Positions 1 to 64,000 of a DNA stretch of 64,000 nt are shown in pieces; the first letter of the stretch is position 1, and the number at the start of each line of letters is the position of its first letter. The translations under genes were made by a program, and so were the position numbers. The stretch comes from Sutcliffiella sp. FSL R7-0096 (GTDB lineage Bacteria > Bacillota > Bacilli > Bacillales > Bacillaceae_I): NCBI RefSeq assembly GCF_038595065.1, contig NZ_CP152003.1, forward strand, positions 724,001 through 788,000, read 5' to 3'. A model generated the notes under the pieces. It saw only the letters and a list, made by a program, of their open reading frames with translations, did not search any database and was not told the DNA's origin.

Positions 1-349
1 CAGTGGCTATCCCGAATTTAACTCTAGAAGGCTTCAAAGGCTCTTCCATATTCATATTGATGGATAAGACCACGCCTGTAATCCCCCAGCTGGCAAAATG
101 AACAAGCATAACGACTCCGAGAACCATCGCGGCCGTTAATTCCATTCCGAATATGACTAAAGTGAATAGAATGTACATGGAAGCAAGCGTGAAGAACCAA
201 GAAATGGCCCGGGCCTTTTGCCAAATATGGTCATGCAGTTCATCCAAACCACGCTGCTTTTTGGCCATACGGCGTCCAAACCACCAAGCTAATATACCTA
301 TCACAGCTCCTCCATATAATCCGACCAACCCACCAATTTGTACCCCCAT
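1..349 (-). CDS. Membrane protein, partial (runs off the window start)
   Basis: Reading leftward from an ATG at 347-349, the frame stays open to base 1, giving about 116 residues without a stop, so the C-terminus lies outside the window. The first 25 residues form a glycine-rich hydrophobic segment (LVGLYGGAVIGILAWWFG), followed by a basic loop (RRMAKKQR) and two more hydrophobic stretches, which indicates an integral membrane protein. Its ATG overlaps the TAA of the upstream XRE gene by one base, so the two are translationally coupled. Small XRE repressors are often paired with such membrane proteins in Bacillaceae; the function of this one is not recognised. Confidence 0.6.
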   Translation of the reverse strand, partial: MGVQIGGLVGLYGGAVIGILAWWFGRRMAKKQRGLDELHDHIWQKARAISWFFTLASMYILFTLVIFGMELTAAMVLGVVMLVHFASWGITGVVLSINMNMEEPLKPSRVKFGIAT

Positions 350-555
350 TATTCCTCTCCCCCTTCTTCTAAAATAAAGACCTCTTCAATGATGCAATCA
401 AAAACCTTTGAAATGTTGTAAGCTAGTTCGAGTGAGGGGTTATATTTCCCTGATTCAATCGCAATGATGGATTGTCTCGAGACCCCCACCTGAATGGCCA
501 GCTCCTCTTGCGTCATCTTCGTAGCTTTGCGCAGATCTTTAATCCGATTTTTCAA
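349..555 (-). CDS. Small XRE-family (Cro/cI-like) transcriptional regulator
   Basis: This is a 68-residue protein that is almost entirely one HTH_3 domain. The segment [20 protein letters not shown] is the helix-turn-helix, and [19 protein letters not shown] is the usual closing helix pair. The start is TTG at 553-555; no better in-frame start follows. Compact regulators of this type, about 65-70 residues long, usually bind DNA as dimers and repress their own operon. The downstream coupled gene encodes a membrane protein. Palindromes just upstream, at 580-623, are the likely operator. Confidence 0.85.
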
Positions 556-579
556 CGTATCTACACCTCTGATTATTTT

Positions 580-623
580 GTAAAGCTAGCTTTACAATTA
601 GTTATAAGTAAAGCTTACTTTAC
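580..623. promoter_or_regulatory. Paired palindromes upstream of the XRE gene (probable operator)
   Basis: GTAAAGCTAGCTTTAC at 580-595 is a perfect 16-base palindrome. GTAAAGCTTACTTTAC at 608-623 is a near-palindrome with the same GTAAAG/CTTTAC arms. A further half site, CTTTAC, lies near 651. Repeated symmetric sites directly before a small XRE gene fit autorepression by that regulator. Binding is inferred. Confidence 0.6.
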
Positions 624-691
624 ATTTTAACGAATGTCAAGGGTACTTTACATTATTTAGGTGTTGCGAACAATTATTGGGCATGAGCTTC

Positions 692-740
692 AAAAAAAAG
701 ACCGCCCAAAAAGTCAACTGCATGACTTTCTGGACGGCCT
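692..740 (-). terminator. Rho-independent terminator of the secreted-protein gene
   Basis: The arms at 700-716 and 723-739 form a long, nearly perfect stem with a short loop. On the minus strand it is followed by eight T residues (A run at 692-699). It lies about 10 bases beyond the stop codon at 750. Confidence 0.85.
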
Positions 741-749
741 CTAAGACAA

Positions 750-1373
750 TTATTTAAATTTATCAGGAAACTGCTTCACAACTCCCGCAGAGATAGCATC
801 TGCCATTAGGATGATATGTGTGACTCCTTCGACAATTGCAACGATTCTAGCTTCCCAGTCTTTTGCTAAACTTGCAGATAGATCATTTGCCACTAATTCC
901 AGATGCATATACAGCATTTTCTTTAAATCTTCATTCTTTAAATGGGGGTTGGCTCCACTAAGAAAAGCTGCGATGTCATCGGCATTTCTAACCCATTCTT
1001 TGTTTAGCTGCTTCACCAAGGCTTCATTTCCGCCCTTAGCCGCATCAACAATCTTTCCTGCAATCACAATATGCTCCTTAAGCAGCTCGGTAAGTTTATT
1101 CCCAGCTTCTTCTCCATACACTGGCTTTATCGCATTGCCAATATCCTCCTGATTTTTCAGGAGCCTAGCCAGTACCTCTTTTTGATCCTCCGCACCTGCT
1201 GTTGTGGCACTTGTAATATAATTACTTGTCCACAATACATGATCTATCCAAAGCCTTCTGAAATCATTCTCGAACTTCACCTCAGATTCGCTAACGGCAT
1301 AAGCAGTAGTAGTTCCACCAAACATATTTAGAGAAAGTAAAAAAACAAATCCAATCAACCATATTTTTCTCAT
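750..1373 (-). CDS. Secreted helical-bundle protein of unknown function
   Basis: The product is about 207 residues. It begins MRKIW and has a signal peptide with a hydrophobic core (LIGFVFLLSLNMFGG) and a probable cut near AYAVS, so it is exported. The mature part is mostly amphipathic helix with regular acidic and basic spacing and no cysteines. I chose the ATG at 1373 because GGAGAAGG sits about 7 bases before it; an ATG six codons upstream has no such site. Similar small exported helical proteins occur widely in Bacillus, often with unreliable enzyme names. No catalytic motif is visible, so no function is assigned. It is monocistronic with its own terminator. Confidence 0.75.
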   Translation of the reverse strand: MRKIWLIGFVFLLSLNMFGGTTTAYAVSESEVKFENDFRRLWIDHVLWTSNYITSATTAGAEDQKEVLARLLKNQEDIGNAIKPVYGEEAGNKLTELLKEHIVIAGKIVDAAKGGNEALVKQLNKEWVRNADDIAAFLSGANPHLKNEDLKKMLYMHLELVANDLSASLAKDWEARIVAIVEGVTHIILMADAISAGVVKQFPDKFK

Positions 1374-1547
1374 AAATCCTTCTCCTTCCAAAATGTGTCC
1401 TTTTTATTATGAATAATTGGGATTTTTATTATTCCTAAATCGCATGACTTATTGTAGGAATATGTAGATTATGAAATAATTGGTATTAAGCAGTTGGGCA
1501 GGATTATTCAATAAGAAATTGCTTATTGTACAGATAGGAGAATGCTA

Positions 1548-1922
1548 ATGGACTGGAATACTGTTAATAATGAAGAGCGAGAAGAAACTAAGTTTTACAC
1601 TAAAATTGGCTGTTTCTTCGGGGTAGTGATAATAGGACTTTTAATTATTGCATTCATTATTGGGATTTCTTACCGTGTATTTGTCCCTAGTGAAATTCAG
1701 TTAATGGTCAGTGATTCTCCAAATAATAAAAATAAAATTGAAATTGTTAGGGTAGAAGATTTCCCCGATCCTACATTAAGAATTAATTATGATAATAATT
1801 CTATTATAAAAACTAATCTACCTGATGATATATCCATTGAATGGAAAAATGATTATGAAGCTAATGTTATCCTTGTTAGGCAAGGGCAGGAACCAGATGT
1901 TGTTAAAGTTGAATTTCAGTAG
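1548..1922 (+). CDS. Single-pass membrane protein with extracytoplasmic domain, unknown function
   Basis: This is a 124-residue protein. The acidic N-terminus (about 20 residues) is followed by one transmembrane helix (IGCFFGVVIIGLLIIAFIIGI) and then about 80 residues that look like a small beta-rich domain. The topology is probably N-in, C-out. I chose ATG 1548 because GGAG at 1537-1540 is 7 bases away, while ATG 1542 is only one base from it. The family is not recognised. It starts a run of small membrane-protein genes separated by short hairpins. Confidence 0.65.
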   Translation: MDWNTVNNEEREETKFYTKIGCFFGVVIIGLLIIAFIIGISYRVFVPSEIQLMVSDSPNNKNKIEIVRVEDFPDPTLRINYDNNSIIKTNLPDDISIEWKNDYEANVILVRQGQEPDVVKVEFQ

Positions 1923-1960
1923 CAATCACAGAAATGTTCAATCGTTCTTCAATAAACTTG

Positions 1961-1990
1961 GAGCGATTGTTACAAAGTCGCTCACTCTTT
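1961..1990 (+). terminator. Hairpin after the 1548-1922 gene
   Basis: GAGCGA at 1961-1966 pairs with TCGCTC at 1978-1983 around an 11-base loop, then a moderately T-rich stretch. A hairpin with the same arms occurs at 3259-3288. It may act as a weak terminator or be a dispersed repeat. Confidence 0.45.
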
Positions 1991-2051
1991 ACAATAGATT
2001 TAGGCAGTACTAATCAAAAAGATGAGTTATCTTAAAAGAAGGTGTTGTGTT

Positions 2052-2243
2052 ATGGGAAGTTTTGATTTTAGTTCAATAGTTTATTTGATACTTATTGGTC
2101 TAATAGTATTGAGTGTTGTTTCCTTCACATTTATCATCCGAAGTTTATATATTAATTCTTCTGCTAAAAGAAAAAAAACAGGTGAGATTGAAAAGAAACT
2201 TGATAAAATTATAGCTTTACTTGAAAAGGATAGAAATTCCTAA
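2052..2243 (+). CDS. Small membrane protein, DUF4083-like
   Basis: This 63-residue protein begins MGSFDF. It has one N-terminal transmembrane helix (SSIVYLILIGLIVLSVVSFTF) and a charged C-terminal helix ending EKKLDKIIALLEK, which looks like a short coiled coil. That layout matches the small DUF4083 proteins of bacilli. The start at 2052 follows AGAAGGTG at a good distance; the frame is open upstream but has no ribosome site there. The function is unknown. Confidence 0.6.
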   Translation: MGSFDFSSIVYLILIGLIVLSVVSFTFIIRSLYINSSAKRKKTGEIEKKLDKIIALLEKDRNS

Positions 2244-2409
2244 TAGTACTAACTTTAATGTACCAATAATTGATTTTTAAATTACGATTACTCAACAAAC
2301 TGGAGCTTATATTTAATAAGATTAAATGTCTTTAAAAACTGAGAGGTAGTAGGCTTAAACCAGGGCAATTCAAGCTAAAAAATACATATGAACGGCAAGG
2401 GAGTTTAAA

Positions 2410-2880
2410 ATGAAAATTGATTTTTTATCAAACCATCCCGATATGACGAAAATAGTTGCTGAAATGGTTTATCAGGAATTTGTAGTAAAAACAAATAGTG
2501 TTATGCAGTTTGAAGATGTTGTTAAACATTTTTCAAATACGCATACAAATATCTTTCCGATAACACTTGTGGCTATAGAGAGCGATGAATGTCTAGGAAC
2601 TGTATCGATTCTAGAAAATGATTTGAAAATAAGAAGTATATATAAACCTTGGCTTGCATCTTTATATACAAAACCTGAGTATCGCAGTAAAGGTGTAGGA
2701 CAACAATTGGTAAATAAAACCATAGATGTAGTTAAGGAATTAGGGTTTAGTGAACTTTATTTAAGAACAGAAGATACATCTGAGTATTATAGAAAAAGAG
2801 GTTGGACTTTTATTGAAACTGTTTCTGACGATAAATACGAAGAGATTAATGTATTTAAAAAAAGCGTGAATTGTAATTAA
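2410..2880 (+). CDS. GNAT-family N-acetyltransferase
   Basis: This 156-residue protein has the GNAT fold order. Strand 4 is WLASLYTKPEYR, followed by the acetyl-CoA pyrophosphate loop RSKGVGQQL (motif A, Q/RxxGxG/A), and then helix and strand motif B ending YYRKRGWTFIET. Enzymes of this family move an acetyl group from acetyl-CoA to an amine; the substrate cannot be read here. A ribosome site AAGGGAG precedes ATG 2410 by 6 bases. It stands alone in a low-GC stretch rich in GNAT genes. Confidence 0.85.
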   Translation: MKIDFLSNHPDMTKIVAEMVYQEFVVKTNSVMQFEDVVKHFSNTHTNIFPITLVAIESDECLGTVSILENDLKIRSIYKPWLASLYTKPEYRSKGVGQQLVNKTIDVVKELGFSELYLRTEDTSEYYRKRGWTFIETVSDDKYEEINVFKKSVNCN

Positions 2881-3009
2881 CTTAGTAGCTTCCTTTGATT
2901 TTGCTATTTTAGTTATTCAAATGGAAGCATAATGGATTGTTCCATACATAAGTATAGGGCAGTTGAGATGAAGAAAAATTAGAAACGCCCATAGGGAAAA
3001 GGAGAAGCG

Positions 3010-3240
3010 ATGAATCGAAAAATTGGTCTTTTTTTATTGATACTCTGTTGTTATTTAATATGGCTATATCTTGCAATATATGAATCTTCAATAAATGACT
3101 GGTGGACAGTTAATGACATAAAACATAAAACTGAAGATACTATGGAAGTAGGGGTATCAAATGTAAAGTTTATTGTTGGTACGGTTATCTTCATTTTAGT
3201 TGGAACGGTTCTCTACTTGTTGATAAGAAAAAGGAATTAG
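3010..3240 (+). CDS. Small two-helix membrane protein, unknown function
   Basis: This 76-residue protein has two transmembrane helices (IGLFLLILCCYLIWLYLAIY and FIVGTVIFILVGTVLYLLI) joined by an acidic, tryptophan-containing loop of about 30 residues. It ends in a basic tail (RKRN), so both termini are probably cytoplasmic. AAAGGAG sits about 6 bases before ATG 3010. I do not recognise a family. Confidence 0.6.
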   Translation: MNRKIGLFLLILCCYLIWLYLAIYESSINDWWTVNDIKHKTEDTMEVGVSNVKFIVGTVIFILVGTVLYLLIRKRN

Positions 3241-3258
3241 ATATTTATTCAGTTAATT

Positions 3259-3290
3259 GGGAGCGATAGCAGGAGAGTGGCTCGCTCCTG
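3259..3290 (+). terminator. Hairpin after the 3010-3240 gene
   Basis: GGAGCGA (from 3260) pairs with TCGCTCC (3282-3288) across a 15-base loop. The arms match those of the hairpin at 1961-1983, although the loops differ. There is little T-tract, so termination is uncertain. Confidence 0.4.
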
Positions 3291-3338
3291 ACTTAAGGAT
3301 TAGACAGGATAGATGAAAATTAGGAGGAGGTAACATAA

Positions 3339-3722
3339 TTGGATTTTGTCTACTTAGCAGCAATAACTGTCGCAGTTTTTTGCATGTCCGTAGCTGTTTT
3401 CCAGGTGTTACTTTCACTTGGCTACCCTTTTGGTGAATTTGCAATGGGGGGATACTATAAAGTATTGCCTAAAAAATTACGGATTGTGAGTGCGGTAAAT
3501 GCTTTCATTCTCATATTTATGGGCTTCGTTTTTCTGCAGCATACTCATGTTTTAAATAGTTTAGATTTTTTATCTACAAATATATTAGTATGGGTCATTA
3601 CAATTTTCCTGGGATTAAATACGATAGCAAACCTAATGTCTCGAAGTAAAAAAGAAAGACTTTTTATGACACCGTTATCGGGTTTTATTTTCATACTATG
3701 TTTATTTATTTCTTTAGCATAA
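3339..3722 (+). CDS. Four-helix integral membrane protein, unknown function
   Basis: This 127-residue hydrophobic protein has about four transmembrane helices, with a conserved-looking segment SLGYPFGEFAMGGYYKVLPKKLR between helices 1 and 2. The start is TTG at 3339-3341, 8 bases after GGAGGAGG. The layout resembles small Bacillus membrane proteins of unknown role. It stands about 40 bases before the S51 peptidase gene and may share its transcript. Confidence 0.65.
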   Translation: MDFVYLAAITVAVFCMSVAVFQVLLSLGYPFGEFAMGGYYKVLPKKLRIVSAVNAFILIFMGFVFLQHTHVLNSLDFLSTNILVWVITIFLGLNTIANLMSRSKKERLFMTPLSGFIFILCLFISLA

Positions 3723-3761
3723 GGGACTGGGAAAAAGGCAAAGTGAACTTTGGGGGTACTT

Positions 3762-4418
3762 ATGAAAACACACTATTATTTAGGTTGGTTCAACAATTTC
3801 ATTCCTGAGAATTTGACTAGGGTGTTACAGGAGGATATTACAGATAGGAAATCGATCGCCATGATTAGCTCGAATCCAGATATTTATGAAGAGGATGGCG
3901 CTACGGAACGTTCGTGGCTTGACGTGGCCGGCATTACATTTGATGAATATCATTTAGTTAATTATCAACTACAGAAGGATGATGCCCATACATTGATTCA
4001 GAAGGCTTCCGTTATTTTCTTATTGGGCGGAAATCCGCTTAAACAAAATGAATTTCTGATGGAATATGAATTGTCGGAGCCAATCAAACAAAGTAAAGCG
4101 GTTGTGATCGGAGCTAGCGCTGGTGCAATCAATATGTCCGCTAAATGGCTATGCTCGAAAGAACTTGGATTTGAAACGGAAACAAGCTCTATTTACTCTG
4201 GAGTCGGCCTCGACGATATTTCCGTCCTATCTCATTATGACTTAGAAAATAACACCGATCAGATACTAAGCGAGTTGTCTCCGTTATCCCATGAAATGGA
4301 CATTTATGCGTCAAATAAAGATTGCGCTATTCGCGTAAAGGGAGATCAAATCGACATTTTTGGTGATGTGTATGTAATTTCTAATTCAGTCATTCAGAAA
4401 TTGGTTGCGACGCTCTAA
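3762..4418 (+). CDS. Peptidase S51-type (dipeptidase E-like) protein
   Basis: The product is about 218 residues. It has the class I glutamine amidotransferase-like fold used by family S51 serine peptidases. LLGGNP forms the loop after an early strand, and GASAGA carries the expected nucleophile Ser119 at the sharp turn. SHYD further on is a candidate for the His partner. S51 enzymes cleave dipeptides or cyanophycin-type bonds. The ATG at 3762 follows GGGGG; a TTG four codons upstream overlaps that site and is rejected. Substrate specificity is unknown. Confidence 0.75.
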   Translation: MKTHYYLGWFNNFIPENLTRVLQEDITDRKSIAMISSNPDIYEEDGATERSWLDVAGITFDEYHLVNYQLQKDDAHTLIQKASVIFLLGGNPLKQNEFLMEYELSEPIKQSKAVVIGASAGAINMSAKWLCSKELGFETETSSIYSGVGLDDISVLSHYDLENNTDQILSELSPLSHEMDIYASNKDCAIRVKGDQIDIFGDVYVISNSVIQKLVATL

Positions 4419-4451
4419 ATTTATAGACGAATAATTAAAGGTGGGTTACAT

Positions 4452-4616
4452 ATGAAAGATCCAATCAGAATAATGTTATTAGGTATCGCAATATTGATAA
4501 TAAGTATATTCGTTCAGAACATACCTACAGGCGGTACAGAGTCCATTTCAAACACTGTGCAAATCATCTTTGCACTAGGAGTCATTACCACTTTAATAGG
4601 TTTGTTCAAGAAATAG
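4452..4616 (+). CDS. 54-residue two-helix membrane protein
   Basis: A short frame starts at ATG 4452 after AAAGGTGG and ends with TAG at 4614-4616. The product starts MKDPIRIM and has two hydrophobic helices (LLGIAILIISIFV and IIFALGVITTLIGLF) joined by a polar turn with TGGTES. It ends in KK. Spacing to its neighbours is about 35-45 bases, so it probably lies in one transcript with the GNAT gene that follows. The function is unknown. Confidence 0.55.
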   Translation: MKDPIRIMLLGIAILIISIFVQNIPTGGTESISNTVQIIFALGVITTLIGLFKK

Positions 4617-4659
4617 AGAGGGGGAAGTTTTATCTAAAACTTCGTAGAGGTGCGATTGC

Positions 4660-5076
4660 ATGCGTATACACCTGAGAAATGAAAACTGGCTTGAGGTTAG
4701 AGAGTATAGAAAAGAAGGCTTTATACATGTTAATAGATTAAATGAAGAGGAAAAGTGGAATAACCTTGTTGAAAATAAAGAGAGTACAAGGGAAGCCTGG
4801 AATCACTCAAACATTGCTTATGTTGCAGAAATAAACGGGCAGCTGGTTGGATATATTCGTGGGCTTACAGATCAATCTATCACCTTGTACATCTGTGAGT
4901 TATTAATAGATTGTACCTATCGTGGGTTAGGGATTGGAGAAATATTGCTGAATTATGTACATCACTTATACCCAACCACAAGGATAGAAATGCTAGCAAA
5001 CAGTGATTCTCGAACTTTTTATGAGCAAAAAGGTTACAGAACGTTTTACGGATTTAGGAAGACAAGTAAAGAATAA
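4660..5076 (+). CDS. GNAT-family N-acetyltransferase
   Basis: This 138-residue GNAT protein has IAYVAEINGQLVGYIRG as strands 2-3, ICELLIDCTYRGLGIGEILL as strand 4 plus the CoA-binding loop RGLGIG, and FYEQKGYRTF as motif B. The ATG follows AGAGGTG. The acceptor is unknown. It is one of four GNAT genes in the first 8 kb. Confidence 0.85.
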   Translation: MRIHLRNENWLEVREYRKEGFIHVNRLNEEEKWNNLVENKESTREAWNHSNIAYVAEINGQLVGYIRGLTDQSITLYICELLIDCTYRGLGIGEILLNYVHHLYPTTRIEMLANSDSRTFYEQKGYRTFYGFRKTSKE

Positions 5077-5102
5077 TGGGGAGTTACTTACTTAACTACC
5101 AG

Positions 5103-5138
5103 GCGCTATTCTTGTTTCAAGGATGAGCGCTTATTTTG
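5103..5138 (+). terminator. Hairpin after the GNAT gene
   Basis: GCGCT at 5103-5107 pairs with AGCGC at 5126-5130, and CTTG/CAAG pair inside. TTATTTTG follows. This fits a modest rho-independent terminator. Confidence 0.5.
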
Positions 5139-5234
5139 TATAAAAGGGTTTTGCAGAAACCTATGATGAAACTTTTCATTATAATGCGCGTATATATTTC
5201 AAAGATAAAGATGTAATCAAAGGAGGAGTGTAAC

Positions 5235-5681
5235 ATGTCAGATCCATATAGTGTGGTGGCTGGTGGTAATCCTATGTTTGAGATTGTACCTATTTTCATT
5301 GGCATTATTTTTGTGATTGTTATCGGTAGTATCTTAATTTCGGTTTTCAAAGGTGTTGGGGAGTGGCAGAAAAATGAGCAGTCTCCGAAGCTAAGTGTGC
5401 CAGCTGTTGTTACATCAAAACGGATAGATGTTACCAAAAGGTCTAATATGCATCATAACAACGATATCCATCATCACCATTCTTCCAGCACGCATACAAA
5501 ATATTATGTGACGTTCGAGTTTGAAAGCGGTGACCGTTCGGAGTTTCAAGTTTCTGGTAAGGAGTATGGGTTACTTTCCGAAGATGACAATGGAGTATTA
5601 AGTTTTCAAGGGACGCGGTATTTAGGCTTTGAGCGGAACAAAGTGAGTATATCGGGAGGAGACCAAGGTGACTACAAGTGA
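5235..5681 (+). CDS. DUF2500-family membrane-anchored protein
   Basis: This 148-residue protein has one N-terminal transmembrane helix (IVPIFIGIIFVIVIGSILISVF), followed by a soluble beta-rich domain that starts KLSVPAVVTSKR and contains YYVTFEFESGDR and FQVSGKEYG. That matches the DUF2500 layout. A histidine-rich loop (HHNNDIHHHH) lies between the first two strands. A strong AAAGGAGGAG site precedes ATG 5235. The last 14 bases overlap the next gene, so the two are co-translated. The function of the family is unknown. Confidence 0.8.
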   Translation: MSDPYSVVAGGNPMFEIVPIFIGIIFVIVIGSILISVFKGVGEWQKNEQSPKLSVPAVVTSKRIDVTKRSNMHHNNDIHHHHSSSTHTKYYVTFEFESGDRSEFQVSGKEYGLLSEDDNGVLSFQGTRYLGFERNKVSISGGDQGDYK

Positions 5682-6198
5682 AAAAGATATTCTACTGATG
5701 AATAGTGACAAAAACTTTAATAGATTACTTGCAATTATTGAATCCGTACCAAGTAGAAAAAGAGGCCTTTCCATTGAAACGCTAGAAAGAGATAAGAATT
5801 TCCGTGATGTCGTCATGCACCTGTATGAATGGCATGCCATGCTGGAGAGATGGTATAGGGAAGGTATGAATGGGGATATCCCGTTTATGCCGGCACCGGG
5901 TTATAAATGGAGTAAGATCGGGCAACTCAATATGCGAACTTGGGAAAACTACCAAGACGTATCATTAAATCAAGCGATGAAGAAATTGAAGTTAAGCCAT
6001 GAACGAGTGATGAAACTTATTAAATCACATACCAATGAAGAAATCATGACCAAAAAACAGTATAAGTGGACCAAAACTAGTAATTTATATAGCTATTTTG
6101 CAGCAAATACTTCCGATCATTACATTTGGGGGATAAAAAAATGTGAGGTTATTGCAAAGTCTATAAAAGGAATGGAAGAGAAGCAACTTGTGAAATAA
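5668..6198 (+). CDS. ClbS/DfsB-family four-helix bundle protein
   Basis: This 176-residue protein starts at GTG 5668, inside the end of the DUF2500 gene and after GGGAGGAG. Recognisable family pieces are FRDVVMHLYEWHAMLERWY, the proline-rich MPAPGYKW, and SDHYIWGIKKCEVI at the end. ClbS, a relative, is a cyclopropane hydrolase that protects E. coli from colibactin; most members are uncharacterised. The first and last helices carry the paired histidines typical of DinB-like bundles (H51-type and H at SDHY). The function here is inferred only from family. Confidence 0.8.
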   Translation: MTTSEKDILLMNSDKNFNRLLAIIESVPSRKRGLSIETLERDKNFRDVVMHLYEWHAMLERWYREGMNGDIPFMPAPGYKWSKIGQLNMRTWENYQDVSLNQAMKKLKLSHERVMKLIKSHTNEEIMTKKQYKWTKTSNLYSYFAANTSDHYIWGIKKCEVIAKSIKGMEEKQLVK

Positions 6199-6221
6199 AG
6201 GCTGATGACTAGGTGGGGACT

Positions 6222-6680
6222 ATGAAAATACTCTTAAAGGATAAACTACTACAATTCGTTGTGATATCGCCAATATCCATACTATTGATTACTGCCTTAT
6301 GCATCATGACTCCAGTTTTTGATTTACGATATCCCAAGATAGTGGATATCCGTGATACAGTTACGCTTGTTTCATTCGCTTATTTTCCTTCTAGCTTTTA
6401 TGCCATCCCAGTAGCTATCATTACGGAGATGTTAATCAAGAAAATTCCTTCTGGGGCCAAAGCTTTTAAATTTATCCTATACGTCTTTTGGGCATTCCTG
6501 TTTTTTCTACTATTTCTAATTCCTTCGTTTGGATTTAGCATTTTTGGATTTGTTCCTTTTCTGTTACTTTTCATCTATGAAGAATGGAAAGCTAGGTTCA
6601 TTCATAAATCTTACAAACTGCTTTCCGCAACAAGTGTAATAGCAATACTTATCATTTATTTAGTAAGCCTATTCTATTGA
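6222..6680 (+). CDS. Integral membrane protein, unknown function
   Basis: This 152-residue hydrophobic protein has about four transmembrane helices (one near residues 10-30, one near 48-66, a pair within 80-118, and one at the C-terminus) and a basic loop EEWKARFIHKSYK. ATG 6222 follows AGGTGGGG at 5 bases; the GTG at 6213 overlaps that site and is rejected. It is 24 bases after the ClbS-like gene and probably in the same transcript. The family is not recognised. Confidence 0.6.
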   Translation: MKILLKDKLLQFVVISPISILLITALCIMTPVFDLRYPKIVDIRDTVTLVSFAYFPSSFYAIPVAIITEMLIKKIPSGAKAFKFILYVFWAFLFFLLFLIPSFGFSIFGFVPFLLLFIYEEWKARFIHKSYKLLSATSVIAILIIYLVSLFY

Positions 6681-6728
6681 ATATTTATTTAAAGCGAATT
6701 TAGGGGATCTAAGAGAGGGAAGGATGAG

Positions 6729-6867
6729 GTGAAGGTATTGCTAATTATAGTAATCATTATTAATTGTTATTACCCTTTTATCCATAGAAGTGCAGTTAAG
6801 GCGAGCAAACAAACAAAATGAAGAAATAATAGATTTGTTGAGACAGATAAAGGATAGAGTTGAATAA
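6729..6867 (+). pseudogene. Frameshifted small membrane-protein gene
   Basis: A GTG-started frame encodes a hydrophobic start (VKVLLIIVIIIN) and then stops early. The +1 frame continues as VITLLSIEVQLRRANKQNEE and ends EIIDLLRQIKDRVE with TAA at 6865-6867, but has no start codon of its own. Joined, the two would make a small protein of about 45 residues with one transmembrane helix and a coiled tail, similar in layout to the gene at 2052. A one-base indel near 6757-6766 is the simplest explanation. Confidence 0.5.
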
Positions 6868-6973
6868 GACTTCTTAGGGATAATTTCTTGAAGAAGGGAA
6901 AGTTTAGCATTTCTTTTTAGAAAGTATTGAGAGTTTAATAGAATAAGTGTCTAGAAGAGAATGGAGGGCTTAA

Positions 6974-7483
6974 CATTATAAGTATATATATAAAGCAGGA
7001 ACAAGTGATATTGAAGGTATAAAAAGAGTCTGTTCTGAAGGTTATAGAGCAACTTATGAAGATATTTATTCAAAAGATTATATTGAGAAAGTGATAAAAG
7101 AGTTTTATAACAAGGAAAGAATACTGGATGAAGTAACAAAACCTAATAGACATTGGGGAGGTTATTTTGTTGCAGTTGAAAATGATGAAGTAATTGGTGC
7201 TGGTGGAGGAGGAATGATTGGTGAGACGGAAGGTGAGATCTTTGTCTTATATCTCAATCCCCACAGACGTAATGAGGGAATGGGTACTATTTTGTTAGAA
7301 GCTATTACTAAACAACAAAAACAAGAATATAATGCAACAACGCAATGGGTATCTGTACAAAAAGGTAACCTAAAAGGTATTCCTTTCTATGAAGCTAAAG
7401 GATTTATTTACGAACACTAACAAAAGACGTATGGGAATGAGAATGAGGACTATATTTCTTTAAGATATTCCCGTCAAATTTAA
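6974..7483 (+). pseudogene. GNAT acetyltransferase pseudogene (internal stop, no start)
   Basis: The frame reads as a GNAT protein from about 6992 (KAGTSDIEGIKR) through HWGGYFVAVENDEVIGAGGG, the CoA loop RRNEGMGTIL, and GIPFYEAKGFIYEH. A TAA at 7418-7420 interrupts it. The same frame then continues with family-like sequence (QKTYGNENEDYISLRYSRQI) to TAA at 7481-7483, so the stop is a nonsense change. At the other end no ATG, GTG or TTG lies between the upstream stop at 6971 and the conserved start; the first usable codon is GTG 7091, which would remove the first 35-40 residues. The gene is probably dead. Confidence 0.7.
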
Positions 7484-7580
7484 GGATACACTATACTTGG
7501 AGCAGTCCACGTAAAAAAAAGCATGTGTATAGGAAGAGGCATAAGATGGTGAATTATAGTTTGAGAAAGAGATTTTATAT

Positions 7581-8024
7581 ATGATGTATAAGTTTGAAAA
7601 GATGACTCAAGAACAAGCAGAAGAGATTGCACATAACTGGCACTATAATGGCGAATATGCTTTTTACGATATGGAAGCAGATGAAGAAGACTTAGCGGAA
7701 TTTCTGGATTGTAAAGCAAGAGGTAACGCTATGTTTGCGGTAATGATGAATGATGAGTTGATCGGTTTCTTCAGTGTGAGTCAAGCAGCAGCTACTGTAT
7801 ACGATATAGGGTTAGGAATGAGACCGGATCTAACTGGTGATGGAAGAGGGGTGGAATTTCTATATGCCGGTATGAATTTTATCCAATCAAGTAATACAGT
7901 AGATAAAATTACGTTATCTATTGCGACTTTTAATCAAAGAGCGATAAAAGTATATAGAAAAGTAGGGTTTAAGGATATGGATACCTTTATGCAGGATACT
8001 AATGGAGTACATATGAATTTTTGA
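7581..8024 (+). CDS. GNAT-family N-acetyltransferase
   Basis: This 147-residue protein has AMFAVMMNDELIGFFSV as strands 2-3, IGLGMRPDLTGDGRGVEFLY as strand 4 plus the CoA-binding loop, and FNQRAIKVYRKVGFKDM as motif B with the N-x-R-A-x-x-x-Y pattern common in this group. ATG 7581 and ATG 7584 are both possible starts; the ribosome site (GAGAAAGAG) is weak. The acceptor is unknown. It is followed by a terminator at 8063-8092. Confidence 0.85.
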   Translation: MMYKFEKMTQEQAEEIAHNWHYNGEYAFYDMEADEEDLAEFLDCKARGNAMFAVMMNDELIGFFSVSQAAATVYDIGLGMRPDLTGDGRGVEFLYAGMNFIQSSNTVDKITLSIATFNQRAIKVYRKVGFKDMDTFMQDTNGVHMNF

Positions 8025-8062
8025 GAATGGTGTATGAATGCTAATTAGGAAGTAAGAATGTA

Positions 8063-8095
8063 AAACTCAGTTCGTTACGAGCTGGGTTTTTCTAA
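8063..8095 (+). terminator. Terminator after the GNAT gene
   Basis: AAACTCAG pairs with CTGGGTTT (one G-T pair) around an internal CG/CG pairing, followed by TTTTCTAAT on the plus strand. Confidence 0.7.
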
Positions 8096-8121
8096 TATAA
8101 AAAGCACTGCAAAGGCAGTGC
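8096..8121 (-). terminator. Terminator of the NERD-HRDC gene
   Basis: GCACTGC at 8104-8110 and GCAGTGC at 8115-8121 form a perfect 7-base-pair stem with a 4-base loop. On the minus strand it is followed by TTTTTATA. It lies 4 bases beyond the stop codon. Confidence 0.85.
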
Positions 8122-8124
8122 GAT

Positions 8125-9405
8125 TTAAGGTTTCTTCGTAAAGATAAGAACAATTCCTTCTCCAAACTCTTCTGCTTTCTTCGGTCCAATGCCTTCAATT
8201 TTTAGTAAAGCCTGTATGGACTTCGGCTTTTGTTCCAGTATTGCTTCCATCGTTTTGTTGGTGTAAATATAGTATGGCGGAACATTCAGCTCCCGGGCAT
8301 GAGTTTTACGGTATTCCATCAGAAGAGAACGAAAGTCTTTAGGTTCATCTGAAGAACTTTCCGCGTTCTTACCTTGTAAAAGGTGCAAGATCTCGTCCCC
8401 ATAATCCTCCGCTTTTTTCTGTCCAATGCCTTCCACTTCCAGCAGCTGTTCTAAAGTCTGTGGCATCTTTTCAAGGAGGATATCCAATGTACGGTTGTTG
8501 AAAATATGATACGGTTTTACTCCGGACTCTTTGGCTTTTCTTGTGCGGTATTCGGTAAGCAACATCTTTAGATTGTTGTTTTCCATAGGAGTAACGGGAG
8601 GCAGTTCCTGCTCTATAGTGGCTGCGACAAAAGCGGATGCCCCTATTTGTTCGTCTTCCAACAGATATTCCTGTTCAATAAAAGGTTTCAATTGGCTAGC
8701 TCCCAAGATAGCATTAGTAACCTTATAAACAAGTGAAGCATGCATCTCGACAGGAGAGCTCTTCTTCATTTCAGCTTTAAAAAAAGCACTTATTTGGTCA
8801 TGACGGATGACGCAGTTCTGAATATGGGTTGGAGCGTTTTTGGAAATCTCCAGGATCGTCTTCGGATTGGCAAACGTCACCGCATATCGAATAGGACACT
8901 TTTTGATAATCCCTTTGGCCTTAAGGAACCTCTCCAATATCATCACATGTCTTTCCACTTGGTTGATCGGGCTATACATTCCCTCTTTATTTACAACTCT
9001 ATTACTCTTTCTGATGACACGCTGAAAGTCACCCTTATCCGTGACAAGAATATCTCCAAAAAGCTTCTTTACTTCCAGTACAAGAATGAACTTAGGGGTG
9101 ACAAGTACAAAATCCATCTGGGCTTGATAATCCTCAAATTCAAGGTAAATATCATGGAGAATCAACATCGGAACCATGGAGTTCTTCAACTCAAACATCA
9201 CACTTTCTTCTCCTGCATGCCCGATGGAAAATAGCTTGAGATGGTTTTCTACTTTCTTGAAGTCCACAGAAGGATTGCTGCTTTTTGCGAGACTTTTTAG
9301 ATTTTCTAATAGAATAGGATTCTCGCTGATATGCTTATGTACGATAGGTTGCTTTATTTCTCGGTTATCTTTAAACGCGTCAATGACATTTTTGAAAAAG
9401 GACAT
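8125..9405 (-). CDS. NERD-domain protein with two C-terminal HRDC domains
   Basis: This is a 426-residue protein. A nuclease-related domain (NERD) covers roughly residues 55-180: GHAGEESV, then QMDFVLVTPKFILVLEVK, which gives the D-x(n)-E-x-K pattern of PD-(D/E)XK-like folds. Two HRDC repeats follow (about 275-345 and 355-426); each starts with a Y-R helix and contains the hairpin VEGIGQKKAEDYG or IEGIGPKKAEEFG. HRDC domains bind nucleic acid and are usual in RecQ and RNase D. The gene is monocistronic with its own terminator, next to an HNH nuclease gene. A role in DNA processing or defence is inferred. Confidence 0.85.
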   Translation of the reverse strand: MSFFKNVIDAFKDNREIKQPIVHKHISENPILLENLKSLAKSSNPSVDFKKVENHLKLFSIGHAGEESVMFELKNSMVPMLILHDIYLEFEDYQAQMDFVLVTPKFILVLEVKKLFGDILVTDKGDFQRVIRKSNRVVNKEGMYSPINQVERHVMILERFLKAKGIIKKCPIRYAVTFANPKTILEISKNAPTHIQNCVIRHDQISAFFKAEMKKSSPVEMHASLVYKVTNAILGASQLKPFIEQEYLLEDEQIGASAFVAATIEQELPPVTPMENNNLKMLLTEYRTRKAKESGVKPYHIFNNRTLDILLEKMPQTLEQLLEVEGIGQKKAEDYGDEILHLLQGKNAESSSDEPKDFRSLLMEYRKTHARELNVPPYYIYTNKTMEAILEQKPKSIQALLKIEGIGPKKAEEFGEGIVLIFTKKP

Positions 9406-9552
9406 GGGTTACCTCGCAAGTAGTATTTGTTTAACTTGGTAATATTGTAACATTATGTAATAATATTATAACAGATGATGTATAAACATTTAGGGAATTT
9501 AGACTATGAGAAATTAACAAATTAATTTAATATCGTTAGGAGAGAAAATATC

Positions 9553-10587
9553 ATGGCTTGTCCGATTACAATCTATAAAAATGGAGATGAATTCTTCCAA
9601 GCTGAAAATATACAACAAGCTGCTATCCTTTTTGCGGAACAATTTAATTCTTCAAAGTATAAATTTTATGATTACATTGAGAGGGGTTATGTTTATAACA
9701 TACCTTACTATAGTGGTATGGATGAATATCGATTTGTTGCACCTATTGATATTGCTACCAACCGACGAAGAGAACTTGAAGTAAGTGGACATAAAAATGC
9801 TCGTAGATTTTGGCTTATTCCTGCAAACTCAAATGATTATGATGTTGAAGGGGCATTTAAATATTATGATACGTTAGATTGGAAGCGTTCATATAACTAT
9901 GAAAATGGAGATGTATTATTTATATATGTATCTGGTAGTGTTAGGAGAATTCGTTTTAAAGTAGAGGTAATGGAAGGTCTAGTGCAAGAAACAAACCTTA
10001 CATATGATAATGCTTTTTGGAAAGATAGTGAAAAATATGAAAAATCACTAGGGTACGATCGTACACGGGTTCGACTGGTGGATGAGGCGAATACTTCTGA
10101 TTTATCTCTTTCAAAATTACGTGAATACGGATTAAAAGGTAACATTCAAGGTTCGATGAAATTAACAGGAGAGCTTAGCGATTATATTGCATCTTTCTTT
10201 GAGCAGGATTTGACGAAAGATTTTTTTCCTGAAGAAGTTCCGGCCACTTTAGAAGAAGGAAAGCGTAAGACTATCAATGTAAATGTATATGAAAGGAACC
10301 CAATTGCTCGAAAGCAGTGTATCGACTTTTACGGTGTCAAATGTCAAATATGTAATATTGATTTTGAAGACACATATGGTGAAGTCGGTAAAGATTTTAT
10401 ACACGTTCATCACATTATTCCTCTTCATGAGATTCAGCAAGATTACACAGTAAACCCTAGAGAAGATTTAATTCCTGTTTGTCCAAATTGCCATGCGATG
10501 CTACATCGAAAAGAGAATGGTAGTTATTTGTCTTTAAAACAGTTAAAAGACCGATTGAAAAGTAAAAACTCTACTATAGTTGTTTAA
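9553..10587 (+). CDS. HNH endonuclease with EVE-like N-terminal region (possible type IV restriction enzyme)
   Basis: This is a 344-residue protein. The C-terminal 90 residues form an HNH/ICEA-type domain: CQIC, then FIHVHHIIPL (the catalytic His region), DLIPVCPNCHAMLHR (second zinc pair and the H-N-H end). Residues about 80-145 (RFWLIPANSNDYDVEGAF ... GDVLFIYVSG) resemble an EVE/PUA-like fold, which in known proteins reads modified cytosine. HNH plus EVE or SRA is the usual plan of modification-dependent restriction enzymes. ATG 9553 follows TTAGGAGAG. The gene lies alone and divergent from the NERD gene. Target specificity is not visible. Confidence 0.75.
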   Translation: MACPITIYKNGDEFFQAENIQQAAILFAEQFNSSKYKFYDYIERGYVYNIPYYSGMDEYRFVAPIDIATNRRRELEVSGHKNARRFWLIPANSNDYDVEGAFKYYDTLDWKRSYNYENGDVLFIYVSGSVRRIRFKVEVMEGLVQETNLTYDNAFWKDSEKYEKSLGYDRTRVRLVDEANTSDLSLSKLREYGLKGNIQGSMKLTGELSDYIASFFEQDLTKDFFPEEVPATLEEGKRKTINVNVYERNPIARKQCIDFYGVKCQICNIDFEDTYGEVGKDFIHVHHIIPLHEIQQDYTVNPREDLIPVCPNCHAMLHRKENGSYLSLKQLKDRLKSKNSTIVV

Positions 10588-10933
10588 ATTTCACATAATA
10601 CTAACTAAAGAGTATTTCAAAGCTAATTAGTTATGGTGCCTGTTTCCTTGTGGTGTCACATGAACAAAATCTCAATAAAAAAACGACTAATCGAGAGGTC
10701 GGAAATGACAATATAAAAAGACACCTGCATTAAAAAGCTTATCTCCAGGCACAAAGAGAAGATACAAAAGTATATGAATATTTGAAATTAAATTAGCAAG
10801 GCAGTTTTCTGATTACCATCATATGTATCAAAAAGGGAAGCAGGAGTTTGTGAATGAGTTGGTGGAGAGGTCAGCTGAATTAATCAAAATTGATTGTATA
10901 ATAGAACAATAGAGCATATAAAGGTGGTTTCCT
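10588..10933. other. Non-coding stretch with a small ORF remnant
   Basis: No convincing gene is seen. A GGTGCC ... GTCAC inverted element lies near 10635-10660. A short plus-strand frame ending at 10911 (MYQKGKQEFVNELVERSAEL) has no ribosome site and looks like the tail of a lost gene. GTCGTTTTTTTATTGAG-type sequence near 10670-10700 may be a weak hairpin. Confidence 0.35.
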
Positions 10934-11815
10934 ATGGGTTTCTTTAAAAAAATCAAACAATTATTTGCAGTTGAGGAAGCAAAAAAAGAAACACAAGAAA
11001 AGTCTTCAATAAGGGTTGAAGTGGCAAAGAGGTCGAATTCTCCAGAGCAAAAACAAAAGATGCAATTGGAAGAAGGAATGAAACGATTAGAGGACGCCAC
11101 ATGTCCTTACTGCAATCACTCTTTCGACAAGCCCTTATCAAGAAAAAAAACATGTCCGCTCTGCAAAAATGATGTATATGTCCGTACATTACCTTTTGTT
11201 CAAGAAAAGGAACGGGTAAGAGTTGCGGTGACAGAGGAGCAAGCTGAAAAGATAGAAATAGCTTGGGCGAAACAAAACGGTACATATGGAGAATTAATGG
11301 AGTCAAAAAGAAAATATGACAAGATGAAAAAACAGTTAAATCGTGACTGGGGAAAAGAGCCTGGTGAAGAGGATGTTCAATGGCACTTAATGATGCATGA
11401 GCGAATTGAGCATGCTAACCTTCATCAATGGGGATTGTATCGGAACACCACACTCCATATGGGAGAGCTCTTATATAAACAGAAAAAATATGATTTATCA
11501 TTGCGGCTATACTTGGAAGTAGTTTATCTAGATATAAATGGTCCAAACAACTTAATGTTAGTTGATGGTAAGCCGAGGTCGAGCAAAGAGAAAGGGTTTA
11601 ATCCAAGTAATGGGAACGACAGAATGGCTCCTGGAACTATCAAGAGGGTGGTAATGTTGAAAGATAAGAAGTTGAAAGTAGATGATGCAAAGGTCGAGGA
11701 GTTGTTCATGGATGTGGCCGCGCAACTAGGAGGAGCATTAAAACTCCCTGTATCTCCTGAAAGGGCATGGAATAAGTTGCTTAAGGACGAATTGTATAGG
11801 GGACATGAAGGTTGA
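10934..11815 (+). CDS. Zinc-ribbon protein of unknown function
   Basis: This 293-residue cytoplasmic protein starts MGFFKKIKQLF, followed by a highly charged linker. A C4 zinc ribbon lies at about residues 57-80 (CPYCNHSF ... CPLCKNDVYV). The rest is mostly helix, with HERIEHANLHQWGLYRNTTL and KKYDLSLRLYLEVVYLD resembling a short TPR-like segment. The ATG follows AAGGTGG. I recognise no catalytic motif. Its position between restriction-type genes suggests an accessory role, but that is context only. Confidence 0.6.
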   Translation: MGFFKKIKQLFAVEEAKKETQEKSSIRVEVAKRSNSPEQKQKMQLEEGMKRLEDATCPYCNHSFDKPLSRKKTCPLCKNDVYVRTLPFVQEKERVRVAVTEEQAEKIEIAWAKQNGTYGELMESKRKYDKMKKQLNRDWGKEPGEEDVQWHLMMHERIEHANLHQWGLYRNTTLHMGELLYKQKKYDLSLRLYLEVVYLDINGPNNLMLVDGKPRSSKEKGFNPSNGNDRMAPGTIKRVVMLKDKKLKVDDAKVEELFMDVAAQLGGALKLPVSPERAWNKLLKDELYRGHEG

Positions 11816-11924
11816 TGAGTAATGAAAAGGTGCATGAATTTATTCATCAGCTTTATTGTTTGTTTTATTCCTGGGTTTATATAATTTAGGAAGCGAATAC
11901 ACATTTAACGAGGGGGATTATAAT

Positions 11925-12104
11925 ATGGAGATTAAATGTACTTACTGCAGAAGAGAATTAAGAAAGAATGAAGAAGTTGTAATTGATGAGGTGAACTCCT
12001 TATATCACGCAAATTGTTATGGGGAGTTTGATATTTTTGAAATGCAAGTTAATTGGAAGGATTTTGGTACAATTGAAACTATCTTGAAAAAGCATAATCT
12101 ATAA
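11925..12104 (+). CDS. Small zinc-finger-like protein
   Basis: The product is 59 residues and starts MEIKCTYCRRELRKNEEVV. The CxxC pair with a later H-x-x-C (YHANCYGEF) makes a single LIM- or treble-clef-like zinc site. The start at 11925 follows GAGGGGGA at 8 bases; the frame is open upstream but without a site. It is probably co-transcribed with the zinc-ribbon gene 110 bases upstream. The function is unknown. Confidence 0.55.
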   Translation: MEIKCTYCRRELRKNEEVVIDEVNSLYHANCYGEFDIFEMQVNWKDFGTIETILKKHNL

Positions 12105-12185
12105 ATTAGCCTTGAAGTTATACTGTTTTCTTATTAAATTATTCAATAAATAAACAAATCAAACCTTTTCAAAATTAAAAGAATA

Positions 12186-12248
12186 AAAACTATAAGGATT
12201 TGGTTTATACACAAAGTTTACAGGGTTAACCAAACCTTATAGTTTTTT
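12186..12248. terminator. Bidirectional terminator between the zinc-finger gene and the BglII-like gene
   Basis: AAAACTATAAGG at 12186-12197 pairs with CCTTATAGTTTT at 12235-12246. A second short stem, TTGGTT/AACCAA, pairs inside. T runs flank both sides, so it can serve the convergent genes on both strands. Confidence 0.8.
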
Positions 12249-12310
12249 GAAAAAATATTTATGTTTAAAGTGTAAATTTTCCCTCGAAGCGAAACAATTA
12301 TCAATAAATG

Positions 12311-13027
12311 TTAATATTTATTGTAACAATAAATTCTTCCTTTATAAGTTCCTCCTTTGTTTCTAATAGAAAAACTCCCACTTGGATTTTTTTTGAAATT
12401 CACAATTAATTTTACTCTCCCTAGTTTTTTTCTAATCCCAGGGATTTGATAATGTTCTATCTTAAACGTTCTAGGAGGAAGTAGCCCAATTATGTTTAAG
12501 GGAGCTGTCAATTGAAATTCCATTGGTTTTAGGTATTGAACATATTTTTCATAAGGTCCTACAACACCGTCAAAACCACCGACTTTTTTTAAATCTTTTG
12601 TTGCGGTAATTACAATTCCAATCTGAGTAACTGTTTGCCTTGTCATCAAGTTGATATTACTAGCTAACACTGGCTTTATTAAATTCCAAGAAACTGCTTC
12701 TCCATGGTTGTATGCGACTTCTATAGCTATAGTACCTGATTTTGCAAAATCTAATCTCCATGTACTATCAGTTTGTAAGTGGGGAGCTTGGAAAATGTAT
12801 GGTTGGTTATTCCAGCCTAATGCAATAAATCGTTCCCTAAATAAGGCGTTCAAAGCAATTGAGATACTCTTGTCTTTACCTTTAGAAATTTTATTAAAAG
12901 CTCTAATTATATCACCATCATAGATACTTTTAATTACATTTTTCACTTGTTTCCAATCAGATGAAAATTGAGGGTCATTTTCTAAGATTATTTCGGCAAA
13001 GCGATGAGATTCGGTTAAGAAGTTCAA
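12311..13027 (-). CDS. BglII/BstYI-like type II restriction endonuclease
   Basis: This is a 238-residue protein. The core WRLDFAKSGTIAIEVAYNHG has the Asp93 ... Glu103 arrangement of the BglII/BstYI family, followed by WNLIKPVLASN and VTQIGIVITAT as the next helix and strand. FDGVVGPYEKYVQYLKPM and LLPPRTFKI also fit. Known members cut AGATCT or RGATCY, both containing GATC. The third active-site position (E-V-A105) lacks the Gln of BglII, so catalytic detail is uncertain. It is transcribed away from the adjacent methyltransferase gene, sharing a 278-base divergent region. The family call is from motif memory and should be treated as probable. Confidence 0.6.
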   Translation of the reverse strand: MNFLTESHRFAEIILENDPQFSSDWKQVKNVIKSIYDGDIIRAFNKISKGKDKSISIALNALFRERFIALGWNNQPYIFQAPHLQTDSTWRLDFAKSGTIAIEVAYNHGEAVSWNLIKPVLASNINLMTRQTVTQIGIVITATKDLKKVGGFDGVVGPYEKYVQYLKPMEFQLTAPLNIIGLLPPRTFKIEHYQIPGIRKKLGRVKLIVNFKKNPSGSFSIRNKGGTYKGRIYCYNKY

Positions 13028-13305
13028 ATTATTTCTCCTCTAATATAATCATATTTACTTCAAAGAATTATTAATAAGTTAACAGTTGAATAATAATGGT
13101 AGGATTAGGGTGATTTAGTAAAAGGCCCCTTGAGCAACAAACCTTAATTTACCTAGAAAAGTAGTTGTTTTTTCTGTTATAATTAGGTTTTATCAATATA
13201 TTATTAAAGCAAATATTATTATATTTTACAACTAAATAGTTGATCTTAAACAAAATATCAATTATAATAAACTTAATTAACTACCCGAAAGGATGTTCGG
13301 TCTTA

Positions 13306-14553
13306 ATGAATGTAATTGAATTATTTGCCGGTGTAGGTGGTTTTCGCATTGGGCTAGAGGCCGTAGGTGGATTTCAGGTTGTATGGGGAAATCAATGGGA
13401 ACCATCTAAGAAAATACAACATGCCTTTGATTGTTATTCTCGTCAATTTCATAATAACGGAGTACATTCAAATGAAGATGTATCAACTGTAGATACAAAT
13501 ATATTTAATGGAAAAGAAATAGATTTAATTGTTGGTGGATTTCCTTGCCAGGATTATTCTGTGGCAAGAAGCCTAAGCGGTGAAAAAGGCATACAAGGGA
13601 AGAAGGGTGTACTTTTTTGGGAGATTGCTAGATTTGTAAAAGAAACAAGCCCAAAGTACATTTTATTGGAAAATGTAGATCGGCTCTTGAAGTCACCTTC
13701 TAAACAACGTGGTCGAGATTTTTCTATTATGTTAGCTACTCTAAGGGATTTGGATTATACAGTTGAATGGCGTGTTGTTAATGCTGCGGATTATGGACAA
13801 GCACAAAGAAGAAGAAGAGTTTTTATCTTTGCTACAAAAAATCAAACGCCATATGTGATTAATAATAGAAATCGAACCGAAAGTGATATGTTACATGATG
13901 CAGGTTTCTTCGCGAAAGCTTTCCCAGTTAAAAATGAAATTAGCGAAAAGAAAAAGCCACAATCATTTATTATGAAAAAAGACCTTGTAGAGATTTCAGA
14001 TGAAGTTTCTATGAATTATTACAATGCCGGGATAATGAGGGATGGTTTGGTCTATACAGAAGAAGTATCTCCCATTGAAGAAAATCCTGTAGTACTTGGA
14101 GAAATCCTTGAATCCAATGTGGATGAAAAATATTATCTATCAGAGGCATCTATAGAAAAGTTTCAATACCTAAAAGGACCTAAAAGAATAGAAAGAACAT
14201 CTGCCACAGGTCATAAGTATACTTTTTCCGAAGGAGGCATGTCTTTTCCGGAACCATTAGATAAACCTGGAAGAACCATGCTGACTAGTGAAGGAACTGT
14301 CAATAGAAGTACGCACGTAATAGAAGACCCTATGACAAAGAGGTTAAGAGTATTGACCCCAGTAGAATGTGAACGATTAAATGGTTTTCCCGATAATTGG
14401 ACTGAAGGTATGACTGAAAGAATGAGATACTTCTGTATGGGTAATGCACTAGTTGTAGGCCTAATAGAACGAATGGGAAAAAGAATAATCGAGATTGAAA
14501 AAGAAAATAGTCGTGGTCGCCAAGAAGAGTTGAATTTGGTATTTAAAGATTAA
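13306..14553 (+). CDS. C5-cytosine DNA methyltransferase, M.Sau3AI-like
   Basis: This 415-residue protein has all main C5-methylase motifs in order: ELFAGVGGFRIGLE (motif I, AdoMet), GGFPCQDYSVA (motif IV with catalytic Cys81), ENVDRLL (VI), QRRRRVFIF (VIII), RVLTPVECERLNGFPDNW (IX) and GNALVVGLIERM (X). ATG 13306 is chosen because motif I starts right after it; a TTG frame 22 codons upstream adds unrelated sequence. The ribosome site lies in a small hairpin (CCGAA/TTCGG). The start resembles M.Sau3AI, and the neighbour at 14586 is Sau3AI-like, so GATC methylation is inferred. It should protect the host from the flanking nucleases. Confidence 0.9.
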   Translation: MNVIELFAGVGGFRIGLEAVGGFQVVWGNQWEPSKKIQHAFDCYSRQFHNNGVHSNEDVSTVDTNIFNGKEIDLIVGGFPCQDYSVARSLSGEKGIQGKKGVLFWEIARFVKETSPKYILLENVDRLLKSPSKQRGRDFSIMLATLRDLDYTVEWRVVNAADYGQAQRRRRVFIFATKNQTPYVINNRNRTESDMLHDAGFFAKAFPVKNEISEKKKPQSFIMKKDLVEISDEVSMNYYNAGIMRDGLVYTEEVSPIEENPVVLGEILESNVDEKYYLSEASIEKFQYLKGPKRIERTSATGHKYTFSEGGMSFPEPLDKPGRTMLTSEGTVNRSTHVIEDPMTKRLRVLTPVECERLNGFPDNWTEGMTERMRYFCMGNALVVGLIERMGKRIIEIEKENSRGRQEELNLVFKD

Positions 14554-14587
14554 AAGACTGGGAGCCTACGTGTGCTCCCAGTCTTTT
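14552..14587. terminator. Bidirectional terminator between methyltransferase and Sau3AI-like genes
   Basis: AAAAGACTGGGAGC at 14552-14565 and GCTCCCAGTCTTTT at 14574-14587 form a perfect 14-base-pair stem. It starts at the methylase stop codon and ends inside the convergent gene's stop region. Confidence 0.9.
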
Positions 14588-15956
14588 AATTATCCAAGAT
14601 ACTTAATACGTACTGTTTGTCTAGCCAATAACATTGCTTTGTAATATATTGACCATCAGGTAGTTTTACTTTATCCTTACTATCTTTTGCCTTTGGTCTA
14701 ACATGACAAAGGTTATTAAACTTAGGCCCAGGAAGATTATTGTAAGTTTTACTTCCTTTAATAGTTAACTTTACTTCGCCCCTTAATACATCGCCAATTT
14801 CACACCATAACTCGTATAACTCTTCTTCAATTGTTTTTTGCGGCATATTCCACAATTTTATTCCTTCAAAATATGGGATTCTTTTTACTTTTGGCTGGTA
14901 TTCTTCGGTATAACGGAACACTAAAAAAAGAAACTTTTGTTCTGCAAACAACTCGTAAAGTTCACTCTCTTCCCAATCCGCATGTAAGAAGGTGTTGAAA
15001 TTTATGTTTTTAAAAGACATATGTTCCCTTAAACTACCGTTAGGTTCTAAGCTAACAGTTTTAAATGTGATGTTTGCTTTTGCGAACTCTTCAATGTCAG
15101 AAAGATTATTTTTTTTAACCCCGAGTAACTTTGTCATAATATGAGGAACCATTGATTTGTTTCTGGGGTTATATGGTACTCCAACTTCAAGACAAAGTTG
15201 ATCTATTTTTTTTCCATAGTGGGGCTTGAATCTCTCCTCTAAAATTTGCTCTAAAGTTTTCTCTTTTAATTCCTGGTGGGTAGAAAGACTTTCTAAATGT
15301 TCAGGTGTTAATTGCTTACGGATAACCCCCGTCATATAAGATGCCTTTAAAGCAAATGCACGTTGTTTTGCTCTTAACAAAGAGAAAGGCTGTTTTCGAA
15401 CTGAATTCTTGTCTGCACCTTTTGTGCATGCAGAGAGGTACATGGTATCAGCTTCAGAAATTAAATGAGCCTCTCCAGCTTTTATTTTGGATACGATAAT
15501 CTCCCAATCCCTTTGAATCACAGCCAAGTCTGCTTCAGAGAACTCGTTTAAAAATACTTTTAAAATTCTATAATCCCCTAAACTTTGTTCCTTTTCATAT
15601 TGATAAAGCATAATCAAAATTTTATTGGCTTTTGTATAAAAGGAAGAGGTTTCAAAGGTTAATTCAAACTCTTTCATATAATCAATAATATTTAATACTA
15701 ACCGTTCTTTTGAGGAAAGAGTTCCGTTCTTATTCCTCTTAATAGGAGTTACTTTTAGCTCCACACCAAGTTCGACAAAGTCTGGCTCTGAGATTGAATT
15801 AACAGAGTAACCAAAGAAACTTTCTTCAATTATATGTCCTAAAGTCCCTTTAGATTTGATTTTTTTTATCCGTCCGGTTTTATCTAATTCCCCAAAAGTT
15901 TTACCTTCTGCTTGATACGCTTTGTCCATAAGTTCATCTATCGTTTGGTAATTCAT
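14586..15956 (-). CDS. Sau3AI/MutH-family type II restriction endonuclease
   Basis: This is a 456-residue protein. The N-terminal catalytic domain has GTLGHIIEESFFG (MutH/Sau3AI Glu) and EPDFVELGVELKVTPIK, with Asp59, Glu66 and Lys68 as the D-x(6)-E-x-K site. The C-terminal half (from about 260) is the second, catalytically silent domain that Sau3AI uses for DNA binding and looping. Sau3AI cuts before GATC. ATG 15956 is chosen because GGAG lies 7 bases upstream; the ATG two codons earlier is only one base from it. It is convergent with the methyltransferase gene. The length fits Sau3AI (about 490). Confidence 0.85.
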   Translation of the reverse strand: MNYQTIDELMDKAYQAEGKTFGELDKTGRIKKIKSKGTLGHIIEESFFGYSVNSISEPDFVELGVELKVTPIKRNKNGTLSSKERLVLNIIDYMKEFELTFETSSFYTKANKILIMLYQYEKEQSLGDYRILKVFLNEFSEADLAVIQRDWEIIVSKIKAGEAHLISEADTMYLSACTKGADKNSVRKQPFSLLRAKQRAFALKASYMTGVIRKQLTPEHLESLSTHQELKEKTLEQILEERFKPHYGKKIDQLCLEVGVPYNPRNKSMVPHIMTKLLGVKKNNLSDIEEFAKANITFKTVSLEPNGSLREHMSFKNINFNTFLHADWEESELYELFAEQKFLFLVFRYTEEYQPKVKRIPYFEGIKLWNMPQKTIEEELYELWCEIGDVLRGEVKLTIKGSKTYNNLPGPKFNNLCHVRPKAKDSKDKVKLPDGQYITKQCYWLDKQYVLSILDN

Positions 15957-16210
15957 CAGCATGCTCCTAAAAATTAATTTTAAAGGGTAATATAACTTAT
16001 TTTAACAAATGAAAGTTAATATCTGCACAATCATTTGCTGAGAAGAATCAAGTTTCCTTACTAATTTTGTATAATATTGTACTCCTATACTTCTTTTTTA
16101 AAAAAAGTAAATATTCCTAGGAGGTTGTTAATTTCATACTATTATATTACTATAAAATGGTATGATTGTATAAAATTTAAAATTTTTCAAAAGAACGGAG
16201 GGGGATAAAC

Positions 16211-18394
16211 GTGAATAAATTGGGAGGAAAAATAAGGTTCAATCTAGACAATGGACGAAAAAACATAGGATTTAAGTATTCTGAAGCTATTATGGAATCA
16301 GTAGATGATTCTTTTGATGCGGCATTTAATTTAAGTGCAATCAGTACTAACCGAATAGATATATACATATATGAAGATTCTTATGAGGAGGAACTAGACG
16401 GTAAAAAAGTTACATCAAATAGATACTCTTATTTAATATTAGACAATGGGCCTGGAACGAAAGTAGATAATATCTTTAATTTTGGAAGCGATAAAAAAGA
16501 TAGATTTACTAGTAAAAGCGCTCTAAATTCGCTAAACGGAATATTTCACTATGGAATGTCTTCACATTTAAATGTAGGAAAAAGACTATGTTTTTATTCA
16601 AGGGAAGTAAACAAAGAATGGTGGCTTAATTGTATTGAAAGTAGCGACCTTTCTGATGAAACTTATTCATATATGAAACAAGAAAATCCTTTAATTATTT
16701 TGGATGGTAAAGAACTTCAGTTAGAGGCACCCGAGTTTACTGTCAGAACTATTGTAGAAGTAAAAGGCGTACGGAAGTCGGAAGTAGAGGCAGATAATCT
16801 TAATGATTTGGTTCAGACTTTAAAAAGGCATTTTGGTATAACATATAGGCACTATATTGAGAGAGGTAATGAAATTAATATTAATGGCTTAAATGTAAAA
16901 CCAATAGATCCTTTGCTGATAGGGATTGAATTTGTGGAAAATGGGATTGCTTCTGACTTACTTCATGAAATTGAAATTAATCTAAGTGAGTTACTTAAGG
17001 AAGAAGATGAAATTGTTAAACAGCGTATAACAAATAAATATGGCAATCTTTTTAATAATGAAGATGAGCTTTTAAAACAGACAATAACGTTAAGTATGTT
17101 TCATTTAAATACAAAGTTTAGAGACCACAATCAAAAAAAACGTATTGAAAATGAAATTCCAAACGCCTTATTACCCTCTCCGGATTATTCTGGTTTCTAC
17201 ATTAAAAGGAATTTGAGATATATAGGAAGGGCTGCAAAAATACTTAAATTATGTACCGACCACCCACAGTATAACTACTTTAGAGCCGAGATATCATTTT
17301 CCCCTATTTTTGACGAATTTTTTGGTATACAAGTAAACAAAAATAAATATGATATAAAAAATTCATTAGCGTTACTCATAAAAGAAAAGGTTACTGATAA
17401 GCTTGGTGGTAGCTTATCTACATTTCTTAAAAAATATAAAAAAGAACCACCAATTGAAATACCAATTGATTATAGGTTAAACATACTAAAACAAAGATTA
17501 GACAAAGGAATTTTACAACTAGATGCAGCAAATGCAGAAGCCTTAAAAATAGGCTTGATAGATGATGCCCTTACCGATGCTAAAGAAGCTGTTGGGGAAG
17601 TGCAAAAAAGAAAAGAAACTATCTCAGTATTATTAACTAATTTTTCAAAGGGTACTAATATTACTGAAGAATTAAATGCAATAGAAATAGACGTAAACAA
17701 TTTACTTGAAGGTATAGAACAATTGCTAGCAAGAATTGAAAATGCTATTTCAATGAGAAATGAGCGTTTAATAGAACCTGCGTTACTTCTTAAAGATAGA
17801 GCTATGAAAACACTTGGTCCAAATAGAAAAGTATTAGTTACTAAAGAAATTGGTTCTTTAATAGAGTTTCAGGGTTATATGTTAGAACCTTTAAACGAAG
17901 TTCAAATGTATGGGTTATTATATAAGTTTATTCAGCTATACCCTGACGTATTTGAATTTGTACTCTTAGATTATAGTGAAAATAAATCCTTAGACTGTTT
18001 GGTAAAGATTAAAACTAAAGAAATATATGATAAGCTGCATTTGAAGAAACGGTTTGAAAATCAATGGGAAAGTGAATGGGACAAATACCTACTACTTGGA
18101 GAAGGTGCTTTTTCTTTTTTAGAGCTTAAGTATATACTTGGCGAAAAGGAAGATTTGGGGCATTCATTAGCACTTGTTTCTCATTTAATATGTTGGGATT
18201 TTCACGAGAACAATCAGAAAGAATTTAACGCAATAGATGGGAAGTATAAGCTATCAAGTGATAAAAAGTACTTATTCCATAAAAATAAATTAAAAATTGT
18301 AAAAGTAATTTGCCTCAGGGAAATGCTTGAAGAAATTTTAGAAGCGGAGTTTAGTCCATCTAAAGAAAGACTTTATGCTTACTTAAATAGATAG
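16211..18394 (+). CDS. MORC/MutL-like GHKL ATPase linked to restriction-modification
   Basis: This is a 727-residue protein. The N-terminal GHKL ATPase has N box ESVDDSFDA (Glu29; the usual Mg-binding Asn is Asp33), G1 box LDNGPG, and a lid/G2 region FHYGMSSHLNVGKRL. A transducer-like region follows to about residue 400, then a helical, coiled-coil-prone stretch (about 425-520), then a C-terminal domain. Bacterial MORC/MutL-like ATPases are known to sit beside restriction-modification genes (Iyer, Abhiman and Aravind). The start is GTG 16211 after GGAGGGGG. It is divergent from the Sau3AI-like gene and 20 bases before an unknown gene. A DNA-clamping or activating role is inferred. Confidence 0.75.
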   Translation: MNKLGGKIRFNLDNGRKNIGFKYSEAIMESVDDSFDAAFNLSAISTNRIDIYIYEDSYEEELDGKKVTSNRYSYLILDNGPGTKVDNIFNFGSDKKDRFTSKSALNSLNGIFHYGMSSHLNVGKRLCFYSREVNKEWWLNCIESSDLSDETYSYMKQENPLIILDGKELQLEAPEFTVRTIVEVKGVRKSEVEADNLNDLVQTLKRHFGITYRHYIERGNEININGLNVKPIDPLLIGIEFVENGIASDLLHEIEINLSELLKEEDEIVKQRITNKYGNLFNNEDELLKQTITLSMFHLNTKFRDHNQKKRIENEIPNALLPSPDYSGFYIKRNLRYIGRAAKILKLCTDHPQYNYFRAEISFSPIFDEFFGIQVNKNKYDIKNSLALLIKEKVTDKLGGSLSTFLKKYKKEPPIEIPIDYRLNILKQRLDKGILQLDAANAEALKIGLIDDALTDAKEAVGEVQKRKETISVLLTNFSKGTNITEELNAIEIDVNNLLEGIEQLLARIENAISMRNERLIEPALLLKDRAMKTLGPNRKVLVTKEIGSLIEFQGYMLEPLNEVQMYGLLYKFIQLYPDVFEFVLLDYSENKSLDCLVKIKTKEIYDKLHLKKRFENQWESEWDKYLLLGEGAFSFLELKYILGEKEDLGHSLALVSHLICWDFHENNQKEFNAIDGKYKLSSDKKYLFHKNKLKIVKVICLREMLEEILEAEFSPSKERLYAYLNR

Positions 18395-18414
18395 TAATAA
18401 TAGGGGGAAGAATT

Positions 18415-19002
18415 ATGAACTTTGATCAAGGGGTAACATTTATGAGCACACAATCAGCTACTATAAAAAACACGGGGGTTTATTCTAATAAACTCCACCC
18501 CGTGACGGATTATATGCAATTAATAGTATTTTATCCTGGTAGAAAAGGTAGAAGAGACTATAAAGTAGAACATAATGGAAGTAATACTACTCATGTTGAT
18601 ATTGTTTTATATCTATACGACTTAGCATTACAAAACAATAGTACTGTCCTAGTTAATTTTATCTTGGATGTATACAATAATGGGCTATATTCTAATCATG
18701 CTATTCCACTTAACATGAATAGGGTTCGACTTAATGGGGTTATTCTTACAGTAGAGCAATTTAAACACATTCTATTTTGGGTGGCATTACAGGAAGATAT
18801 TAATTACCCAAGGCCAAAAAAGCAAGGTGTTAGGTTGCCATTTAAAAGATATTTAGAAGCTATTACTTCAGCTTACCACCCAAATGTTATTACATTAAAT
18901 CAAGTTATAAAAAGAACCAATAATCATCATGGAAGCGTGCCTGTTCCAATTAACGTTCAACAGTTGCCTGTTCTATTTTCAACTGCTTTAACTTCTTTTT
19001 AA
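18415..19002 (+). CDS. Unknown protein downstream of the GHKL ATPase
   Basis: This 195-residue soluble protein begins MNFDQGVTF. A second start, MSTQSATIKN, ten codons in, is also possible. AGGGGGAAG precedes the first ATG, which I prefer. Notable segments are YPGRKGRRDYKVEHNG, a helical VDIVLYLYDLALQNNSTVLV, and a basic patch YPRPKKQGVRLPFKRYLEAI near residues 137-156 that could bind nucleic acid. It is 20 bases after the ATPase gene and so almost surely in its operon. No family is recognised. Confidence 0.65.
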   Translation: MNFDQGVTFMSTQSATIKNTGVYSNKLHPVTDYMQLIVFYPGRKGRRDYKVEHNGSNTTHVDIVLYLYDLALQNNSTVLVNFILDVYNNGLYSNHAIPLNMNRVRLNGVILTVEQFKHILFWVALQEDINYPRPKKQGVRLPFKRYLEAITSAYHPNVITLNQVIKRTNNHHGSVPVPINVQQLPVLFSTALTSF

Positions 19003-19204
19003 GTTATATAAACATATAAATATACTTGGAAAACAAATAATATACTTTTATTAAAGCAATCAATAGATGCATTCCATTAGTCTTCTATATTATGTAAAAT
19101 AAAAAGGAAATCTAGTTAATGCTATAGTGTTTATTTGGGAAGATTTAAGATTTGAAATTTCAAGATTAGATAATGATTTTTTCTGATTAAAAGATAATTG
19201 GGTT
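19003..19204. other. A+T-rich spacer after the unknown gene
   Basis: No gene, ribosome site or repeat is seen. The stretch is very A+T-rich and leads to the terminator hairpin at 19205. Confidence 0.3.
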
Positions 19205-19235
19205 AAACATCTCATTTTATGGGATGTTTTTTTTT
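19205..19235 (+). terminator. Rho-independent terminator
   Basis: AACATC at 19206-19211 pairs with GATGTT at 19223-19228, followed by nine T residues. It lies 200 bases after the end of the GHKL ATPase operon and may end it. Confidence 0.7.
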
Positions 19236-19480
19236 GGAGGGAAAAGGATGAACTAAAGGCAGAAGAAAAAACAGCTAAATAAGGAAATGGAAGCTAATAC
19301 ATATGAAACTTATTATCGTACTATTGAATAGTTTATAGAATGTTTCAAACGTGGAAAGCGAAAGTTAGAGAGGAATTTATGAATGGAATAAAGAGAGAGA
19401 TTATGATTGATTCTGAAGGGTTACAAGTACGTGTATTTTAAAGTGATTTAAGTGAGGATCAAAAAGCTTCTTCGTAATTA
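19236..19480 (+). pseudogene. Decayed gene remnant
   Basis: Several short frames read as protein-like text broken by stops. One frame gives KEMEANTYETYYRTIE, a stop, then FIECFKRGKRKLER; another gives MIDSEGLQVRVF, a stop, then SDLSEDQKASS. GGAGGGAAAAGGATG before it (19236-19250) looks like a former translation start. The pieces suggest a small gene of about 70 residues broken by at least two stops and a frameshift. The original product is not recognised. Confidence 0.4.
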
Positions 19481-19726
19481 TTTTGACTTTAAATAAATAC
19501 CCTTAAGTTATAATGATAAGAAATAATGGATAATTTGTTAACATTATAATTGTAGCAATTTTTTGGATTTATATCTCAATGGCAGAGCAACCAGAAGAAA
19601 TGTTGAGTGGTTAGTTGGTTTTATTTCAATAAAATCCACCTCACGGAAAGTGATGTAAAAAGCAGGAAACTATATATTTTTTGTCGAATTATATATTGTA
19701 TAATGACTTAATTTAGGGGGATTACT

Positions 19727-20653
19727 GTGGAGGCATATAAAAACATCTACTTTCATAAATTAGATGTATATAAAAGAAGGTTTTTAAAGAAAAAGAAAGC
19801 TGCAGATACTATGCTTAAAGATTGGTTAGATAGTAAATCCATTAATAGCTTATTTGACGATATTATACAAACAAAACTTTCTAATAACTGCGTTGTGATT
19901 AATGATGAGACTGGTCAAAAAACATTAGAAATTTTAGATTTCAATGACCAATATATATTTGCCAGAATTGGCCGGTATCAAGACCTGATATCTGTTCATT
20001 TACGAGATAGAACAACCCATGTTTCTGAAACTATTAGTCGTACTGCAGACCAAGATTTAGAGATTTTTACGTATTTACTTATTGATCGGGATAATTTTAT
20101 TATTTCTTTTCTGAAAGAGTTCGCAGCTCCTTCTATAAGAACCTTACAGTTTTTAATTGACAACAATTACTTTGGCAGGGAACTATTCGGAGAAGTTTCT
20201 GGCGTCATTGTAGAAGATGCCATTCCATTGTTAAAAAGTAAGGATACAGTTGGAACAATCTCCTATAAAGTACAAGTACCCACAGACAACATACTCTCAT
20301 ATGATGATATTGGCCTTTCTCAATCCGAATTTATACATTTAAGAAACCAGAAGCACGTTGAAATAGAAGTAAAGCTTGTAGCAGAAAGAAATAAGTCTGC
20401 ATTTAAAGATGAATCAGGAATTGAAAAGGTTTTAAAAAAAATATTAGAAAAAACAAAAAAGGTTAAAGTAAGGGCGAAAGATAATGAGGGCTTAATGCAA
20501 ACTTATAGTGTTGTTGAATCACTTTTAACAAAACGTATAAAATTTGAGTTTGACAGAAGCGTAGAGGAAATCCAAAAAGAAATTTACAATAAATTAAAAA
20601 TTACCTATGAAAGTAATAAACAGGAAATCATTGATTACGTTAGAAACGAGTGA
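19727..20653 (+). CDS. Unknown soluble protein of a two-gene module
   Basis: This 308-residue protein starts at GTG 19727 after TTAGGGGGA. It begins MEAYKNIYFHKLDVYKRR, then FLKKKKAADTMLKDWLDSKS. The middle is beta-rich (TLEILDFNDQYIFARIGRY), followed by DLEIFTYLLIDRDNFIISFL and EFAAPSIRTLQFLI. The second half has regular strands ending VEIEVKLVAERN and a charged helical tail. There is no signal peptide, membrane helix or obvious catalytic motif. The next gene, a membrane protein, starts 4 bases after its stop, so they form a coupled pair. The location at the end of a restriction island makes defence plausible but unproven. Confidence 0.6.
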   Translation: MEAYKNIYFHKLDVYKRRFLKKKKAADTMLKDWLDSKSINSLFDDIIQTKLSNNCVVINDETGQKTLEILDFNDQYIFARIGRYQDLISVHLRDRTTHVSETISRTADQDLEIFTYLLIDRDNFIISFLKEFAAPSIRTLQFLIDNNYFGRELFGEVSGVIVEDAIPLLKSKDTVGTISYKVQVPTDNILSYDDIGLSQSEFIHLRNQKHVEIEVKLVAERNKSAFKDESGIEKVLKKILEKTKKVKVRAKDNEGLMQTYSVVESLLTKRIKFEFDRSVEEIQKEIYNKLKITYESNKQEIIDYVRNE

Positions 20654-20657
20654 TTTT

Positions 20658-21119
20658 ATGAAAGGGAAAAAACATTTAAGGCGAAATAAATATAACATAG
20701 CAATATCTATTCTATTTTTTATTGTTTGTTATTATTTATATCAACAGGGCTACATGAATGTGGTAAACAAAGATTCAACATTCCATCAAAGTTTACTAAC
20801 GGTTAATACAATATTTTTAGGATTTTTGTTTACTGCATTAGGTATAATGGTTGGATTTGCTAGTAAATCCCTCATAAAGGCTTTAGATGTAGCTGGATAT
20901 ATGGATAATTACTATAATTCAATTTATTTCGGAATGTTTTTCCATGGAGTATCTACCGTTATTTCGACTATCGCTGTTGTACTTGGACATGAACTTATAA
21001 AAGATGAAGTAATAATTTTACAGCAAATAACATTGCTAGGAGGAGTACTGTTCTTTATAAAGTCTATATTAGGCATATTGAAAATTATTAGCGAGATAAG
21101 AAATGATATAAATAAATAG
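20658..21119 (+). CDS. Four-helix membrane protein of the two-gene module
   Basis: The product is 153 residues and starts MKGKKHLRRNK. It has four transmembrane helices: about 15-34, 50-72 (TVNTIFLGFLFTALGIMVGF), 90-112 (IYFGMFFHGVSTVISTIAVV) and 121-142. The N-terminus is strongly basic, hence cytoplasmic. ATG 20658 is 4 bases after the upstream TGA; a start further up in the same frame would overlap 47 bases and lacks a site. The tight coupling suggests a membrane partner or effector for the soluble protein. The family is not recognised. Confidence 0.6.
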   Translation: MKGKKHLRRNKYNIAISILFFIVCYYLYQQGYMNVVNKDSTFHQSLLTVNTIFLGFLFTALGIMVGFASKSLIKALDVAGYMDNYYNSIYFGMFFHGVSTVISTIAVVLGHELIKDEVIILQQITLLGGVLFFIKSILGILKIISEIRNDINK

Positions 21120-21150
21120 CAGTCTCTTGAGGGTGCTTTTTTATATGGGA

Positions 21151-21429
21151 ATGGAAAGGAATGGAATCGGTACTTTTGATATGATGGAGTATCTACTCGA
21201 GATATGAAATGTATGCAAGCACACTTAGGTATTAACAAACTTTATGAAGAAGTGTTGATACCAGGCAAGAGAACTCAGGAAGGAAAGAAAAGAGGTAAAG
21301 AAGAGCCTTATTTTTATGGAGTCGAATATGAGCCTCTTAGTCTTACAATGAACATATATTTTCTTATGTATTGATAGATGATGAGGTACGTGAATTCTAA
21401 AGGTGGATTCAGGATTATTATAATAGTTA
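21151..21429 (+). pseudogene. Remnant of a phage tail (distal-tail-type) gene
   Basis: The frames start ERNGIGTF, then shift to YDGVSTRDMKCMQAHLG, LYEEVLIPGKRTQE, and PYFYGVEYEPLSLTMNIYF. They shift again to DDEVREF, a stop, and RWIQDYYNS. The pattern F-x-YDGVSSRD ... PGK/R ... PYF-x-x-x-x-EPLSLT-x-x resembles the N-terminal domain of Siphovirus distal tail proteins. At least two frameshifts and a stop show it is dead. It marks a former prophage or phage-derived segment at the edge of the defence island. Confidence 0.6.
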
Positions 21430-21478
21430 AGATTAATTTATAAGAATATTTTTTTAAAAAAGAAAGGAGGATAGCAAC

Positions 21479-21634
21479 ATGAATTTAGAAATCTTTTTCG
21501 GCTTAATTGGTTTACCTGCTTTTATACTGATTACGGCAGTTGTTTGTTACATACATACAGGTAGAAAAGATAAGAAAGTAACGAGTAGTAGGGTTTCAAA
21601 TGATATGAATTCAAAAGGTGGTGTTTCTCAATGA
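21479..21634 (+). CDS. 51-residue membrane companion of the symporter
   Basis: A short gene starts at ATG 21479 after AAAGGAGG and ends with TGA at 21632-21634. It overlaps the symporter ATG as ATGA. One transmembrane helix (GLIGLPAFILITAVVCYIHTG) is followed by a basic, serine-rich tail. Many Bacillus sodium:solute symporters have such a small accessory protein encoded just upstream. A subunit or assembly role is inferred from this coupling. Confidence 0.7.
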   Translation: MNLEIFFGLIGLPAFILITAVVCYIHTGRKDKKVTSSRVSNDMNSKGGVSQ

Positions 21635-23154
21635 TTACGGTAGAACCAATTGCTATTACTATTTTAGTCTTATATTTAGTAGGTCTTCTATTAATAGGAT
21701 TCATTAGTTCAAGAAAAAGTTCAGAAGGGTTAACGGATTTTTTCCTTGCTGGTAGGAATTTGAATAAGTGGACGGTTGCATTGTCTGCGGTAAGTTCTGG
21801 TCGGAGTGCCTGGTTGGTCCTAGGGGTAACGGGAACTGCCTATGCTACTGGTCTTAACGCAGTTTGGGCAATCGCAGGTTATATTACAGTGGAAGTTTTT
21901 ATGTTTTTCTATGTGGCGAAGAGATTTCGGGCGTACAGTGAAAACACCGGCAGCATTACTGTACCGGATATTTTAGAAACTCGTTTTAATGACAAAAAGC
22001 ATATATTAAGAGCAGTAAGTGCCATTATTATTATTTTCTTTATGATTGCATACGTAGGAAGTCAGCTGGTTGCTGGTGGGGGAGCATTTGCTACGAGTAT
22101 GGGTGTGTCACCTACGGTAGGTATGTGGTTAACTGCCTTTATTTTATTGGCTTACACGATGTTAGGTGGATTCCATGCCGTCAGTAAGACCGATGTGATC
22201 CAGGCTGGGTTTATGTTTGTTTCACTCGTCCTTCTCCCGACGGTTGCCGTCATCGGCTTAGGTGGCTTTGGACCAATTTTAGAAGCGATGAATACAGAAG
22301 GGGGCGGATTCATTAGCCCATTCGCCTTTGGTTTCGGTGCCATCATCGGCTTGATTGGTATTGGATTTGGAAGTCCGGGTAACCCTCATATACTAGTAAG
22401 GTACATGTCCCTTAAAAACGTCAAAGAAATGAGACAAGCGGCATTAATCAGCTCCGTCTGGAATGTTCTAATGGGATGGGGAGCCGTCATGATTGGCTTG
22501 GCTGGTCGTGCGTACTTTCCTGAAATCAACATGTTGCCTAACGGAAATCAAGAACAGGTTTTCCTTTCATTAGGGTCTGAAATTCTACATCCATTATTCT
22601 TTGGTTTCTTACTGGTCGCCGTGTTAGCTGCCATCATGTCGAGCGCGGATAGTCAATTGCTTGTAGGATCCAGTGCCTTCATTCGAGATATTTATCAAAA
22701 AATAATCGGGAAAGACAAAGAGCTTCCACAAAAGAAGCTAGTATTATTAAGCCGAATTACGACCGTCGTGTTTATGGGTCTTTCTCTCATCCTAGCATTC
22801 ACAGCCCAGGAATTCGTATTTTGGATGGTATTATTCGCCTTTGGTGGACTGGGAGCCTGTTTTGGTCCAGCTCTTCTTCTATCTTTCTATTGGAAAGGTG
22901 TATCCAAACAAGGTGTTCTTTGGGGAATGATCACAGGATTAATCACGGTGATTTTGGTGAAACAACAGCCTCAATGGACTTATGCTTTCTTGCCGGATAT
23001 TAAAGAATTATTAAACACGCATTTCTTTGGTATCACGTATGAGGCTGTGCCTGGGTTTATCGTCGCAACACTTTTTACAGTGGTCATTAGTTTGTTTACG
23101 AAGAAACCAGATAATGCTGAGGAAGTTTTGGAGAGTTTGAAAGAGAGTGCTTAA
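21631..23154 (+). CDS. Sodium:solute symporter (SSS family, proline-type)
   Basis: This 507-residue protein has about 13 transmembrane helices. SSS signatures include FFLAGRNLNKWTVALSAVSSGRSAWLVLG near the start, and SSADSQLLVGSSAFIRDIY near residue 335, which matches the sodium-binding and serine-rich segment of PutP/OpuE-type carriers. It probably imports proline or a similar amino acid with sodium, for nutrition or osmoprotection. It is translationally coupled to the small upstream gene and ends at a terminator (23166-23203). Substrate is inferred from family resemblance only. Confidence 0.85.
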   Translation: MITVEPIAITILVLYLVGLLLIGFISSRKSSEGLTDFFLAGRNLNKWTVALSAVSSGRSAWLVLGVTGTAYATGLNAVWAIAGYITVEVFMFFYVAKRFRAYSENTGSITVPDILETRFNDKKHILRAVSAIIIIFFMIAYVGSQLVAGGGAFATSMGVSPTVGMWLTAFILLAYTMLGGFHAVSKTDVIQAGFMFVSLVLLPTVAVIGLGGFGPILEAMNTEGGGFISPFAFGFGAIIGLIGIGFGSPGNPHILVRYMSLKNVKEMRQAALISSVWNVLMGWGAVMIGLAGRAYFPEINMLPNGNQEQVFLSLGSEILHPLFFGFLLVAVLAAIMSSADSQLLVGSSAFIRDIYQKIIGKDKELPQKKLVLLSRITTVVFMGLSLILAFTAQEFVFWMVLFAFGGLGACFGPALLLSFYWKGVSKQGVLWGMITGLITVILVKQQPQWTYAFLPDIKELLNTHFFGITYEAVPGFIVATLFTVVISLFTKKPDNAEEVLESLKESA

Positions 23155-23165
23155 GTTTACTTTAG

Positions 23166-23203
23166 AAAGAGGGGGATAGCCGTACATGGCTATTCCTCTT
23201 TTT
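23166..23203 (+). terminator. Terminator of the symporter operon
   Basis: AAAGAGG...GATAGCC at 23166-23181 pairs with GGCTATTCCTCTTT at 23188 onward around a 6-base loop, followed by TTTTT. Confidence 0.85.
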
Positions 23204-23284
23204 GGCATAAAGAAGAGGAATTTCAAAACTATTGTCGAAAAGTGGAGTATGTAAAAAAGTATTATTATTAGGAGGCAATCTTAT

Positions 23285-24076
23285 ATGCAAAACATCGAGC
23301 AATTACTAAATGAACACGACCTATTACACCATAAGTCAGCTATCATCGCCAATTTTAATAACTCTATCAAACTAAACAAAATAAAAACAGACGAGAATGA
23401 TATCCCACTAGGTACTTCCAAAGTAGGAGGTTCCCCAGACTTGCCTGCTGGTTGGGAGTTTCCTCGTTATGAAGATGACTATCTCACTTTTATGTTGCAG
23501 GTGAATCTGTCAGAAACAAAGCCATATGACAAAGATAATCAGTTGCCTGAAAGGGGTATTATGTATTTATTTTATGAGGCGTTAGAGCAACCTTGGGGAT
23601 TTAAAGAGGATGAGGGATGCTTTAAGGTGCTTTATTTAGATGGGGACATGGGGGAGTTGGAAAGGAAAGAAAGTCCAAGTAGTAGAACTGAATTTGGTGC
23701 TATTCCAGCATTTCAACTGTCCTTTGAGTCGATGGTGACGCTCTCTGAAAATCCTGAGAACTTGGACTTTTCGGATGAAGAGGAAGAGGAGAATTACTTT
23801 AATTTCCGTCAGGAGCTGATGCAGCCGGAGGACGAAAATGGGAATATCGTGCAGGCGCATTATATGCTGGGCGAGCCGATGAATATTCAAAATGATGTTT
23901 TTGAGGAGCTTTTTGATAATGGGAAGGATCCTGTACTGTTGTTCCAGATTGATTCGGATGAAGAGGACCTGGGTGTCATGTGGGGAGATAGTGGCATGTT
24001 GTACTTCTGTATGGAGAAAGAGGATTTGATGGAGAAGCGGTTTGATCGGGTGAGATTTACGTTGCAGTGTTGTTAG
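23285..24076 (+). CDS. DUF1963 (YwqG-like) protein
   Basis: This 263-residue acidic cytoplasmic protein has the family landmarks: SKVGGSPDLPAGWEFPRY near residue 45, LTFMLQVNLSE, ERGIMYLFYE, and near the end LLFQIDSDEEDLGVMWGDSGMLYFCM. YwqG of B. subtilis is the usual reference; the family function is unknown. An ATG at 23285 follows TTAGGAGG. It is 14 bases before the next gene, so the two form an operon with the HIT gene. Confidence 0.9.
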   Translation: MQNIEQLLNEHDLLHHKSAIIANFNNSIKLNKIKTDENDIPLGTSKVGGSPDLPAGWEFPRYEDDYLTFMLQVNLSETKPYDKDNQLPERGIMYLFYEALEQPWGFKEDEGCFKVLYLDGDMGELERKESPSSRTEFGAIPAFQLSFESMVTLSENPENLDFSDEEEEENYFNFRQELMQPEDENGNIVQAHYMLGEPMNIQNDVFEELFDNGKDPVLLFQIDSDEEDLGVMWGDSGMLYFCMEKEDLMEKRFDRVRFTLQCC

Positions 24077-24089
24077 GGGGCGGTGCAAA

Positions 24090-24692
24090 GTGATTACATA
24101 CATCGGAACACCAAAACTGGAAACAGAACGATTATTCCTGGAAAAGTTTAAGCTCGGTGATGCCCAAAAGGTGTTTGATCACTGGATTTCAGATGAGCGG
24201 GTGACAGACAATCGAGTAAATGCGGCGCATACAGACGTTTCGCAGACGGTGGAGAGAGTGGCCACTATTGTGTCGCAATATGAGAAGGAAGATTTTTGTT
24301 ATTGGGCAGTGAAGCTGAAGGGTAGTGGAGAGCTGATTGGCGAGATTGATTTGTATGACTTTGAAGAGGCAACCGGAAATTGCGAGGTGAGTTATTCCCT
24401 CGGTTACCGGTGGTGGAATCAGGGGTATGGCACGGAAGCGTTGCGAGCGGTGATCGAATTTGGCTTTCGGCACATGAACCTTCATAAGATTGCTGCTGCA
24501 CACAACACCGACAACCCAGCGTCCGGTCGTATCATGAGCAAGGCTGGGATGGTGCAAGAGGGGATAGTGAGAGATATGATCCGCAATTCCAAAGGGCAGT
24601 ATAAGGATTGCGCAATTTATGGGATTTTGCAGGGTGAGTATTTTAGTAAAGGGTTGGGGGATACAGGATATATTTTGAAGGTAAAGGGGTGA
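24090..24692 (+). CDS. RimJ/RimL-type GNAT acetyltransferase
   Basis: This 200-residue protein starts at GTG 24090 after AGGGGGCGG. It has the RimJ/L plan: PKLETERLFLEKF at the start, YWAVKLKGSGELIGEIDLYD, EVSYSLGYRWWNQGYGTEAL as strand 4 plus the CoA loop, and NPASGRIMSKAGMVQEGIVRD with the conserved N-x-x-S-x-R. Relatives acetylate protein N-termini or small molecules. It overlaps the next gene by 4 bases. The substrate is unknown. Confidence 0.9.
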   Translation: MITYIGTPKLETERLFLEKFKLGDAQKVFDHWISDERVTDNRVNAAHTDVSQTVERVATIVSQYEKEDFCYWAVKLKGSGELIGEIDLYDFEEATGNCEVSYSLGYRWWNQGYGTEALRAVIEFGFRHMNLHKIAAAHNTDNPASGRIMSKAGMVQEGIVRDMIRNSKGQYKDCAIYGILQGEYFSKGLGDTGYILKVKG

Positions 24693-25138
24693 GGAAGTTG
24701 GCATATGGAAACTGCCTGGGCTGCCGGTTAGCCAACAAAAGCGATGCCATCTATATGGTTTACGAAGATGACTATGTCACATGCTTCCTAGACCACGACC
24801 CATTTAACGAGGGACACACCTTAATCCTCCCTAAACAACATTTCCATGATGTCGATGAACTTGACGACAAAACCGCCACTGCCATTATGAAAGCTTCTAT
24901 ATTAATTTCCAAGGCATTGAAGCACCTTTACCAACCGGATGGTATCACCATCAACCAAAATGGTGGGGTGTTTAATGAATTGACTCATTATCATATGCAT
25001 GTGGTGCCTAGGTATAAGGGGCAATGGTTTGGGGATTTTTATAGGGAGGAAGCGGTGGGGGAAGTGGATATTAGGGAGTTGGAGCGGGTTAGGGGGAGGA
25101 TGGTGGAGGTGATTCACATAATCAAAAGTTCCTTGTAA
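24689..25138 (+). CDS. HIT-family nucleotide-binding protein
   Basis: This 149-residue protein starts at GTG 24689, overlapping the GNAT stop. CLGCRLANK near the start is a partial zinc-type pair. DPFNEGHTLILPKQHF is the first conserved block, and HYHMHVVPR is the H-x-H-x-H-x-x catalytic triad of the HIT superfamily. Enzymes of this group hydrolyse nucleoside monophosphate linkages such as AMP-lysine or Ap4A. A truncated second copy lies at 35413-35732. A few bases before the stop the reading frame has IKSSL as in the copy. Confidence 0.9.
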   Translation: MRKLAYGNCLGCRLANKSDAIYMVYEDDYVTCFLDHDPFNEGHTLILPKQHFHDVDELDDKTATAIMKASILISKALKHLYQPDGITINQNGGVFNELTHYHMHVVPRYKGQWFGDFYREEAVGEVDIRELERVRGRMVEVIHIIKSSL

Positions 25139-25194
25139 TGAAGAGGTGTTACTTATGACAGATAAGACTATGATCATCTTACAAATTCAGAAGG

Positions 25195-25344
25195 TCATCC
25201 ATTTAGTAATACAGAAAAAGAGTTTTTCTCTTCATCCCAGTCTTTATCCACAATCTTTTCCACACTTAAGAGAGTTTCTGTGATATTTTCAGTGTCTACG
25301 ATGACCTTGTTAATTTCTCTTTGAACGTTTTTTTCTCTATACAT
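25195..25344 (-). CDS. Possible small or 5'-truncated gene
   Basis: The minus strand has a 49-residue frame (MYREKNVQREINKVIVDTEN, ending SVLLNG) with a stop at 25195-25197. The frame continues upstream with protein-like text (SIISPTRYINLAIK) to a stop, but no start codon or ribosome site is found there. The composition (charged, helical) looks like real coding, perhaps an antitoxin-like or regulatory fragment that has lost its start. Low confidence. Confidence 0.3.
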   Translation of the reverse strand: MYREKNVQREINKVIVDTENITETLLSVEKIVDKDWDEEKNSFSVLLNG

Positions 25345-25471
25345 TTTGATTGCTAGGTTAATATAGCGTGTGGGGGAAATAATGCTCTTTTTAGAAACCG
25401 ATTTACATCATTTTGTGAAATATAGAAAAATGTTATTGATATTTTCTGAAAATAAGCATAATATATAATTA
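25345..25471. other. A+T-rich spacer before the sugar operon control region
   Basis: This stretch shows no gene or repeat. It precedes the cre-like site at 25472. Confidence 0.25.
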
Positions 25472-25544
25472 TGAAAGCGGTTTCTATAGGGATAATGAAA
25501 TATTTAAGTATATTTTTTTAAAACTCATGTAAACCGGTTTCGAT
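25472..25544 (+). promoter_or_regulatory. Two inverted-repeat operators (cre-like and LacI-type) before the sugar operon
   Basis: TGAAAGCGGTTTCT at 25472-25485 matches the catabolite-responsive element pattern except the final base. TGTAAACCGGTTTCGA at 25529-25544 contains the perfect palindrome AAACCGGTTT. LacI-family proteins, including CcpA, bind such CG-centred palindromes. The LacI-type gene of this operon (28892) and CcpA are the likely binders. An A+T-rich stretch of 180 bases separates the second site from the start codon. Confidence 0.65.
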
Positions 25545-25726
25545 AAGTTTTTGTATAGATAATCTACAACTTTTAAACAACATGAATCTACGTGGAAAAC
25601 TATTTTCAGGGTGATGTATTGATATTAATGAATTTTCGTAGGGAGGTAGTGGATAACAGAAGGGGTTTGGAGAATTTCGGTTGAATGGGAATCATTATTA
25701 TTTCATTTATTGAGGGGGAAATGAAA

Positions 25727-27010
25727 ATGCGAAGACTAAAGAAATGGCTTGGTTTGGGGTTGTCCGCAACATTGCTTACCTTTTCACTGGCAGCATGCAA
25801 TGGAGACAAGTCATCGACAGAATCAACAAATGGGAAAGTAAATTTGAACTTTTGGGTTTTCGGAAGTGCTGGGTATGATGTTTTAGTGGAAGAGTATATG
25901 AAAGATAATCCGGATGTAAATATTAAAGTGAATTTTACGGAAATGGGAGATTTGCATAATAATCTATTTACTTCTATTGCTGCAGGAAGTGGCGCTCCTG
26001 ATTTAACGATGATAGAAGTTAGTCAGGTATCCAAGTTTTTAGATGCGAAGGACAGCTTTTACAATCTTTATGATTATGGTGCAAAGGATGTACAGGAAAA
26101 TTACTTGGATTGGGTTTGGAACAATGGCCAAACACCAGATGGTGCATTCATGCTTGGCCTCCCTACTGATATTGGGCCGACAACCATGTATTATCGTACA
26201 GATGTGTTTGAAGAAGCTGGATTACCGACTGATCCGGAAGAGGTTGCTGCCCTAACAGATACTTGGGAAGAGTATCATCAATTAGCAAAAACGATTAAAG
26301 ACAAAACTGGGAAAAATATTGTCGATGGTCCGGAATTGCTTTTCAACGCCCTACGTGATCAGTCACCAGAACAGTATTTCAATGAAAAAGATGAGTTGAT
26401 TATTGAAGATTCTCCATATGTAAAAGAGGCGTATGATTTTACCACAAAACTTATTCAGGAAGGGTTGGTTGGTCAGAATGGCCTTTGGTCTCCTGAGTGG
26501 GGTGCGGCGATGGCCGAAGGAAGCTATGGTACATTGCTTGCGCCATCATGGATGGTTGCTAATATCAAAGCGAATGCTCCAGATGCAGGTGGGAAATGGA
26601 GTGTAACCACAATGCCGGAAGGTGCAGGGAACTGGGGTGGATCCTTTATTGCAATTCCAAAAGAATCAAAGTACCCAAAAGAAGCTTACGAGTTTATTGA
26701 ATGGTTGACATCGCCTGAGCAGCAGCTGAAATCATTCTCCAATAATGGATTATTCCCATCTGCTCCATCTGTATATACACAAGATGAGTTTACAGGCTTT
26801 ACAGATGATTATTTCAACGATCTTCCAACTGCCAATATATTTGCAAAAGCTGCAGAATCAGTGAAACCTGTCTACATGGGCAAACATTATCCAATTGTGA
26901 ATGCTGAGCTTATAACTGCATTAACGAATGTAGCAGTAAACAAGGCTGATCCGCAAAAGGAATGGGAGGAAGCGATTAAAAGAATTGAAGCGCAACTCAA
27001 AAGGCAGTAA
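25727..27010 (+). CDS. Sugar ABC transporter substrate-binding lipoprotein
   Basis: The product is about 427 residues. It has a lipoprotein signal (LSATLLTFSLAAC, lipobox LAAC) and then a family 1 solute-binding fold: NLNFWVFGSAGYDVLVEEYM, GAPDLTMIEVSQV, and WGGSFIAIPKESKYPKEAYEF. Such proteins capture oligosaccharides at the cell surface and pass them to the two permeases that follow. I prefer ATG 25727 (8 bases after GAGGGGG); ATG 25721 is only two bases from it. The GH1 gene in the operon points to a beta-glucoside as ligand. No ATPase gene is present, so a shared MsmX-type ATPase is expected. Confidence 0.9.
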   Translation: MRRLKKWLGLGLSATLLTFSLAACNGDKSSTESTNGKVNLNFWVFGSAGYDVLVEEYMKDNPDVNIKVNFTEMGDLHNNLFTSIAAGSGAPDLTMIEVSQVSKFLDAKDSFYNLYDYGAKDVQENYLDWVWNNGQTPDGAFMLGLPTDIGPTTMYYRTDVFEEAGLPTDPEEVAALTDTWEEYHQLAKTIKDKTGKNIVDGPELLFNALRDQSPEQYFNEKDELIIEDSPYVKEAYDFTTKLIQEGLVGQNGLWSPEWGAAMAEGSYGTLLAPSWMVANIKANAPDAGGKWSVTTMPEGAGNWGGSFIAIPKESKYPKEAYEFIEWLTSPEQQLKSFSNNGLFPSAPSVYTQDEFTGFTDDYFNDLPTANIFAKAAESVKPVYMGKHYPIVNAELITALTNVAVNKADPQKEWEEAIKRIEAQLKRQ

Positions 27011-27034
27011 GGTTTTTTTAGCCTTTAGATAACT

Positions 27035-27062
27035 CTACCTGGGCAAAAAACTGCCCAGGTAG
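27035..27062 (+). terminator. Intercistronic hairpin between binding protein and permease genes
   Basis: CTACCTGGGCA at 27035-27045 pairs perfectly with TGCCCAGGTAG at 27052-27062. No strong T run follows. Such hairpins often raise the amount of binding-protein mRNA over permease mRNA by partial termination or 3'-end stabilisation. Confidence 0.65.
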
Positions 27063-27090
27063 TCCATTTTAAAGTTAGGAGAGGATGAAG

Positions 27091-28023
27091 ATGGAAGTTC
27101 TTCGAACAGAGCCGGACCATAAAAAGCTTCCGCCTCCAAAAAGAAGATTATCAGAGAAAACAAAAGATGCGCTATCTGCTTACTTATATATCTCCCCCTT
27201 TTTTATCCTTTTTGCCATATTTGGTTTATTTCCAATTTTATTCAGCTTTTATCTAGGTTTTCAGCGTTGGAATGGCTTTGGGGAAATGGAATTTGTCGGA
27301 CTGCGTAACTTCGAGCTCATTTTGGGAGACGCTTTATTTTGGAAGTCTTTAGGTAATACCCTCATAATCGGGATTCTTGGAACAGTCCCGCAATTGTTTG
27401 TTGCCATTTTATTGGCATTCGCTTTAAATTCAGCTATTGTTCGCTTCAAAAACTTTTTTCGTGTTTCTATATTTCTACCATATGTAACTTCTACAGTTGC
27501 TGTAGCGATTGTTTTTGGCATTATGTTCAATAACCAAGACTTTGGGTTAATTAATATTATTGTAGGATGGTTCGGAATAGATCCTATTTCCTGGGGGACT
27601 ACCGAATGGGGAGTGAAGATTGCGATAGCGACGATGATTTTTTGGCGCTGGGTCGGCTATAATACCATCATTTATTTAGCGGGATTACAAAGTATTCCTC
27701 ATGATTTGTATGAGGCGGCAAAAATTGATGGAGCTACCATTTATCAACAAATTCGTTATATCACCATTCCGATGCTGAAGCCGGTGATTATATTCACTGT
27801 TTTTCTATCAACGATCGGATCCTTGCAAATATTTGCTGAACCACTCGTTTTCTTGGGAAGAACATTCAGGGAAGAAGGAATGACAGTCGTTCTGTACTTA
27901 TGGAGAGAAGCATTTGTAAATATGGCTTTTGGTCCAGCTTCGGCAACCGCCCTGATTTTATTCGTCATCATTATTTTGTTCTCATCTATTAACATGTACA
28001 TTGCAAACAGAATCGGTAAATAG
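27091..28023 (+). CDS. Sugar ABC transporter permease, MalF-like
   Basis: The product is about 310 residues. A basic, proline-rich N-terminus is followed by six transmembrane helices and the EAA loop (DLYEAAKIDGATIYQQIRYI) that docks on the ATPase. ATG 27091 is 9 bases after GGAG; ATG 27085 directly abuts the site. It pairs with the next permease to form the channel of the importer. Confidence 0.9.
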   Translation: MEVLRTEPDHKKLPPPKRRLSEKTKDALSAYLYISPFFILFAIFGLFPILFSFYLGFQRWNGFGEMEFVGLRNFELILGDALFWKSLGNTLIIGILGTVPQLFVAILLAFALNSAIVRFKNFFRVSIFLPYVTSTVAVAIVFGIMFNNQDFGLINIIVGWFGIDPISWGTTEWGVKIAIATMIFWRWVGYNTIIYLAGLQSIPHDLYEAAKIDGATIYQQIRYITIPMLKPVIIFTVFLSTIGSLQIFAEPLVFLGRTFREEGMTVVLYLWREAFVNMAFGPASATALILFVIIILFSSINMYIANRIGK

Positions 28024-28035
28024 GAGGTGGATGTG

Positions 28036-28863
28036 ATGAAAAAGTTCTCTATGTCAAAACTATTTCTATATTTTCTTTTATTTGCATCGGCCATCCTTTC
28101 GGTATTTCCGTTTTATTGGATGTTTGTTATGGCAACCAATCATAATAGTGCCATTAATAAAGTTCCTCCTGCTATGGTTCCGGGAAGTGAGCTTGTCACA
28201 AACTTTACGAACGTATTGGCGAACATCGATTTTTTCGGCGCAATCATGAATACGCTGATAGTCGCGACTCTTACAACTGTCGGCGTGTTGTTCCTTTGCT
28301 CCCTAGCAGGCTTTGCCTTTGCGAAATTTCAGTTTAAAGGGAAGAATGTCTTGTTTGTGGCCATACTGATCACGATGATGATCCCGCCGCAATTAGGGTT
28401 GATTCCAACTTATTATATTATTACGAAACTGGGATGGCTGAACGATCTGAAAGCGTTAATCGTCCCGGGGCTAATTGATGCATTCGGAATCTTCTGGATG
28501 AGGCAATACATTAAAAGTGCTGTTCCGGATGATTTATTAGAAGCTGCCAAAATAGACGGATGTTCCAATTTCAGAACCTATTGGAACATTGTTGTCCCGG
28601 TCATCCTGCCTGCCTTTGCTACCTTGGCAATAATAAAATTCATGTATATGTGGAATGACTTTTTATGGCCGCTTGTCGTCCTGCGCGAAGAATCGTCCCA
28701 TACCATTCAAATCGCCATCCGCACGCTTATTGACAACTATGTTCGAGACAATGGTATGATTATCTCTGGAACATTCTGGGCGACGGTGCCACTTGTCATC
28801 GTATTTTTATTGTTTAATAAAATGTTCATATCGAGTTTGACACAGGGAGCTGTGAAAAGTTAA
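28036..28863 (+). CDS. Sugar ABC transporter permease, MalG-like
   Basis: This 275-residue protein has six transmembrane helices and the EAA loop DDLLEAAKIDGCSNFRTYW near residue 175. LFLLFNKMFISSLTQGAVKS is the typical C-terminal end of MalG-type permeases. ATG 28036 is 5 bases after GGAGGTGG; a GTG at 28027 lies within that site. It is 12 bases after the MalF-like gene. Confidence 0.9.
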   Translation: MKKFSMSKLFLYFLLFASAILSVFPFYWMFVMATNHNSAINKVPPAMVPGSELVTNFTNVLANIDFFGAIMNTLIVATLTTVGVLFLCSLAGFAFAKFQFKGKNVLFVAILITMMIPPQLGLIPTYYIITKLGWLNDLKALIVPGLIDAFGIFWMRQYIKSAVPDDLLEAAKIDGCSNFRTYWNIVVPVILPAFATLAIIKFMYMWNDFLWPLVVLREESSHTIQIAIRTLIDNYVRDNGMIISGTFWATVPLVIVFLLFNKMFISSLTQGAVKS

Positions 28864-28891
28864 TCAAGGGAAGAAGATAAGAGGGATATCC

Positions 28892-29893
28892 ATGAATTTA
28901 ACGATACGAGATATTGCAAAGATGGCGGGTGTTTCTCCTGCCACTGTTTCAAAAATAATGAACAACTATCATGGTGTCAATGAAAAAACAAAACGAAAAG
29001 TCCTTGATATCATAGAAAATACCGGCTATCAGCCAACGTATTCTGCAAAGGCGTTGGCAACGAAAAAGTCGAATTTGATCGGCTTGATCTATGCCGGAAA
29101 AATAAACGTTGATTTTAATCACCCCTTTTTCAATGAAGTGGTAACTGCCTTCAAAAAAGCGGTAGGGTCGCTTGGATATGACATCCTTATTTTTTCCAAT
29201 GAAAAATTTCAGCAGGACAATGGAAGCTATTTGGCGAGATGCCGGCACTTCCATTTGGATGGCTGTTTAATTATTGCTGGGGAAGAATTAGAATCTGCTG
29301 TTCATGAGCTGATTCAAAGTGAAATTCCATGTGTCGGGGTGGATATCCCGATTACTGGATCAAATTATAGCTATGTGATGACAGATAATACAAAGGTTTC
29401 GGCAAAAGTCGTAGAATACTTTTATTTACAATCCCTTAGAGATATAGCTTATATTGGCGGTAAAAAAGATTCAGTCATAGCACAATTAAGAAGAGAAGGC
29501 TTTCTTCAGTCTATGAAACAGTTTGGGTTGCCTGTAAAAGAAGAGTGGATCCAATATGGAACCTTCTTCGAAGAGAGCGGTTATGAAGCAATGAAGAGTA
29601 TTCTACAATCAGGTTCACTGCCAAAAGCTGTCTTTGCAGCGTCTGACATGATGGCATTGGGAGCTTTAAGGGCTATAAGAGAAACGGACGCTACTGTACC
29701 AAACGATATAAGATTAATCGGCTGTGATGATATTGAAGCGTGTCGCTATAGTGACCCGCAACTATCCACAGTAAGACAGGATAAAGAGAAAATCGGGAAA
29801 TTGGCAGCCTATATGCTGAATGATTTAATCAATGGACTTGCAGGAATAGAGTCAGCACTTGTGGAACCGGAATTGGTTATTAGAAAATCGTAG
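28892..29893 (+). CDS. LacI-family transcriptional regulator
   Basis: This 333-residue protein starts with the LacI HTH (TIRDIAKMAGVSPATVSKIM) and hinge helix (SAKALATKKS). A periplasmic-binding-like ligand domain follows, with ANDMMALGALRAI-type (here ASDMMALGALRAIRE) and IGCDDIEACRYSDPQLSTVRQ near the end. It probably senses a sugar or sugar phosphate derived from the transported glycoside and controls this operon through the palindromes at 25472-25544. The gene lies within the operon, 28 bases after the permease. Confidence 0.9.
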   Translation: MNLTIRDIAKMAGVSPATVSKIMNNYHGVNEKTKRKVLDIIENTGYQPTYSAKALATKKSNLIGLIYAGKINVDFNHPFFNEVVTAFKKAVGSLGYDILIFSNEKFQQDNGSYLARCRHFHLDGCLIIAGEELESAVHELIQSEIPCVGVDIPITGSNYSYVMTDNTKVSAKVVEYFYLQSLRDIAYIGGKKDSVIAQLRREGFLQSMKQFGLPVKEEWIQYGTFFEESGYEAMKSILQSGSLPKAVFAASDMMALGALRAIRETDATVPNDIRLIGCDDIEACRYSDPQLSTVRQDKEKIGKLAAYMLNDLINGLAGIESALVEPELVIRKS

Positions 29894-29926
29894 CAATAAG
29901 CTCAGAAGGATATGGGGGGATAATGA

Positions 29927-30532
29927 ATGATAGAATCGGCGAGGAACAGTCTTTATCGAGTGCTAGAAATTTTTACAGCGTTTCTGCTGTTAAATAGTAT
30001 TTGGCTGTTAGTTTGTCTGTTCATTGTCCCAATCTATCCAGCTACTGTAGCGATGTTTGGTGTAGTAAGAAAATGGAAGACAGAAGGGATTGATTACGGT
30101 TCTGTAAAGCCATTCATGAAGATGTTGAAAGAGAATTGGCAGAAAAACTTTCTTGTAGGTGTCATTTGGAGTTTGGTCGGTATGGTGTTGTTCATAGATT
30201 TCTATCTTTTAAATCAGTTGCAATTTGAAGGGAAACTGTTTTTCATGTCCCTGCTTTTGTTCTGTGGAATGATCTATCTTTTTACCACCATCTATCTCTT
30301 TCCTATTTTAGCAAACTATGAATTGCCGATAAAAGCGGTATTGAAGAATAGTCTACTTCTTTCTATAGGAAAGTTGGGAACCACCCTTCTTTGCTTTATC
30401 ACCATGGTAGCTATGATAGTCGCTGTTTATTTCGTACCGCTTCTTTTCTTGGTTTCGGGAAGCCTTCTTGCTTTTCTCACGTACTCCATGTGCAGCAAGT
30501 CTTTTGAAAATAGAAATGAATACTTAAGATGA
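29927..30532 (+). CDS. YesL-family (DUF624) membrane protein
   Basis: This 201-residue protein has five to six transmembrane helices and the DUF624 landmarks NSIWLLVCLFIVPIYPATVAMFGVVRKW near the start and KNSLLLSIGKLGTTLL near residue 140. YesL-type genes are regularly found in carbohydrate ABC operons of bacilli; the biochemical role is not established. It lies between the LacI and GH1 genes with short spacing, so it belongs to the operon. Confidence 0.85.
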   Translation: MIESARNSLYRVLEIFTAFLLLNSIWLLVCLFIVPIYPATVAMFGVVRKWKTEGIDYGSVKPFMKMLKENWQKNFLVGVIWSLVGMVLFIDFYLLNQLQFEGKLFFMSLLLFCGMIYLFTTIYLFPILANYELPIKAVLKNSLLLSIGKLGTTLLCFITMVAMIVAVYFVPLLFLVSGSLLAFLTYSMCSKSFENRNEYLR

Positions 30533-30563
30533 CCATCCTATAAGTAAAACGGAGGTAATGTAA

Positions 30564-31907
30564 ATGGCAATCATTCAATTCCCCGCTGATATGAAATGGG
30601 GAACAGCAACTGCTTCCTATCAAATTGAAGGTGCTTATAATGAAGGTGGAAGAGGTCCATCCATCTGGGATACCTTCTCCAAAACACCTGGTAAAATAGT
30701 AAATGGTGATAACGGGGATGTAGCTTGCGACAGCTATCACCGCTATGAAGAAGATGTTGAAATAATGAAGGATCTTGGCATTGATATGTACCGGTTTTCT
30801 ATTTCATGGCCAAGAATTTTCCCTAATGGGACAGGTGAAGTGAATCAGGAAGGGTTGAATTACTATCACCGTTTAGTAGATGAGCTTTTAGCAAATGGAA
30901 TGGAACCGATGTGTACGCTCTATCATTGGGACTTACCTCAGGCGCTGCAAGATCAAGGCGGCTGGGATAACCGTGCAACTATCGATGCGTTTGAAGCCTA
31001 TGCAGAAGTAATATTCAACGAGTTCAACGGTAAAATAAAACATTGGATCACCTTCAATGAACCTTGGTGTGTATCTTTTCTCTCCAATTATATTGGGGCA
31101 CATGCACCAGGAAATCGTGATTTACAGCTAGCGGTCAATGTCGCGCATCACCTTCATGTTGCACATGGAAGAACGGTCAAACGCTTCCGGGAGTTAGGAA
31201 CGGAAGGGCAAATAGGTTATGCGCCAAATGTGGAATGGAACGAACCATATTCAAATAGCCAAAAAGATATTGATGCTTGCAGAAGAGCTGGCGGCTGGTT
31301 TATTGAATGGTTCTTTGATCCAGTATTTAAAGGGACCTACCCGGATTTCATGGTCGATTGGCTGGGGAAAAAAGGTGTGTCTGTCCATATAGAAGAAGGC
31401 GATATGGAAATGATAAAGCAGCCGATTGATTTCTTGGGAATCAACTACTATACCGGTAGTGTAGGCCGTTTTAAAGAAAATGAGGGGCTGTTTGATCATG
31501 AACGTGTCGATCAAGGTTATCAAAAGACCGATATCGGATGGAATGTGTATCCGGAAGGGTTTTACAAAGTCCTGACATATATCAATGAAAAATACGGGAC
31601 GATTCCTATATATATTACGGAAAATGGTTCCTGCTATAATGAGGGCCCTGTAGACGGCCGGGTGAAAGATGAAGGAAGAATAGATTACTTGAAACAGCAT
31701 CTTATCGCTTTGAATAGAAGCATAGAGAATGGGGTGAATATTAAAGGCTACCTTACTTGGTCCCTTTTAGATAACTTTGAATGGGCGGAAGGGTATAGCA
31801 TGCACTTCGGTATTGTCCATGTGGACTACCGGACATTGGAGAGAACAAAGAAAGACAGCTTCTATTGGTATAAACAAACGATCGAAAACAATTGGTTTGA
31901 GGTATAA
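30564..31907 (+). CDS. Glycoside hydrolase family 1, beta-glucosidase or 6-phospho-beta-glucosidase-like
   Basis: This 447-residue (beta/alpha)8 enzyme has FPADMKWGTATASYQIEGAY near the start, the acid/base Glu166 in TFNEPW and the nucleophile Glu353 in YITENG. The C-terminal WSLLDNFEWAEGYSMHFGIV matches the GH1 subsite loop with the Glu-Trp pair typical of unphosphorylated substrates. No signal peptide is present, so it acts inside on glycosides delivered by the ABC importer, which fits plain beta-glucosidase better than a PTS-type phospho enzyme. GGAGGT precedes the ATG. Confidence 0.92.
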   Translation: MAIIQFPADMKWGTATASYQIEGAYNEGGRGPSIWDTFSKTPGKIVNGDNGDVACDSYHRYEEDVEIMKDLGIDMYRFSISWPRIFPNGTGEVNQEGLNYYHRLVDELLANGMEPMCTLYHWDLPQALQDQGGWDNRATIDAFEAYAEVIFNEFNGKIKHWITFNEPWCVSFLSNYIGAHAPGNRDLQLAVNVAHHLHVAHGRTVKRFRELGTEGQIGYAPNVEWNEPYSNSQKDIDACRRAGGWFIEWFFDPVFKGTYPDFMVDWLGKKGVSVHIEEGDMEMIKQPIDFLGINYYTGSVGRFKENEGLFDHERVDQGYQKTDIGWNVYPEGFYKVLTYINEKYGTIPIYITENGSCYNEGPVDGRVKDEGRIDYLKQHLIALNRSIENGVNIKGYLTWSLLDNFEWAEGYSMHFGIVHVDYRTLERTKKDSFYWYKQTIENNWFEV

Positions 31908-31921
31908 GAAATCGAATGGAG

Positions 31922-31960
31922 GCAGGTAGAAAAGAATTTTCTACTTGCTGGCTCTTTTCC
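31922..31960 (+). terminator. Terminator of the beta-glucoside operon
   Basis: GCAGGTAGAAAA pairs with TTTTCTACTTGC (one G-T pair) around a short loop, and CTCTTTT follows. Confidence 0.7.
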
Positions 31961-32109
31961 CAGTTATACCTAGTAAACTATATGCCTATGTAAGAGTAGG
32001 TAAGCTGGGAAAAGTCCAATTGCCGACTATTCATTCGGGAGTAGCAACAATCTTTGAGAAAAGAGCTTAAGGGAAATGAGATTTTGATATTTTGGAGGAG
32101 ATTGTAAAT

Positions 32110-32859
32110 ATGGGGAAATTGGAAGGTAAAATAGCACTGGTAACTGGTGGTTCGAGGGGTCTTGGGAAAACAATAAGTGCTGTTTTGGCCGAAGCTGGAG
32201 CTACTGTCATCGTCAATTATGCTAATAATTCTGTGCATGCGGAGGAAACGGTTCGAAATATCCGATTGACCGGGGGAAAAGCTGTTGCCATTCAAGCAGA
32301 CATCACAGATGAGAAGATGGTGGGGAAGCTTATTCAGAAAGCGGAAGAATTTAGCGGTACCACCATCGATATATTAGTGAACAATGCAACCGGACCACAG
32401 CCGGAGCTCTCTATTGAGGAAAGTACATGGAACGATTATTTGGATCAATTAGTATTTTTCGTCAAAGCGCCACTCCTTCTCACCAAAGCAGTACTGCCAG
32501 GGATGAAGAAAAAAAAGGAAGGTAGAATCATCAATATTGGAAGTGAAGTCGTCCAAATCGGTAATCCGAATTTCTCCAGCTATGTAACAGCAAAATCCTC
32601 CCAGCTTGGGATGACCAGATCTTGGGCCAGTGAGCTTGGGGTTCATGGGATAACAGTAAACCTCATCCATCCTGGGTTTATCCCAGTGGAAAGACATGAA
32701 GGTATCGACCCAAGGGATTATGTCAAAAATGTTCCTCTCCAAAGAGTCGGTCTACCTCAGGATATCGGATCAGCCGTCCTTTTTTTAGCATCCCAAGATT
32801 CTAGCTTCATCACTGGCCAAACCCTTTCCGTAAATGGAGGCAACACATATGGAATATAA
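32110..32859 (+). CDS. Short-chain dehydrogenase/reductase (SDR)
   Basis: This 249-residue Rossmann protein has TGGSRGLG for NAD(P) binding, NNAT near residue 90, a catalytic Ser in NIGSEV and Tyr-Lys in SSYVTAKS, then PGFIP and TGQTLSVNGG near the end. It fits the FabG-like classical SDR group. The start ATG 32110 follows GGAGGAG; six extra codons upstream would overlap the site. The substrate is unknown; the gene stands alone. Confidence 0.9.
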   Translation: MGKLEGKIALVTGGSRGLGKTISAVLAEAGATVIVNYANNSVHAEETVRNIRLTGGKAVAIQADITDEKMVGKLIQKAEEFSGTTIDILVNNATGPQPELSIEESTWNDYLDQLVFFVKAPLLLTKAVLPGMKKKKEGRIINIGSEVVQIGNPNFSSYVTAKSSQLGMTRSWASELGVHGITVNLIHPGFIPVERHEGIDPRDYVKNVPLQRVGLPQDIGSAVLFLASQDSSFITGQTLSVNGGNTYGI

Positions 32860-32880
32860 AAAGGGATTATGAGGGAGGAT

Positions 32881-33654
32881 TCACTTCCCTGTTTGCCTAT
32901 TAAACACCACAACGGCCCCAATTACAGCAAATATTAACAAGCCTCCAAACCAAGCCACACTCAACCAAGCATTGCTGCCGATCGGTGTTCCAATTAATAA
33001 GCCACGGAGCGTCTCAATCAGTGGTGTCATTGGTTGATTTTCGGCTACGAAATGCAACCATGAAGGCATCGTCTCCGTTGGAACGAAGGCACTGCTTACA
33101 TAAGGTAGGAACATGAGGAAAAACGTAAAGGCACTAGCTGTTTCCACACTGTCGGCAATCAATCCAAAGATAACCGATAGCCAGCTGATCGCGAGCATAA
33201 ATAAGCTTAAAAAGGCTATGACGCCGATCCAGTGGAGGATGCTAGCCTCTGGACGAAAGCCCACTAATAGAGCGACGATGAATACTAACGTCGTGCTGAT
33301 CATATTTCGGACAAAGCTTCCCGTTACATGCCCGACTAATAATGCGGATGGATGGATCGCCATACTTCGAAGTCGGTCGAATAATCCGCCGACCTTATCT
33401 TGGCAGACACTCACCGCTGTCATGGAACTACCATATCCCACACAGATGATAATGATCCCAGGCACCACATAATTAACATAATCTGTGCCTATTTGGATTG
33501 CCCCTCCAAAGACATAGACGAACATTAACATTAATATAATCGGTAAAATAATACTGATAAATAAAGACTCTGGATTCCGGAAGATGTGCTTAAGATTGCG
33601 TTTGAACATCTCCCAGCCATCACTGAACCCCCATAATATGGATGAAACGTTCAT
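32881..33654 (-). CDS. ABC-2-type exporter permease (DrrB-like)
   Basis: This 257-residue protein has six transmembrane helices and the ABC-2 pattern: NPESLFISIILPIILMLMF, then VVPGIIIICVGYGSSMTAVSV, and SSAFVPTETMPSWLHFVAEN near the end. It overlaps the ATPase stop by 4 bases, so the two genes are coupled. It forms a homodimeric channel for export of a drug, lipid or similar compound; the cargo is unknown. Confidence 0.9.
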   Translation of the reverse strand: MNVSSILWGFSDGWEMFKRNLKHIFRNPESLFISIILPIILMLMFVYVFGGAIQIGTDYVNYVVPGIIIICVGYGSSMTAVSVCQDKVGGLFDRLRSMAIHPSALLVGHVTGSFVRNMISTTLVFIVALLVGFRPEASILHWIGVIAFLSLFMLAISWLSVIFGLIADSVETASAFTFFLMFLPYVSSAFVPTETMPSWLHFVAENQPMTPLIETLRGLLIGTPIGSNAWLSVAWFGGLLIFAVIGAVVVFNRQTGK

Positions 33655-34598
33655 AGGGAAACGACCTCCTTCTTTTTTTCACTGATCATTTTCATAAAGA
33701 CGTCATCAAGAGTTGGCTTACGGAACTGAACACTAGCCGGCTCCACCCCAATGTGGTGCAAGTCATTCAATAAAACTCTTAATCTCTCACCTGATCCATC
33801 CGTGTTTACAGAGAGACGCAGCTCACTTTTTTCAGCGAAAGCCCCTATACCCACGTGCTCCTCAGCTTTGGCAAAATCATGCTCATTTTCAAACTGAAAT
33901 ACTACTTTCTCTTCGCCAACAAGACGTTTCAACTCAGCTGATGATCCTTCTGCAACGATTCGTCCTTGATTTATCACTGCTATATGGTTTGCGAGCTGAT
34001 CTGCTTCCTCTAGATATTGGGTTGTTAAAAATATGGTTACTCCATTATTTGCTAAGTCCTTTATAATACGCCACATGTTCATTCTGCTTATTGGATCCAG
34101 GCCTGTCGTGGGTTCATCTAAAAACACAATTTTAGGAGAACCAAGAAGGCTGATAGCGATATCCAATCTTCGCTTTAATCCACCTGAATAGGTTTTTACA
34201 GGACGTTTGGCTACTTTTATCAGATCAAATTTCTCCAGTAGTTCCTGAGTTTGTTGTTTTGCATCAGCGCCCCGGAGATGATTTAGTCTGGCCATCATGT
34301 GCATATTTTCTTCTCCGGTCAACAGTTCATCGACGGCAGTAAATTGCCCGGTAAGACTGATTAACTTGCGTACCGACTTCTTTTCTGACCCACAATCATA
34401 GCCTGCAACCTTAGCAATCCCTGCATCTGAACGAATCAATGTAGATAGGATCTGGACCGTGGTGGTTTTACCTGCACCATTTTCTCCAAGTAGTGCAAAG
34501 ATAGAACCTTCATTCACCTGAAAGGAAAGACCATCAAGAACAATTTTCTCGCCATAGGCTTTCTTCAATTGATCAACGGAAATAATAGGTGTATTCAA
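33651..34598 (-). CDS. ABC exporter ATPase (DrrA-like)
   Basis: This 315-residue ATPase has Walker A GENGAGKTT, signature YSGGLKRRLD, Walker B IVFLDEPTTGLDP, and the H-loop equivalent replaced by Gln (LTTQYLEEAD), which is typical of DrrA-type drug exporters. The last 70 residues are the DrrA C-terminal extension. It is the first gene of the exporter operon, controlled from the TTGACTGA palindrome just upstream. Confidence 0.92.
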   Translation of the reverse strand: MNTPIISVDQLKKAYGEKIVLDGLSFQVNEGSIFALLGENGAGKTTTVQILSTLIRSDAGIAKVAGYDCGSEKKSVRKLISLTGQFTAVDELLTGEENMHMMARLNHLRGADAKQQTQELLEKFDLIKVAKRPVKTYSGGLKRRLDIAISLLGSPKIVFLDEPTTGLDPISRMNMWRIIKDLANNGVTIFLTTQYLEEADQLANHIAVINQGRIVAEGSSAELKRLVGEEKVVFQFENEHDFAKAEEHVGIGAFAEKSELRLSVNTDGSGERLRVLLNDLHHIGVEPASVQFRKPTLDDVFMKMISEKKKEVVSL

Positions 34599-34631
34599 AC
34601 TAACACTACCTTTCTAAGAGCTTGTTTATGA

Positions 34632-34648
34632 TTGACTGAATCAGTCAA
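34632..34648. promoter_or_regulatory. TetR-type operator before the ABC exporter
   Basis: TTGACTGAATCAGTCAA is a perfect 17-base palindrome about the central A. It lies just after a minus-strand promoter-like TTGACA (34677-34682) and TATCTT pair, so a bound repressor would block the exporter operon. The TetR gene is the next gene on the same strand. Confidence 0.75.
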
Positions 34649-34737
34649 TTTAAAGATAAATGAAAACCCATCCATTGTCAATCAAAAAAATGGGATGGGA
34701 AGATGAATTTATATTGTATAAAATTTTATAGGGTCAG

Positions 34738-35337
34738 TTAACGTACAGTGAACATTCTCAATATCAAATTTACTTTGTGATCAAGGTTTTCGCTCCAATA
34801 ACTATGATCTCCTTCCATTAGGACACCTGTTATAACCGTTAAGAATAAGCCTAATAATTCCTCTGGGTCGTCCTCGATTATATCGCCGTCACTTTGTGCC
34901 TGCGAAAATAGGGGGTAAAGCTGTTGGATATAAGTGGAGCCTTGTTTTTCAATCATGTCACTGGTAGCTTGGGGCACGGCATCTTTGGCACGCATGACAT
35001 GTTGAATGACCCGAAATGTATCACTGTTCCCTTCTGACAGGGCAATTTTAGTAAAGAGTCGAATCTTCTCTATGGCAGAATCATTGAGATTGGTTATTTC
35101 ATCCAACAATTCATTCGTTCCGGCAGTTGCCCATTCAAGGCTTGCATGTAACACCTCTTCTTTTGATTGAAAATAATGATACAATAAACCGTGGCTTACA
35201 CCAGCTTCTTTGGCAATGACACTAATTTTAGTTAGTTTGATCCCGTTTTCCGAAAAAACCTTAATGGCCGCAGCTAATATTTGTATCTTTCTTTCATGAC
35301 GCTTTTTTTCAAGTTGTTCTTCACTTAATGGAGCCAT
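34738..35337 (-). CDS. TetR-family transcriptional regulator
   Basis: This 199-residue protein has the TetR HTH within its first 60 residues: ILAAAIKVFSENGIKLTKIS, then IAKEAGVSHGLLYHYFQSKEE. The C-terminal ligand domain is variable, as usual. It lies 139 bases before the ABC exporter operon on the same strand, separated by a promoter and the palindrome at 34632-34648. It probably represses the exporter until a ligand binds. Confidence 0.9.
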   Translation of the reverse strand: MAPLSEEQLEKKRHERKIQILAAAIKVFSENGIKLTKISVIAKEAGVSHGLLYHYFQSKEEVLHASLEWATAGTNELLDEITNLNDSAIEKIRLFTKIALSEGNSDTFRVIQHVMRAKDAVPQATSDMIEKQGSTYIQQLYPLFSQAQSDGDIIEDDPEELLGLFLTVITGVLMEGDHSYWSENLDHKVNLILRMFTVR

Positions 35338-35412
35338 TAAATCAAATCTCCTCTTTGTTATTTTCTTTATTTTAGCATAACAGAAGACGTCGGGGAAAAG
35401 GCCAGGCTATCT

Positions 35413-35732
35413 GAAGTTGCCACATAAAGATTGCATAGGCTGCCGATAAACTTGTTGACGAAACTGCCAATGCCATTATGAAAGCTTCTATTCTATTATC
35501 CAAAGCCTTGAAACACCTTTACCAACCAGACGGTATTACCATTAACCAAAATGGAGGGGTGTTTAATGAATTGACTCATTACCATATGCATGTGGTGCCG
35601 AGGTATGAGGGGCAATGGTTTGGGGATTTTTATAGTGAGGAAGCAGTGGGTGAAGTGAATGTTATGGAATTGGAGCGGGTTAGGGGGAGGATGGTTGAGG
35701 TAATTGCTGAGATTATTAAAAGTTCTCTGTAG
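35413..35732 (+). pseudogene. Truncated duplicate of the HIT gene
   Basis: Bases 35461-35732 match the 3' two-thirds of the HIT gene at 24858-25138 at roughly 85-90 percent by eye, including HYHMHVVPR and the EAVGEV ... VRGRMVEV tail. Before it, 35413-35450 matches the first 12 or so codons (GAAGTTG ... GGCTGCCG), but about 140 bases between them are missing, and TAA codons lie in this stretch. The largest open frame (35478-35732) lacks the first conserved HIT block. It is an internally deleted copy. Confidence 0.75.
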
Positions 35733-35824
35733 TTATGAGGAGTTATTTACTTAAAATGGAACTTTTTTATTCCTAATCCGTATGTTACCTATATCACTTC
35801 CACTAAGAAAAGGGGTACATACAC

Positions 35825-36127
35825 ATGAAAAAGCTCTTTCTCTATTTTTTCTTAACTTTAGTAGTCTTGCTCGGTATTATCTACATGATCTCCCACCTTT
35901 TTGACTTTCGATTTAGTAATGTCGCATTCATTACAGGCATTGTCGCTGCCTTTATCACGTATAGTGGTGGTGCTTCTAAATTTGGAGCAGCCACTGTAGC
36001 GGTTCAGTATTTAGGGAAATATACTCCATCTTCTAATGAAGAAAAGAAAAGTTACATAAACCCCTTTTTCCTTGCATCATGCTCTATACTTCTTGGATGC
36101 TTTGCTTCTTTCTTTTTCTTTTATTAA
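35825..36127 (+). CDS. Small membrane protein, unknown function
   Basis: This 100-residue protein has three transmembrane helices (LFLYFFLTLVVLLGIIYMI, VAFITGIVAAFITYSGGA, and FLASCSILLGCFASFFFFY) with a polar loop YLGKYTPSSNEEKKS before the last. The ATG lies about 8 bases after AGAAAAGGGG. It may be a DUF3899-like protein, but this is not certain. It ends just before a hairpin at 36145-36179. Confidence 0.6.
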   Translation: MKKLFLYFFLTLVVLLGIIYMISHLFDFRFSNVAFITGIVAAFITYSGGASKFGAATVAVQYLGKYTPSSNEEKKSYINPFFLASCSILLGCFASFFFFY

Positions 36128-36144
36128 ATCCAAACCTAAAAACA

Positions 36145-36179
36145 AACAAGCATGAGGTGATAAAAGTCTCATGCTTGTT
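36145..36179 (-). terminator. Terminator of the Lsa-type gene
   Basis: AACAAGCATGAG at 36145-36156 and CTCATGCTTGTT at 36168-36179 form a perfect 12-base-pair stem. On the minus strand it runs into TTGTTTTTAGG. It may also serve the plus-strand gene that ends at 36127. Confidence 0.75.
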
Positions 36180-36189
36180 GCTTGCAACC

Positions 36190-37668
36190 TCACATTTTTA
36201 CCGTCTTCGTCGCTATTTTCTCTTGAAACGTTTGGTCATGCTCGACGAAAATCATGGTGGGCTGGAAGGTCTGGATCAGTTCTTCGATTTGCATACGGGA
36301 GTATACATCAATGAAGTTTAATGGTTCATCCCAAACATATAGGTGGGCTTTTTCACATAAGCTCTTTGCGATAAGCAGCTTCTTTTTCTGCCCGCCTGAA
36401 TAATGGCCGATATCTTTTTCGAACTGTATCCTGTCAAAATCCATTTTTCGCAGGATGGATTTGAATAGTGTCTCATCGAGCTGATGTTCCTCAATGAATT
36501 CTGCTAGCATCCCCTTTAAGTGAGAGGTGTCTTGCTGAACATAGGAAATGATGAGATTGGACCCGGCATGAATGGTGCCGGTATGTTGAATGTCATCTCC
36601 TAGGATCAGTTTCAATATACTGCTTTTCCCGCTGCCATTCTTTCCATCTAATACGATTCGATCTCCTTGTTCCACCTTGAAGCTTATCGGTTCATTCACT
36701 GCCTGGCCGTCATACATAATAGATACGTCCGTCAATTGAAGGAGCTCATTCGTTTTCGGTTCTAATTGCGTTAATTGTAACGAATCCATTTTTTCCACGT
36801 TCTTTAAAAGCTTTGATTTTTCCTCGATTGCTTTTTGCTGTCTAGCCTCAAGGTTCTTAGAGCGCTTCATCATTTTTGCGGCTTTATGTCCGACAAACCC
36901 TTTATCTAGTTTCGATCCGGAGTTGGTTGTTCCGTTCTTGGAGGCTTCCACTCGATTTGACCAGCCTGCTGACTGTTTGGATGCCTGCTTTAAACGGCCA
37001 ATATCCTTTTGCAAGCGTTCGTTTGTCGCTTCTTCATGCTCCTGCTGGCGGTCAAAGTTCAACTTCCAGGAAGTATAATTGCCGCTTTGCACCTCGATAT
37101 TGGCCTTGTTTATCGATAAAATATGATCCACGCAGCCATCCAGGAAGTTACGGTCATGGGATATCAAAATAAACCCTTTTTTCTTCTTCAAATAACTAGA
37201 AACCAGCTTTCGTGCTTCCGTATCTAAATGGTTCGTTGGCTCATCAATTAATAAAAATTGACCTTCCTTTAAGAATAGCGCAGCCAGCAGAACCTTCGTT
37301 TGTTCCCCATTTGATAAGGTGTCAAATGGACGATACATGACCTCTGCCTCGACATCTAAATAGGCAATCTCCCGAAGAAACTCCCAATCCTCTGCCTGCG
37401 GGCAAATTTCCTCCAGCACCTCATGGGTATCTTTACTTTTATCCTGTACCGGATATGGAAAGTAATTAAACTCGACGGCACTAGAGACCTTCCCGCTATA
37501 TTCAAACTTTCCTAATAACAAATTAAAAAAGGTTGTTTTCCCACGTCCATTTCTGCCGATGAACCCGAGCTTCCAATCTGTATCAATCTGAAAGCTCACA
37601 TCCTCAAAAATAGGATCAAAGCTGCTTGGATAAGAAAAAGTTAATTGTTGTACTTGTATCATTGACAT
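36190..37668 (-). CDS. Lsa-family ABC-F ribosome-protection protein
   Basis: This 492-residue protein has two nucleotide-binding domains and no membrane segment: Walker A GRNGRGKTT and GKNGSGKSS, signatures LSNGEQTK and YSGGQKKK, and Walker B FLLIDEPTNHLD and LYVWDEPLNFID. A long helical linker (about 205-300) carries the interdomain antibiotic-resistance motif region. Length and sequence strongly resemble Lsa(B)-type proteins. Such proteins displace lincosamides, pleuromutilins and streptogramin A from the ribosome. ATG 37668 follows GGAGG by 8 bases. A leader with hairpins precedes it. Confidence 0.88.
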   Translation of the reverse strand: MSMIQVQQLTFSYPSSFDPIFEDVSFQIDTDWKLGFIGRNGRGKTTFFNLLLGKFEYSGKVSSAVEFNYFPYPVQDKSKDTHEVLEEICPQAEDWEFLREIAYLDVEAEVMYRPFDTLSNGEQTKVLLAALFLKEGQFLLIDEPTNHLDTEARKLVSSYLKKKKGFILISHDRNFLDGCVDHILSINKANIEVQSGNYTSWKLNFDRQQEHEEATNERLQKDIGRLKQASKQSAGWSNRVEASKNGTTNSGSKLDKGFVGHKAAKMMKRSKNLEARQQKAIEEKSKLLKNVEKMDSLQLTQLEPKTNELLQLTDVSIMYDGQAVNEPISFKVEQGDRIVLDGKNGSGKSSILKLILGDDIQHTGTIHAGSNLIISYVQQDTSHLKGMLAEFIEEHQLDETLFKSILRKMDFDRIQFEKDIGHYSGGQKKKLLIAKSLCEKAHLYVWDEPLNFIDVYSRMQIEELIQTFQPTMIFVEHDQTFQEKIATKTVKM

Positions 37669-37676
37669 ATTTCATT

Positions 37677-37708
37677 CCTCCTTTGTATATCACTCGCTTC
37701 ATACAAAG
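37677..37708 (-). promoter_or_regulatory. Hairpin next to the Lsa-type gene ribosome site
   Basis: On the minus strand, CTTTGTAT and ATACAAAG form a perfect 8-base-pair stem whose second arm abuts GGAGG at 37677-37681. Such a stem can mask the ribosome site until a stalled ribosome on the leader opens it. Confidence 0.5.
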
Positions 37709-37726
37709 TCGGTATATCCATCTCGT

Positions 37727-37873
37727 CTACTCTGCTCCGTATAAGTGTGATGGAGTATAACGACCTATACGGAGTACTTCATGCGTAACCTCCCGCTCCA
37801 TAGACATACTATCTCCCCCTTTCCAGAAAATAAAAATCCCTCCATACAATGATGGAAGGATGTAGAAAATCAT
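37727..37873 (-). CDS. 48-residue leader ORF before the Lsa-type gene
   Basis: On the minus strand, ATG at 37871-37873 opens a frame MIFYILPSLYGGIFIFWKGG that ends TPSHLYGAE with TAG at 37727-37729. An internal ATG at 37805-37807 with GGGGGAG just before it could make a 26-residue shorter form (MSMEREVTHEV). Drug-responsive ABC-F genes often have a leader peptide controlling them. It could also be a small membrane protein. It lies 58 bases before the Lsa-type start codon. Confidence 0.45.
   Translation of the reverse strand: MIFYILPSLYGGIFIFWKGGDSMSMEREVTHEVLRIGRYTPSHLYGAE
37826..37861 (-). terminator. Intrinsic terminator (attenuator) before the Lsa-type gene
   Basis: On the minus strand, ATCCTTCCAT and ATGGAGGGAT pair over 10 base pairs (one G-T) around a 6-base loop and run into TTTTTATTTT. 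It lies between a possible promoter (TTGCAT/TATAGG near 37940-37970) and the resistance gene, inside the leader ORF, so translation of the leader could control read-through. Confidence 0.6.
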
Positions 37874-38747
37874 ATTTAAAGTCGCTAATAGTATAAACAT
37901 CGAACCGACTTGTAAAAATGACCAGACTAATCCTATCCCCTATAAAACCGCAAAATATTAACATGCAAAGGTTAAGAATTAGAGAATCATTAGTATAAGG
38001 TCAGTCCTTTCTTAATTGTCATTTATTCTACTATAGGATAACATGAATACCCACCATTTGCATCTCCCTAATTTCAGGAAGTTGGGTAGAGGGGCTGGGC
38101 CTTAATTCTTTAATAGAGGAAATACACTCACTAACTTCACTTACCGCCTTTATACATCCTCAATCACTAACTATTCGAATCATCAATTCTCTCCTTTAAA
38201 GTCTGAATGAGAAGGTTTCCTATTTTCGCTTAAAGATATTTTTATAGGTCAAACATTCCGATTTACAAATTTATGTAGGGATTTTTCCAAACAGGTCGAA
38301 ACGTGATAGTTATGTGTATACAGTTTTTGTGAAATATTGCTGGATCTTCAAATCTATGTCACTATCTTAACAGCAAGCCAGGCATGCTCACCGGTTCAGC
38401 TCTTAGAAAATATTTGAGCTATGAAATTATTTTTTCTGGATTTATGGTCAAAATACCTTGAACAAAATACAAAACAGTTGGAGTAAATACACCCCACCCA
38501 AGTAGCATATCATATGGAATACCATTGCAGGATGAAAACCAAGGAATTGATCCAACTGTATGGAAACCGATGGACTTGATTCACCATCCAATGTGGAGAT
38601 GTACTCTTTCACCACTTCATACACTTTTTGGGTTGAGAGGACAGGAACGCTGGCCCGTCACTCCTTTAAAGTGTGAATGGGAAGGTTTGCTATTTTCGCT
38701 TATTATAGGTCAGATCTATGTAGGAATTTCTCAGAACATAGGTGTTG
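37874..38747. other. Long non-coding stretch with a direct repeat and decayed genes
   Basis: No intact gene is seen. Two copies of a ~45-base unit, each CTCCTTTAAAGT-x-TGAATG-x-GAAGGTTT-x-CTATTTTCGCTTA, lie at about 38192-38235 and 38660-38702, with further similarity (ATAGGTCA ... TTATGTAGGGATTT) beyond. On the minus strand each unit ends in AAAGGAG before a broken frame: one reads MIRIVSD, a stop, then SEVSECISSIKELR; the other reads VPVLSTQKVYEVVKEY, STLDGESSPSV, QLDQFLGFHPAMVF. These look like duplicated promoters of two dead small genes. Confidence 0.45.
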
Positions 38748-38804
38748 TTGACATGAAACCTAAAGGTGTTATATACTCGGATACGTAACCAAATGGTTTC
38801 GTAT
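38748..38804 (+). promoter_or_regulatory. Sigma-A promoter and ArsR operator of the AHSA1/ArsR pair
   Basis: TTGACA at 38748-38753 and TATACT at 38772-38777 are spaced 18 bases. Directly after, ATACGTAACC at 38781 and GGTTTCGTAT at 38795-38804 form an inverted repeat with one mismatch. The site overlaps the expected transcription start, so the ArsR protein of the operon is the likely binder. Confidence 0.75.
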
Positions 38805-38828
38805 TTTTATGGAAAAGGAGAAATTTGA

Positions 38829-39248
38829 ATGGAGACATTACAAGATATTAAGCAAACAGTTATCTTTGAAGCACCTATACAAAAAGTATGGGCTAAGGTA
38901 TCAACTTCTGAAGGTATTGCGCTATGGTTTATGCCTAATGATTTTGAGGCTAGAGAAGGACATGAATTCCATGTACAATCCCCATTTGGTCCATCTCCAT
39001 GTAAAGTATTAGAAGTGGATGAACCAAACAAAATATCTTTTTCATGGGATACTGATGGATGGATCGTTTCTTTTCTATTAAAAGACCTGGGCGAAAAAAC
39101 AGAGTTTACATTAATACATGGTGGCTGGAAATCACCAGATACTGTTCTTCCAAAAGCAAACGAAAAGAGTAGTGTAATTCGTGAGAGAATGAATTATGGT
39201 TGGGTGGATATTGTTAATGAGCGACTTAAAAAGGTTGTTGAAGGATAA
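38829..39248 (+). CDS. SRPBCC/AHSA1-family protein
   Basis: This 139-residue protein has the START/Bet v1-like plan: [20 protein letters not shown] at the start, [37 protein letters not shown], and a long C-terminal helix with [13 protein letters not shown]. The family binds hydrophobic ligands; many bacilli have it next to an ArsR gene. It starts at ATG 38829 after AAAGGAG. The following ArsR gene begins at the base after its stop. Confidence 0.88.
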
Positions 39249-39566
39249 GTGACAGCAGTAAAGCATGATGTATTTCAAGCTATTGCTGACCCAACAAGAA
39301 GAAAAGTTCTCGGATTGCTTGCTAACAAAGAATTAGCTATTTCAGAAATAACATCTCATTTTCCTATTAGTCGTACAGCCGTAGCAAAACATCTTCATAT
39401 TCTCTCAGAAGCTAAATTAGTCAGTGGTAAAAAGGTAGGGAGAGAAAAGATTTATCAATTGCATCCAGAACCGCTAACAGAAGTAAAACAATGGTTATCT
39501 TATTATGAGCAGTTTTGGGATAACAAATTGTCAATCCTTAAACATATTGTTGAAAATGATGATTAA
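39249..39566 (+). CDS. ArsR-family transcriptional regulator
   Basis: This 105-residue winged-helix protein starts at GTG 39249, directly after the AHSA1 stop. It has FQAIADPTRRKVLGLLANKE, the HTH ISEITSHFPISRTAVAKHLH, and the wing KKVGREKIYQLH. No metal-binding CVC motif is present, so it is not a metal sensor of the ArsR/SmtB type but of the SdpR-like group. It probably binds the inverted repeat at 38781-38804. Confidence 0.9.
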   Translation: MTAVKHDVFQAIADPTRRKVLGLLANKELAISEITSHFPISRTAVAKHLHILSEAKLVSGKKVGREKIYQLHPEPLTEVKQWLSYYEQFWDNKLSILKHIVENDD

Positions 39567-39574
39567 CATATAAG

Positions 39575-39606
39575 AAGAGACATGCCAATGCGACATGTCT
39601 CTTTTT
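39575..39606 (+). terminator. Terminator of the AHSA1/ArsR operon
   Basis: AAGAGACATG at 39575-39584 and CATGTCTCTT at 39594-39603 form a perfect 10-base-pair stem followed by TTTCGTT. Confidence 0.85.
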
Positions 39607-39646
39607 CGTTATAGAACTTGCGTTGTAAATAGTTTAAAAGGTTGGC

Positions 39647-39669
39647 GGGTCGAGGAACCTGTCCCCTCG
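39647..39669. repeat. REP-like palindromic element, copy 1
   Basis: GGGTCGAGGAACCTGTCCCC reads as a small hairpin (CGAGG/CCTCG). A related copy with GGGTC-x-AGGAAC-x-TGT-x-CCC lies at 49445-49468. The element resembles short interspersed repeats seen in many Bacillus genomes. Confidence 0.4.
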
Positions 39670-39770
39670 CACCACAGTTCTTATTCTAATTTCACCCCTC
39701 TGGGAATAATCTGCAGTCACCCATCCCTTTAGCTTTCAATATACTGAATATGCTTTAGGGGGTGAGTGAG

Positions 39771-40520
39771 ATGAAGAAACTGTACCAAAACAATCCTTCA
39801 GATATGAAGTTGTTAGCACCTTGGCAGAGAAGGGCGCTGGAAAGGTTTGAGGTTAAGATGAAAGACAAAGAGAGGCCGTTTCCTTGCATACCTGCCACAC
39901 AAGGTTTTGCCATGAATCAGTTCCGCTATGGTTTCGCCGGGGACCCAAGAAGTGATAAAGCCATCGAAGAACTGGGGGAATTGCTGTCTATCTATACGGG
40001 CTCTGCCAAGAAATTTGGAAAATACACCTCACTTCTCGTATTCTTTGAAACTCCTTTTGAGATAAAAGAATCCCTTCCTACAGAACATTGGGAACAACTG
40101 TTTTGGAGACAGCTGAACGGGCTTACTCAAATAGATGAAATAGAATGGCCGACCCAGATCCCTTCCGACCCACATCATCCATTATGGGAATTTTGTTTTC
40201 ATGGGGAACGATTTTTCATGTATTGCGGAACTCCCTCCCATACAAACCGAAAAAGCAGGCACTCAGAGGATTACTTACTTGCCATTACCCCAAGATGGGT
40301 TCTGGAGGAATTCGGCAAGCAAGAAGAATACGCACAAAAAATCAAATCGCAGGTGCGGAAAAGAGTGGAAAACTATGACTCCATTGGGATACATCCAGCC
40401 CTAAACAGCTATGGAAACCCGGAAAACTATGAATGGAAGCAATACTTTCTCCATGATGACGATACGGCTCTATCTAAATGTCCGTTCCGTCGCAGTATAA
40501 AAGCAACCAAAAAAATATAA
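39771..40520 (+). CDS. YqcI/YcgG-family protein
   Basis: The product is about 249 residues. Family landmarks are FPCIPATQGFAMNQFRYGF, then FFWRQLNGL-type (LFWRQLNGLTQID), HHPLWEFCFHGERFFMYCG, and KCPFRRS near the end. Characterised relatives of this Pfam group (such as DcsA and GntA) are heme-dependent amine or guanidine oxygenases; whether this one is an enzyme is unknown. ATG 39771 follows AGGGGGTG; the GTG at 39762 lies in that site. It ends at a terminator. Confidence 0.85.
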   Translation: MKKLYQNNPSDMKLLAPWQRRALERFEVKMKDKERPFPCIPATQGFAMNQFRYGFAGDPRSDKAIEELGELLSIYTGSAKKFGKYTSLLVFFETPFEIKESLPTEHWEQLFWRQLNGLTQIDEIEWPTQIPSDPHHPLWEFCFHGERFFMYCGTPSHTNRKSRHSEDYLLAITPRWVLEEFGKQEEYAQKIKSQVRKRVENYDSIGIHPALNSYGNPENYEWKQYFLHDDDTALSKCPFRRSIKATKKI

Positions 40521-40521
40521 C

Positions 40522-40551
40522 GGGAAAAAGCGCAAATGTTGCGCTTTTCCT
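40522..40551 (+). terminator. Terminator of the YqcI/YcgG gene
   Basis: GGAAAAAGCGCAA and TTGCGCTTTTCC form a stem of about 12 base pairs with a 3-base loop, 2 bases after the stop codon. Confidence 0.8.
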
Positions 40552-40632
40552 GTGAGTAATGTAGCCAGGGAAAGTCGACTCCTTCTCCCTTTAAAGTAGT
40601 AAGGGAGTTTACGAATATAAACCAAAATGAAA

Positions 40633-41079
40633 TCACTCCTTAAGTTCCAAATAATAATGATAAAACTCCTCATCTCTCTTGTATCCATTTCTCTTATATA
40701 ATCTTTGAGCCACTTCATTGTCTGGTGCAGTTTCAAGCGTAATACTTTTAGCACCTGTTTCCCTAGCAAACTCTTTTGCCTTTTGTAAAAGGTTTTCTCC
40801 GACTCCATGGTTTCTCGCCTTTGCATCCACAAACATGTCATTCAATATCCATGCTTTTTTCATAGAAATGGATGAAAAGGTAGGGTAAAGTTGGGTGAAT
40901 CCGACATATTCATCGTTTATCTTTACAACGAATATTACAGAATCCTCATTTTCTAAACGATTTTTTATAAAGGTTTTTGCCCCTTCTAGATCGGATGCTT
41001 GTTGATAAAAAATGCGATACATATTAAATAAATATGAAACGCCCTCTAAATCTTTTATGGTAGCTTGATAGGTTTCCAT
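40633..41079 (-). CDS. GNAT-family N-acetyltransferase
   Basis: This 148-residue protein has VIFVVKINDEYVGFTQLYP, ILNDMFVDAKARNHGVGENLL as strand 4 and the CoA loop, and APDNEVAQRLYKRNGYKRD as motif B with the N-x-x-A-x-x-x-Y pattern. Small single-domain GNATs of this kind acetylate amines in antibiotics, spermidine or peptides. The substrate is unknown. It stands alone on the minus strand. Confidence 0.9.
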   Translation of the reverse strand: METYQATIKDLEGVSYLFNMYRIFYQQASDLEGAKTFIKNRLENEDSVIFVVKINDEYVGFTQLYPTFSSISMKKAWILNDMFVDAKARNHGVGENLLQKAKEFARETGAKSITLETAPDNEVAQRLYKRNGYKRDEEFYHYYLELKE

Positions 41080-41401
41080 TTGAAATTCTCTCCCTTCTTT
41101 AAGTTTAATTATATTTTATAGGGTGCATTATTTTAATTACATAATTTTTTGAAGGTTATTATAAAGTCAGCATTCGATTTTATTATAATAATAGAATATA
41201 ACCTAAATATTTAAGGAAATGTTTGGTTCACTTGATTTCGCGAAAACCAATACATATTCCTCATTCGGGAGTTATATTTTTGAATATTTAGTCAATTATA
41301 ACTATTGTTAATTCGCTGTAAGATAAAGTAAAATATTTCTAATCTTGTATAAAGCTTCTAAGAGTATTTTACATATAAAAAAACTAAAAGGAGGTTGGAG
41401 A
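41080..41401. other. Non-coding A+T-rich region before the secreted-protein gene
   Basis: An inverted repeat ATGTTTGGTT ... AACCAATACAT lies at about 41219-41252, with a 16-base loop. No gene is seen. The region should hold the divergent promoters of the GNAT gene and the secreted-protein gene. Confidence 0.35.
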
Positions 41402-42691
41402 ATGAAAAAGAAGTTTCATGTTGCTTTTGGGTTATGGTCTTTAGTGATAGTCTTGTTGATGAGCACGACGTTTAATGTATCAGCAAGCGGAAAGAGTACA
41501 GCTAGTGGGGGAAAAGCTGAGTTTGAAGGGTGGTTAACGGAGGTCGCTGATACGAGAGACTTAAATGTCAACCCGGTTGTTACCGGTCAGATCTTGAACT
41601 ATGACGGGGGACAAGCAGCTAAAAACGCTGCCGTTTATCTTCAGGCATGGCCTAGTTCAGAGAAACTTGGTTCGATGAAAGAGGGTGACACATTCGATCT
41701 TGTTCCGATTGCCAAAACAGTAACAGATTCGAAAGGACACTTTAAGCTTAGTATAGACCCAAGTATAGACATATCTGATTTATGGTCTAAAGACGGAATG
41801 ATGGATGTAGACGTTGTTGCTTGGACTGAGTCAGGAACGGTAACGTATAGTTTCACTATCGAACCCACACAAAAGGAAAGTGAAAATAATCCTTTTGGGG
41901 CGCAAGTTGACCACACCACGGGTCAGGTAGTTAATGCTATAGGTGTTAATTTGCTTTTGAACAATCCTGCAGCTTCTACGGTAGTAGGTGAAGAAATAGT
42001 CTCTGAAGTAGATACAGGGCTTTACACAGAGGTAGGAAATAATTCATTACCAGCAGACTTTTCAAACGGCTGTCCTTCCACAGGTACAAAATTAGTTGAG
42101 AATTTAGGGGATCGACTGGTGAATGTTGGCTCCATTCATACAGCAACAAGTGGAAAGAATATGAAATTTACGTATTCTGGCAGTGCTTCCAGTACTTTAG
42201 GTGTCGGTATTTCCGCATCTGGTAAATATGGATCGTTTAGTTCAAGTGGTACTGTTACTAGATCAAGAAGCACTACGACTACATGGCCATGGTACACTTC
42301 AGCCACTTCACGTCATCTAGATACTTACTTTTCATATGGAAAATATTGCACTACTACCCGTAGCCCTGGCCCAAGTTTTTCTTGGTCTGTTAGACCGATC
42401 AAACATGAAGGCGGTACCAATCATCGAAACGTAAGTGTCCCTACAACATCTAGTAGTTACTGTGTACCGTACAGATCAGCTGGAAGTGGCGGAGAAAAGG
42501 CGAGTACCAAAACTATAACATGGTCTAATGGCGCAAAGCTTAGCGGGAAAATTGGAATTGACTTGTCCAGCCAAACCGGATACACAACCAATTCCAAAAT
42601 AGAATATGAATTTAAAACCGCCGGGAGACTTTGCGGTACACATGATAAACCTAATGGGTCCCCGAAACGCTTGGTGATGAGGTCGTTATGA
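41402..42691 (+). CDS. Exported beta-rich protein of unknown function
   Basis: The product is 429 residues. Its signal peptide (KKKFHVAFGLWSLVIVLLMS, cut near VSASG) directs export. After it, about residues 50-150 form a beta-sandwich-like segment (NVNPVVTGQILNYDGGQAAK ... GHFKLSID). From about 210 on the protein is rich in Ser, Thr, Gly and Tyr, with six cysteines (GCPSTG, KYCTTTR, SSYCVPY, RLCGTH). ATG 41402 follows AAGGAGGTTGG. The next gene, a lipoprotein, overlaps its stop by 4 bases. I recognise no family. Confidence 0.7.
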   Translation: MKKKFHVAFGLWSLVIVLLMSTTFNVSASGKSTASGGKAEFEGWLTEVADTRDLNVNPVVTGQILNYDGGQAAKNAAVYLQAWPSSEKLGSMKEGDTFDLVPIAKTVTDSKGHFKLSIDPSIDISDLWSKDGMMDVDVVAWTESGTVTYSFTIEPTQKESENNPFGAQVDHTTGQVVNAIGVNLLLNNPAASTVVGEEIVSEVDTGLYTEVGNNSLPADFSNGCPSTGTKLVENLGDRLVNVGSIHTATSGKNMKFTYSGSASSTLGVGISASGKYGSFSSSGTVTRSRSTTTTWPWYTSATSRHLDTYFSYGKYCTTTRSPGPSFSWSVRPIKHEGGTNHRNVSVPTTSSSYCVPYRSAGSGGEKASTKTITWSNGAKLSGKIGIDLSSQTGYTTNSKIEYEFKTAGRLCGTHDKPNGSPKRLVMRSL

Positions 42692-43242
42692 TTCGAGTAA
42701 AGTCTCTCTTATTGCTCACCTTACTTTTATTCATCAGTGGGTGCACGAACTCAAATCCAGTCGGAAGCAGTTTGAACCTTGGTGAAACACCGGGAATGGA
42801 TTGTGTACCTGGAGGGGATGGAGCAAGCAGAATGTTTGGGGATACATTTCTCATACATGAGGGAGATGAGGAAATTACTATTACTGATATCTCTCTGGTA
42901 AATGCTGATGGCCTGGAACTTAAAGAAGCGGTTCTTGTAAAGCTTAACCATGATGAAGCGCTGCTGGGATTTGGTGAGTGGCCACCAACAGACACCCCAG
43001 AATTCCCACTGCCGGAGAATTGGGATGAGCGGGTAGAAGCGTTTGATGCGAAAATAAAGCCAAATGAGGAATGGAATCTAGTATTTGCTTTAACTTCCAC
43101 TTCTGAAGATACTGCTTCTACTGATGCAATTAAGATCGTATATAAAGACTCAACAGGTGAAACTTTTGAGCAAGAAACACTTATCCGCTATTTCATAACT
43201 TCAAGTACGTGTGAGGAAGTTTTAAAGGCTAACCCTCTGTAG
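42688..43242 (+). CDS. Lipoprotein paired with the exported protein
   Basis: This 184-residue protein has a lipoprotein signal (LLLLTLLLFISGC, lipobox ISGC) and a small acidic beta-rich domain (ITDISLVNADGLELKEAVLV ... WNLVFALTS). Its ATG overlaps the TGA of the exported-protein gene (ATGA), so the two are made together. It may anchor or assist the exported protein at the cell surface. The family is unknown; a terminator follows. Confidence 0.75.
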   Translation: MIRVKSLLLLTLLLFISGCTNSNPVGSSLNLGETPGMDCVPGGDGASRMFGDTFLIHEGDEEITITDISLVNADGLELKEAVLVKLNHDEALLGFGEWPPTDTPEFPLPENWDERVEAFDAKIKPNEEWNLVFALTSTSEDTASTDAIKIVYKDSTGETFEQETLIRYFITSSTCEEVLKANPL

Positions 43243-43245
43243 AAT

Positions 43246-43286
43246 AAAAAGACAGTTTTCACATTTACAGGTGAAAACTGTCTTTT
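43246..43286 (+). terminator. Terminator of the exported-protein operon
   Basis: AAAAGACAGTTTTCAC and GTGAAAACTGTCTTTT form a perfect 16-base-pair stem with an 8-base loop. The T run on each side may serve both strands. Confidence 0.9.
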
Positions 43287-43319
43287 ATTATGTGCCTTAG
43301 AGCATTGGGACGGGCATGA

Positions 43320-46300
43320 TTAGGAGCTTCTCCCTTTTAGCTGCTCCAACACGCTTGGGTCTTTCATTTTCTTATCGTCCGCAAGCATGATGACCTTCGA
43401 TAAAATCTCTGCTGTTTTTGGATCTTCATCTAAGAATGGCAGGAATAGCTTTCCTCTGTGCTGCGAGTGGACTGGTAGGATGTGCAGGCTTCCGCTTGCT
43501 TGTTTGTAGGCCATGGTACTTCCCAGGTGGATAGCGTATTCTCCGAGAATTCCTTTTATGTGTGCGAATTTCCCTTCGATTCTTACATTTTTTATTTTCA
43601 TCAATCTTAGAGATTCCTGCATGATGGCTACTCGCATTTCGATGGTTGTTAGGCTTGCTTCTGGATCTACTCCACCGATATGTGCAACACTTACGACCAA
43701 GTCCACATCTCTCATTGTTTCAGAGAAGATGATTTTTGGAATGTTGCTTAAACTTATGCTTTTATGCGTGTTCCGGTCAAAGAATTCTACCGTCTCAAGG
43801 GTTGGGCTTTCAACATCAGAAGGGGAGAACCAGTCTGCCATTGCATAGATTTTTGCAATGATGTTTTCCTTGTGATAGACCTTTTGCAATCCCTCTTCAT
43901 AGTTGACGGTCCACATGCGATTTTTTAATAAGGCAATCGTTTTCTTTGGCTGAATTTGGTGTCCTGCATAGCGCCTGGATTCTGTTCCTGCCGCTTTTTC
44001 GTCTGCATTTAGTCGGTATAGCTCACGGAATACCTGTTTGAAGGGCTGCTTGATCTGCTGATCGAATAGATATTGCTGGTAGTCACTCCAGCGTCCACTT
44101 TCATATAGGTGAACCGGATGGGCGATGGTTATCTTATCGTCTGATTCAAGCTGATAGCTTTCCCCTGTTGGAGCTTGAAACGCTTCCCCGGAGAAGAAGC
44201 CAATTTTGTCATCTGCCTTGAACACAAGCTTTTCCACAAGTGGTGCAACCACTGGGTTTTTAATCATGTTACTTAGCTCTTTTAGGGTGAAGGGTGTTTC
44301 TAGCTCCATAGAGCGTTCGAGCTCTGTTTTTGCCCGGCTATATTGCTCCTTCAGCGCTTTGTTTACTTCTTTGAGCTCTAAGATGTATGCATGCTTTTTA
44401 AATTTTGATGGGACGGATTTCAGCTCTTTATTATTTTTGATAACCTTGATGTCACCTTTGCCGTTTCCATCAATAACTAGCTGAACGGTGATATCATCGA
44501 TCTCCACCGGCTCTAAGAAGTAGATGACCTCTTCCATCTTCCGCGCTTCCATATCCCAGCGAAGTCTTGTTACATCCTTATACCCGGCATTTCGGGCAAG
44601 GTTATCAAGTGCAATTGCGACAATCTTTGCTTCACTTGCACGCCGTTGTGCGCCGAATTGCTTGCTTTCTTTTAAAAACTTCTGTATAAATTCGTAGCGC
44701 TCGAGGATATCATTTGTGTTGGCTTTTTCAAAAGGGATCAAGCTATAGCAGAGAAGGTGATCCTTGTTTCGCTTCGTTTCAACGGAGGTTTTCATGTCCG
44801 CCAAAGTCAGCTTGCCAAGTGTCGCATCAGCAAAAAATTGGGCTCTGCGATGGTTGGCTCCCGAGGAAATATATTTTGCACAATCATATAATATAGCGAA
44901 GCGCTCCTCGCCTAATTGCCCGTAAGCTTCTTTGAACCAATCGATATCAAAGGCACCGTCATGAAATTCCTCTGGTGTAATTGGTGAGTAATGCGCAACC
45001 TTCGTTTCTTTTTCGGCGGAGAAGGCTTCATTTGTATGCGCATGGAAATACCATGCTGCACTCTTTAAACCGTCCCATTTTAAATAGGCTGCTACAATGT
45101 CCAGCCATTGTGGAGCATACATGGCCGCCTCAAGTAGGCGTTTGTCAGAGATTTTCTTATCTTTTAGAAGCTGTCTCAACAGCTCCTCGTTTTCGCCTTC
45201 CTTTGGATGACAGACCTGTAGTAAGTGGCTAAAGGATTCCTTTTTTGTCCTATTCAGACTGTCATAATAATAGAAATAGCCTCGGACAAACGCTTCCTTA
45301 TCAAGACCTGTTAATATCGTAATAAAATACTCCATGCCCTCGTAATACTGGATTCTCGTTGCAAGTGTGGTGACCTCTGTTTGGAGGTCACCACGCTTTA
45401 GTTCCATCTCAAGGATACGAGCGATGACTTTTTCTCTTATCGGCTCAATGGAAGGAGGCATTTTTGTTGTGTCCGTCGTCGTTCTTGTTAACTCAAAGAT
45501 GTAATCTTTACTATTTTCTCTTCCTAATAGTGCTTTGGTAAGCTCGGTATCCTTGATAAGCCCCAAATCATAGGCTCGCACTAGCTTTTCAAGGGATGGA
45601 CCAAATCGTTTGAAGTTATTTATCGTGTAAAGTTTATATAATAGTAGGAAGTAGGTTTTATAAGATGCATCATCATACACATTTGCTTTAGCCCAGTCTA
45701 GCCATGGGTTTGTAATAAGCTGATACATCTGACGCTCAGAATGCTGCTTCTCTTCAGGGATAGATTCCATCATCGTATGAAGCATGCCGCTTACTGTTAC
45801 GAAAACCTCTTCCTTGTTTAGTTCCTGGAAATAAGACGAGACAATTTCGTTTATCTGACTATAATAAGGTAGCTCTGGGGCAAAGGTATAAAAGACTTTT
45901 ACCTTTTCTAATGGATATACGCTATCAAGAAACTCCTTGCGCCAATCATTTGGCGTTATATAGTCATCCATTTCCCATCTGCTAACCCTTTTATAGCGGT
46001 AGCGATAGACAATATCCAGACTGATCATACTATTTAGCTCGATAAGCTCATGTGTAGTGATTTGTATCGTTTTAAAGAAGTCACGCCACACCTCAGCAAG
46101 AGGCAGGTCATCTATTCCTTCCCGTTTTTCATGGGTCTCGTTGGTGTGATTGCGTGTGAGTGTTTCGCCGACTAAATGCGTTTCCTTATAACCGTACCAT
46201 TCGACTTCATATTGGTGCTCGCGATGCTCGTGAATCAACTCCGAAAGACTTGTTAGAATTTCTCGGATTCTTGTGAAGTCGGTCGAAAACACATTATTGG

Positions 46301-48224
46301 CTGCGACATTTGGAATAGGTACTTTAGGCAATTCCCATTGTTCTTCTGGATCGTATAGACCAAAACCATTCTTTAGGCTATATTCCTCTTTTGTTGATAG
46401 CTTGTCTATTAACAGCTTTTCTTTTCCCGTCGGCGATTTGATTATCTTGCTTTTGTCCCTTACCATTCTGAACTTTTCCTGTGAGGCTTCTTTTAGCTCT
46501 GAGATCATTTCTAGTCCGCCGACCCGTTGCAGTTCACTTTTACTTGTTAAAAGTCGGTCCAGTGATGCATCTAGTTTTTCGTTTTCTAGCGTGAGTAAAA
46601 GCTTTAAAGCACTTTGCCGGAGACTTCCTGTTTTTAATTTAAGTATGGCTTCCACTTTTACTATTTCTTCAGGTGCCAGCGTTAAGTTTAGGATCCGCGT
46701 CATAGCCTTTTCACGGTTGCTCATGCTTTTATCCGATAAGCATGTAAAAATATACTCGCGTTGAGTAGGGTTGGATGGATTTGTTGTAAAGCAATCAAGT
46801 AAATAGCCTCTTGTATCTGCGCTGTACCTGTCTTTATTCTCGATGAGCTGCTTGATGAGATCCTCATCCATATCATAAGCAGTAAGATAAAGCATTTTCT
46901 GTACAATAGAGTCAGCAGAGTAAGCTATCTCCATTCCATTGAAAGCTCTGGATTTGATGGTGATGTCTTTATTCGGAGCCTTGTCTAGCATGACTTTAAA
47001 AAGATTGAACTGTCGTAGTCTCTCGGCCTTCTCTTCCAGTTGAGGAATGCGTTCGAACTCGATTTTATAATTATATTGATCAGTCTTCCGGTTCCAGTTA
47101 TACGAAAAATAACATTCATACGTATAGTTAGTGAGCAGAAAGTATTGGAGCTCACGATCGGTTTCATGCAGATGCTTGGACGCGATCGTGTATTTGAGCA
47201 GATCGTTCTGACTCTGAGAGAGCATGGATTGAGCGACTATCTTATGGTAGGTTTCGCCTGTATTCATCACCTCTATTACCAGGTCGGTGAGGTCATCCTC
47301 CTCGATTACTGCACTTGCCCACAGGCTTGTGTACATCTTGTTCAAATTATCACTCTTTAACCACTTTTTGCGGAGGTCAGGATTTGTCAGGCTATCATGA
47401 ATGTATTGAACCACTTGCTTAGTGACACGGGCTTGTTCCGCTTCGAGTGTTAAGCCCGTCCACACGTCGATTGCTCTAACAACAGAGCTGTATCGGATTA
47501 GGTTGTTGTCAAGGATAACATTAAGCAGGTGCGTTGTTGCCTCTAATGTGCCTTCATCCATTGTTTCAACAATGCTTTGTCGGAGTCCTTCTTGAAGTCT
47601 CGCTGCCACAAGGAGGTCCCCGATGATGGTATAAGCTTCTTCCCGATGGCTAAGCAACATGCCTTTTATCATTTCTCTTGTCAGGAGGGCAGTGTTGTTG
47701 TCACCATAGATGATTTCTTTAAGTGAGCTTAGAACATTGGCGTTTTGCTCATCTAGCTCATAAGCGATGATATCACTGATCACTTGGTTGTTTATGTCAA
47801 GGTTCCGGTTTGTAAGAATGTCCAGGATAGTGACGCGATGCTTGGCCAGATCATGGAGGGATGCGAATTTTTCAATGACTCTATTTAAATGAACTGTTAA
47901 ATTTTTGGTGCGGAATGGTCTCCGATCATAGCCTGTTGAGTAGGGATACTCTGTTGCGTGATGGATGATGTATTGCATGACATTCGCATGGTAATCGCCG
48001 AGTAAGTTCCGAGTAAAGTCCACTAGCCGCTTGAGCTTGTCTTGGTCGGTTTCTTCTTGGGTGTTGAGTGTTTTAGTAATACGGCGAGCATGTCGACCCT
48101 GGTCATACTCGTCCGTTTGCATATATTTCAGAAGGTGTCTAGCTATCTTTTGATCCTGTTCATTTAGTGTTGCAATGTTTGCTTCATAATCTATTAAATA
48201 GATTTCGCTTGATTTTAATGTCAT
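43320..48224 (-). CDS. DUF4132-family giant cytoplasmic protein
   Basis: This 1634-residue protein has no signal peptide or membrane helix. The N-terminal 700 residues are helix repeats (ARM/HEAT-like), as in DUF5724. The C-terminal third has DUF4132 landmarks: GEERFAILYDCAKYISSGANHRRAQFFADATLG, ALLCYSLIP-type KDHLLCYSLIPF, RYEFIQKFLKESKQFGAQRRA, and LDNLARNAGYKDVTRLRWDME. E. coli MolR is a distant relative. The function is unknown. A small gene lies 60 bases upstream on the same strand and probably shares its transcript. Confidence 0.85.
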   Translation of the reverse strand: MTLKSSEIYLIDYEANIATLNEQDQKIARHLLKYMQTDEYDQGRHARRITKTLNTQEETDQDKLKRLVDFTRNLLGDYHANVMQYIIHHATEYPYSTGYDRRPFRTKNLTVHLNRVIEKFASLHDLAKHRVTILDILTNRNLDINNQVISDIIAYELDEQNANVLSSLKEIIYGDNNTALLTREMIKGMLLSHREEAYTIIGDLLVAARLQEGLRQSIVETMDEGTLEATTHLLNVILDNNLIRYSSVVRAIDVWTGLTLEAEQARVTKQVVQYIHDSLTNPDLRKKWLKSDNLNKMYTSLWASAVIEEDDLTDLVIEVMNTGETYHKIVAQSMLSQSQNDLLKYTIASKHLHETDRELQYFLLTNYTYECYFSYNWNRKTDQYNYKIEFERIPQLEEKAERLRQFNLFKVMLDKAPNKDITIKSRAFNGMEIAYSADSIVQKMLYLTAYDMDEDLIKQLIENKDRYSADTRGYLLDCFTTNPSNPTQREYIFTCLSDKSMSNREKAMTRILNLTLAPEEIVKVEAILKLKTGSLRQSALKLLLTLENEKLDASLDRLLTSKSELQRVGGLEMISELKEASQEKFRMVRDKSKIIKSPTGKEKLLIDKLSTKEEYSLKNGFGLYDPEEQWELPKVPIPNVAANNVFSTDFTRIREILTSLSELIHEHREHQYEVEWYGYKETHLVGETLTRNHTNETHEKREGIDDLPLAEVWRDFFKTIQITTHELIELNSMISLDIVYRYRYKRVSRWEMDDYITPNDWRKEFLDSVYPLEKVKVFYTFAPELPYYSQINEIVSSYFQELNKEEVFVTVSGMLHTMMESIPEEKQHSERQMYQLITNPWLDWAKANVYDDASYKTYFLLLYKLYTINNFKRFGPSLEKLVRAYDLGLIKDTELTKALLGRENSKDYIFELTRTTTDTTKMPPSIEPIREKVIARILEMELKRGDLQTEVTTLATRIQYYEGMEYFITILTGLDKEAFVRGYFYYYDSLNRTKKESFSHLLQVCHPKEGENEELLRQLLKDKKISDKRLLEAAMYAPQWLDIVAAYLKWDGLKSAAWYFHAHTNEAFSAEKETKVAHYSPITPEEFHDGAFDIDWFKEAYGQLGEERFAILYDCAKYISSGANHRRAQFFADATLGKLTLADMKTSVETKRNKDHLLCYSLIPFEKANTNDILERYEFIQKFLKESKQFGAQRRASEAKIVAIALDNLARNAGYKDVTRLRWDMEARKMEEVIYFLEPVEIDDITVQLVIDGNGKGDIKVIKNNKELKSVPSKFKKHAYILELKEVNKALKEQYSRAKTELERSMELETPFTLKELSNMIKNPVVAPLVEKLVFKADDKIGFFSGEAFQAPTGESYQLESDDKITIAHPVHLYESGRWSDYQQYLFDQQIKQPFKQVFRELYRLNADEKAAGTESRRYAGHQIQPKKTIALLKNRMWTVNYEEGLQKVYHKENIIAKIYAMADWFSPSDVESPTLETVEFFDRNTHKSISLSNIPKIIFSETMRDVDLVVSVAHIGGVDPEASLTTIEMRVAIMQESLRLMKIKNVRIEGKFAHIKGILGEYAIHLGSTMAYKQASGSLHILPVHSQHRGKLFLPFLDEDPKTAEILSKVIMLADDKKMKDPSVLEQLKGRSS

Positions 48225-48283
48225 CCCGTATTCTCCTTTTTGTAGCCTACTGGTATAAAAATTGAGAAATTATTTGATGCTGA

Positions 48284-48709
48284 TTACCACATTCGGCCTG
48301 TGAGCATGGTCAGGCGTATGAATACAACTTCCGCCCCGTCTGGTACTTCTAGTGTAGTATCTAATTGCTCCGCCTCTTCGTCATTTATAAACACTCGGTA
48401 TAAGCCATCTTCAAAAGCTTGGATGGCGGTTTCGATAGCTTTAGCATGATTTGCTTGCTTGTCGCTATATAGTGCTTGGAAGCCTACTTTCCCAGTTTCG
48501 GCCTGCTGCTCGATATCGGAAGGTGATAGGAAATGTAAAAATGGTGTTTCCGGATTGCTAGCCTTCTTGTTGAAATGTTCCACGTTTTTCGTTACGACTT
48601 GAGTAATGAGTTCTCTTAGGGTGTGTGGTTTTTGAGGCAGTTCATAGGGTTTTTTTGTGATAAAATTTTTACGTTTTGCTATGGATTTTAGTGATAGGTA
48701 TATGTTCAT
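48284..48709 (-). CDS. Small partner of the DUF4132 protein
   Basis: The product is about 141 residues and starts MNIYLSLKSIAKRKNFITKK. It has a helical part near TLRELITQVVTKNVEHFNKK and ends in a strand-rich tail with VPDGAEVVFIRLTMLTGRMW. ATG 48709 follows GGGGGA; an ATG eight codons upstream has no ribosome site. It precedes the DUF4132 gene on the same strand by 60 bases and is likely a functional partner. No family is recognised with confidence. Confidence 0.7.
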   Translation of the reverse strand: MNIYLSLKSIAKRKNFITKKPYELPQKPHTLRELITQVVTKNVEHFNKKASNPETPFLHFLSPSDIEQQAETGKVGFQALYSDKQANHAKAIETAIQAFEDGLYRVFINDEEAEQLDTTLEVPDGAEVVFIRLTMLTGRMW

Positions 48710-48876
48710 AAACGGATTCCCCCGATTCTTCATTAGTTACTATTCTATAAAGGTTAGAATAATCCTTTTAAGTATGGGACGAAGAACAAAAGGACTTCTA
48801 CTCTAGTTTAATATAGAAGTAACAGGGAAGCAGTTTAGTATAGGATGAGTCTCTCCTAAATACTCCATTGGAAGTG

Positions 48877-49443
48877 ATGGCTGTGAGGAATTCAACTCTT
48901 AAACCAGATAGTAAAGTTGTCGGCACAGATCAAACCGCCTTGGATTTTTGGCAGTGGGGATTTTCAGACATACTAACGAATAATCTCAGAGGTGTGTTTG
49001 CAGAGTTTCTAGTTGGGACAGCACTAGGGTGTCTGGACCAACCGCGTGTAGAATGGGATTCGTTTGATTTAGTTTATCAGGATAAGAAAATTGAAGTGAA
49101 GTCTTCAGCTTACATTCAGGCATGGCATAAGGATCGGTATTCCAACATCAGTTTTACGATTGGTGCCAAGAAGGAATACGATTATGTAACAAATACGTAT
49201 AGTGCTACAGCAAAAAGGTCTGCAGATTTATATGTGTTTTGTTTGCTTAAGGAAAAAGATACAAATGAGGTTAATCCATTAAATACAGCGCATTGGGAGT
49301 TTTATGTGGTTTCAACAAAGGAACTGGACTTACATTTCCCACACCAGAAAACCATCTCCTTGGCTTCACTGCAACGAATAGCTAAACCCTACTCATATGA
49401 TGGGATAAAAGGGGCAGTAATGCTGCTTGATTGTGAACTATAG
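48877..49443 (+). CDS. Orphan PD-(D/E)XK-nuclease-like protein
   Basis: The product is about 188 residues. The central part WDSFDLVYQDKKIEVKSSAYIQ has the D-x(n)-E-x-K pattern of PD-(D/E)XK nucleases (Asp, then Glu-Val-Lys). GVFAEFLVGTAL is a possible N-terminal core helix. The C-terminal half holds strands (ADLYVFCLLK, WEFYVVSTKE). Such proteins are often restriction-type or repair nucleases, but no partner methylase is nearby. The start is uncertain (TTG 48868, ATG 48877 or GTG 48883). A terminator follows. Confidence 0.6.
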   Translation: MAVRNSTLKPDSKVVGTDQTALDFWQWGFSDILTNNLRGVFAEFLVGTALGCLDQPRVEWDSFDLVYQDKKIEVKSSAYIQAWHKDRYSNISFTIGAKKEYDYVTNTYSATAKRSADLYVFCLLKEKDTNEVNPLNTAHWEFYVVSTKELDLHFPHQKTISLASLQRIAKPYSYDGIKGAVMLLDCEL

Positions 49444-49444
49444 T

Positions 49445-49468
49445 GGGTCTAGGAACTTGTTCCCTATA
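49445..49468. repeat. REP-like palindromic element, copy 2
   Basis: GGGTCTAGGAACTTGTTCCC is a small hairpin (GGAAC/GTTCC) related to the element at 39647-39669. It lies directly after the stop codon of the nuclease-like gene. Confidence 0.4.
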
Positions 49469-49479
49469 GTTGAAAATGA

Positions 49480-49511
49480 AAAAGGATCACCCAATTTGGA
49501 TGATCCTTTTG
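49480..49511 (+). terminator. Terminator of the nuclease-like gene
   Basis: AAAAGGATCA and TGATCCTTTT form a perfect 10-base-pair stem around an 11-base loop, with TGTTATT following. Confidence 0.85.
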
Positions 49512-49546
49512 TTATTCTATTAAAGCCCTTTTTGTTCGAAACTTTA

Positions 49547-49706
49547 TTATAGACCTACTTCGTCCACAGCATAAGTGGCATCAGCATTACTGAAACCTTC
49601 ATATCCTAACCGTGCGATTAAGCCACTTCTTGAAAAAGCAGTGTAATTCAAGTAATCTTTAGACATTTTTACTGCTTGGGTTTGTGACATCGTTTCAGCA
49701 TTTCTT
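49547..49706 (-). pseudogene. C-terminal fragment of an Ltp-type surface lipoprotein gene
   Basis: On the minus strand the frame MSQTQAVKMSKDYLNYTAFS, then GLIARLGYEGFSNADATYAVD ends with TAA at 49547-49549. The repeat A-x-K-x-S-x-x-Y-L-x-x-x-x-FSRxGLIxxLxYEGFSxxDAT matches the C-terminal repeats of host-cell surface-exposed Ltp lipoproteins. No signal peptide or lipobox is present. The open frame stops making sense at about 49706, where an unrelated gene fragment begins. Confidence 0.6.
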
Positions 49707-49974
49707 GCTGCTTGACCCTGAAAAACTTGATAAAAATGTAACAGCCTTTATTCTATTTGATACAAAACAAGGGAAGAAATTCATGGATTTTTGCAAAGAA
49801 CATCCGGTCGTAGTAGAGTGCCATAGATTAGCTGGCCAGTACAGTTATTTAGTTAAGGTGGTTGCGGAATCAGTGAAGATACTCGAGGAGTTCATTGATG
49901 CTACGTTACCTTTTGGAGAGCCGTCTACTTTGATAAAACTATCTTCTGTAGTGGAGTTTAAACCGGTGATTTAA
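49705..49974 (+). pseudogene. Truncated Lrp/AsnC-family regulator (ligand domain only)
   Basis: From about LLDPEKLDKNVTAFILFD the frame reads as the AsnC/Lrp ligand-binding (RAM) domain: FCKEHPVVVECHRLAGQYSY, LVKVVAESVKILEEFIDATL, and TLIKLSSVVEFKPVI at the end. The DNA-binding helix-turn-helix that must precede it is absent. The upstream bases (49684-49704) are unrelated and belong to the Ltp fragment. A deletion has removed the 5' half. Confidence 0.65.
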
Positions 49975-50237
49975 GGGTATGCCTCATGTGGTGTTCTGAG
50001 GGCTAACACTCATGACGATGAAATTTGCCGGTATTGCCATAAATACAGAAGCTAACAAGGATGTCCAGAATGTCTTAAGAATTGATATTCTGATACCCTT
50101 GTTTTTATTTATGTCTTAAAAACATATATATTTCGTTTCTCTAAAAAAAATGACTTGATGGAATTTTGCAAAAATAATATCTCGTAAAATGTCGATACAA
50201 TGAAACTATTAAAGGAGAGGAAGAGGGGAAAAGAAAA

Positions 50238-53200
50238 ATGAAAAAGAGAGTTTTCAAGAAGGCCACAACCTTGACATTGGCAACAGGCCTTTTGTTCAGT
50301 GCTATGGTACCGGTTTCCAACTCGTATAATGTCCATGCCGAAACATCTACAAGTATTAATCAGGTTTTGACAAATCTCACACCGTCCCAACGTGAAGCGT
50401 TGAATAAATTACAAATCAGCGATCAGTCTGGTTTGCAATTAACGTCTGAAGTGAATTTGGAGAGCGATGATAAAGTTTCCGTTATCGTTGAATTCAAGGA
50501 CAAGCCTGCTAAGACGGCAGTAGTAGAAGAGGCCGCAAAAGGAAAAAAAGTGTCGTTAGCTGAGGCAGAGCAAAAGGCCGATGCTGCTCATGAGACGTTC
50601 AAGAAAGACTTACAGAGCATATATCAAGAAGATGTAAAAAAGAAAAAAGATATCTATAAGATTAAAAGATCGTATAAGCACTCTCTTAACGGGGTATCTA
50701 TGGAATTACCTTCTAATAAAGTGGAGGCATTATTGCAGTCCAAGGTAGTAAAAGCCGTTTGGAGTAATGAAACAGTGCAAGTAGATCCTCCTGTTGAACA
50801 AAAAACATCTGATGAAACGACAGAAGCCAAACGATTGACATTCCCTGGTGTGGATCAATTGCACCACGAAGGATTAACAGGTAAAGGAATTAAGATAGGG
50901 GTTATCGATTCAGGAATTGATTATAATCATCCTGATTTAAAGGATGCTTATAAAGGCGGTTATGATTTTGTTGATAACGATAATGACCCGATGGAGACAA
51001 CATATGAGGATTGGAAAAAATCGGGGTATGCAGAAATTAATCCTTTGACAGGTTCCACTTATTATACGCAACATGGAACCCATGTAGCGGGTATCATTGC
51101 AGGTCAAGGTAAAAATAATGCAGATTACGCCGTGACTGGTGTAGCACCGGAAGCGGATATTTATGCGTATCGTGTATTAGGACAATATGGTTCTGGTACC
51201 ACGGAAGCTATATTAGCAGCAATTGACCGGGCTGTTGTAGATGGAATGGATGTAATCAATCTATCACTTGGCAGATCCTACAATGATCCTCTCTATGTCA
51301 CTAGTATGGCATTAAACAATGCGGTGCTGGCGGGAGTGACGTCAGTTGTTGCTGCAGGGAACAGCGGAGACAATATGTACACACTAGGGTCCCCAGGTAC
51401 TGCTGCTTTAGCTATTACAGTTGGAGCAAGCGATACACCAGAAACGATTGAAACATCTAAAGGTTCATTGGAAGATGTAACCGCAGATCTTAAACTTCTG
51501 GCAAAAAGTCTAGATGATAAAGTAGAAGAGCTAAAGGGTCAGAGTCTTCCAATTATATACGCTGGATATGGGTCTGCTTCTGATTTTAACAACAAAGATG
51601 TGAAGGGGAAGATTGTCCTAATCGACAGAGGAATTCTCACATTGGATGCCAAGATTAAAGAAGCGCAAAAACACGGAGCAAAAGCAGTATTGATGGCTAA
51701 TAACATCCAAGGAGAAGGATTCATTCCATCTTATTTAGGAGAAGGGTACGGAATGATTCCGACATTTTCTCTATCCTATGAACAAGGAACGATGTTGAAA
51801 CAAAAAGCAACTGGCACTTTGGAATTCTCCTTTGATGAAATTGGGCAAGTGATCAGCGAAGGAAACAAGCTTGCATCCTTTAGTTCACGTGGACCGGCTC
51901 GTACGACATATGATATCAAGCCGGAAGTAGTTGCACCAGGCGTATCTGTTTTCTCTACAGTACCTTCGTATATGCATGGGGAAGATCAAATCGGAAACTA
52001 TCAATATGCCTATAAAAGACTATCAGGAACATCGATGGCAAGCCCGAATGTGGCTGGGGTAGCGGCATTATTATTACAAGCGAACCCAGATTTCACTCCT
52101 GAACAAGTGAAGCAAGTATTGATGAACACGGCAGATCCACTAAACGGTGAATATAGCGTTTATGAAGTGGGAGCAGGTGTAGTGGATCCGTACGAAGCAA
52201 TTCATTCTCAAAGCCGAATCGAAGTAAACGATGAAACACAAGGGAAATTAGATAATAAAGGCAATTATAAGATGGTGAAAGATAAAACGGGGGCAATCAG
52301 CTTTGGAACCTTTGCACCGGATGGAACCAATGTGACAGATCAACGTTCCCTTACTATCTACAACAATAGTAAACAAGCAAAAACATTTGATGTAGGTATA
52401 GAGTTTCAAGTGTTGAAAGGGCGATTTCAAAACGATTATCGAACATCAAACGACGCAGAAGCTAACGGTGTTCAGATTTCCACAGATAAGAAAGTAAAAG
52501 TGAATGGAAATGGGAAAAAGAAGACGAATGTGTTCATTACGATTCCCAAAACGGCAGCGCTAGGAACGTATGAAGGCTATATTACCTATACAAACCAAGT
52601 AAATCCGGAAGAATCATACCAAGTTCCGTTTGCTATCCGCACGACAAAGGAAGGAATCGAGTTTGTAGAAATACTTAATAAAGCAATTACCACTACGAAA
52701 GATTATAATGCGGCAAGACGATACACAGATGTATATTTGAATTTAACATCCCATATGCGTACACTCGATGTGTTTTTAGTGGATGGAAAAACAAACGAAG
52801 AATTAGGATTTATTGGAACATATGATGGTATGTTGATGAATGAAAAAGTCGATCTTGGGATTAAGCATGTATTTGAAGGATATTACTATCCATTTACTGG
52901 TGATGCGGACAAGCCAGTCGCTTATAACCCGAAATTAGCCAAGCAAGGATCTTACAAATTGAAATTCGTAGGCACGAATGATTCAGGAAAAACTTTCTCT
53001 AAAGAATCTACCATTTATATAGAGAGTATCGCACCGGAACTTGATCTTAATATAAAAGAGGATGTATATGAGTACACCCCTGAAGAAACTACGATAAACG
53101 TGACGGGTTCTATTTTCGATAAAGAAACGGAAGATATGAAGGCCGCAGGATTTGATGTTTCACAAGGAAGTAACGAAATGTTTTATCATGATCAGCTTGG

Positions 53201-54350
53201 TGGCCGACCTATACAGATTCCTGTGAATGAAGATGGCACTTTCTCTGTTGATATTCCAATCAATCAAACAAGGCCAATGCAACTTTGGTTTTACGGGAGA
53301 GATGCTGCCTCCAATCAAACATGGAATAATAGTAGAATGATCTACATTATCCGTGAAGGCGAACCGCATGCAAATATGCAGGCTGAAAAAATATCTGCAA
53401 ATATGGGAGAGTCTGTCCAAACGACATTAACCCTAGATAATGTAAACAATGTAAAAGAAGCTGTGTATTCGTTGCAGTATAATACAACCTTGGCTGAACC
53501 GACTGTAACGCCGCACAGCAGTACCAGTGGTTCAGTGGATGTAAAAGTTGAGGATGTAAAACATTTTGGAGATTACAACAAATTGACAGTTACAGTATCA
53601 ACAAAGGAGGGACTCCCGGCAGTGTCTGGTGACCTCTCACTAGCGAATATAGAGTTCAAGATGAAGGCCGCAAACTATTCTCAGGCTCCTTTATTCTATG
53701 CCAATTATTTGACTGCCTCTTACACTGATACGAGTAATGAAAAGAAGGAAGCATTGAGTGCAAATCCGATGATCTTTGTCAAGGCAACGTATTCAATGGT
53801 TTACGGTCCTGTTGCTGCAGAAGCATTTATGAATCCGAGTGGAACACCAAATTCAAATGATTACAAGAAGGCCGGTGTCAAAGTTCAGGTAACAGGTAAG
53901 GACGACAAGGTGTATCAAGGAGGGTTTTTAACATCTCCGTCAACAGGTTATCAGATTTCAAATTTACCTTTACCAGATGAAGAATTCCAATTCGAGCTCA
54001 ATGTCCCTGGCCACTTTACTGTGCACAATGCAATCACCGTTGGATTCCATGATGATGGCAAAGTAACCAGCCAAAAAAAATATCTGCCATACAAACCTGC
54101 GATCGGTGGGGATGTTAATAAAGATGATGTCATCGATGTCATGGACGCAGTGTACATCCAAACGCATTGGGGTACTAATAAACGCGAAGCCGATATTAAC
54201 TATGACGGCATTGTAGATGAAAAGGATATGGCATTTGTAGTAAACAACTACTCCATGCAAAATCCGACCATCCAAAATGCGCCAAAACCTAAGAAAAATT
54301 ATAAAGGACAAACGTTAGAAAAGATCTTAAACGAGCTAAATATGCAATAA
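50238..54350 (+). CDS. Vpr-like S8 protease with cohesin-like and dockerin modules (copy 1)
   Basis: This is a 1370-residue secreted protein. Domains in order: signal peptide (about 1-35), I9 propeptide (about 75-185), subtilase domain with Asp224 (VIDSGIDYNHPDL), His279 (HGTHVAG) and Ser599 (GTSMASP), with a PA insert (about 425-545), then Ig/Fn-like domains, a cohesin-like beta-sandwich (about 1045-1175), a carboxypeptidase-regulatory-like segment (about 1195-1285) and a type I dockerin from 1292 (GDVNKDDVIDVMDA, DINYDGIVDEKD). B. subtilis Vpr stops near residue 806. ATG 50238 follows AGAGGGG. First gene of a four-protease cluster. Confidence 0.92.
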   Translation: MKKRVFKKATTLTLATGLLFSAMVPVSNSYNVHAETSTSINQVLTNLTPSQREALNKLQISDQSGLQLTSEVNLESDDKVSVIVEFKDKPAKTAVVEEAAKGKKVSLAEAEQKADAAHETFKKDLQSIYQEDVKKKKDIYKIKRSYKHSLNGVSMELPSNKVEALLQSKVVKAVWSNETVQVDPPVEQKTSDETTEAKRLTFPGVDQLHHEGLTGKGIKIGVIDSGIDYNHPDLKDAYKGGYDFVDNDNDPMETTYEDWKKSGYAEINPLTGSTYYTQHGTHVAGIIAGQGKNNADYAVTGVAPEADIYAYRVLGQYGSGTTEAILAAIDRAVVDGMDVINLSLGRSYNDPLYVTSMALNNAVLAGVTSVVAAGNSGDNMYTLGSPGTAALAITVGASDTPETIETSKGSLEDVTADLKLLAKSLDDKVEELKGQSLPIIYAGYGSASDFNNKDVKGKIVLIDRGILTLDAKIKEAQKHGAKAVLMANNIQGEGFIPSYLGEGYGMIPTFSLSYEQGTMLKQKATGTLEFSFDEIGQVISEGNKLASFSSRGPARTTYDIKPEVVAPGVSVFSTVPSYMHGEDQIGNYQYAYKRLSGTSMASPNVAGVAALLLQANPDFTPEQVKQVLMNTADPLNGEYSVYEVGAGVVDPYEAIHSQSRIEVNDETQGKLDNKGNYKMVKDKTGAISFGTFAPDGTNVTDQRSLTIYNNSKQAKTFDVGIEFQVLKGRFQNDYRTSNDAEANGVQISTDKKVKVNGNGKKKTNVFITIPKTAALGTYEGYITYTNQVNPEESYQVPFAIRTTKEGIEFVEILNKAITTTKDYNAARRYTDVYLNLTSHMRTLDVFLVDGKTNEELGFIGTYDGMLMNEKVDLGIKHVFEGYYYPFTGDADKPVAYNPKLAKQGSYKLKFVGTNDSGKTFSKESTIYIESIAPELDLNIKEDVYEYTPEETTINVTGSIFDKETEDMKAAGFDVSQGSNEMFYHDQLGGRPIQIPVNEDGTFSVDIPINQTRPMQLWFYGRDAASNQTWNNSRMIYIIREGEPHANMQAEKISANMGESVQTTLTLDNVNNVKEAVYSLQYNTTLAEPTVTPHSSTSGSVDVKVEDVKHFGDYNKLTVTVSTKEGLPAVSGDLSLANIEFKMKAANYSQAPLFYANYLTASYTDTSNEKKEALSANPMIFVKATYSMVYGPVAAEAFMNPSGTPNSNDYKKAGVKVQVTGKDDKVYQGGFLTSPSTGYQISNLPLPDEEFQFELNVPGHFTVHNAITVGFHDDGKVTSQKKYLPYKPAIGGDVNKDDVIDVMDAVYIQTHWGTNKREADINYDGIVDEKDMAFVVNNYSMQNPTIQNAPKPKKNYKGQTLEKILNELNMQ

Positions 54351-54376
54351 GAAAGTAAGAATTTAATAAAATTTAT

Positions 54377-54412
54377 ACCACATCCACGATGAAATTCGGG
54401 TGTGGTTTTTAT
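54377..54412 (+). terminator. Terminator of protease copy 1
   Basis: ACCACATCC at 54377-54385 pairs with GGTGTGGT near 54399-54406, followed by TTTTTATT. Confidence 0.75.
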
Positions 54413-54575
54413 TGTGCGGAAAATCATTTAAAACTTTTCAGCTCGGTTTAATTATCATTAATCCCCTCTTCATACTTTTTACCTAAAAATTTCCCCCAAT
54501 AGGGAACTTTCACATTTTCACGAATTACTAGTAATGACTGAGGTAATCAGTACTATCAAGTTGGGGGAGAGGCGT

Positions 54576-57500
54576 TTGAAAAGGAAAAACATCTTAGGAT
54601 TGATGTTGGTTGGTGCATTATTAATAAGTAGTATTACACCAGCTATTTCGAATCCTAACACAGTTGTAGCAGAGGGAGATATAGGGATAAAGGATGCGAT
54701 GACATCACTATCAGCAGAAAAAAGAAGGGCCATTAATGACTTAACGGCTTCGGTAACTTCAGAAGTGAACCTTCCTGGTGACATTGATTATTCCAGTGAT
54801 GAAGAAATCTCTATTATTGTGGAATTCAACCATTTCACTCCAAAAACAGCAGTAGCTATAAGAGAAGCAGAGGGGGAAACAGCCTCCATTGAGGAACAGC
54901 AGCAGTTAGTGGAGAAAGATCACCAAATTTTTGCGAAAGAATTATTAGAATTAAATATCGACGGAGAAGTTACACAAAGCTACAAAGAAGCATTTAATGG
55001 GGTCACCGTTAACCTACCAGCTTCTGATATACCAAAACTAATAAAATCAAAAGCGATAAAAAACATTTGGGAAAACGAAACAATTCAATTAGAATTACCT
55101 GAAAACAAGGAGAAAATGGTACAACAAGCGTATGACGGGAAGCATCCACTTGAATTGACAGGAGTAAACAAATTACATGAAAAAGGGCTAACAGGCAAAG
55201 GTATAAAAGTTGCTGTACTAGATACGGGTATAGACTATCATCACCCAGATTTACAGGATGTATATCGTGGCGGGTATGACTTCGTTGATGAAGATGATGA
55301 TCCAATGGAGGCTACCTATTCAGATTGGCTTGAATCGGGCCTCCCAGAATCTCTCGGTTCTAACGCCTATTATACTTCCCATGGTACACATGTTGCCGGA
55401 ATCATAGCAGGTCAAAATGAAAATGACTCGCCTTTATCCGTATTAGGTGTAGCACCTGGGGTGGAATTGTATGCTTATCGTGTTTTAGGGCCATATGGGA
55501 CAGGGACGATGGAAGATATATTAGCAGGGATTGAATATTCTGTTCGAGCAGAAATGGATATTATCAATTTATCGTTAGGGAATAACATAAATGATCCGCT
55601 ATCACCCTTTTCAGTGGCACTTAATAATGCTGTACTCGCTGGCGTCACGACTATTTCCGCAGCAGGGAATACTGGTTCCGCGTTATATTCGATCGGATCT
55701 CCTGCTGCTTCGGCTTTGAATATTACCGTTGGGTCTACTGACACGATGGTGGCATATCCAGACTTTGAAGGAGAATTCTTATATGAGGAAGGCAAAGAGT
55801 CGAGCGAAGTTCGATATGCAACTGCTGGAATGGAGAATTCACCGAGATCATTAGAAGGAAAAGCTTTCGAGGTAATAGATGCTGGGAATGGACTGCAAAG
55901 CGATTATGAAAATATAGATGTAAATGGAAAAATAGTCTTGATTAAAACGGGTTCTATTCGTACAGATGAGAAAATTGCGATTGCTAAAGAACATGGTGCA
56001 GCAGTAGTGTTCAGTTATACGCCAGGGTATGGGAATTATAATGGGGTTGTATATCGCGAAAATGAAAACTTTGTACCTACCTATCATTTGCGAGGGGTGC
56101 AAGGAGATAAAATTAAACAAATTCTAGCAATAGATGATATGACTTTTACTTTTACTAAATTAGTTCCCACTGTGGTTGTTCAGGATGATACGCTGTCTTC
56201 TTTCAGTTCACGTGGACCAGCAAGACTTACGTATGATATAAAACCAGAAATTGTTGCGCCTGGCGGGAATATATTATCCACTGTACCACATTACTATGGT
56301 GGGAAAGAAAAGAATTATTCATCGGCATATGCGAAATTATCTGGCACATCAATGGCAACCCCTTATGTCGCAGGGATTGCTGCTTTGTTGTTAGAAGCAA
56401 ACCCTTCTCTAACTCCTGGAGATATCAAAGCACTTTTAATGAACTCAGCGGAGCCAATTAATGGTTCGAACAGCGTCTTTGATATCGGGGCTGGTAGAGT
56501 CAATGCTTGGAAGGCAGAAACTGCTTCAGTGACCATTAAAGTGATGGATAAAACTGAGACATTTATAGATGGCGAGAAAAAGTGGGTTCCATCCGTAACA
56601 GGTGCTTTAGCTTTGGGGACCCTTATCACTAATGATTCACATCATCGAGAGAATGCAAGTATTACCCTTACTAATCATCTAGATAAAAAAGTGACTTTTA
56701 CTATTGATTCACAATTTCATGTAGGAATTCGCGGTTCGAAGGATGGAGCAAAAAATGGAGTAAAAGTGAATACAAAGAAATCAGTTAGTATTGCAGCTAA
56801 AAAACAAGCAACAAATAATATATTCTTAACTATACCAAAGACGGCGGAAGAAGGAGTTTATGAAGGCACAATTACCTTCACTAATGTAGAAGATGAATCA
56901 AATAGCTACCAAGTTCCTTTCGCATTTAGGCTCTCGAAAGATGGTATAGAGTACTTAACGGCGAATGACACCTTATCAACCATTAGAGAAAACTATAGTG
57001 GTGGTCCAAATGCCATGAACGCAAAGTTTTCCCTCTATTCACATATGAGAGATATCGATGTATATTTAACGGACGCTAATACTGGGGATGAATTAGGTTT
57101 TGTAGGAAGCATTGACGGAACTTTTCTCCAAGTGGAAAAGCCGTATTCATTCTACACCTTCTCCAATGGGGAATATTACGCTTTTACCAATGACCCTAAC
57201 TCACCGATTACTTATGAAACGATTGAAGCAACTCCAGGGTCGTATTATTTAAAATTTGTTTTTACTAAGGATGATGGGGAAGAGCTTTTGGTAAATATGC
57301 CATTTATTATTGATAAAGAAATGCCAACGCTAGAAATGGATGTAGAAACAGAAATTATTGAAGTGGAGCAAGAAAAAACTACTTATTTATTGGAAGGCAG
57401 CATTCATGATAATCAAATTGAATCAGCTAAGACAACAGGCATTGATGTAAATCAAGGAAATAACTCGGTAAGATATAAGGGTAGTGGCAGTTTTTGGCAA

Positions 57501-58607
57501 AATATCCCTTTGGATGATGATGGTGGATTTGCCATCAATGCTTCTTTTCCTCGTCATTTAAATGTAATGAACTTAAGTATCCTAGGAAGAGACCGAGCAG
57601 GAATTGCTTCTATACAAAAAGACTACCACTTTGTAAGAAAAGGAGCGCCATACGTTGCTAGTATTCCAACGCAAAAAGAAATCTTGTCAGGAGATAGCAT
57701 GGAATTTGCATTCCGTACAAATAATCTTGCTCCGTGGAAGGAGCTAAGCTTTTCCTACCAATATAATAAAAATGTGATAGATATCAAGGAAATATCTGTA
57801 GTGGAGGACTGGAAGGAGAAGGTTCATCTTGAAACTACTGAATCAGATAATGGCACCTTAATCACATTAACGACGACAGAATCTAACCTAGAAGACGTAA
57901 CTACCTTATTAAACGTTAATGTAACTATTAAGGATGATGCGTTTGTAAGTGATTATTTCTCACTTACCGCAAACTCGGTATCATTGACAAAAGCAGATAA
58001 CTCAAAGGTATCCGTTTCTTCTATTTCACCACCAGTTAAAGTTTGGTCAAGCTACTCTGAATTGCAGGGGAATATTAATGGAGAAGCTGTATATGAAAGG
58101 GATGGGTTTGGAAATTTACGCTCCACACATATCGACTATTTTGCATTAGGGGCGAATATTCGTGTATTGGACGCCGAAGGTAACGAATATCCTGCCGAAA
58201 TCAAAGATGATGCTAAATTCAGTGTTCTAGGATTACCCTCCACTCAGGAAAAAATGTTCCTTCTTCTTGATATACCAGGACACTTTACTGTTATAAAAAG
58301 TTTTACTATCGGTAGAGAACATAGTCACTTAGGAGAGCAAAAATTCTTGAATTTTCTCGGGGCACTTGCAGGAGATGTGAATAAGGATGGCGTCATCGAT
58401 ATTTTGGATGCTATCTATCTCGAAGAACATTGGGGATCTAACGACAGGAACGCAGATATCAACTTTGATGGTGTAGTGGATCACAAAGATATGAGCTTCA
58501 TCCAAAAGAATTATTTACTAAAAAATCCGACTGGAGAAGCTTCCAGAGAACCTACAGAAGTCGAGAACGGAAGAACAATAGATGATATATTAGAGGGTTT
58601 AAATTAA
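54576..58607 (+). CDS. Vpr-like S8 protease with cohesin-like and dockerin modules (copy 2)
   Basis: This is a 1343-residue secreted protein with the same plan as copy 1. Catalytic residues are Asp216 (VLDTGID), His269 (HGTHVAG) and Ser592 (GTSMATP); the dockerin starts at 1267 (GDVNKDGVIDILDA, DINFDGVVDHKD). The start is TTG 54576, directly after GGGGGAGAGG; it gives a clean signal peptide (KRKNILGLMLVGALLISSI). An ATG at 54534 in the same frame has no ribosome site. The PA insert and the middle Ig-like part differ clearly from copy 1, so the copies are old. It ends at a terminator. Confidence 0.9.
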   Translation: MKRKNILGLMLVGALLISSITPAISNPNTVVAEGDIGIKDAMTSLSAEKRRAINDLTASVTSEVNLPGDIDYSSDEEISIIVEFNHFTPKTAVAIREAEGETASIEEQQQLVEKDHQIFAKELLELNIDGEVTQSYKEAFNGVTVNLPASDIPKLIKSKAIKNIWENETIQLELPENKEKMVQQAYDGKHPLELTGVNKLHEKGLTGKGIKVAVLDTGIDYHHPDLQDVYRGGYDFVDEDDDPMEATYSDWLESGLPESLGSNAYYTSHGTHVAGIIAGQNENDSPLSVLGVAPGVELYAYRVLGPYGTGTMEDILAGIEYSVRAEMDIINLSLGNNINDPLSPFSVALNNAVLAGVTTISAAGNTGSALYSIGSPAASALNITVGSTDTMVAYPDFEGEFLYEEGKESSEVRYATAGMENSPRSLEGKAFEVIDAGNGLQSDYENIDVNGKIVLIKTGSIRTDEKIAIAKEHGAAVVFSYTPGYGNYNGVVYRENENFVPTYHLRGVQGDKIKQILAIDDMTFTFTKLVPTVVVQDDTLSSFSSRGPARLTYDIKPEIVAPGGNILSTVPHYYGGKEKNYSSAYAKLSGTSMATPYVAGIAALLLEANPSLTPGDIKALLMNSAEPINGSNSVFDIGAGRVNAWKAETASVTIKVMDKTETFIDGEKKWVPSVTGALALGTLITNDSHHRENASITLTNHLDKKVTFTIDSQFHVGIRGSKDGAKNGVKVNTKKSVSIAAKKQATNNIFLTIPKTAEEGVYEGTITFTNVEDESNSYQVPFAFRLSKDGIEYLTANDTLSTIRENYSGGPNAMNAKFSLYSHMRDIDVYLTDANTGDELGFVGSIDGTFLQVEKPYSFYTFSNGEYYAFTNDPNSPITYETIEATPGSYYLKFVFTKDDGEELLVNMPFIIDKEMPTLEMDVETEIIEVEQEKTTYLLEGSIHDNQIESAKTTGIDVNQGNNSVRYKGSGSFWQNIPLDDDGGFAINASFPRHLNVMNLSILGRDRAGIASIQKDYHFVRKGAPYVASIPTQKEILSGDSMEFAFRTNNLAPWKELSFSYQYNKNVIDIKEISVVEDWKEKVHLETTESDNGTLITLTTTESNLEDVTTLLNVNVTIKDDAFVSDYFSLTANSVSLTKADNSKVSVSSISPPVKVWSSYSELQGNINGEAVYERDGFGNLRSTHIDYFALGANIRVLDAEGNEYPAEIKDDAKFSVLGLPSTQEKMFLLLDIPGHFTVIKSFTIGREHSHLGEQKFLNFLGALAGDVNKDGVIDILDAIYLEEHWGSNDRNADINFDGVVDHKDMSFIQKNYLLKNPTGEASREPTEVENGRTIDDILEGLN

Positions 58608-58612
58608 GAGAT

Positions 58613-58646
58613 ATCCCCCCACGATGCTTATGTGGGGGGATGTTTT
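58613..58646 (+). terminator. Terminator of protease copy 2
   Basis: ATCCCCCCAC at 58613-58622 pairs perfectly with GTGGGGGGAT at 58632-58641, followed by GTTTTA. Confidence 0.85.
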
Positions 58647-58664
58647 AAATAGCAATGGAAATTT

Positions 58665-58705
58665 AAAAAAGATGACCTCTGTTCATTACAGAGATCATCC
58701 TTTTT
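58665..58705. terminator. Terminator between convergent protease copies 2 and 3
   Basis: GATGACCTCTGT at 58671-58682 pairs with ACAGAGATCATC at 58688-58699 (one unpaired position). Six A residues precede it and five T residues follow, so it can end transcription on both strands. Confidence 0.8.
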
Positions 58706-58737
58706 ATTAGGAGCCTTGCGTTTTTTTTTGACTTGGG

Positions 58738-61700
58738 TTACGGATTAGTAATCCCTAATTCCTTTTTTACTTTCTCAAGGGTCATGCCTTGATGTTTCAG
58801 AACAACATCCTTTAATTCATCTAAAGTGTGATTTCTCATTAGGTAGTTCGCTTCAATATAACTCCAATCCTTCTCATCGACAATGCCATCTAAATTAATA
58901 TCTGCAGAGCGATCACTTGACTGCCAATTTTCTTTTAAATATAGAACATCAAAAATATCAATCACATCGTCTTGATTCACATCACCTGCATACGTAAACG
59001 CAGTAATGGAAGTTAAAGATCCTGTAATTTCTCCATCTTCCTCTTTATTCACCATGATATCTTTAATATAAGGGAAGTGACCGGGAATATTCACCTTTAA
59101 CGTATATGGCTCGGCATTTATCGGTATGTTATGGAAGCTGAAACCTGCTCTTGTGTTAATGTCAGCTGTAGATTTGGTTCCGTCCGGACTTATCAGTTCA
59201 ACGGAAGCACCAACTTTTGTATAGTCTCGGGAAAAATCAACGGATGTATCCGGTTTTAAGAATCCTTGCCCAACAAAGCCACCACTGATGACACCTGTTT
59301 GATTCAGCATTTTCAGTCCTTCTATATATCCTTGTGCTGTAATGGTGTCTCCATTTGTGTCAATGTATCGATTGCTTGTAAAGTTAAATCCTGCGAAGTC
59401 AGTCCATCTCTTATCTGTTACGCTAAATGTAACATCTAACAATGGCATCTCACCTGTGATTTCTTGATCTCCAGTCAGGATAAGATCCACTTTTGCATTG
59501 GAGGTGGAGCCAATAGTCAAATCAGTTTGTAGGTCCACATCGTAATTGGATAATGCATCATTTTCCTTGATATCGAGAATTTCCATTGAATCAATGAAAT
59601 ACAACGTGAATTTTGCTTCTTTTAATTGTCTAACATTATTGGCAGTCATCGTAAACGTAACAATGTCTCCAGGTTTCGCGGACCTTTTACTGTAGACTCC
59701 TGTCATATAGGAAGTACTTTCGGGAACAAAATTATAGGTTCTTTTCACCGTTTTGTTCGTCGCAGCATCTAGGGCATCCAAGCTTGCTATATTATTTGTT
59801 GGTCTAACAAGTGGGACTTCCATTTCAAAAGTGCCATCTTCTTCTGGGAATATACGATAATCAGGTAACATCGAGTACAAATATTCATAAATGAAATTAT
59901 CTGCCTGACTAATATCGATACCTGCTTCTTGAATATCCCCTACTTCATTGTCAATTAATGTTCCACTTACAGGATAGGTTTTTTGTCCTTCAGAAAATTC
60001 ATAAACGAGCTGATCATCAATACTTGTTTTAAATTCTGGTTTATTATTATCGACAAATATGTCATCTACTTCCGTAAACGTTTTGCCGCTTTCATTGGTA
60101 GCAATAAATTTCAACTTATAGTGTCCTTGTTCTGCGAAGGTTTCCTTTAAATGAACTGGATAGTCCTCATCTCCAGTAAATGGATAATAATTTCCTTCAT
60201 AACCATATAAACCGTAAGGGACACCGATTTGTAAGTCACTTCCATTGAAATATCCAACATAACCAATATCTTCACCTGTTTTTCCATCTGCTAAAACTAC
60301 ATCCACTTGCTCTACGTTAGAGTTAAGCTGGAAACTGAAGGTAGCAACAGGAAATGAACCAAAATAGGAGCCTCCTGGATTGGTAGTTAGGACTTGTTTA
60401 TCAAATGTCAAAAAGTCAAACCCTTCTTCTGCAACACGGATGGAGAATGGGACTTGAAAGGCTTCATTTGAGTCGTTTATATTCTCATAAGAGATATATC
60501 CTTCATAAAACCCTGATTCTGCTGTTTTGGGAATCAGGACAAACGCATTGGTTTTTTTAGATTTTCCAGGATTAATGGAAATTTTCTTATCAAATTGAAC
60601 TTGTACACCGTTCTTTTTTGCATCTAGCGATTGATTTGTAAATTCAACTTTTCCCACAAACGATTTCTTATCTGTGCCATGATTACTCACTTCTATTGTG
60701 CGTTGATCGCGAATGTGTTTTCCATCGTTGTATTGTAGGCCAAAGCTGATGGAGCCAGTCTTTTCATCAATGATAATACTATCTCCATCAGATATGTTTG
60801 TTGTTTCATCGATCACCTGGAATAGCATGGTGGAATGAACTGCTTCATACGGGTCGACTCGTCCCGCCCCAACTTCAAATACGCTGTAATCCCCATTTAA
60901 CGGATCGGCCGTGTTCATCAGAATTGTTTTTATGTCCTCGGGTTGTAAATCCTGATTGGATTCCAACAAGAGAGCGGCAATTCCAGCTACTTGAGGAGCG
61001 GCCATGGATGTGCCTGATAATCGTTGATACGCATATTCATAGTTATCCCCATTTTCGGGGTTTACCATGTAGGATGGAACTGTGGATTGAATACCAACTC
61101 CAGGTGCAATAACCTCAGGCTTAATATCATAATTAAATTTTGAAGGTCCTCGTGAACTGAAGTCAGCTAAACGATCTCCCTCGGTTTGAACGGTGCCAAG
61201 TTTTTCGAAAATAAATTCCTCTAAAAGTTCCATTTCTTCCAGTAATATTTCTCCATCTTTTTTTGTTAAACTGAATGTTGGAATGAAGTCTTTATTTTCA
61301 CCCAGGAAGTAAGGGATATGCCCGTCCTCTTCATTGTTGTACATAAAGATGGCTTTAGCCTCGTTTAGTTTTGCATGTTTAATTTTGTCATTTAATGAAA
61401 TCTCTCCACGTCTAACAAGAACAATCTTATCCTTGACATCTTTCCCAGAATAATCCTCTGATCTTCCTAACCCAACTTCTGTGATTGGTAGTGTCTGACC
61501 TTTAAAGTCTTCTGCTTTATCACTATAGTGTTTTCCTAGTAATTGTAGATTAATAGGTTGTGAGTATAACTTCCCTTCGTATGTAAGGATTTCCAAGGGA
61601 GTATCACTTGCCCCAACCGTCAATGCTAGTGCTGAAGAAGCTGGCGAGCCGAGAGTATAGGCTGCATCCCCTGAATTTCCCGCTGCTACAATGGCTGTTA

Positions 61701-62805
61701 CTCCACTAAGGACTGCATTGTTAACGGCGACACTAGTCGGGAAATATGGATCATTAATGGAAGCACCTAAAGACAGGTTTATGATGTCCATCCCATCTTC
61801 GACCGCTTGATCAATTCCTTTTAACACATTTTCCGTTGCACCGCTACCATATGGACCGAGTACTCTATATGCATAAATGTCTACATCTGGAGCCACTCCC
61901 TTCGTTGCATAATCACTATTATTGGAACCTTGACCAGCAATAATTCCAGAGACATGTGTACCATGATTGGTATAATATGAACTTCCCCCTGAAAATTCTG
62001 GTTTGTAAGTGGATTTCCAATTTTCGTAAGTTGTTTCCATTGGATCCGAATCGTTATCTACAAAGTCATATCCACCTTTGTAGGCATTTCTTAAGTCAGG
62101 ATGATTATAATCTATTCCAGTATCGATTACGCCAATTTTTATCCCTTTTCCGGTCAAACCTTCTTCATGCAGTCGGTCAATTCCTAGGTGGGGGTTGCTG
62201 TCTGCCATTTTAGTAGTAATTCCGAGATTAGCCACTTCACTTAAATCTGGTGGATTAATGCTGATTGTTTCATTTCCCCAAATAGTTTTTACGGCCCCGG
62301 TTTGCATTACTGTTTTTATCTTGTTAGCAGGCAATGTAATCGCCATTCCGTTAAATATTTCTGAGTATTGATGTTTAATGGAATAAGAGTCACTTTTCCC
62401 ACTGTCTTTGAAAATGCCACTTAACTCTTCTTTGAATTTCTTCTGTTCATGGTTAATATTGCTTTTGGCTTTTGATTCTGCTACTTCTTCCCCCTTCAAA
62501 CTTGCTATTAGTTGTGCAACCTTAGCTGGCTTTTGATGAAATTCTAAGATAACAGAGATCTCTTCATCAGTGTCCAAGTTAACTGCAGGAGGCAATTGCA
62601 GCCCAGTTTTATCGTTTAATTCTAAATACTTCATGGCTTTTCTTTGTGCGTCTGTAAGATTGTTTAGTATTTCCATGCTAGAAGAGCTTATTTTTCCTAG
62701 TGATTCCCCAGATACCCTTTCAGGAGAATAAGATATAGTACTGAAAAGCATACTTAATGACAATCCGACTACAGTGACACTTTTAAATAACTTACTTTTG
62801 TCCAA
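58738..62805 (-). CDS. Vpr-like S8 protease with cohesin-like and dockerin modules (copy 3)
   Basis: This is a 1355-residue secreted protein on the minus strand. Catalytic residues are Asp228 (VIDTGIDYNHPDL), His281 (HGTHVSG) and Ser600 (GTSMAAP). The dockerin starts at 1275 (GDVNQDDVIDIFDV, DINLDGIVDEKD). The start is TTG 62805, 8 bases after GAAGGAG; a GTG at 62814 overlaps that site. The signal peptide is KLFKSVTVVGLSLSMLFS. The order of I9, S8, PA, Ig-like, cohesin-like and dockerin matches copies 1 and 2. It is convergent with copy 2 and divergent from copy 4. Confidence 0.92.
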   Translation of the reverse strand: MDKSKLFKSVTVVGLSLSMLFSTISYSPERVSGESLGKISSSSMEILNNLTDAQRKAMKYLELNDKTGLQLPPAVNLDTDEEISVILEFHQKPAKVAQLIASLKGEEVAESKAKSNINHEQKKFKEELSGIFKDSGKSDSYSIKHQYSEIFNGMAITLPANKIKTVMQTGAVKTIWGNETISINPPDLSEVANLGITTKMADSNPHLGIDRLHEEGLTGKGIKIGVIDTGIDYNHPDLRNAYKGGYDFVDNDSDPMETTYENWKSTYKPEFSGGSSYYTNHGTHVSGIIAGQGSNNSDYATKGVAPDVDIYAYRVLGPYGSGATENVLKGIDQAVEDGMDIINLSLGASINDPYFPTSVAVNNAVLSGVTAIVAAGNSGDAAYTLGSPASSALALTVGASDTPLEILTYEGKLYSQPINLQLLGKHYSDKAEDFKGQTLPITEVGLGRSEDYSGKDVKDKIVLVRRGEISLNDKIKHAKLNEAKAIFMYNNEEDGHIPYFLGENKDFIPTFSLTKKDGEILLEEMELLEEFIFEKLGTVQTEGDRLADFSSRGPSKFNYDIKPEVIAPGVGIQSTVPSYMVNPENGDNYEYAYQRLSGTSMAAPQVAGIAALLLESNQDLQPEDIKTILMNTADPLNGDYSVFEVGAGRVDPYEAVHSTMLFQVIDETTNISDGDSIIIDEKTGSISFGLQYNDGKHIRDQRTIEVSNHGTDKKSFVGKVEFTNQSLDAKKNGVQVQFDKKISINPGKSKKTNAFVLIPKTAESGFYEGYISYENINDSNEAFQVPFSIRVAEEGFDFLTFDKQVLTTNPGGSYFGSFPVATFSFQLNSNVEQVDVVLADGKTGEDIGYVGYFNGSDLQIGVPYGLYGYEGNYYPFTGDEDYPVHLKETFAEQGHYKLKFIATNESGKTFTEVDDIFVDNNKPEFKTSIDDQLVYEFSEGQKTYPVSGTLIDNEVGDIQEAGIDISQADNFIYEYLYSMLPDYRIFPEEDGTFEMEVPLVRPTNNIASLDALDAATNKTVKRTYNFVPESTSYMTGVYSKRSAKPGDIVTFTMTANNVRQLKEAKFTLYFIDSMEILDIKENDALSNYDVDLQTDLTIGSTSNAKVDLILTGDQEITGEMPLLDVTFSVTDKRWTDFAGFNFTSNRYIDTNGDTITAQGYIEGLKMLNQTGVISGGFVGQGFLKPDTSVDFSRDYTKVGASVELISPDGTKSTADINTRAGFSFHNIPINAEPYTLKVNIPGHFPYIKDIMVNKEEDGEITGSLTSITAFTYAGDVNQDDVIDIFDVLYLKENWQSSDRSADINLDGIVDEKDWSYIEANYLMRNHTLDELKDVVLKHQGMTLEKVKKELGITNP

Positions 62806-62814
62806 GTGATACAC

Positions 62815-63312
62815 TCCTTCTTCAATATTATTAAGAAATCATAATCTTCTTAATAAATTTAATAATCTCACATGTGAATTGAAGAATGTATGGGGGTAAC
62901 ATAGGAGAGTACGGGCAGCAACAACGAAGCTTATGTCCTAGTTAAATCGTAATGTTTATAGAGATTTTCAGGATTTTTTAAGCTGGCGTTTTAACGATAT
63001 AGTTCATTAGAACTGTTTGTTTTTCCCAAGTTGTATAATTTAAAATAGGCGACTCCATTCAACTATGCATTAGTAGTTTTGCTGATAGTAATATCCCCCA
63101 AATTTCATAAGTATTTAGAACTGGTTCTTTGGATGCGGTTCGTATCAAATAGAATAGAAAATCTATGAAAAGTGTGATGATTCAGTGTTTAGTATTTAGT
63201 TATTAAAATACTTTTAAGTTTTCCCTTTCATAATTTGACAAAATTACCCCCAATGACATGAAAGCGATTCGACACTAAAATTATTAGTAGAATGACACAG
63301 GGGGTAAAAAGG
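62815..63312. promoter_or_regulatory. Divergent control region between protease copies 3 and 4
   Basis: Near the copy 3 start, TTATTAAGAA and TTCTTAATAA form an inverted repeat at about 62828-62854 around a 9-base spacer. TCACATGTGA at 62868-62877 is a perfect 10-base palindrome. Near the copy 4 start (63250-63300) the sequence is A+T-rich with GATTCGACAC and TAGAATGA pieces. No small gene is visible in the rest. These are candidate binding sites for regulators of the proteases; no known consensus is claimed. Confidence 0.4.
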
Positions 63313-64000
63313 ATGAAAAGTAGTAAGTTGCCGAAGATCGTGCTATGTGTTGGAATACTTTTAGGTTCTGCTTTGCCAATCAGTTCAGAACCAGTTGTCC
63401 GTGCAGAATCAACGCAGAATGCCATGAGTATTCTTGCGAGTCTATCAAAAGAACAACGTGAGGCACTCGATAAATTAGAGACAAATCGTTCGATTAAAGG
63501 CCTTCAATTATCTAGGGCAATTGATTTAAAGAGTGAGGAGAATGTGACAGTCATTGTTGAATTCGAGCAATTACCTGCGAAGGCAGAGACAGTCTACAAG
63601 TCACTGCAAGGGGAAGAGGTCCCTCTTGAAAAGGCGAAAAAAATGGTGGAAGACTCACATGAAAAATTTAGAAAAGAATTAGATGATAAGCTTGTGCCAA
63701 AGGCGAAATCCGGGAAAGCGAACTACGAAGTAAAGCACACCTATAAAAATGCTTTTAATGGAATTACCCTGTCCTTACCGGCCAACAAGGTTGAAAATCT
63801 ATTAGACTCTGAGGTGGTTAAAGCAGTGTACAGCGAATTGGAAGTACAGCTTACTCCTCCACCTAAATTAACGGAGGAAGAAGAGGCAACAACCAAAGTG
63901 GACAGTATCCTTTTTATGAATATCGATCAGTTACATAAAGAAGGGTTCACAGGTAAAGGGGTAAAGGTTGGCGTTATAGACACAGGGGTTGATTATAATC
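63313..64000 (+). CDS. Vpr-like S8 protease (copy 4), partial
   Basis: ATG 63313 follows AGGGGG and opens a frame that runs off the window end (about 229 residues seen). A signal peptide (KIVLCVGILLGSALPIS) is followed by an I9 propeptide (ENVTVIVEFEQLPAKAE ... NAFNGITLSLPANKVENLL) and the start of the subtilase domain (FTGKGVKVGVIDTGVDYN), which ends the window just after the catalytic Asp. It is divergent from copy 3. The C-terminal modules are outside the window. Confidence 0.9.
   Translation, partial: MKSSKLPKIVLCVGILLGSALPISSEPVVRAESTQNAMSILASLSKEQREALDKLETNRSIKGLQLSRAIDLKSEENVTVIVEFEQLPAKAETVYKSLQGEEVPLEKAKKMVEDSHEKFRKELDDKLVPKAKSGKANYEVKHTYKNAFNGITLSLPANKVENLLDSEVVKAVYSELEVQLTPPPKLTEEEEATTKVDSILFMNIDQLHKEGFTGKGVKVGVIDTGVDYN

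Follow-up and report, generated by a model that had tools for sequence, protein, structure and literature searches.

The present study considers what the C-terminal ends of a group of secreted, Vpr-like subtilases in Sutcliffiella sp. FSL R7-0096 might do, given that they contain both halves of the cohesin-dockerin pair, the calcium-dependent joint by which cellulosomes are assembled. The window, i.e. the whole stretch of 64,000 nucleotides that was analyzed, holds four genes of this kind, and the question they raise is whether the enzymes join one another through these modules, close each upon itself, or use them for something else. The evidence favors, with a probability of about one half, a head-to-tail assembly of the proteases in trans through cohesin and X-dockerin, with no scaffold protein; binding of the two halves, trans over cis, formation of a polymer, and its purpose are each what we infer to be most likely.

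Modules of the subtilase copies

The Vpr-like subtilase ORFs of the window lie at 50238-54350 (copy 1, P0001, 1370 aa), 54534-58607 (copy 2, P0002, 1357 aa), and 63292-64000 (copy 4, truncated by the window end) on the plus strand, and at 58738-62814 (copy 3, P0003, 1358 aa) on the minus strand, copy 3 in this respect being unlike copies 1, 2, and 4. Copies 1-3 were assigned by ORF and Pfam, and copy 1 by a family profile as well. A sequence-only reading had described a cluster of four such genes, three of them with both modules; the cluster was confirmed, but the genome has six copies, five of them in the cluster, and copy 4, complete beyond the window (G000:C1:787292-791413; L031:292-4413), has the same domains over its full length, including a cohesin and a dockerin (38.5 bits). 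Copy 5 starts about 7 kb past copy 4, and copy 6 is at about 465 kb. That neighboring genes share the I9 propeptide and the S8 domain, and the complete ones the PA insert and the dockerin, was borne out in all three complete copies, where I9, S8, PA, and Dockerin_1 were above the Pfam cut-off; signal peptides were assigned by eye alone. In copy 1 the I9 propeptide spans residues 82-182 (50481..50783, plus strand, 41.8 bits) and the S8 domain residues 215-647 (50880..52178, plus strand, Pfam), with the PA insert at 443-519 and the catalytic D/H/S conserved in relatives. The C-terminal approximately 330 residues of the copies consist of a cohesin, an X module, and a dockerin.

The cohesin was the least readily recognized of the three. 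In whole-protein hmmscan of copies 1-3 the Pfam cohesin model was listed for copy 3 alone, at 17.3 bits against a cut-off of 24.1, while isolated segments scored 32.0, 26.9, and 24.9 bits in copies 1, 5, and 6, 23.7 in copy 3, just below the cut-off, and gave no match in copies 2 and 4. Thus, of the Pfam searches proposed in the earlier reading for the three complete copies, that for the dockerin succeeded throughout and that for the cohesin only in copy 1, narrowly failing in copy 3 and failing in copy 2. A family cohesin profile built from 66 relatives, with the six copies of this genome excluded, found the module in 6/6 copies (65 to 146 bits), whereas four other subtilases encoded in the genome, including the Vpr orthologue, gave no match. 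By this leave-out profile the module lies at about residues 1043-1185 of copy 1 (53364..53792, plus strand, 83.0 bits), 1039-1183 of copy 2, the most diverged of these copies (57648..58082, plus strand, 65.4 bits), and 1035-1182 of copy 3 (59269..59712, minus strand, 127.5 bits). When cohesin-module profiles were searched against the PDB, the best matches were cellulosomal cohesins; a small number of shark antibody domains and designed Ig folds ranked below them. Type II cohesins, of which a helical crown and beta-flaps are described as features (PMC8063739), came top, although for the most part only the first third was aligned. There were matches to type I cohesins as well, and in the trimodule alignment the cohesin covered is of type I. 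By sequence profile, then, the beta-sandwich that had been said to resemble a cohesin is one in all six copies.

Dockerin_1 was above cut-off by hmmscan in copies 1-4 and 6, and in copy 5 only in a six-frame search (24.5 bits, compared with 19.8 by hmmscan); judged from sequence, six of six copies end in a complete dockerin with both loops. It occupies residues 1291-1336 in copy 1 (54108..54245, plus strand, 27.3 bits, two calcium loops), 1279-1325 in copy 2 (58368..58508, plus strand, 34.3 bits), and 1276-1319 in copy 3 (58858..58989, minus strand, 25.3 bits), and in copy 1 is followed by a conserved C-terminal tail, 1341-1370 (54258..54347, plus strand), recognized by alignment and by its co-variation with the dockerin. 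The X module is at about residues 1190-1286 of copy 1 (53805..54095, plus strand), aligned to X modules of CipA and relatives, and within approximate bounds at 58095..58358 on the plus strand in copy 2 and 58996..59259 on the minus strand in copy 3 (X-Doc profile 167.9 and 179.2 bits). The X-Doc profile matched X-dockerins of CipA, of ScaA-type, and others, aligning across X module and dockerin with 2b59_B, 3kcp_A, 5g5d_B, 5k39_B, and 4u3s_B. Because an X module stands before it, the dockerin is probably type II-like rather than type I as originally proposed, whereas the two calcium loops of that proposal were upheld, with ligands complete in 125/128 relatives. As a single profile the trimodule was collinear with 3kcp_A (CipA), 14-311 on 14-311 (E=1.8e-10), and the profile alignment indicates that the three modules together are homologous to the Coh-X-dockerin end of this Clostridium thermocellum scaffoldin. 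Read from the alignment, the X module follows the cohesin with hardly any spacer.

Distribution, conservation, and neighboring regulators

All six detected cohesins and all six detected dockerins of the genome are within the six subtilase ORFs. Across the genus, 33 cohesin places occurred in 9 of 16 genomes, each alone in its frame and each accompanied by an X-dockerin (33/33; 30 of these came from the dockerin search of the genus and three from a further search). Frames of 1356-1416 aa held 31 of the places and a broken copy one; the last was in a 2933-aa frame, found with the full profile and missed by the profile without the genome's own copies. A Pfam cohesin search of the genus gave 14 places, again none sharing a frame. 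The 30 genus dockerins were in frames of 1356-1416 aa (29, taken as family members from frame length and fetched ORFs) and in the broken copy (one), so that dockerins on several kinds of enzyme, a cellulosome trait, were not encountered in the genus. No multi-cohesin scaffoldin was found in the 16 genomes, where a very diverged one could escape the thresholds and the family-built profile. Three genomes (G004, G015, and G097) have one detected cohesin and one dockerin each, in the same ORF, which leaves the protein itself as the sole visible partner.

The family is widespread in Bacillales. In the fetched loci, at least 142 subtilase ORFs (the six described here included; at least 135 distinct sequences) share the trimodule end, which is therefore not a product of chance. 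These loci were picked by dockerin-like patterns or around dockerin and a few cohesin matches, so the relatives listed are a lower bound and the count alone cannot show that cohesin always comes with dockerin, of which a cohesin-based search of whole genomes is the fairer test. Three very long members (L081, L083, and L087) had a detected X-dockerin and no detected cohesin, some genomes of the order have dockerins without cohesins, and some have 24-31 copies. Paenisporosarcina sp. HGH0030 combines two soluble members with a third that bears three SLH repeats, each with cohesin and X-dockerin.

The ten calcium-ligand positions were all present in 125/128 relatives, the single-copy protein of G004 having Gly at one of the ten, and the catalytic D/H/S was kept in 128/128. 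The cohesin was the least conserved globular domain (mean identity 0.21 vs 0.56 for the dockerin), with only 7/145 positions at 70% conservation or above, and for this reason no conserved docking face is visible on it. Distance matrices of 122 sequences gave no excess correlation of cohesin with dockerin (partial -0.05; cohesin with X module, 0.29). By mfDCA, cohesin-dockerin pairs among the top 100 were at expectation (6 vs 7.8), a weak test of contact, given that enrichment was also missing for cohesin-cohesin pairs; cohesin-tail pairs were mildly raised among the top 200 (22 vs 9.2) in that same underpowered test, and only dockerin-tail pairs were clearly enriched (10 vs 1.7 among the top 100).

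Many subtilase copies, in this genome copies 4, 5, and 6, are adjoined by NprR-like quorum regulators. A profile of 24 such neighbors matched NprR 4gpk (E=2.8e-38) and also RapI and PlcR, identifying them by sequence as RNPP-type (NprR/PlcR/Rap) regulators with an HTH and a TPR domain related to NprR; a crude filter for a small signal-peptide gene just downstream of these 24 returned nothing convincing and one dubious candidate. A first upstream motif, T[ATW]NCCCCCA, preceded 7/81 family genes vs 5/337 other ORFs, and the 8-mer ACCCCAAT, chosen from the same data as its counts, 16/81 vs 11/337, five of those 11 being divergent regulators. A regulator adjoined 12/13 genes with ACCCCAAT vs 10/42 without (Fisher p=1.5e-5, kinship ignored), in a table from which window copies 1-4 were excluded and rows with no regulator and flanks below 1.2 kb were dropped while regulator rows were kept. 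In this genome the exact box ACCCCAAT precedes copy 6 only, of the six copies. Upstream of copy 2 is TTTCCCCCA (54490..54498, plus strand), a weak case of a variant of the box found at relatives adjoining NprR-like regulators, and the motif scan placed TTACCCCCA upstream of copy 3 (62891..62899, minus strand) and copy 4 (63244..63252, plus strand).

Proposed assembly in trans and its alternatives

In its calcium-bound form, the X-dockerin of a given molecule would most likely dock in the cohesin of a second one, whether of the identical protease or of a sister. Secreted Vpr-like subtilases bearing the Coh-X-Doc trimodule at the C-terminus would in this way be strung together head to tail with no scaffoldin, the catalytic domains forming side groups. 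An S-layer-anchored member that carries these modules could, in some relatives, tether the chain to the cell, and the purpose may be to hold protease activity near cells, possibly for nutrient peptides or for signal peptides under quorum control. Assembly in trans is supported by analogy with known complexes in which the partner is a separate chain, an anchoring cohesin in 3kcp and a GH9 dockerin in 4fl4, by collinearity with the CipA tail, retention of both halves in one-copy genomes and no scaffoldin found, by conservation of calcium ligands and catalytic residues, by confinement of 6 + 6 modules to six ORFs, and by the SLH-bearing and soluble members in Paenisporosarcina sp. HGH0030. It is weakened by the lack of cohesin-dockerin co-variation, by a poorly conserved cohesin whose Pfam match is below cut-off or absent in 3/6 copies, and by the Gly at a ligand position in the single-copy protein of G004.

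Both halves in one chain, retained even where a single copy is detected and in a genus with no scaffoldin found, could also mean that the dockerin docks on the cohesin of its own molecule at what would be a high effective concentration, giving a calcium-locked, protease-resistant arm that regulates or stabilizes the enzyme. We consider this unlikely: the tail is collinear with the extended CipA trimodule, and the near-absent spacer between cohesin and X module does not favor folding back of the arm. Nor did cohesin and dockerin co-diverge, although that test is blind to cis versus homotypic trans. The missing co-variation, together with strong sequence drift in the cohesin but not in the dockerin, would suit modules that no longer bind each other and act as rigid calcium-stabilized spacers or as binders of wall polymer, S-layer glycan, or substrate; cohesin-less dockerins, of unclear role, are described (PMC4081043) and occur in some genomes of the order as noted above. 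This too seems improbable, as the halves are inherited together at all 33 genus cohesin places and the calcium positions are strongly constrained. A conventional cellulosome-like complex, with the proteases docked on a scaffoldin from another locus and dockerin enzymes recruited by the protease cohesins, would explain module types that are those of cellulosomes, but with no multi-cohesin ORF in 16 genus genomes and dockerins confined, except in the broken copy, to family frames, it is disfavored and very improbable.

Assembly in trans might extend, more tentatively, to a 'proteolytic chain' that would have arisen by grafting of the cellulosome joint onto a Vpr-like subtilase, and in which every protease serves as a scaffoldin with a single cohesin, sisters co-polymerize, the S-layer member anchors the chain in some species, and NprR-like regulators place its synthesis under quorum control; in genomes with 24-31 copies, proteases of mixed specificities would then assemble themselves into a consortium. 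If the halves bind at all, the result would be a protease assembly without a scaffoldin, simpler in design than the cellulosome, a test bed for divergence of cohesin/dockerin specificity among many sister copies per cell, and a second means in Bacillales, beside Vpr fibrils, of holding proteases near cells, here adjoining regulators of a peptide-sensing type. Being small and soluble, the modules lend themselves to a direct test of this.

Comparison with known systems

Cohesin and dockerin modules outside cellulosomes were reportedly treated by Peer et al. in 2009. Coh9-X-DocII of CipA (ScaA) of C. thermocellum (3kcp, 4fl4) agrees in its three modules and in their order and spacing, with 298 positions aligned; it is, however, the end of a scaffoldin that is not an enzyme, and its cohesin is of type I, whereas here the trimodule is the tail of subtilases from six genes with no scaffoldin found. 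From the same species an S8 protease with the double dockerin dDoc_0689, proposed to dock on the cell-bound scaffoldin ScaD (PMC12484212), is likewise a subtilase with dockerins, but it has two of them, and the account consulted mentions no cohesin. Vpr (PDB 8jmw) shares S8, I9, PA, and secretion, but has neither cohesin nor dockerin. Copy 1 was rejected as the Vpr orthologue, its match to 8jmw ending at 637 of 803; the genome's own orthologue is another gene, which matches over 2-794.

A comparable arrangement by description is that of ScaP2 and ScaO2 of Clostridium alkalicellulosi, secreted chains that each combine peptidase, type II cohesin, and dockerin, with binding of the ScaP2 X-dockerin to type II cohesins measured by ELISA (PMC6780208). 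As described, ScaP2 differs in its order, Peptidase-Coh2-Peptidase-XDoc2-GalOx-Rhs, and these are single genes inside a full cellulosome system; GalOx and Rhs modules were absent from Pfam scans of the subtilase copies. A protease assembly of this sort had been suggested to be new for Bacillus, a suggestion that needs qualifying in view of this peptidase-Coh2-XDoc2 scaffoldin and of Vpr of Bacillus, described as forming enzymatically active fibrils by another interface without cohesin or dockerin (PMC10657474): taken by itself, neither protease assembly in Bacillus nor the presence of both halves in one peptidase is new.

Subtilases ending in cohesin, X module and dockerin

By ORF calling, genes for secreted subtilases, three of them complete and one cut, fill the last 14 kb of the window (G000:C1:724001-788000 of a single-contig, 4.9 Mb genome), at 50238-54350(+), 54534-58607(+), 58738-62814(-) and 63292-64000(+) for copies 1 to 4, with signal peptides assigned by eye. 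The sequence-only reading described a cluster of four similar subtilases, which is accurate for the window, but the genome total is six: copy 4 is completed beyond the window end (G000:C1:787292-791413), copy 5 lies about 7 kb further, and copy 6 is near 465 kb. Identity to copy 1 is 37–44% across the six copies, and among the blastp matches listed the nearest to copy 1 with a species name was from Sutcliffiella halmapala (59%). I9, S8, PA and Dockerin_1 were all above the Pfam cut-off in 3/3 complete proteins, bearing out the dockerin proposed for these three. Elsewhere in the window, 43320-48224(-) encodes a very large protein (1634 aa) containing DUF5724, DUF4132 and DUF7737.

The beta-sandwich thought to resemble a cohesin does so in profile searches: cellulosomal cohesins were the best PDB matches of a profile from the six copies (3l8q, E=2.6e-7) and again of one from 72 relatives (1.5e-6), and a profile of 66 relatives excluding the six copies detected 6/6 of them at 65–146 bits and matched 0/4 other subtilases of this genome. 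The suggested Pfam cohesin check was divided. Scanned as segments, copies 1, 5 and 6 exceeded the 24.1-bit cut-off (32.0, 26.9 and 24.9 bits), but copy 3 fell below it at 23.7 and copies 2 and 4 gave no match; in the whole-protein hmmscan copies 3 and 6 scored 17.3 and 18.5 bits, both below cut-off. Type II cohesins top the PDB matches and type I match too, so that sequence alone assigns no type.

The stretch between cohesin (Coh) and dockerin (Doc), overlooked earlier, is an X module. A profile of X plus dockerin aligned across both modules with X-dockerins of CipA, the Clostridium thermocellum scaffoldin (2b59_B, E=2.9e-8; 3kcp_A; 5g5d_B), and with the non-CipA X-dockerins 5k39_B and 4u3s_B. 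As a single profile the trimodule aligned 14-311 on 14-311 with the Coh-X-Doc end of CipA in 3kcp_A (E=1.8e-10), which by profile comparison is its closest known counterpart. The catalytic D/H/S residues, at positions assigned by subtilisin motifs, are intact in 128/128 distinct full-length relatives; in 125 of these all ten calcium-ligand positions are occupied by D, N, S, T or E, and the remaining three have Gly at one such position. Over 122 sequences less than 95% identical, pairwise identity averages 0.61 (S8), 0.56 (dockerin), 0.29 (X) and 0.21 (cohesin). The roughly 30 residues C-terminal to the dockerin form a conserved tail that co-varies with that module.

Possible binding partners and linking in cis or trans

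All six dockerins (Pfam, E<=1) and all six cohesins (family profile, E<=0.001) detected in the genome are within the six genes. The genus survey covered 16 genomes, one of them 80% complete. Of its 30 dockerins (E<=0.001), 29 lie in frames of 1356–1416 aa and 1 in a broken copy; of its 33 cohesins, 31 lie in frames of that length, 1 in the same broken copy and 1 in a 2933-aa frame. A Pfam dockerin stands beside 30/33 cohesins; for the other three, the family profile without the own copies detects an X-dockerin within the cohesin's frame (182, 172 and 49.5 bits). There were no frames with two cohesins among the 16 genomes, and 7/16 had neither module. In G004 and G015 of the genus, and in G097 from outside it, a single ORF holds the one cohesin and the one dockerin detected. 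Because the detected cohesins and dockerins sit in these genes, the visible binding partner would be the same protein or a sister protein.

By analogy, assembly of these proteases through cohesin and dockerin is likely. Binding could be in cis or in trans; head-to-tail linking in trans is favoured because the trimodule has the module order and spacing of the CipA tail, with almost no spacer ahead of X, and because that tail, judging by chain names in 3kcp and 4fl4, was crystallised together with a cohesin or dockerin on another chain. Counting against linking are the absence of excess in the cohesin-dockerin distance correlation (partial -0.05) and the scarcity of conserved cohesin positions (7/145 at 70%, hardly any). 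Direct coupling analysis (mfDCA) also counts against it, placing 6 cohesin-dockerin pairs in the top 100 versus 7.8 expected, at a power too low even for intra-cohesin contacts.

Distribution and gene neighbourhood

A scan of named genomes gave at least 74 loci, of which at least 53 (L034-L085, L087) match well past the dockerin, in Bacillaceae, Paenibacillaceae and kin and in one 71%-GC Streptomyces record. The member in that record, from Streptomyces poriferorum (L070:5985-10076), lies in a stretch of 70–72% GC and so probably reflects transfer across phyla rather than Bacillus contamination. Among 120 genomes of the order, dockerins (E<=1e-4) occurred in 14 genomes at 78 places, 64 of them in frames of 1333–1428 aa; two genomes, G038 and G114 (L130-L169), have 25 and 30 dockerins, with 24 and 31 cohesins of the family type. 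They carry 24–31 copies of the subtilase per genome, many in tandem. The order also has short Coh-Doc proteins, a nuclease-domain protein with a dockerin, and dockerins that follow FIVAR. At L172:1532-2248 and L173:1600-2736 (G083) the dockerin follows the cohesin within about 5 residues, without X, and in Bacillus sp. 165 a 340-aa ORF (L078:8016-9035) is Coh-X-Doc alone, an adaptor or a gene remnant. Three members (L071:752-6424, L072:5811-11402, L085:5691-11060) have three SLH repeats C-terminal to the dockerin, which in two was detected by the family profile only, without a Pfam match; these are possible cell-surface anchors, and Paenisporosarcina sp. HGH0030 has one such member and two soluble ones.

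HTH-TPR regulators adjoin copies 4, 5 and 6 (L031:4639-5874(+), L031:16142-17464(-) and L032:9766-11010(+)) at gaps of 229, 294 and 136 bp. A profile of 24 such regulators matched NprR (4gpk, E=2.8e-38), Rap proteins and PlcR, identifying them by homology as RNPP-type, predicted peptide-sensing regulators. The genome has five strong members of this group and one weak; the two strong members away from the family copies are beside another S8 protease and about 6 kb from it (L108:11744-12988 and 5393-6619). No peptide gene was detected downstream of the regulators beside copies 4–6 and beside or near this other protease. In related loci a regulator lies within 700 bp of 15/48 proteases with sufficient flank, and the box ACCCCAAT is associated with a neighbouring regulator, the motif having been chosen from the same data. 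The counts behind this association leave out copies 1–4, are uncorrected for relatedness, and include loci with a regulator at any flank length but loci lacking one from 1.2 kb of flank only. Boxes resembling ATWACCCCAATTTACA, upstream of family genes at L032, L051, L052, L058, L059, L061, L064, L065, L067, L068, L071, L072, L074, L122 and L189, mostly precede proteases with an NprR-like neighbour and are a candidate operator. A CCCCCA variant precedes copies 2, 3 and 4, copy 6 alone of the six has the exact box, and copies 1 and 5 have neither form upstream.

Between copies 4 and 5 are genes for a SipW-like signal peptidase and a camelysin/TasA-like protein (L031:6267-7535), a pair also present at five related loci (L064, L065, L067, L068, L074). 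Another HTH-TPR gene (L031:17588-18844), which in six other loci directly precedes relatives of copy 1, is here 27 kb from copy 1; the cluster seems rearranged. Vpr is reported to form active fibrils and to cleave the precursor of the PhrC signal; the same paper cites others for its processing of TapA (PMC10657474). The gene context here fits roles of this kind and proves none.

Relation to known proteases with cohesin or dockerin

Coh-X-Doc subtilases are a real and wide family, apparently little-noted so far: no Bacillales subtilases with cohesin and dockerin appeared in titles or opening abstract lines of the open-access literature searched. Excerpts of published work describe an S8 protease bearing two dockerins (PMC12484212) and an S8 domain among the cohesin-containing proteins of Acetivibrio mesophilus (PMC11557425). 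ScaP2, as outlined in excerpts of PMC6780208, is a single chain that combines a peptidase with Coh2 and XDoc2; the subtilases likewise have peptidase, cohesin and X-dockerin on one chain, and the host of ScaP2 is a producer of cellulosomes.
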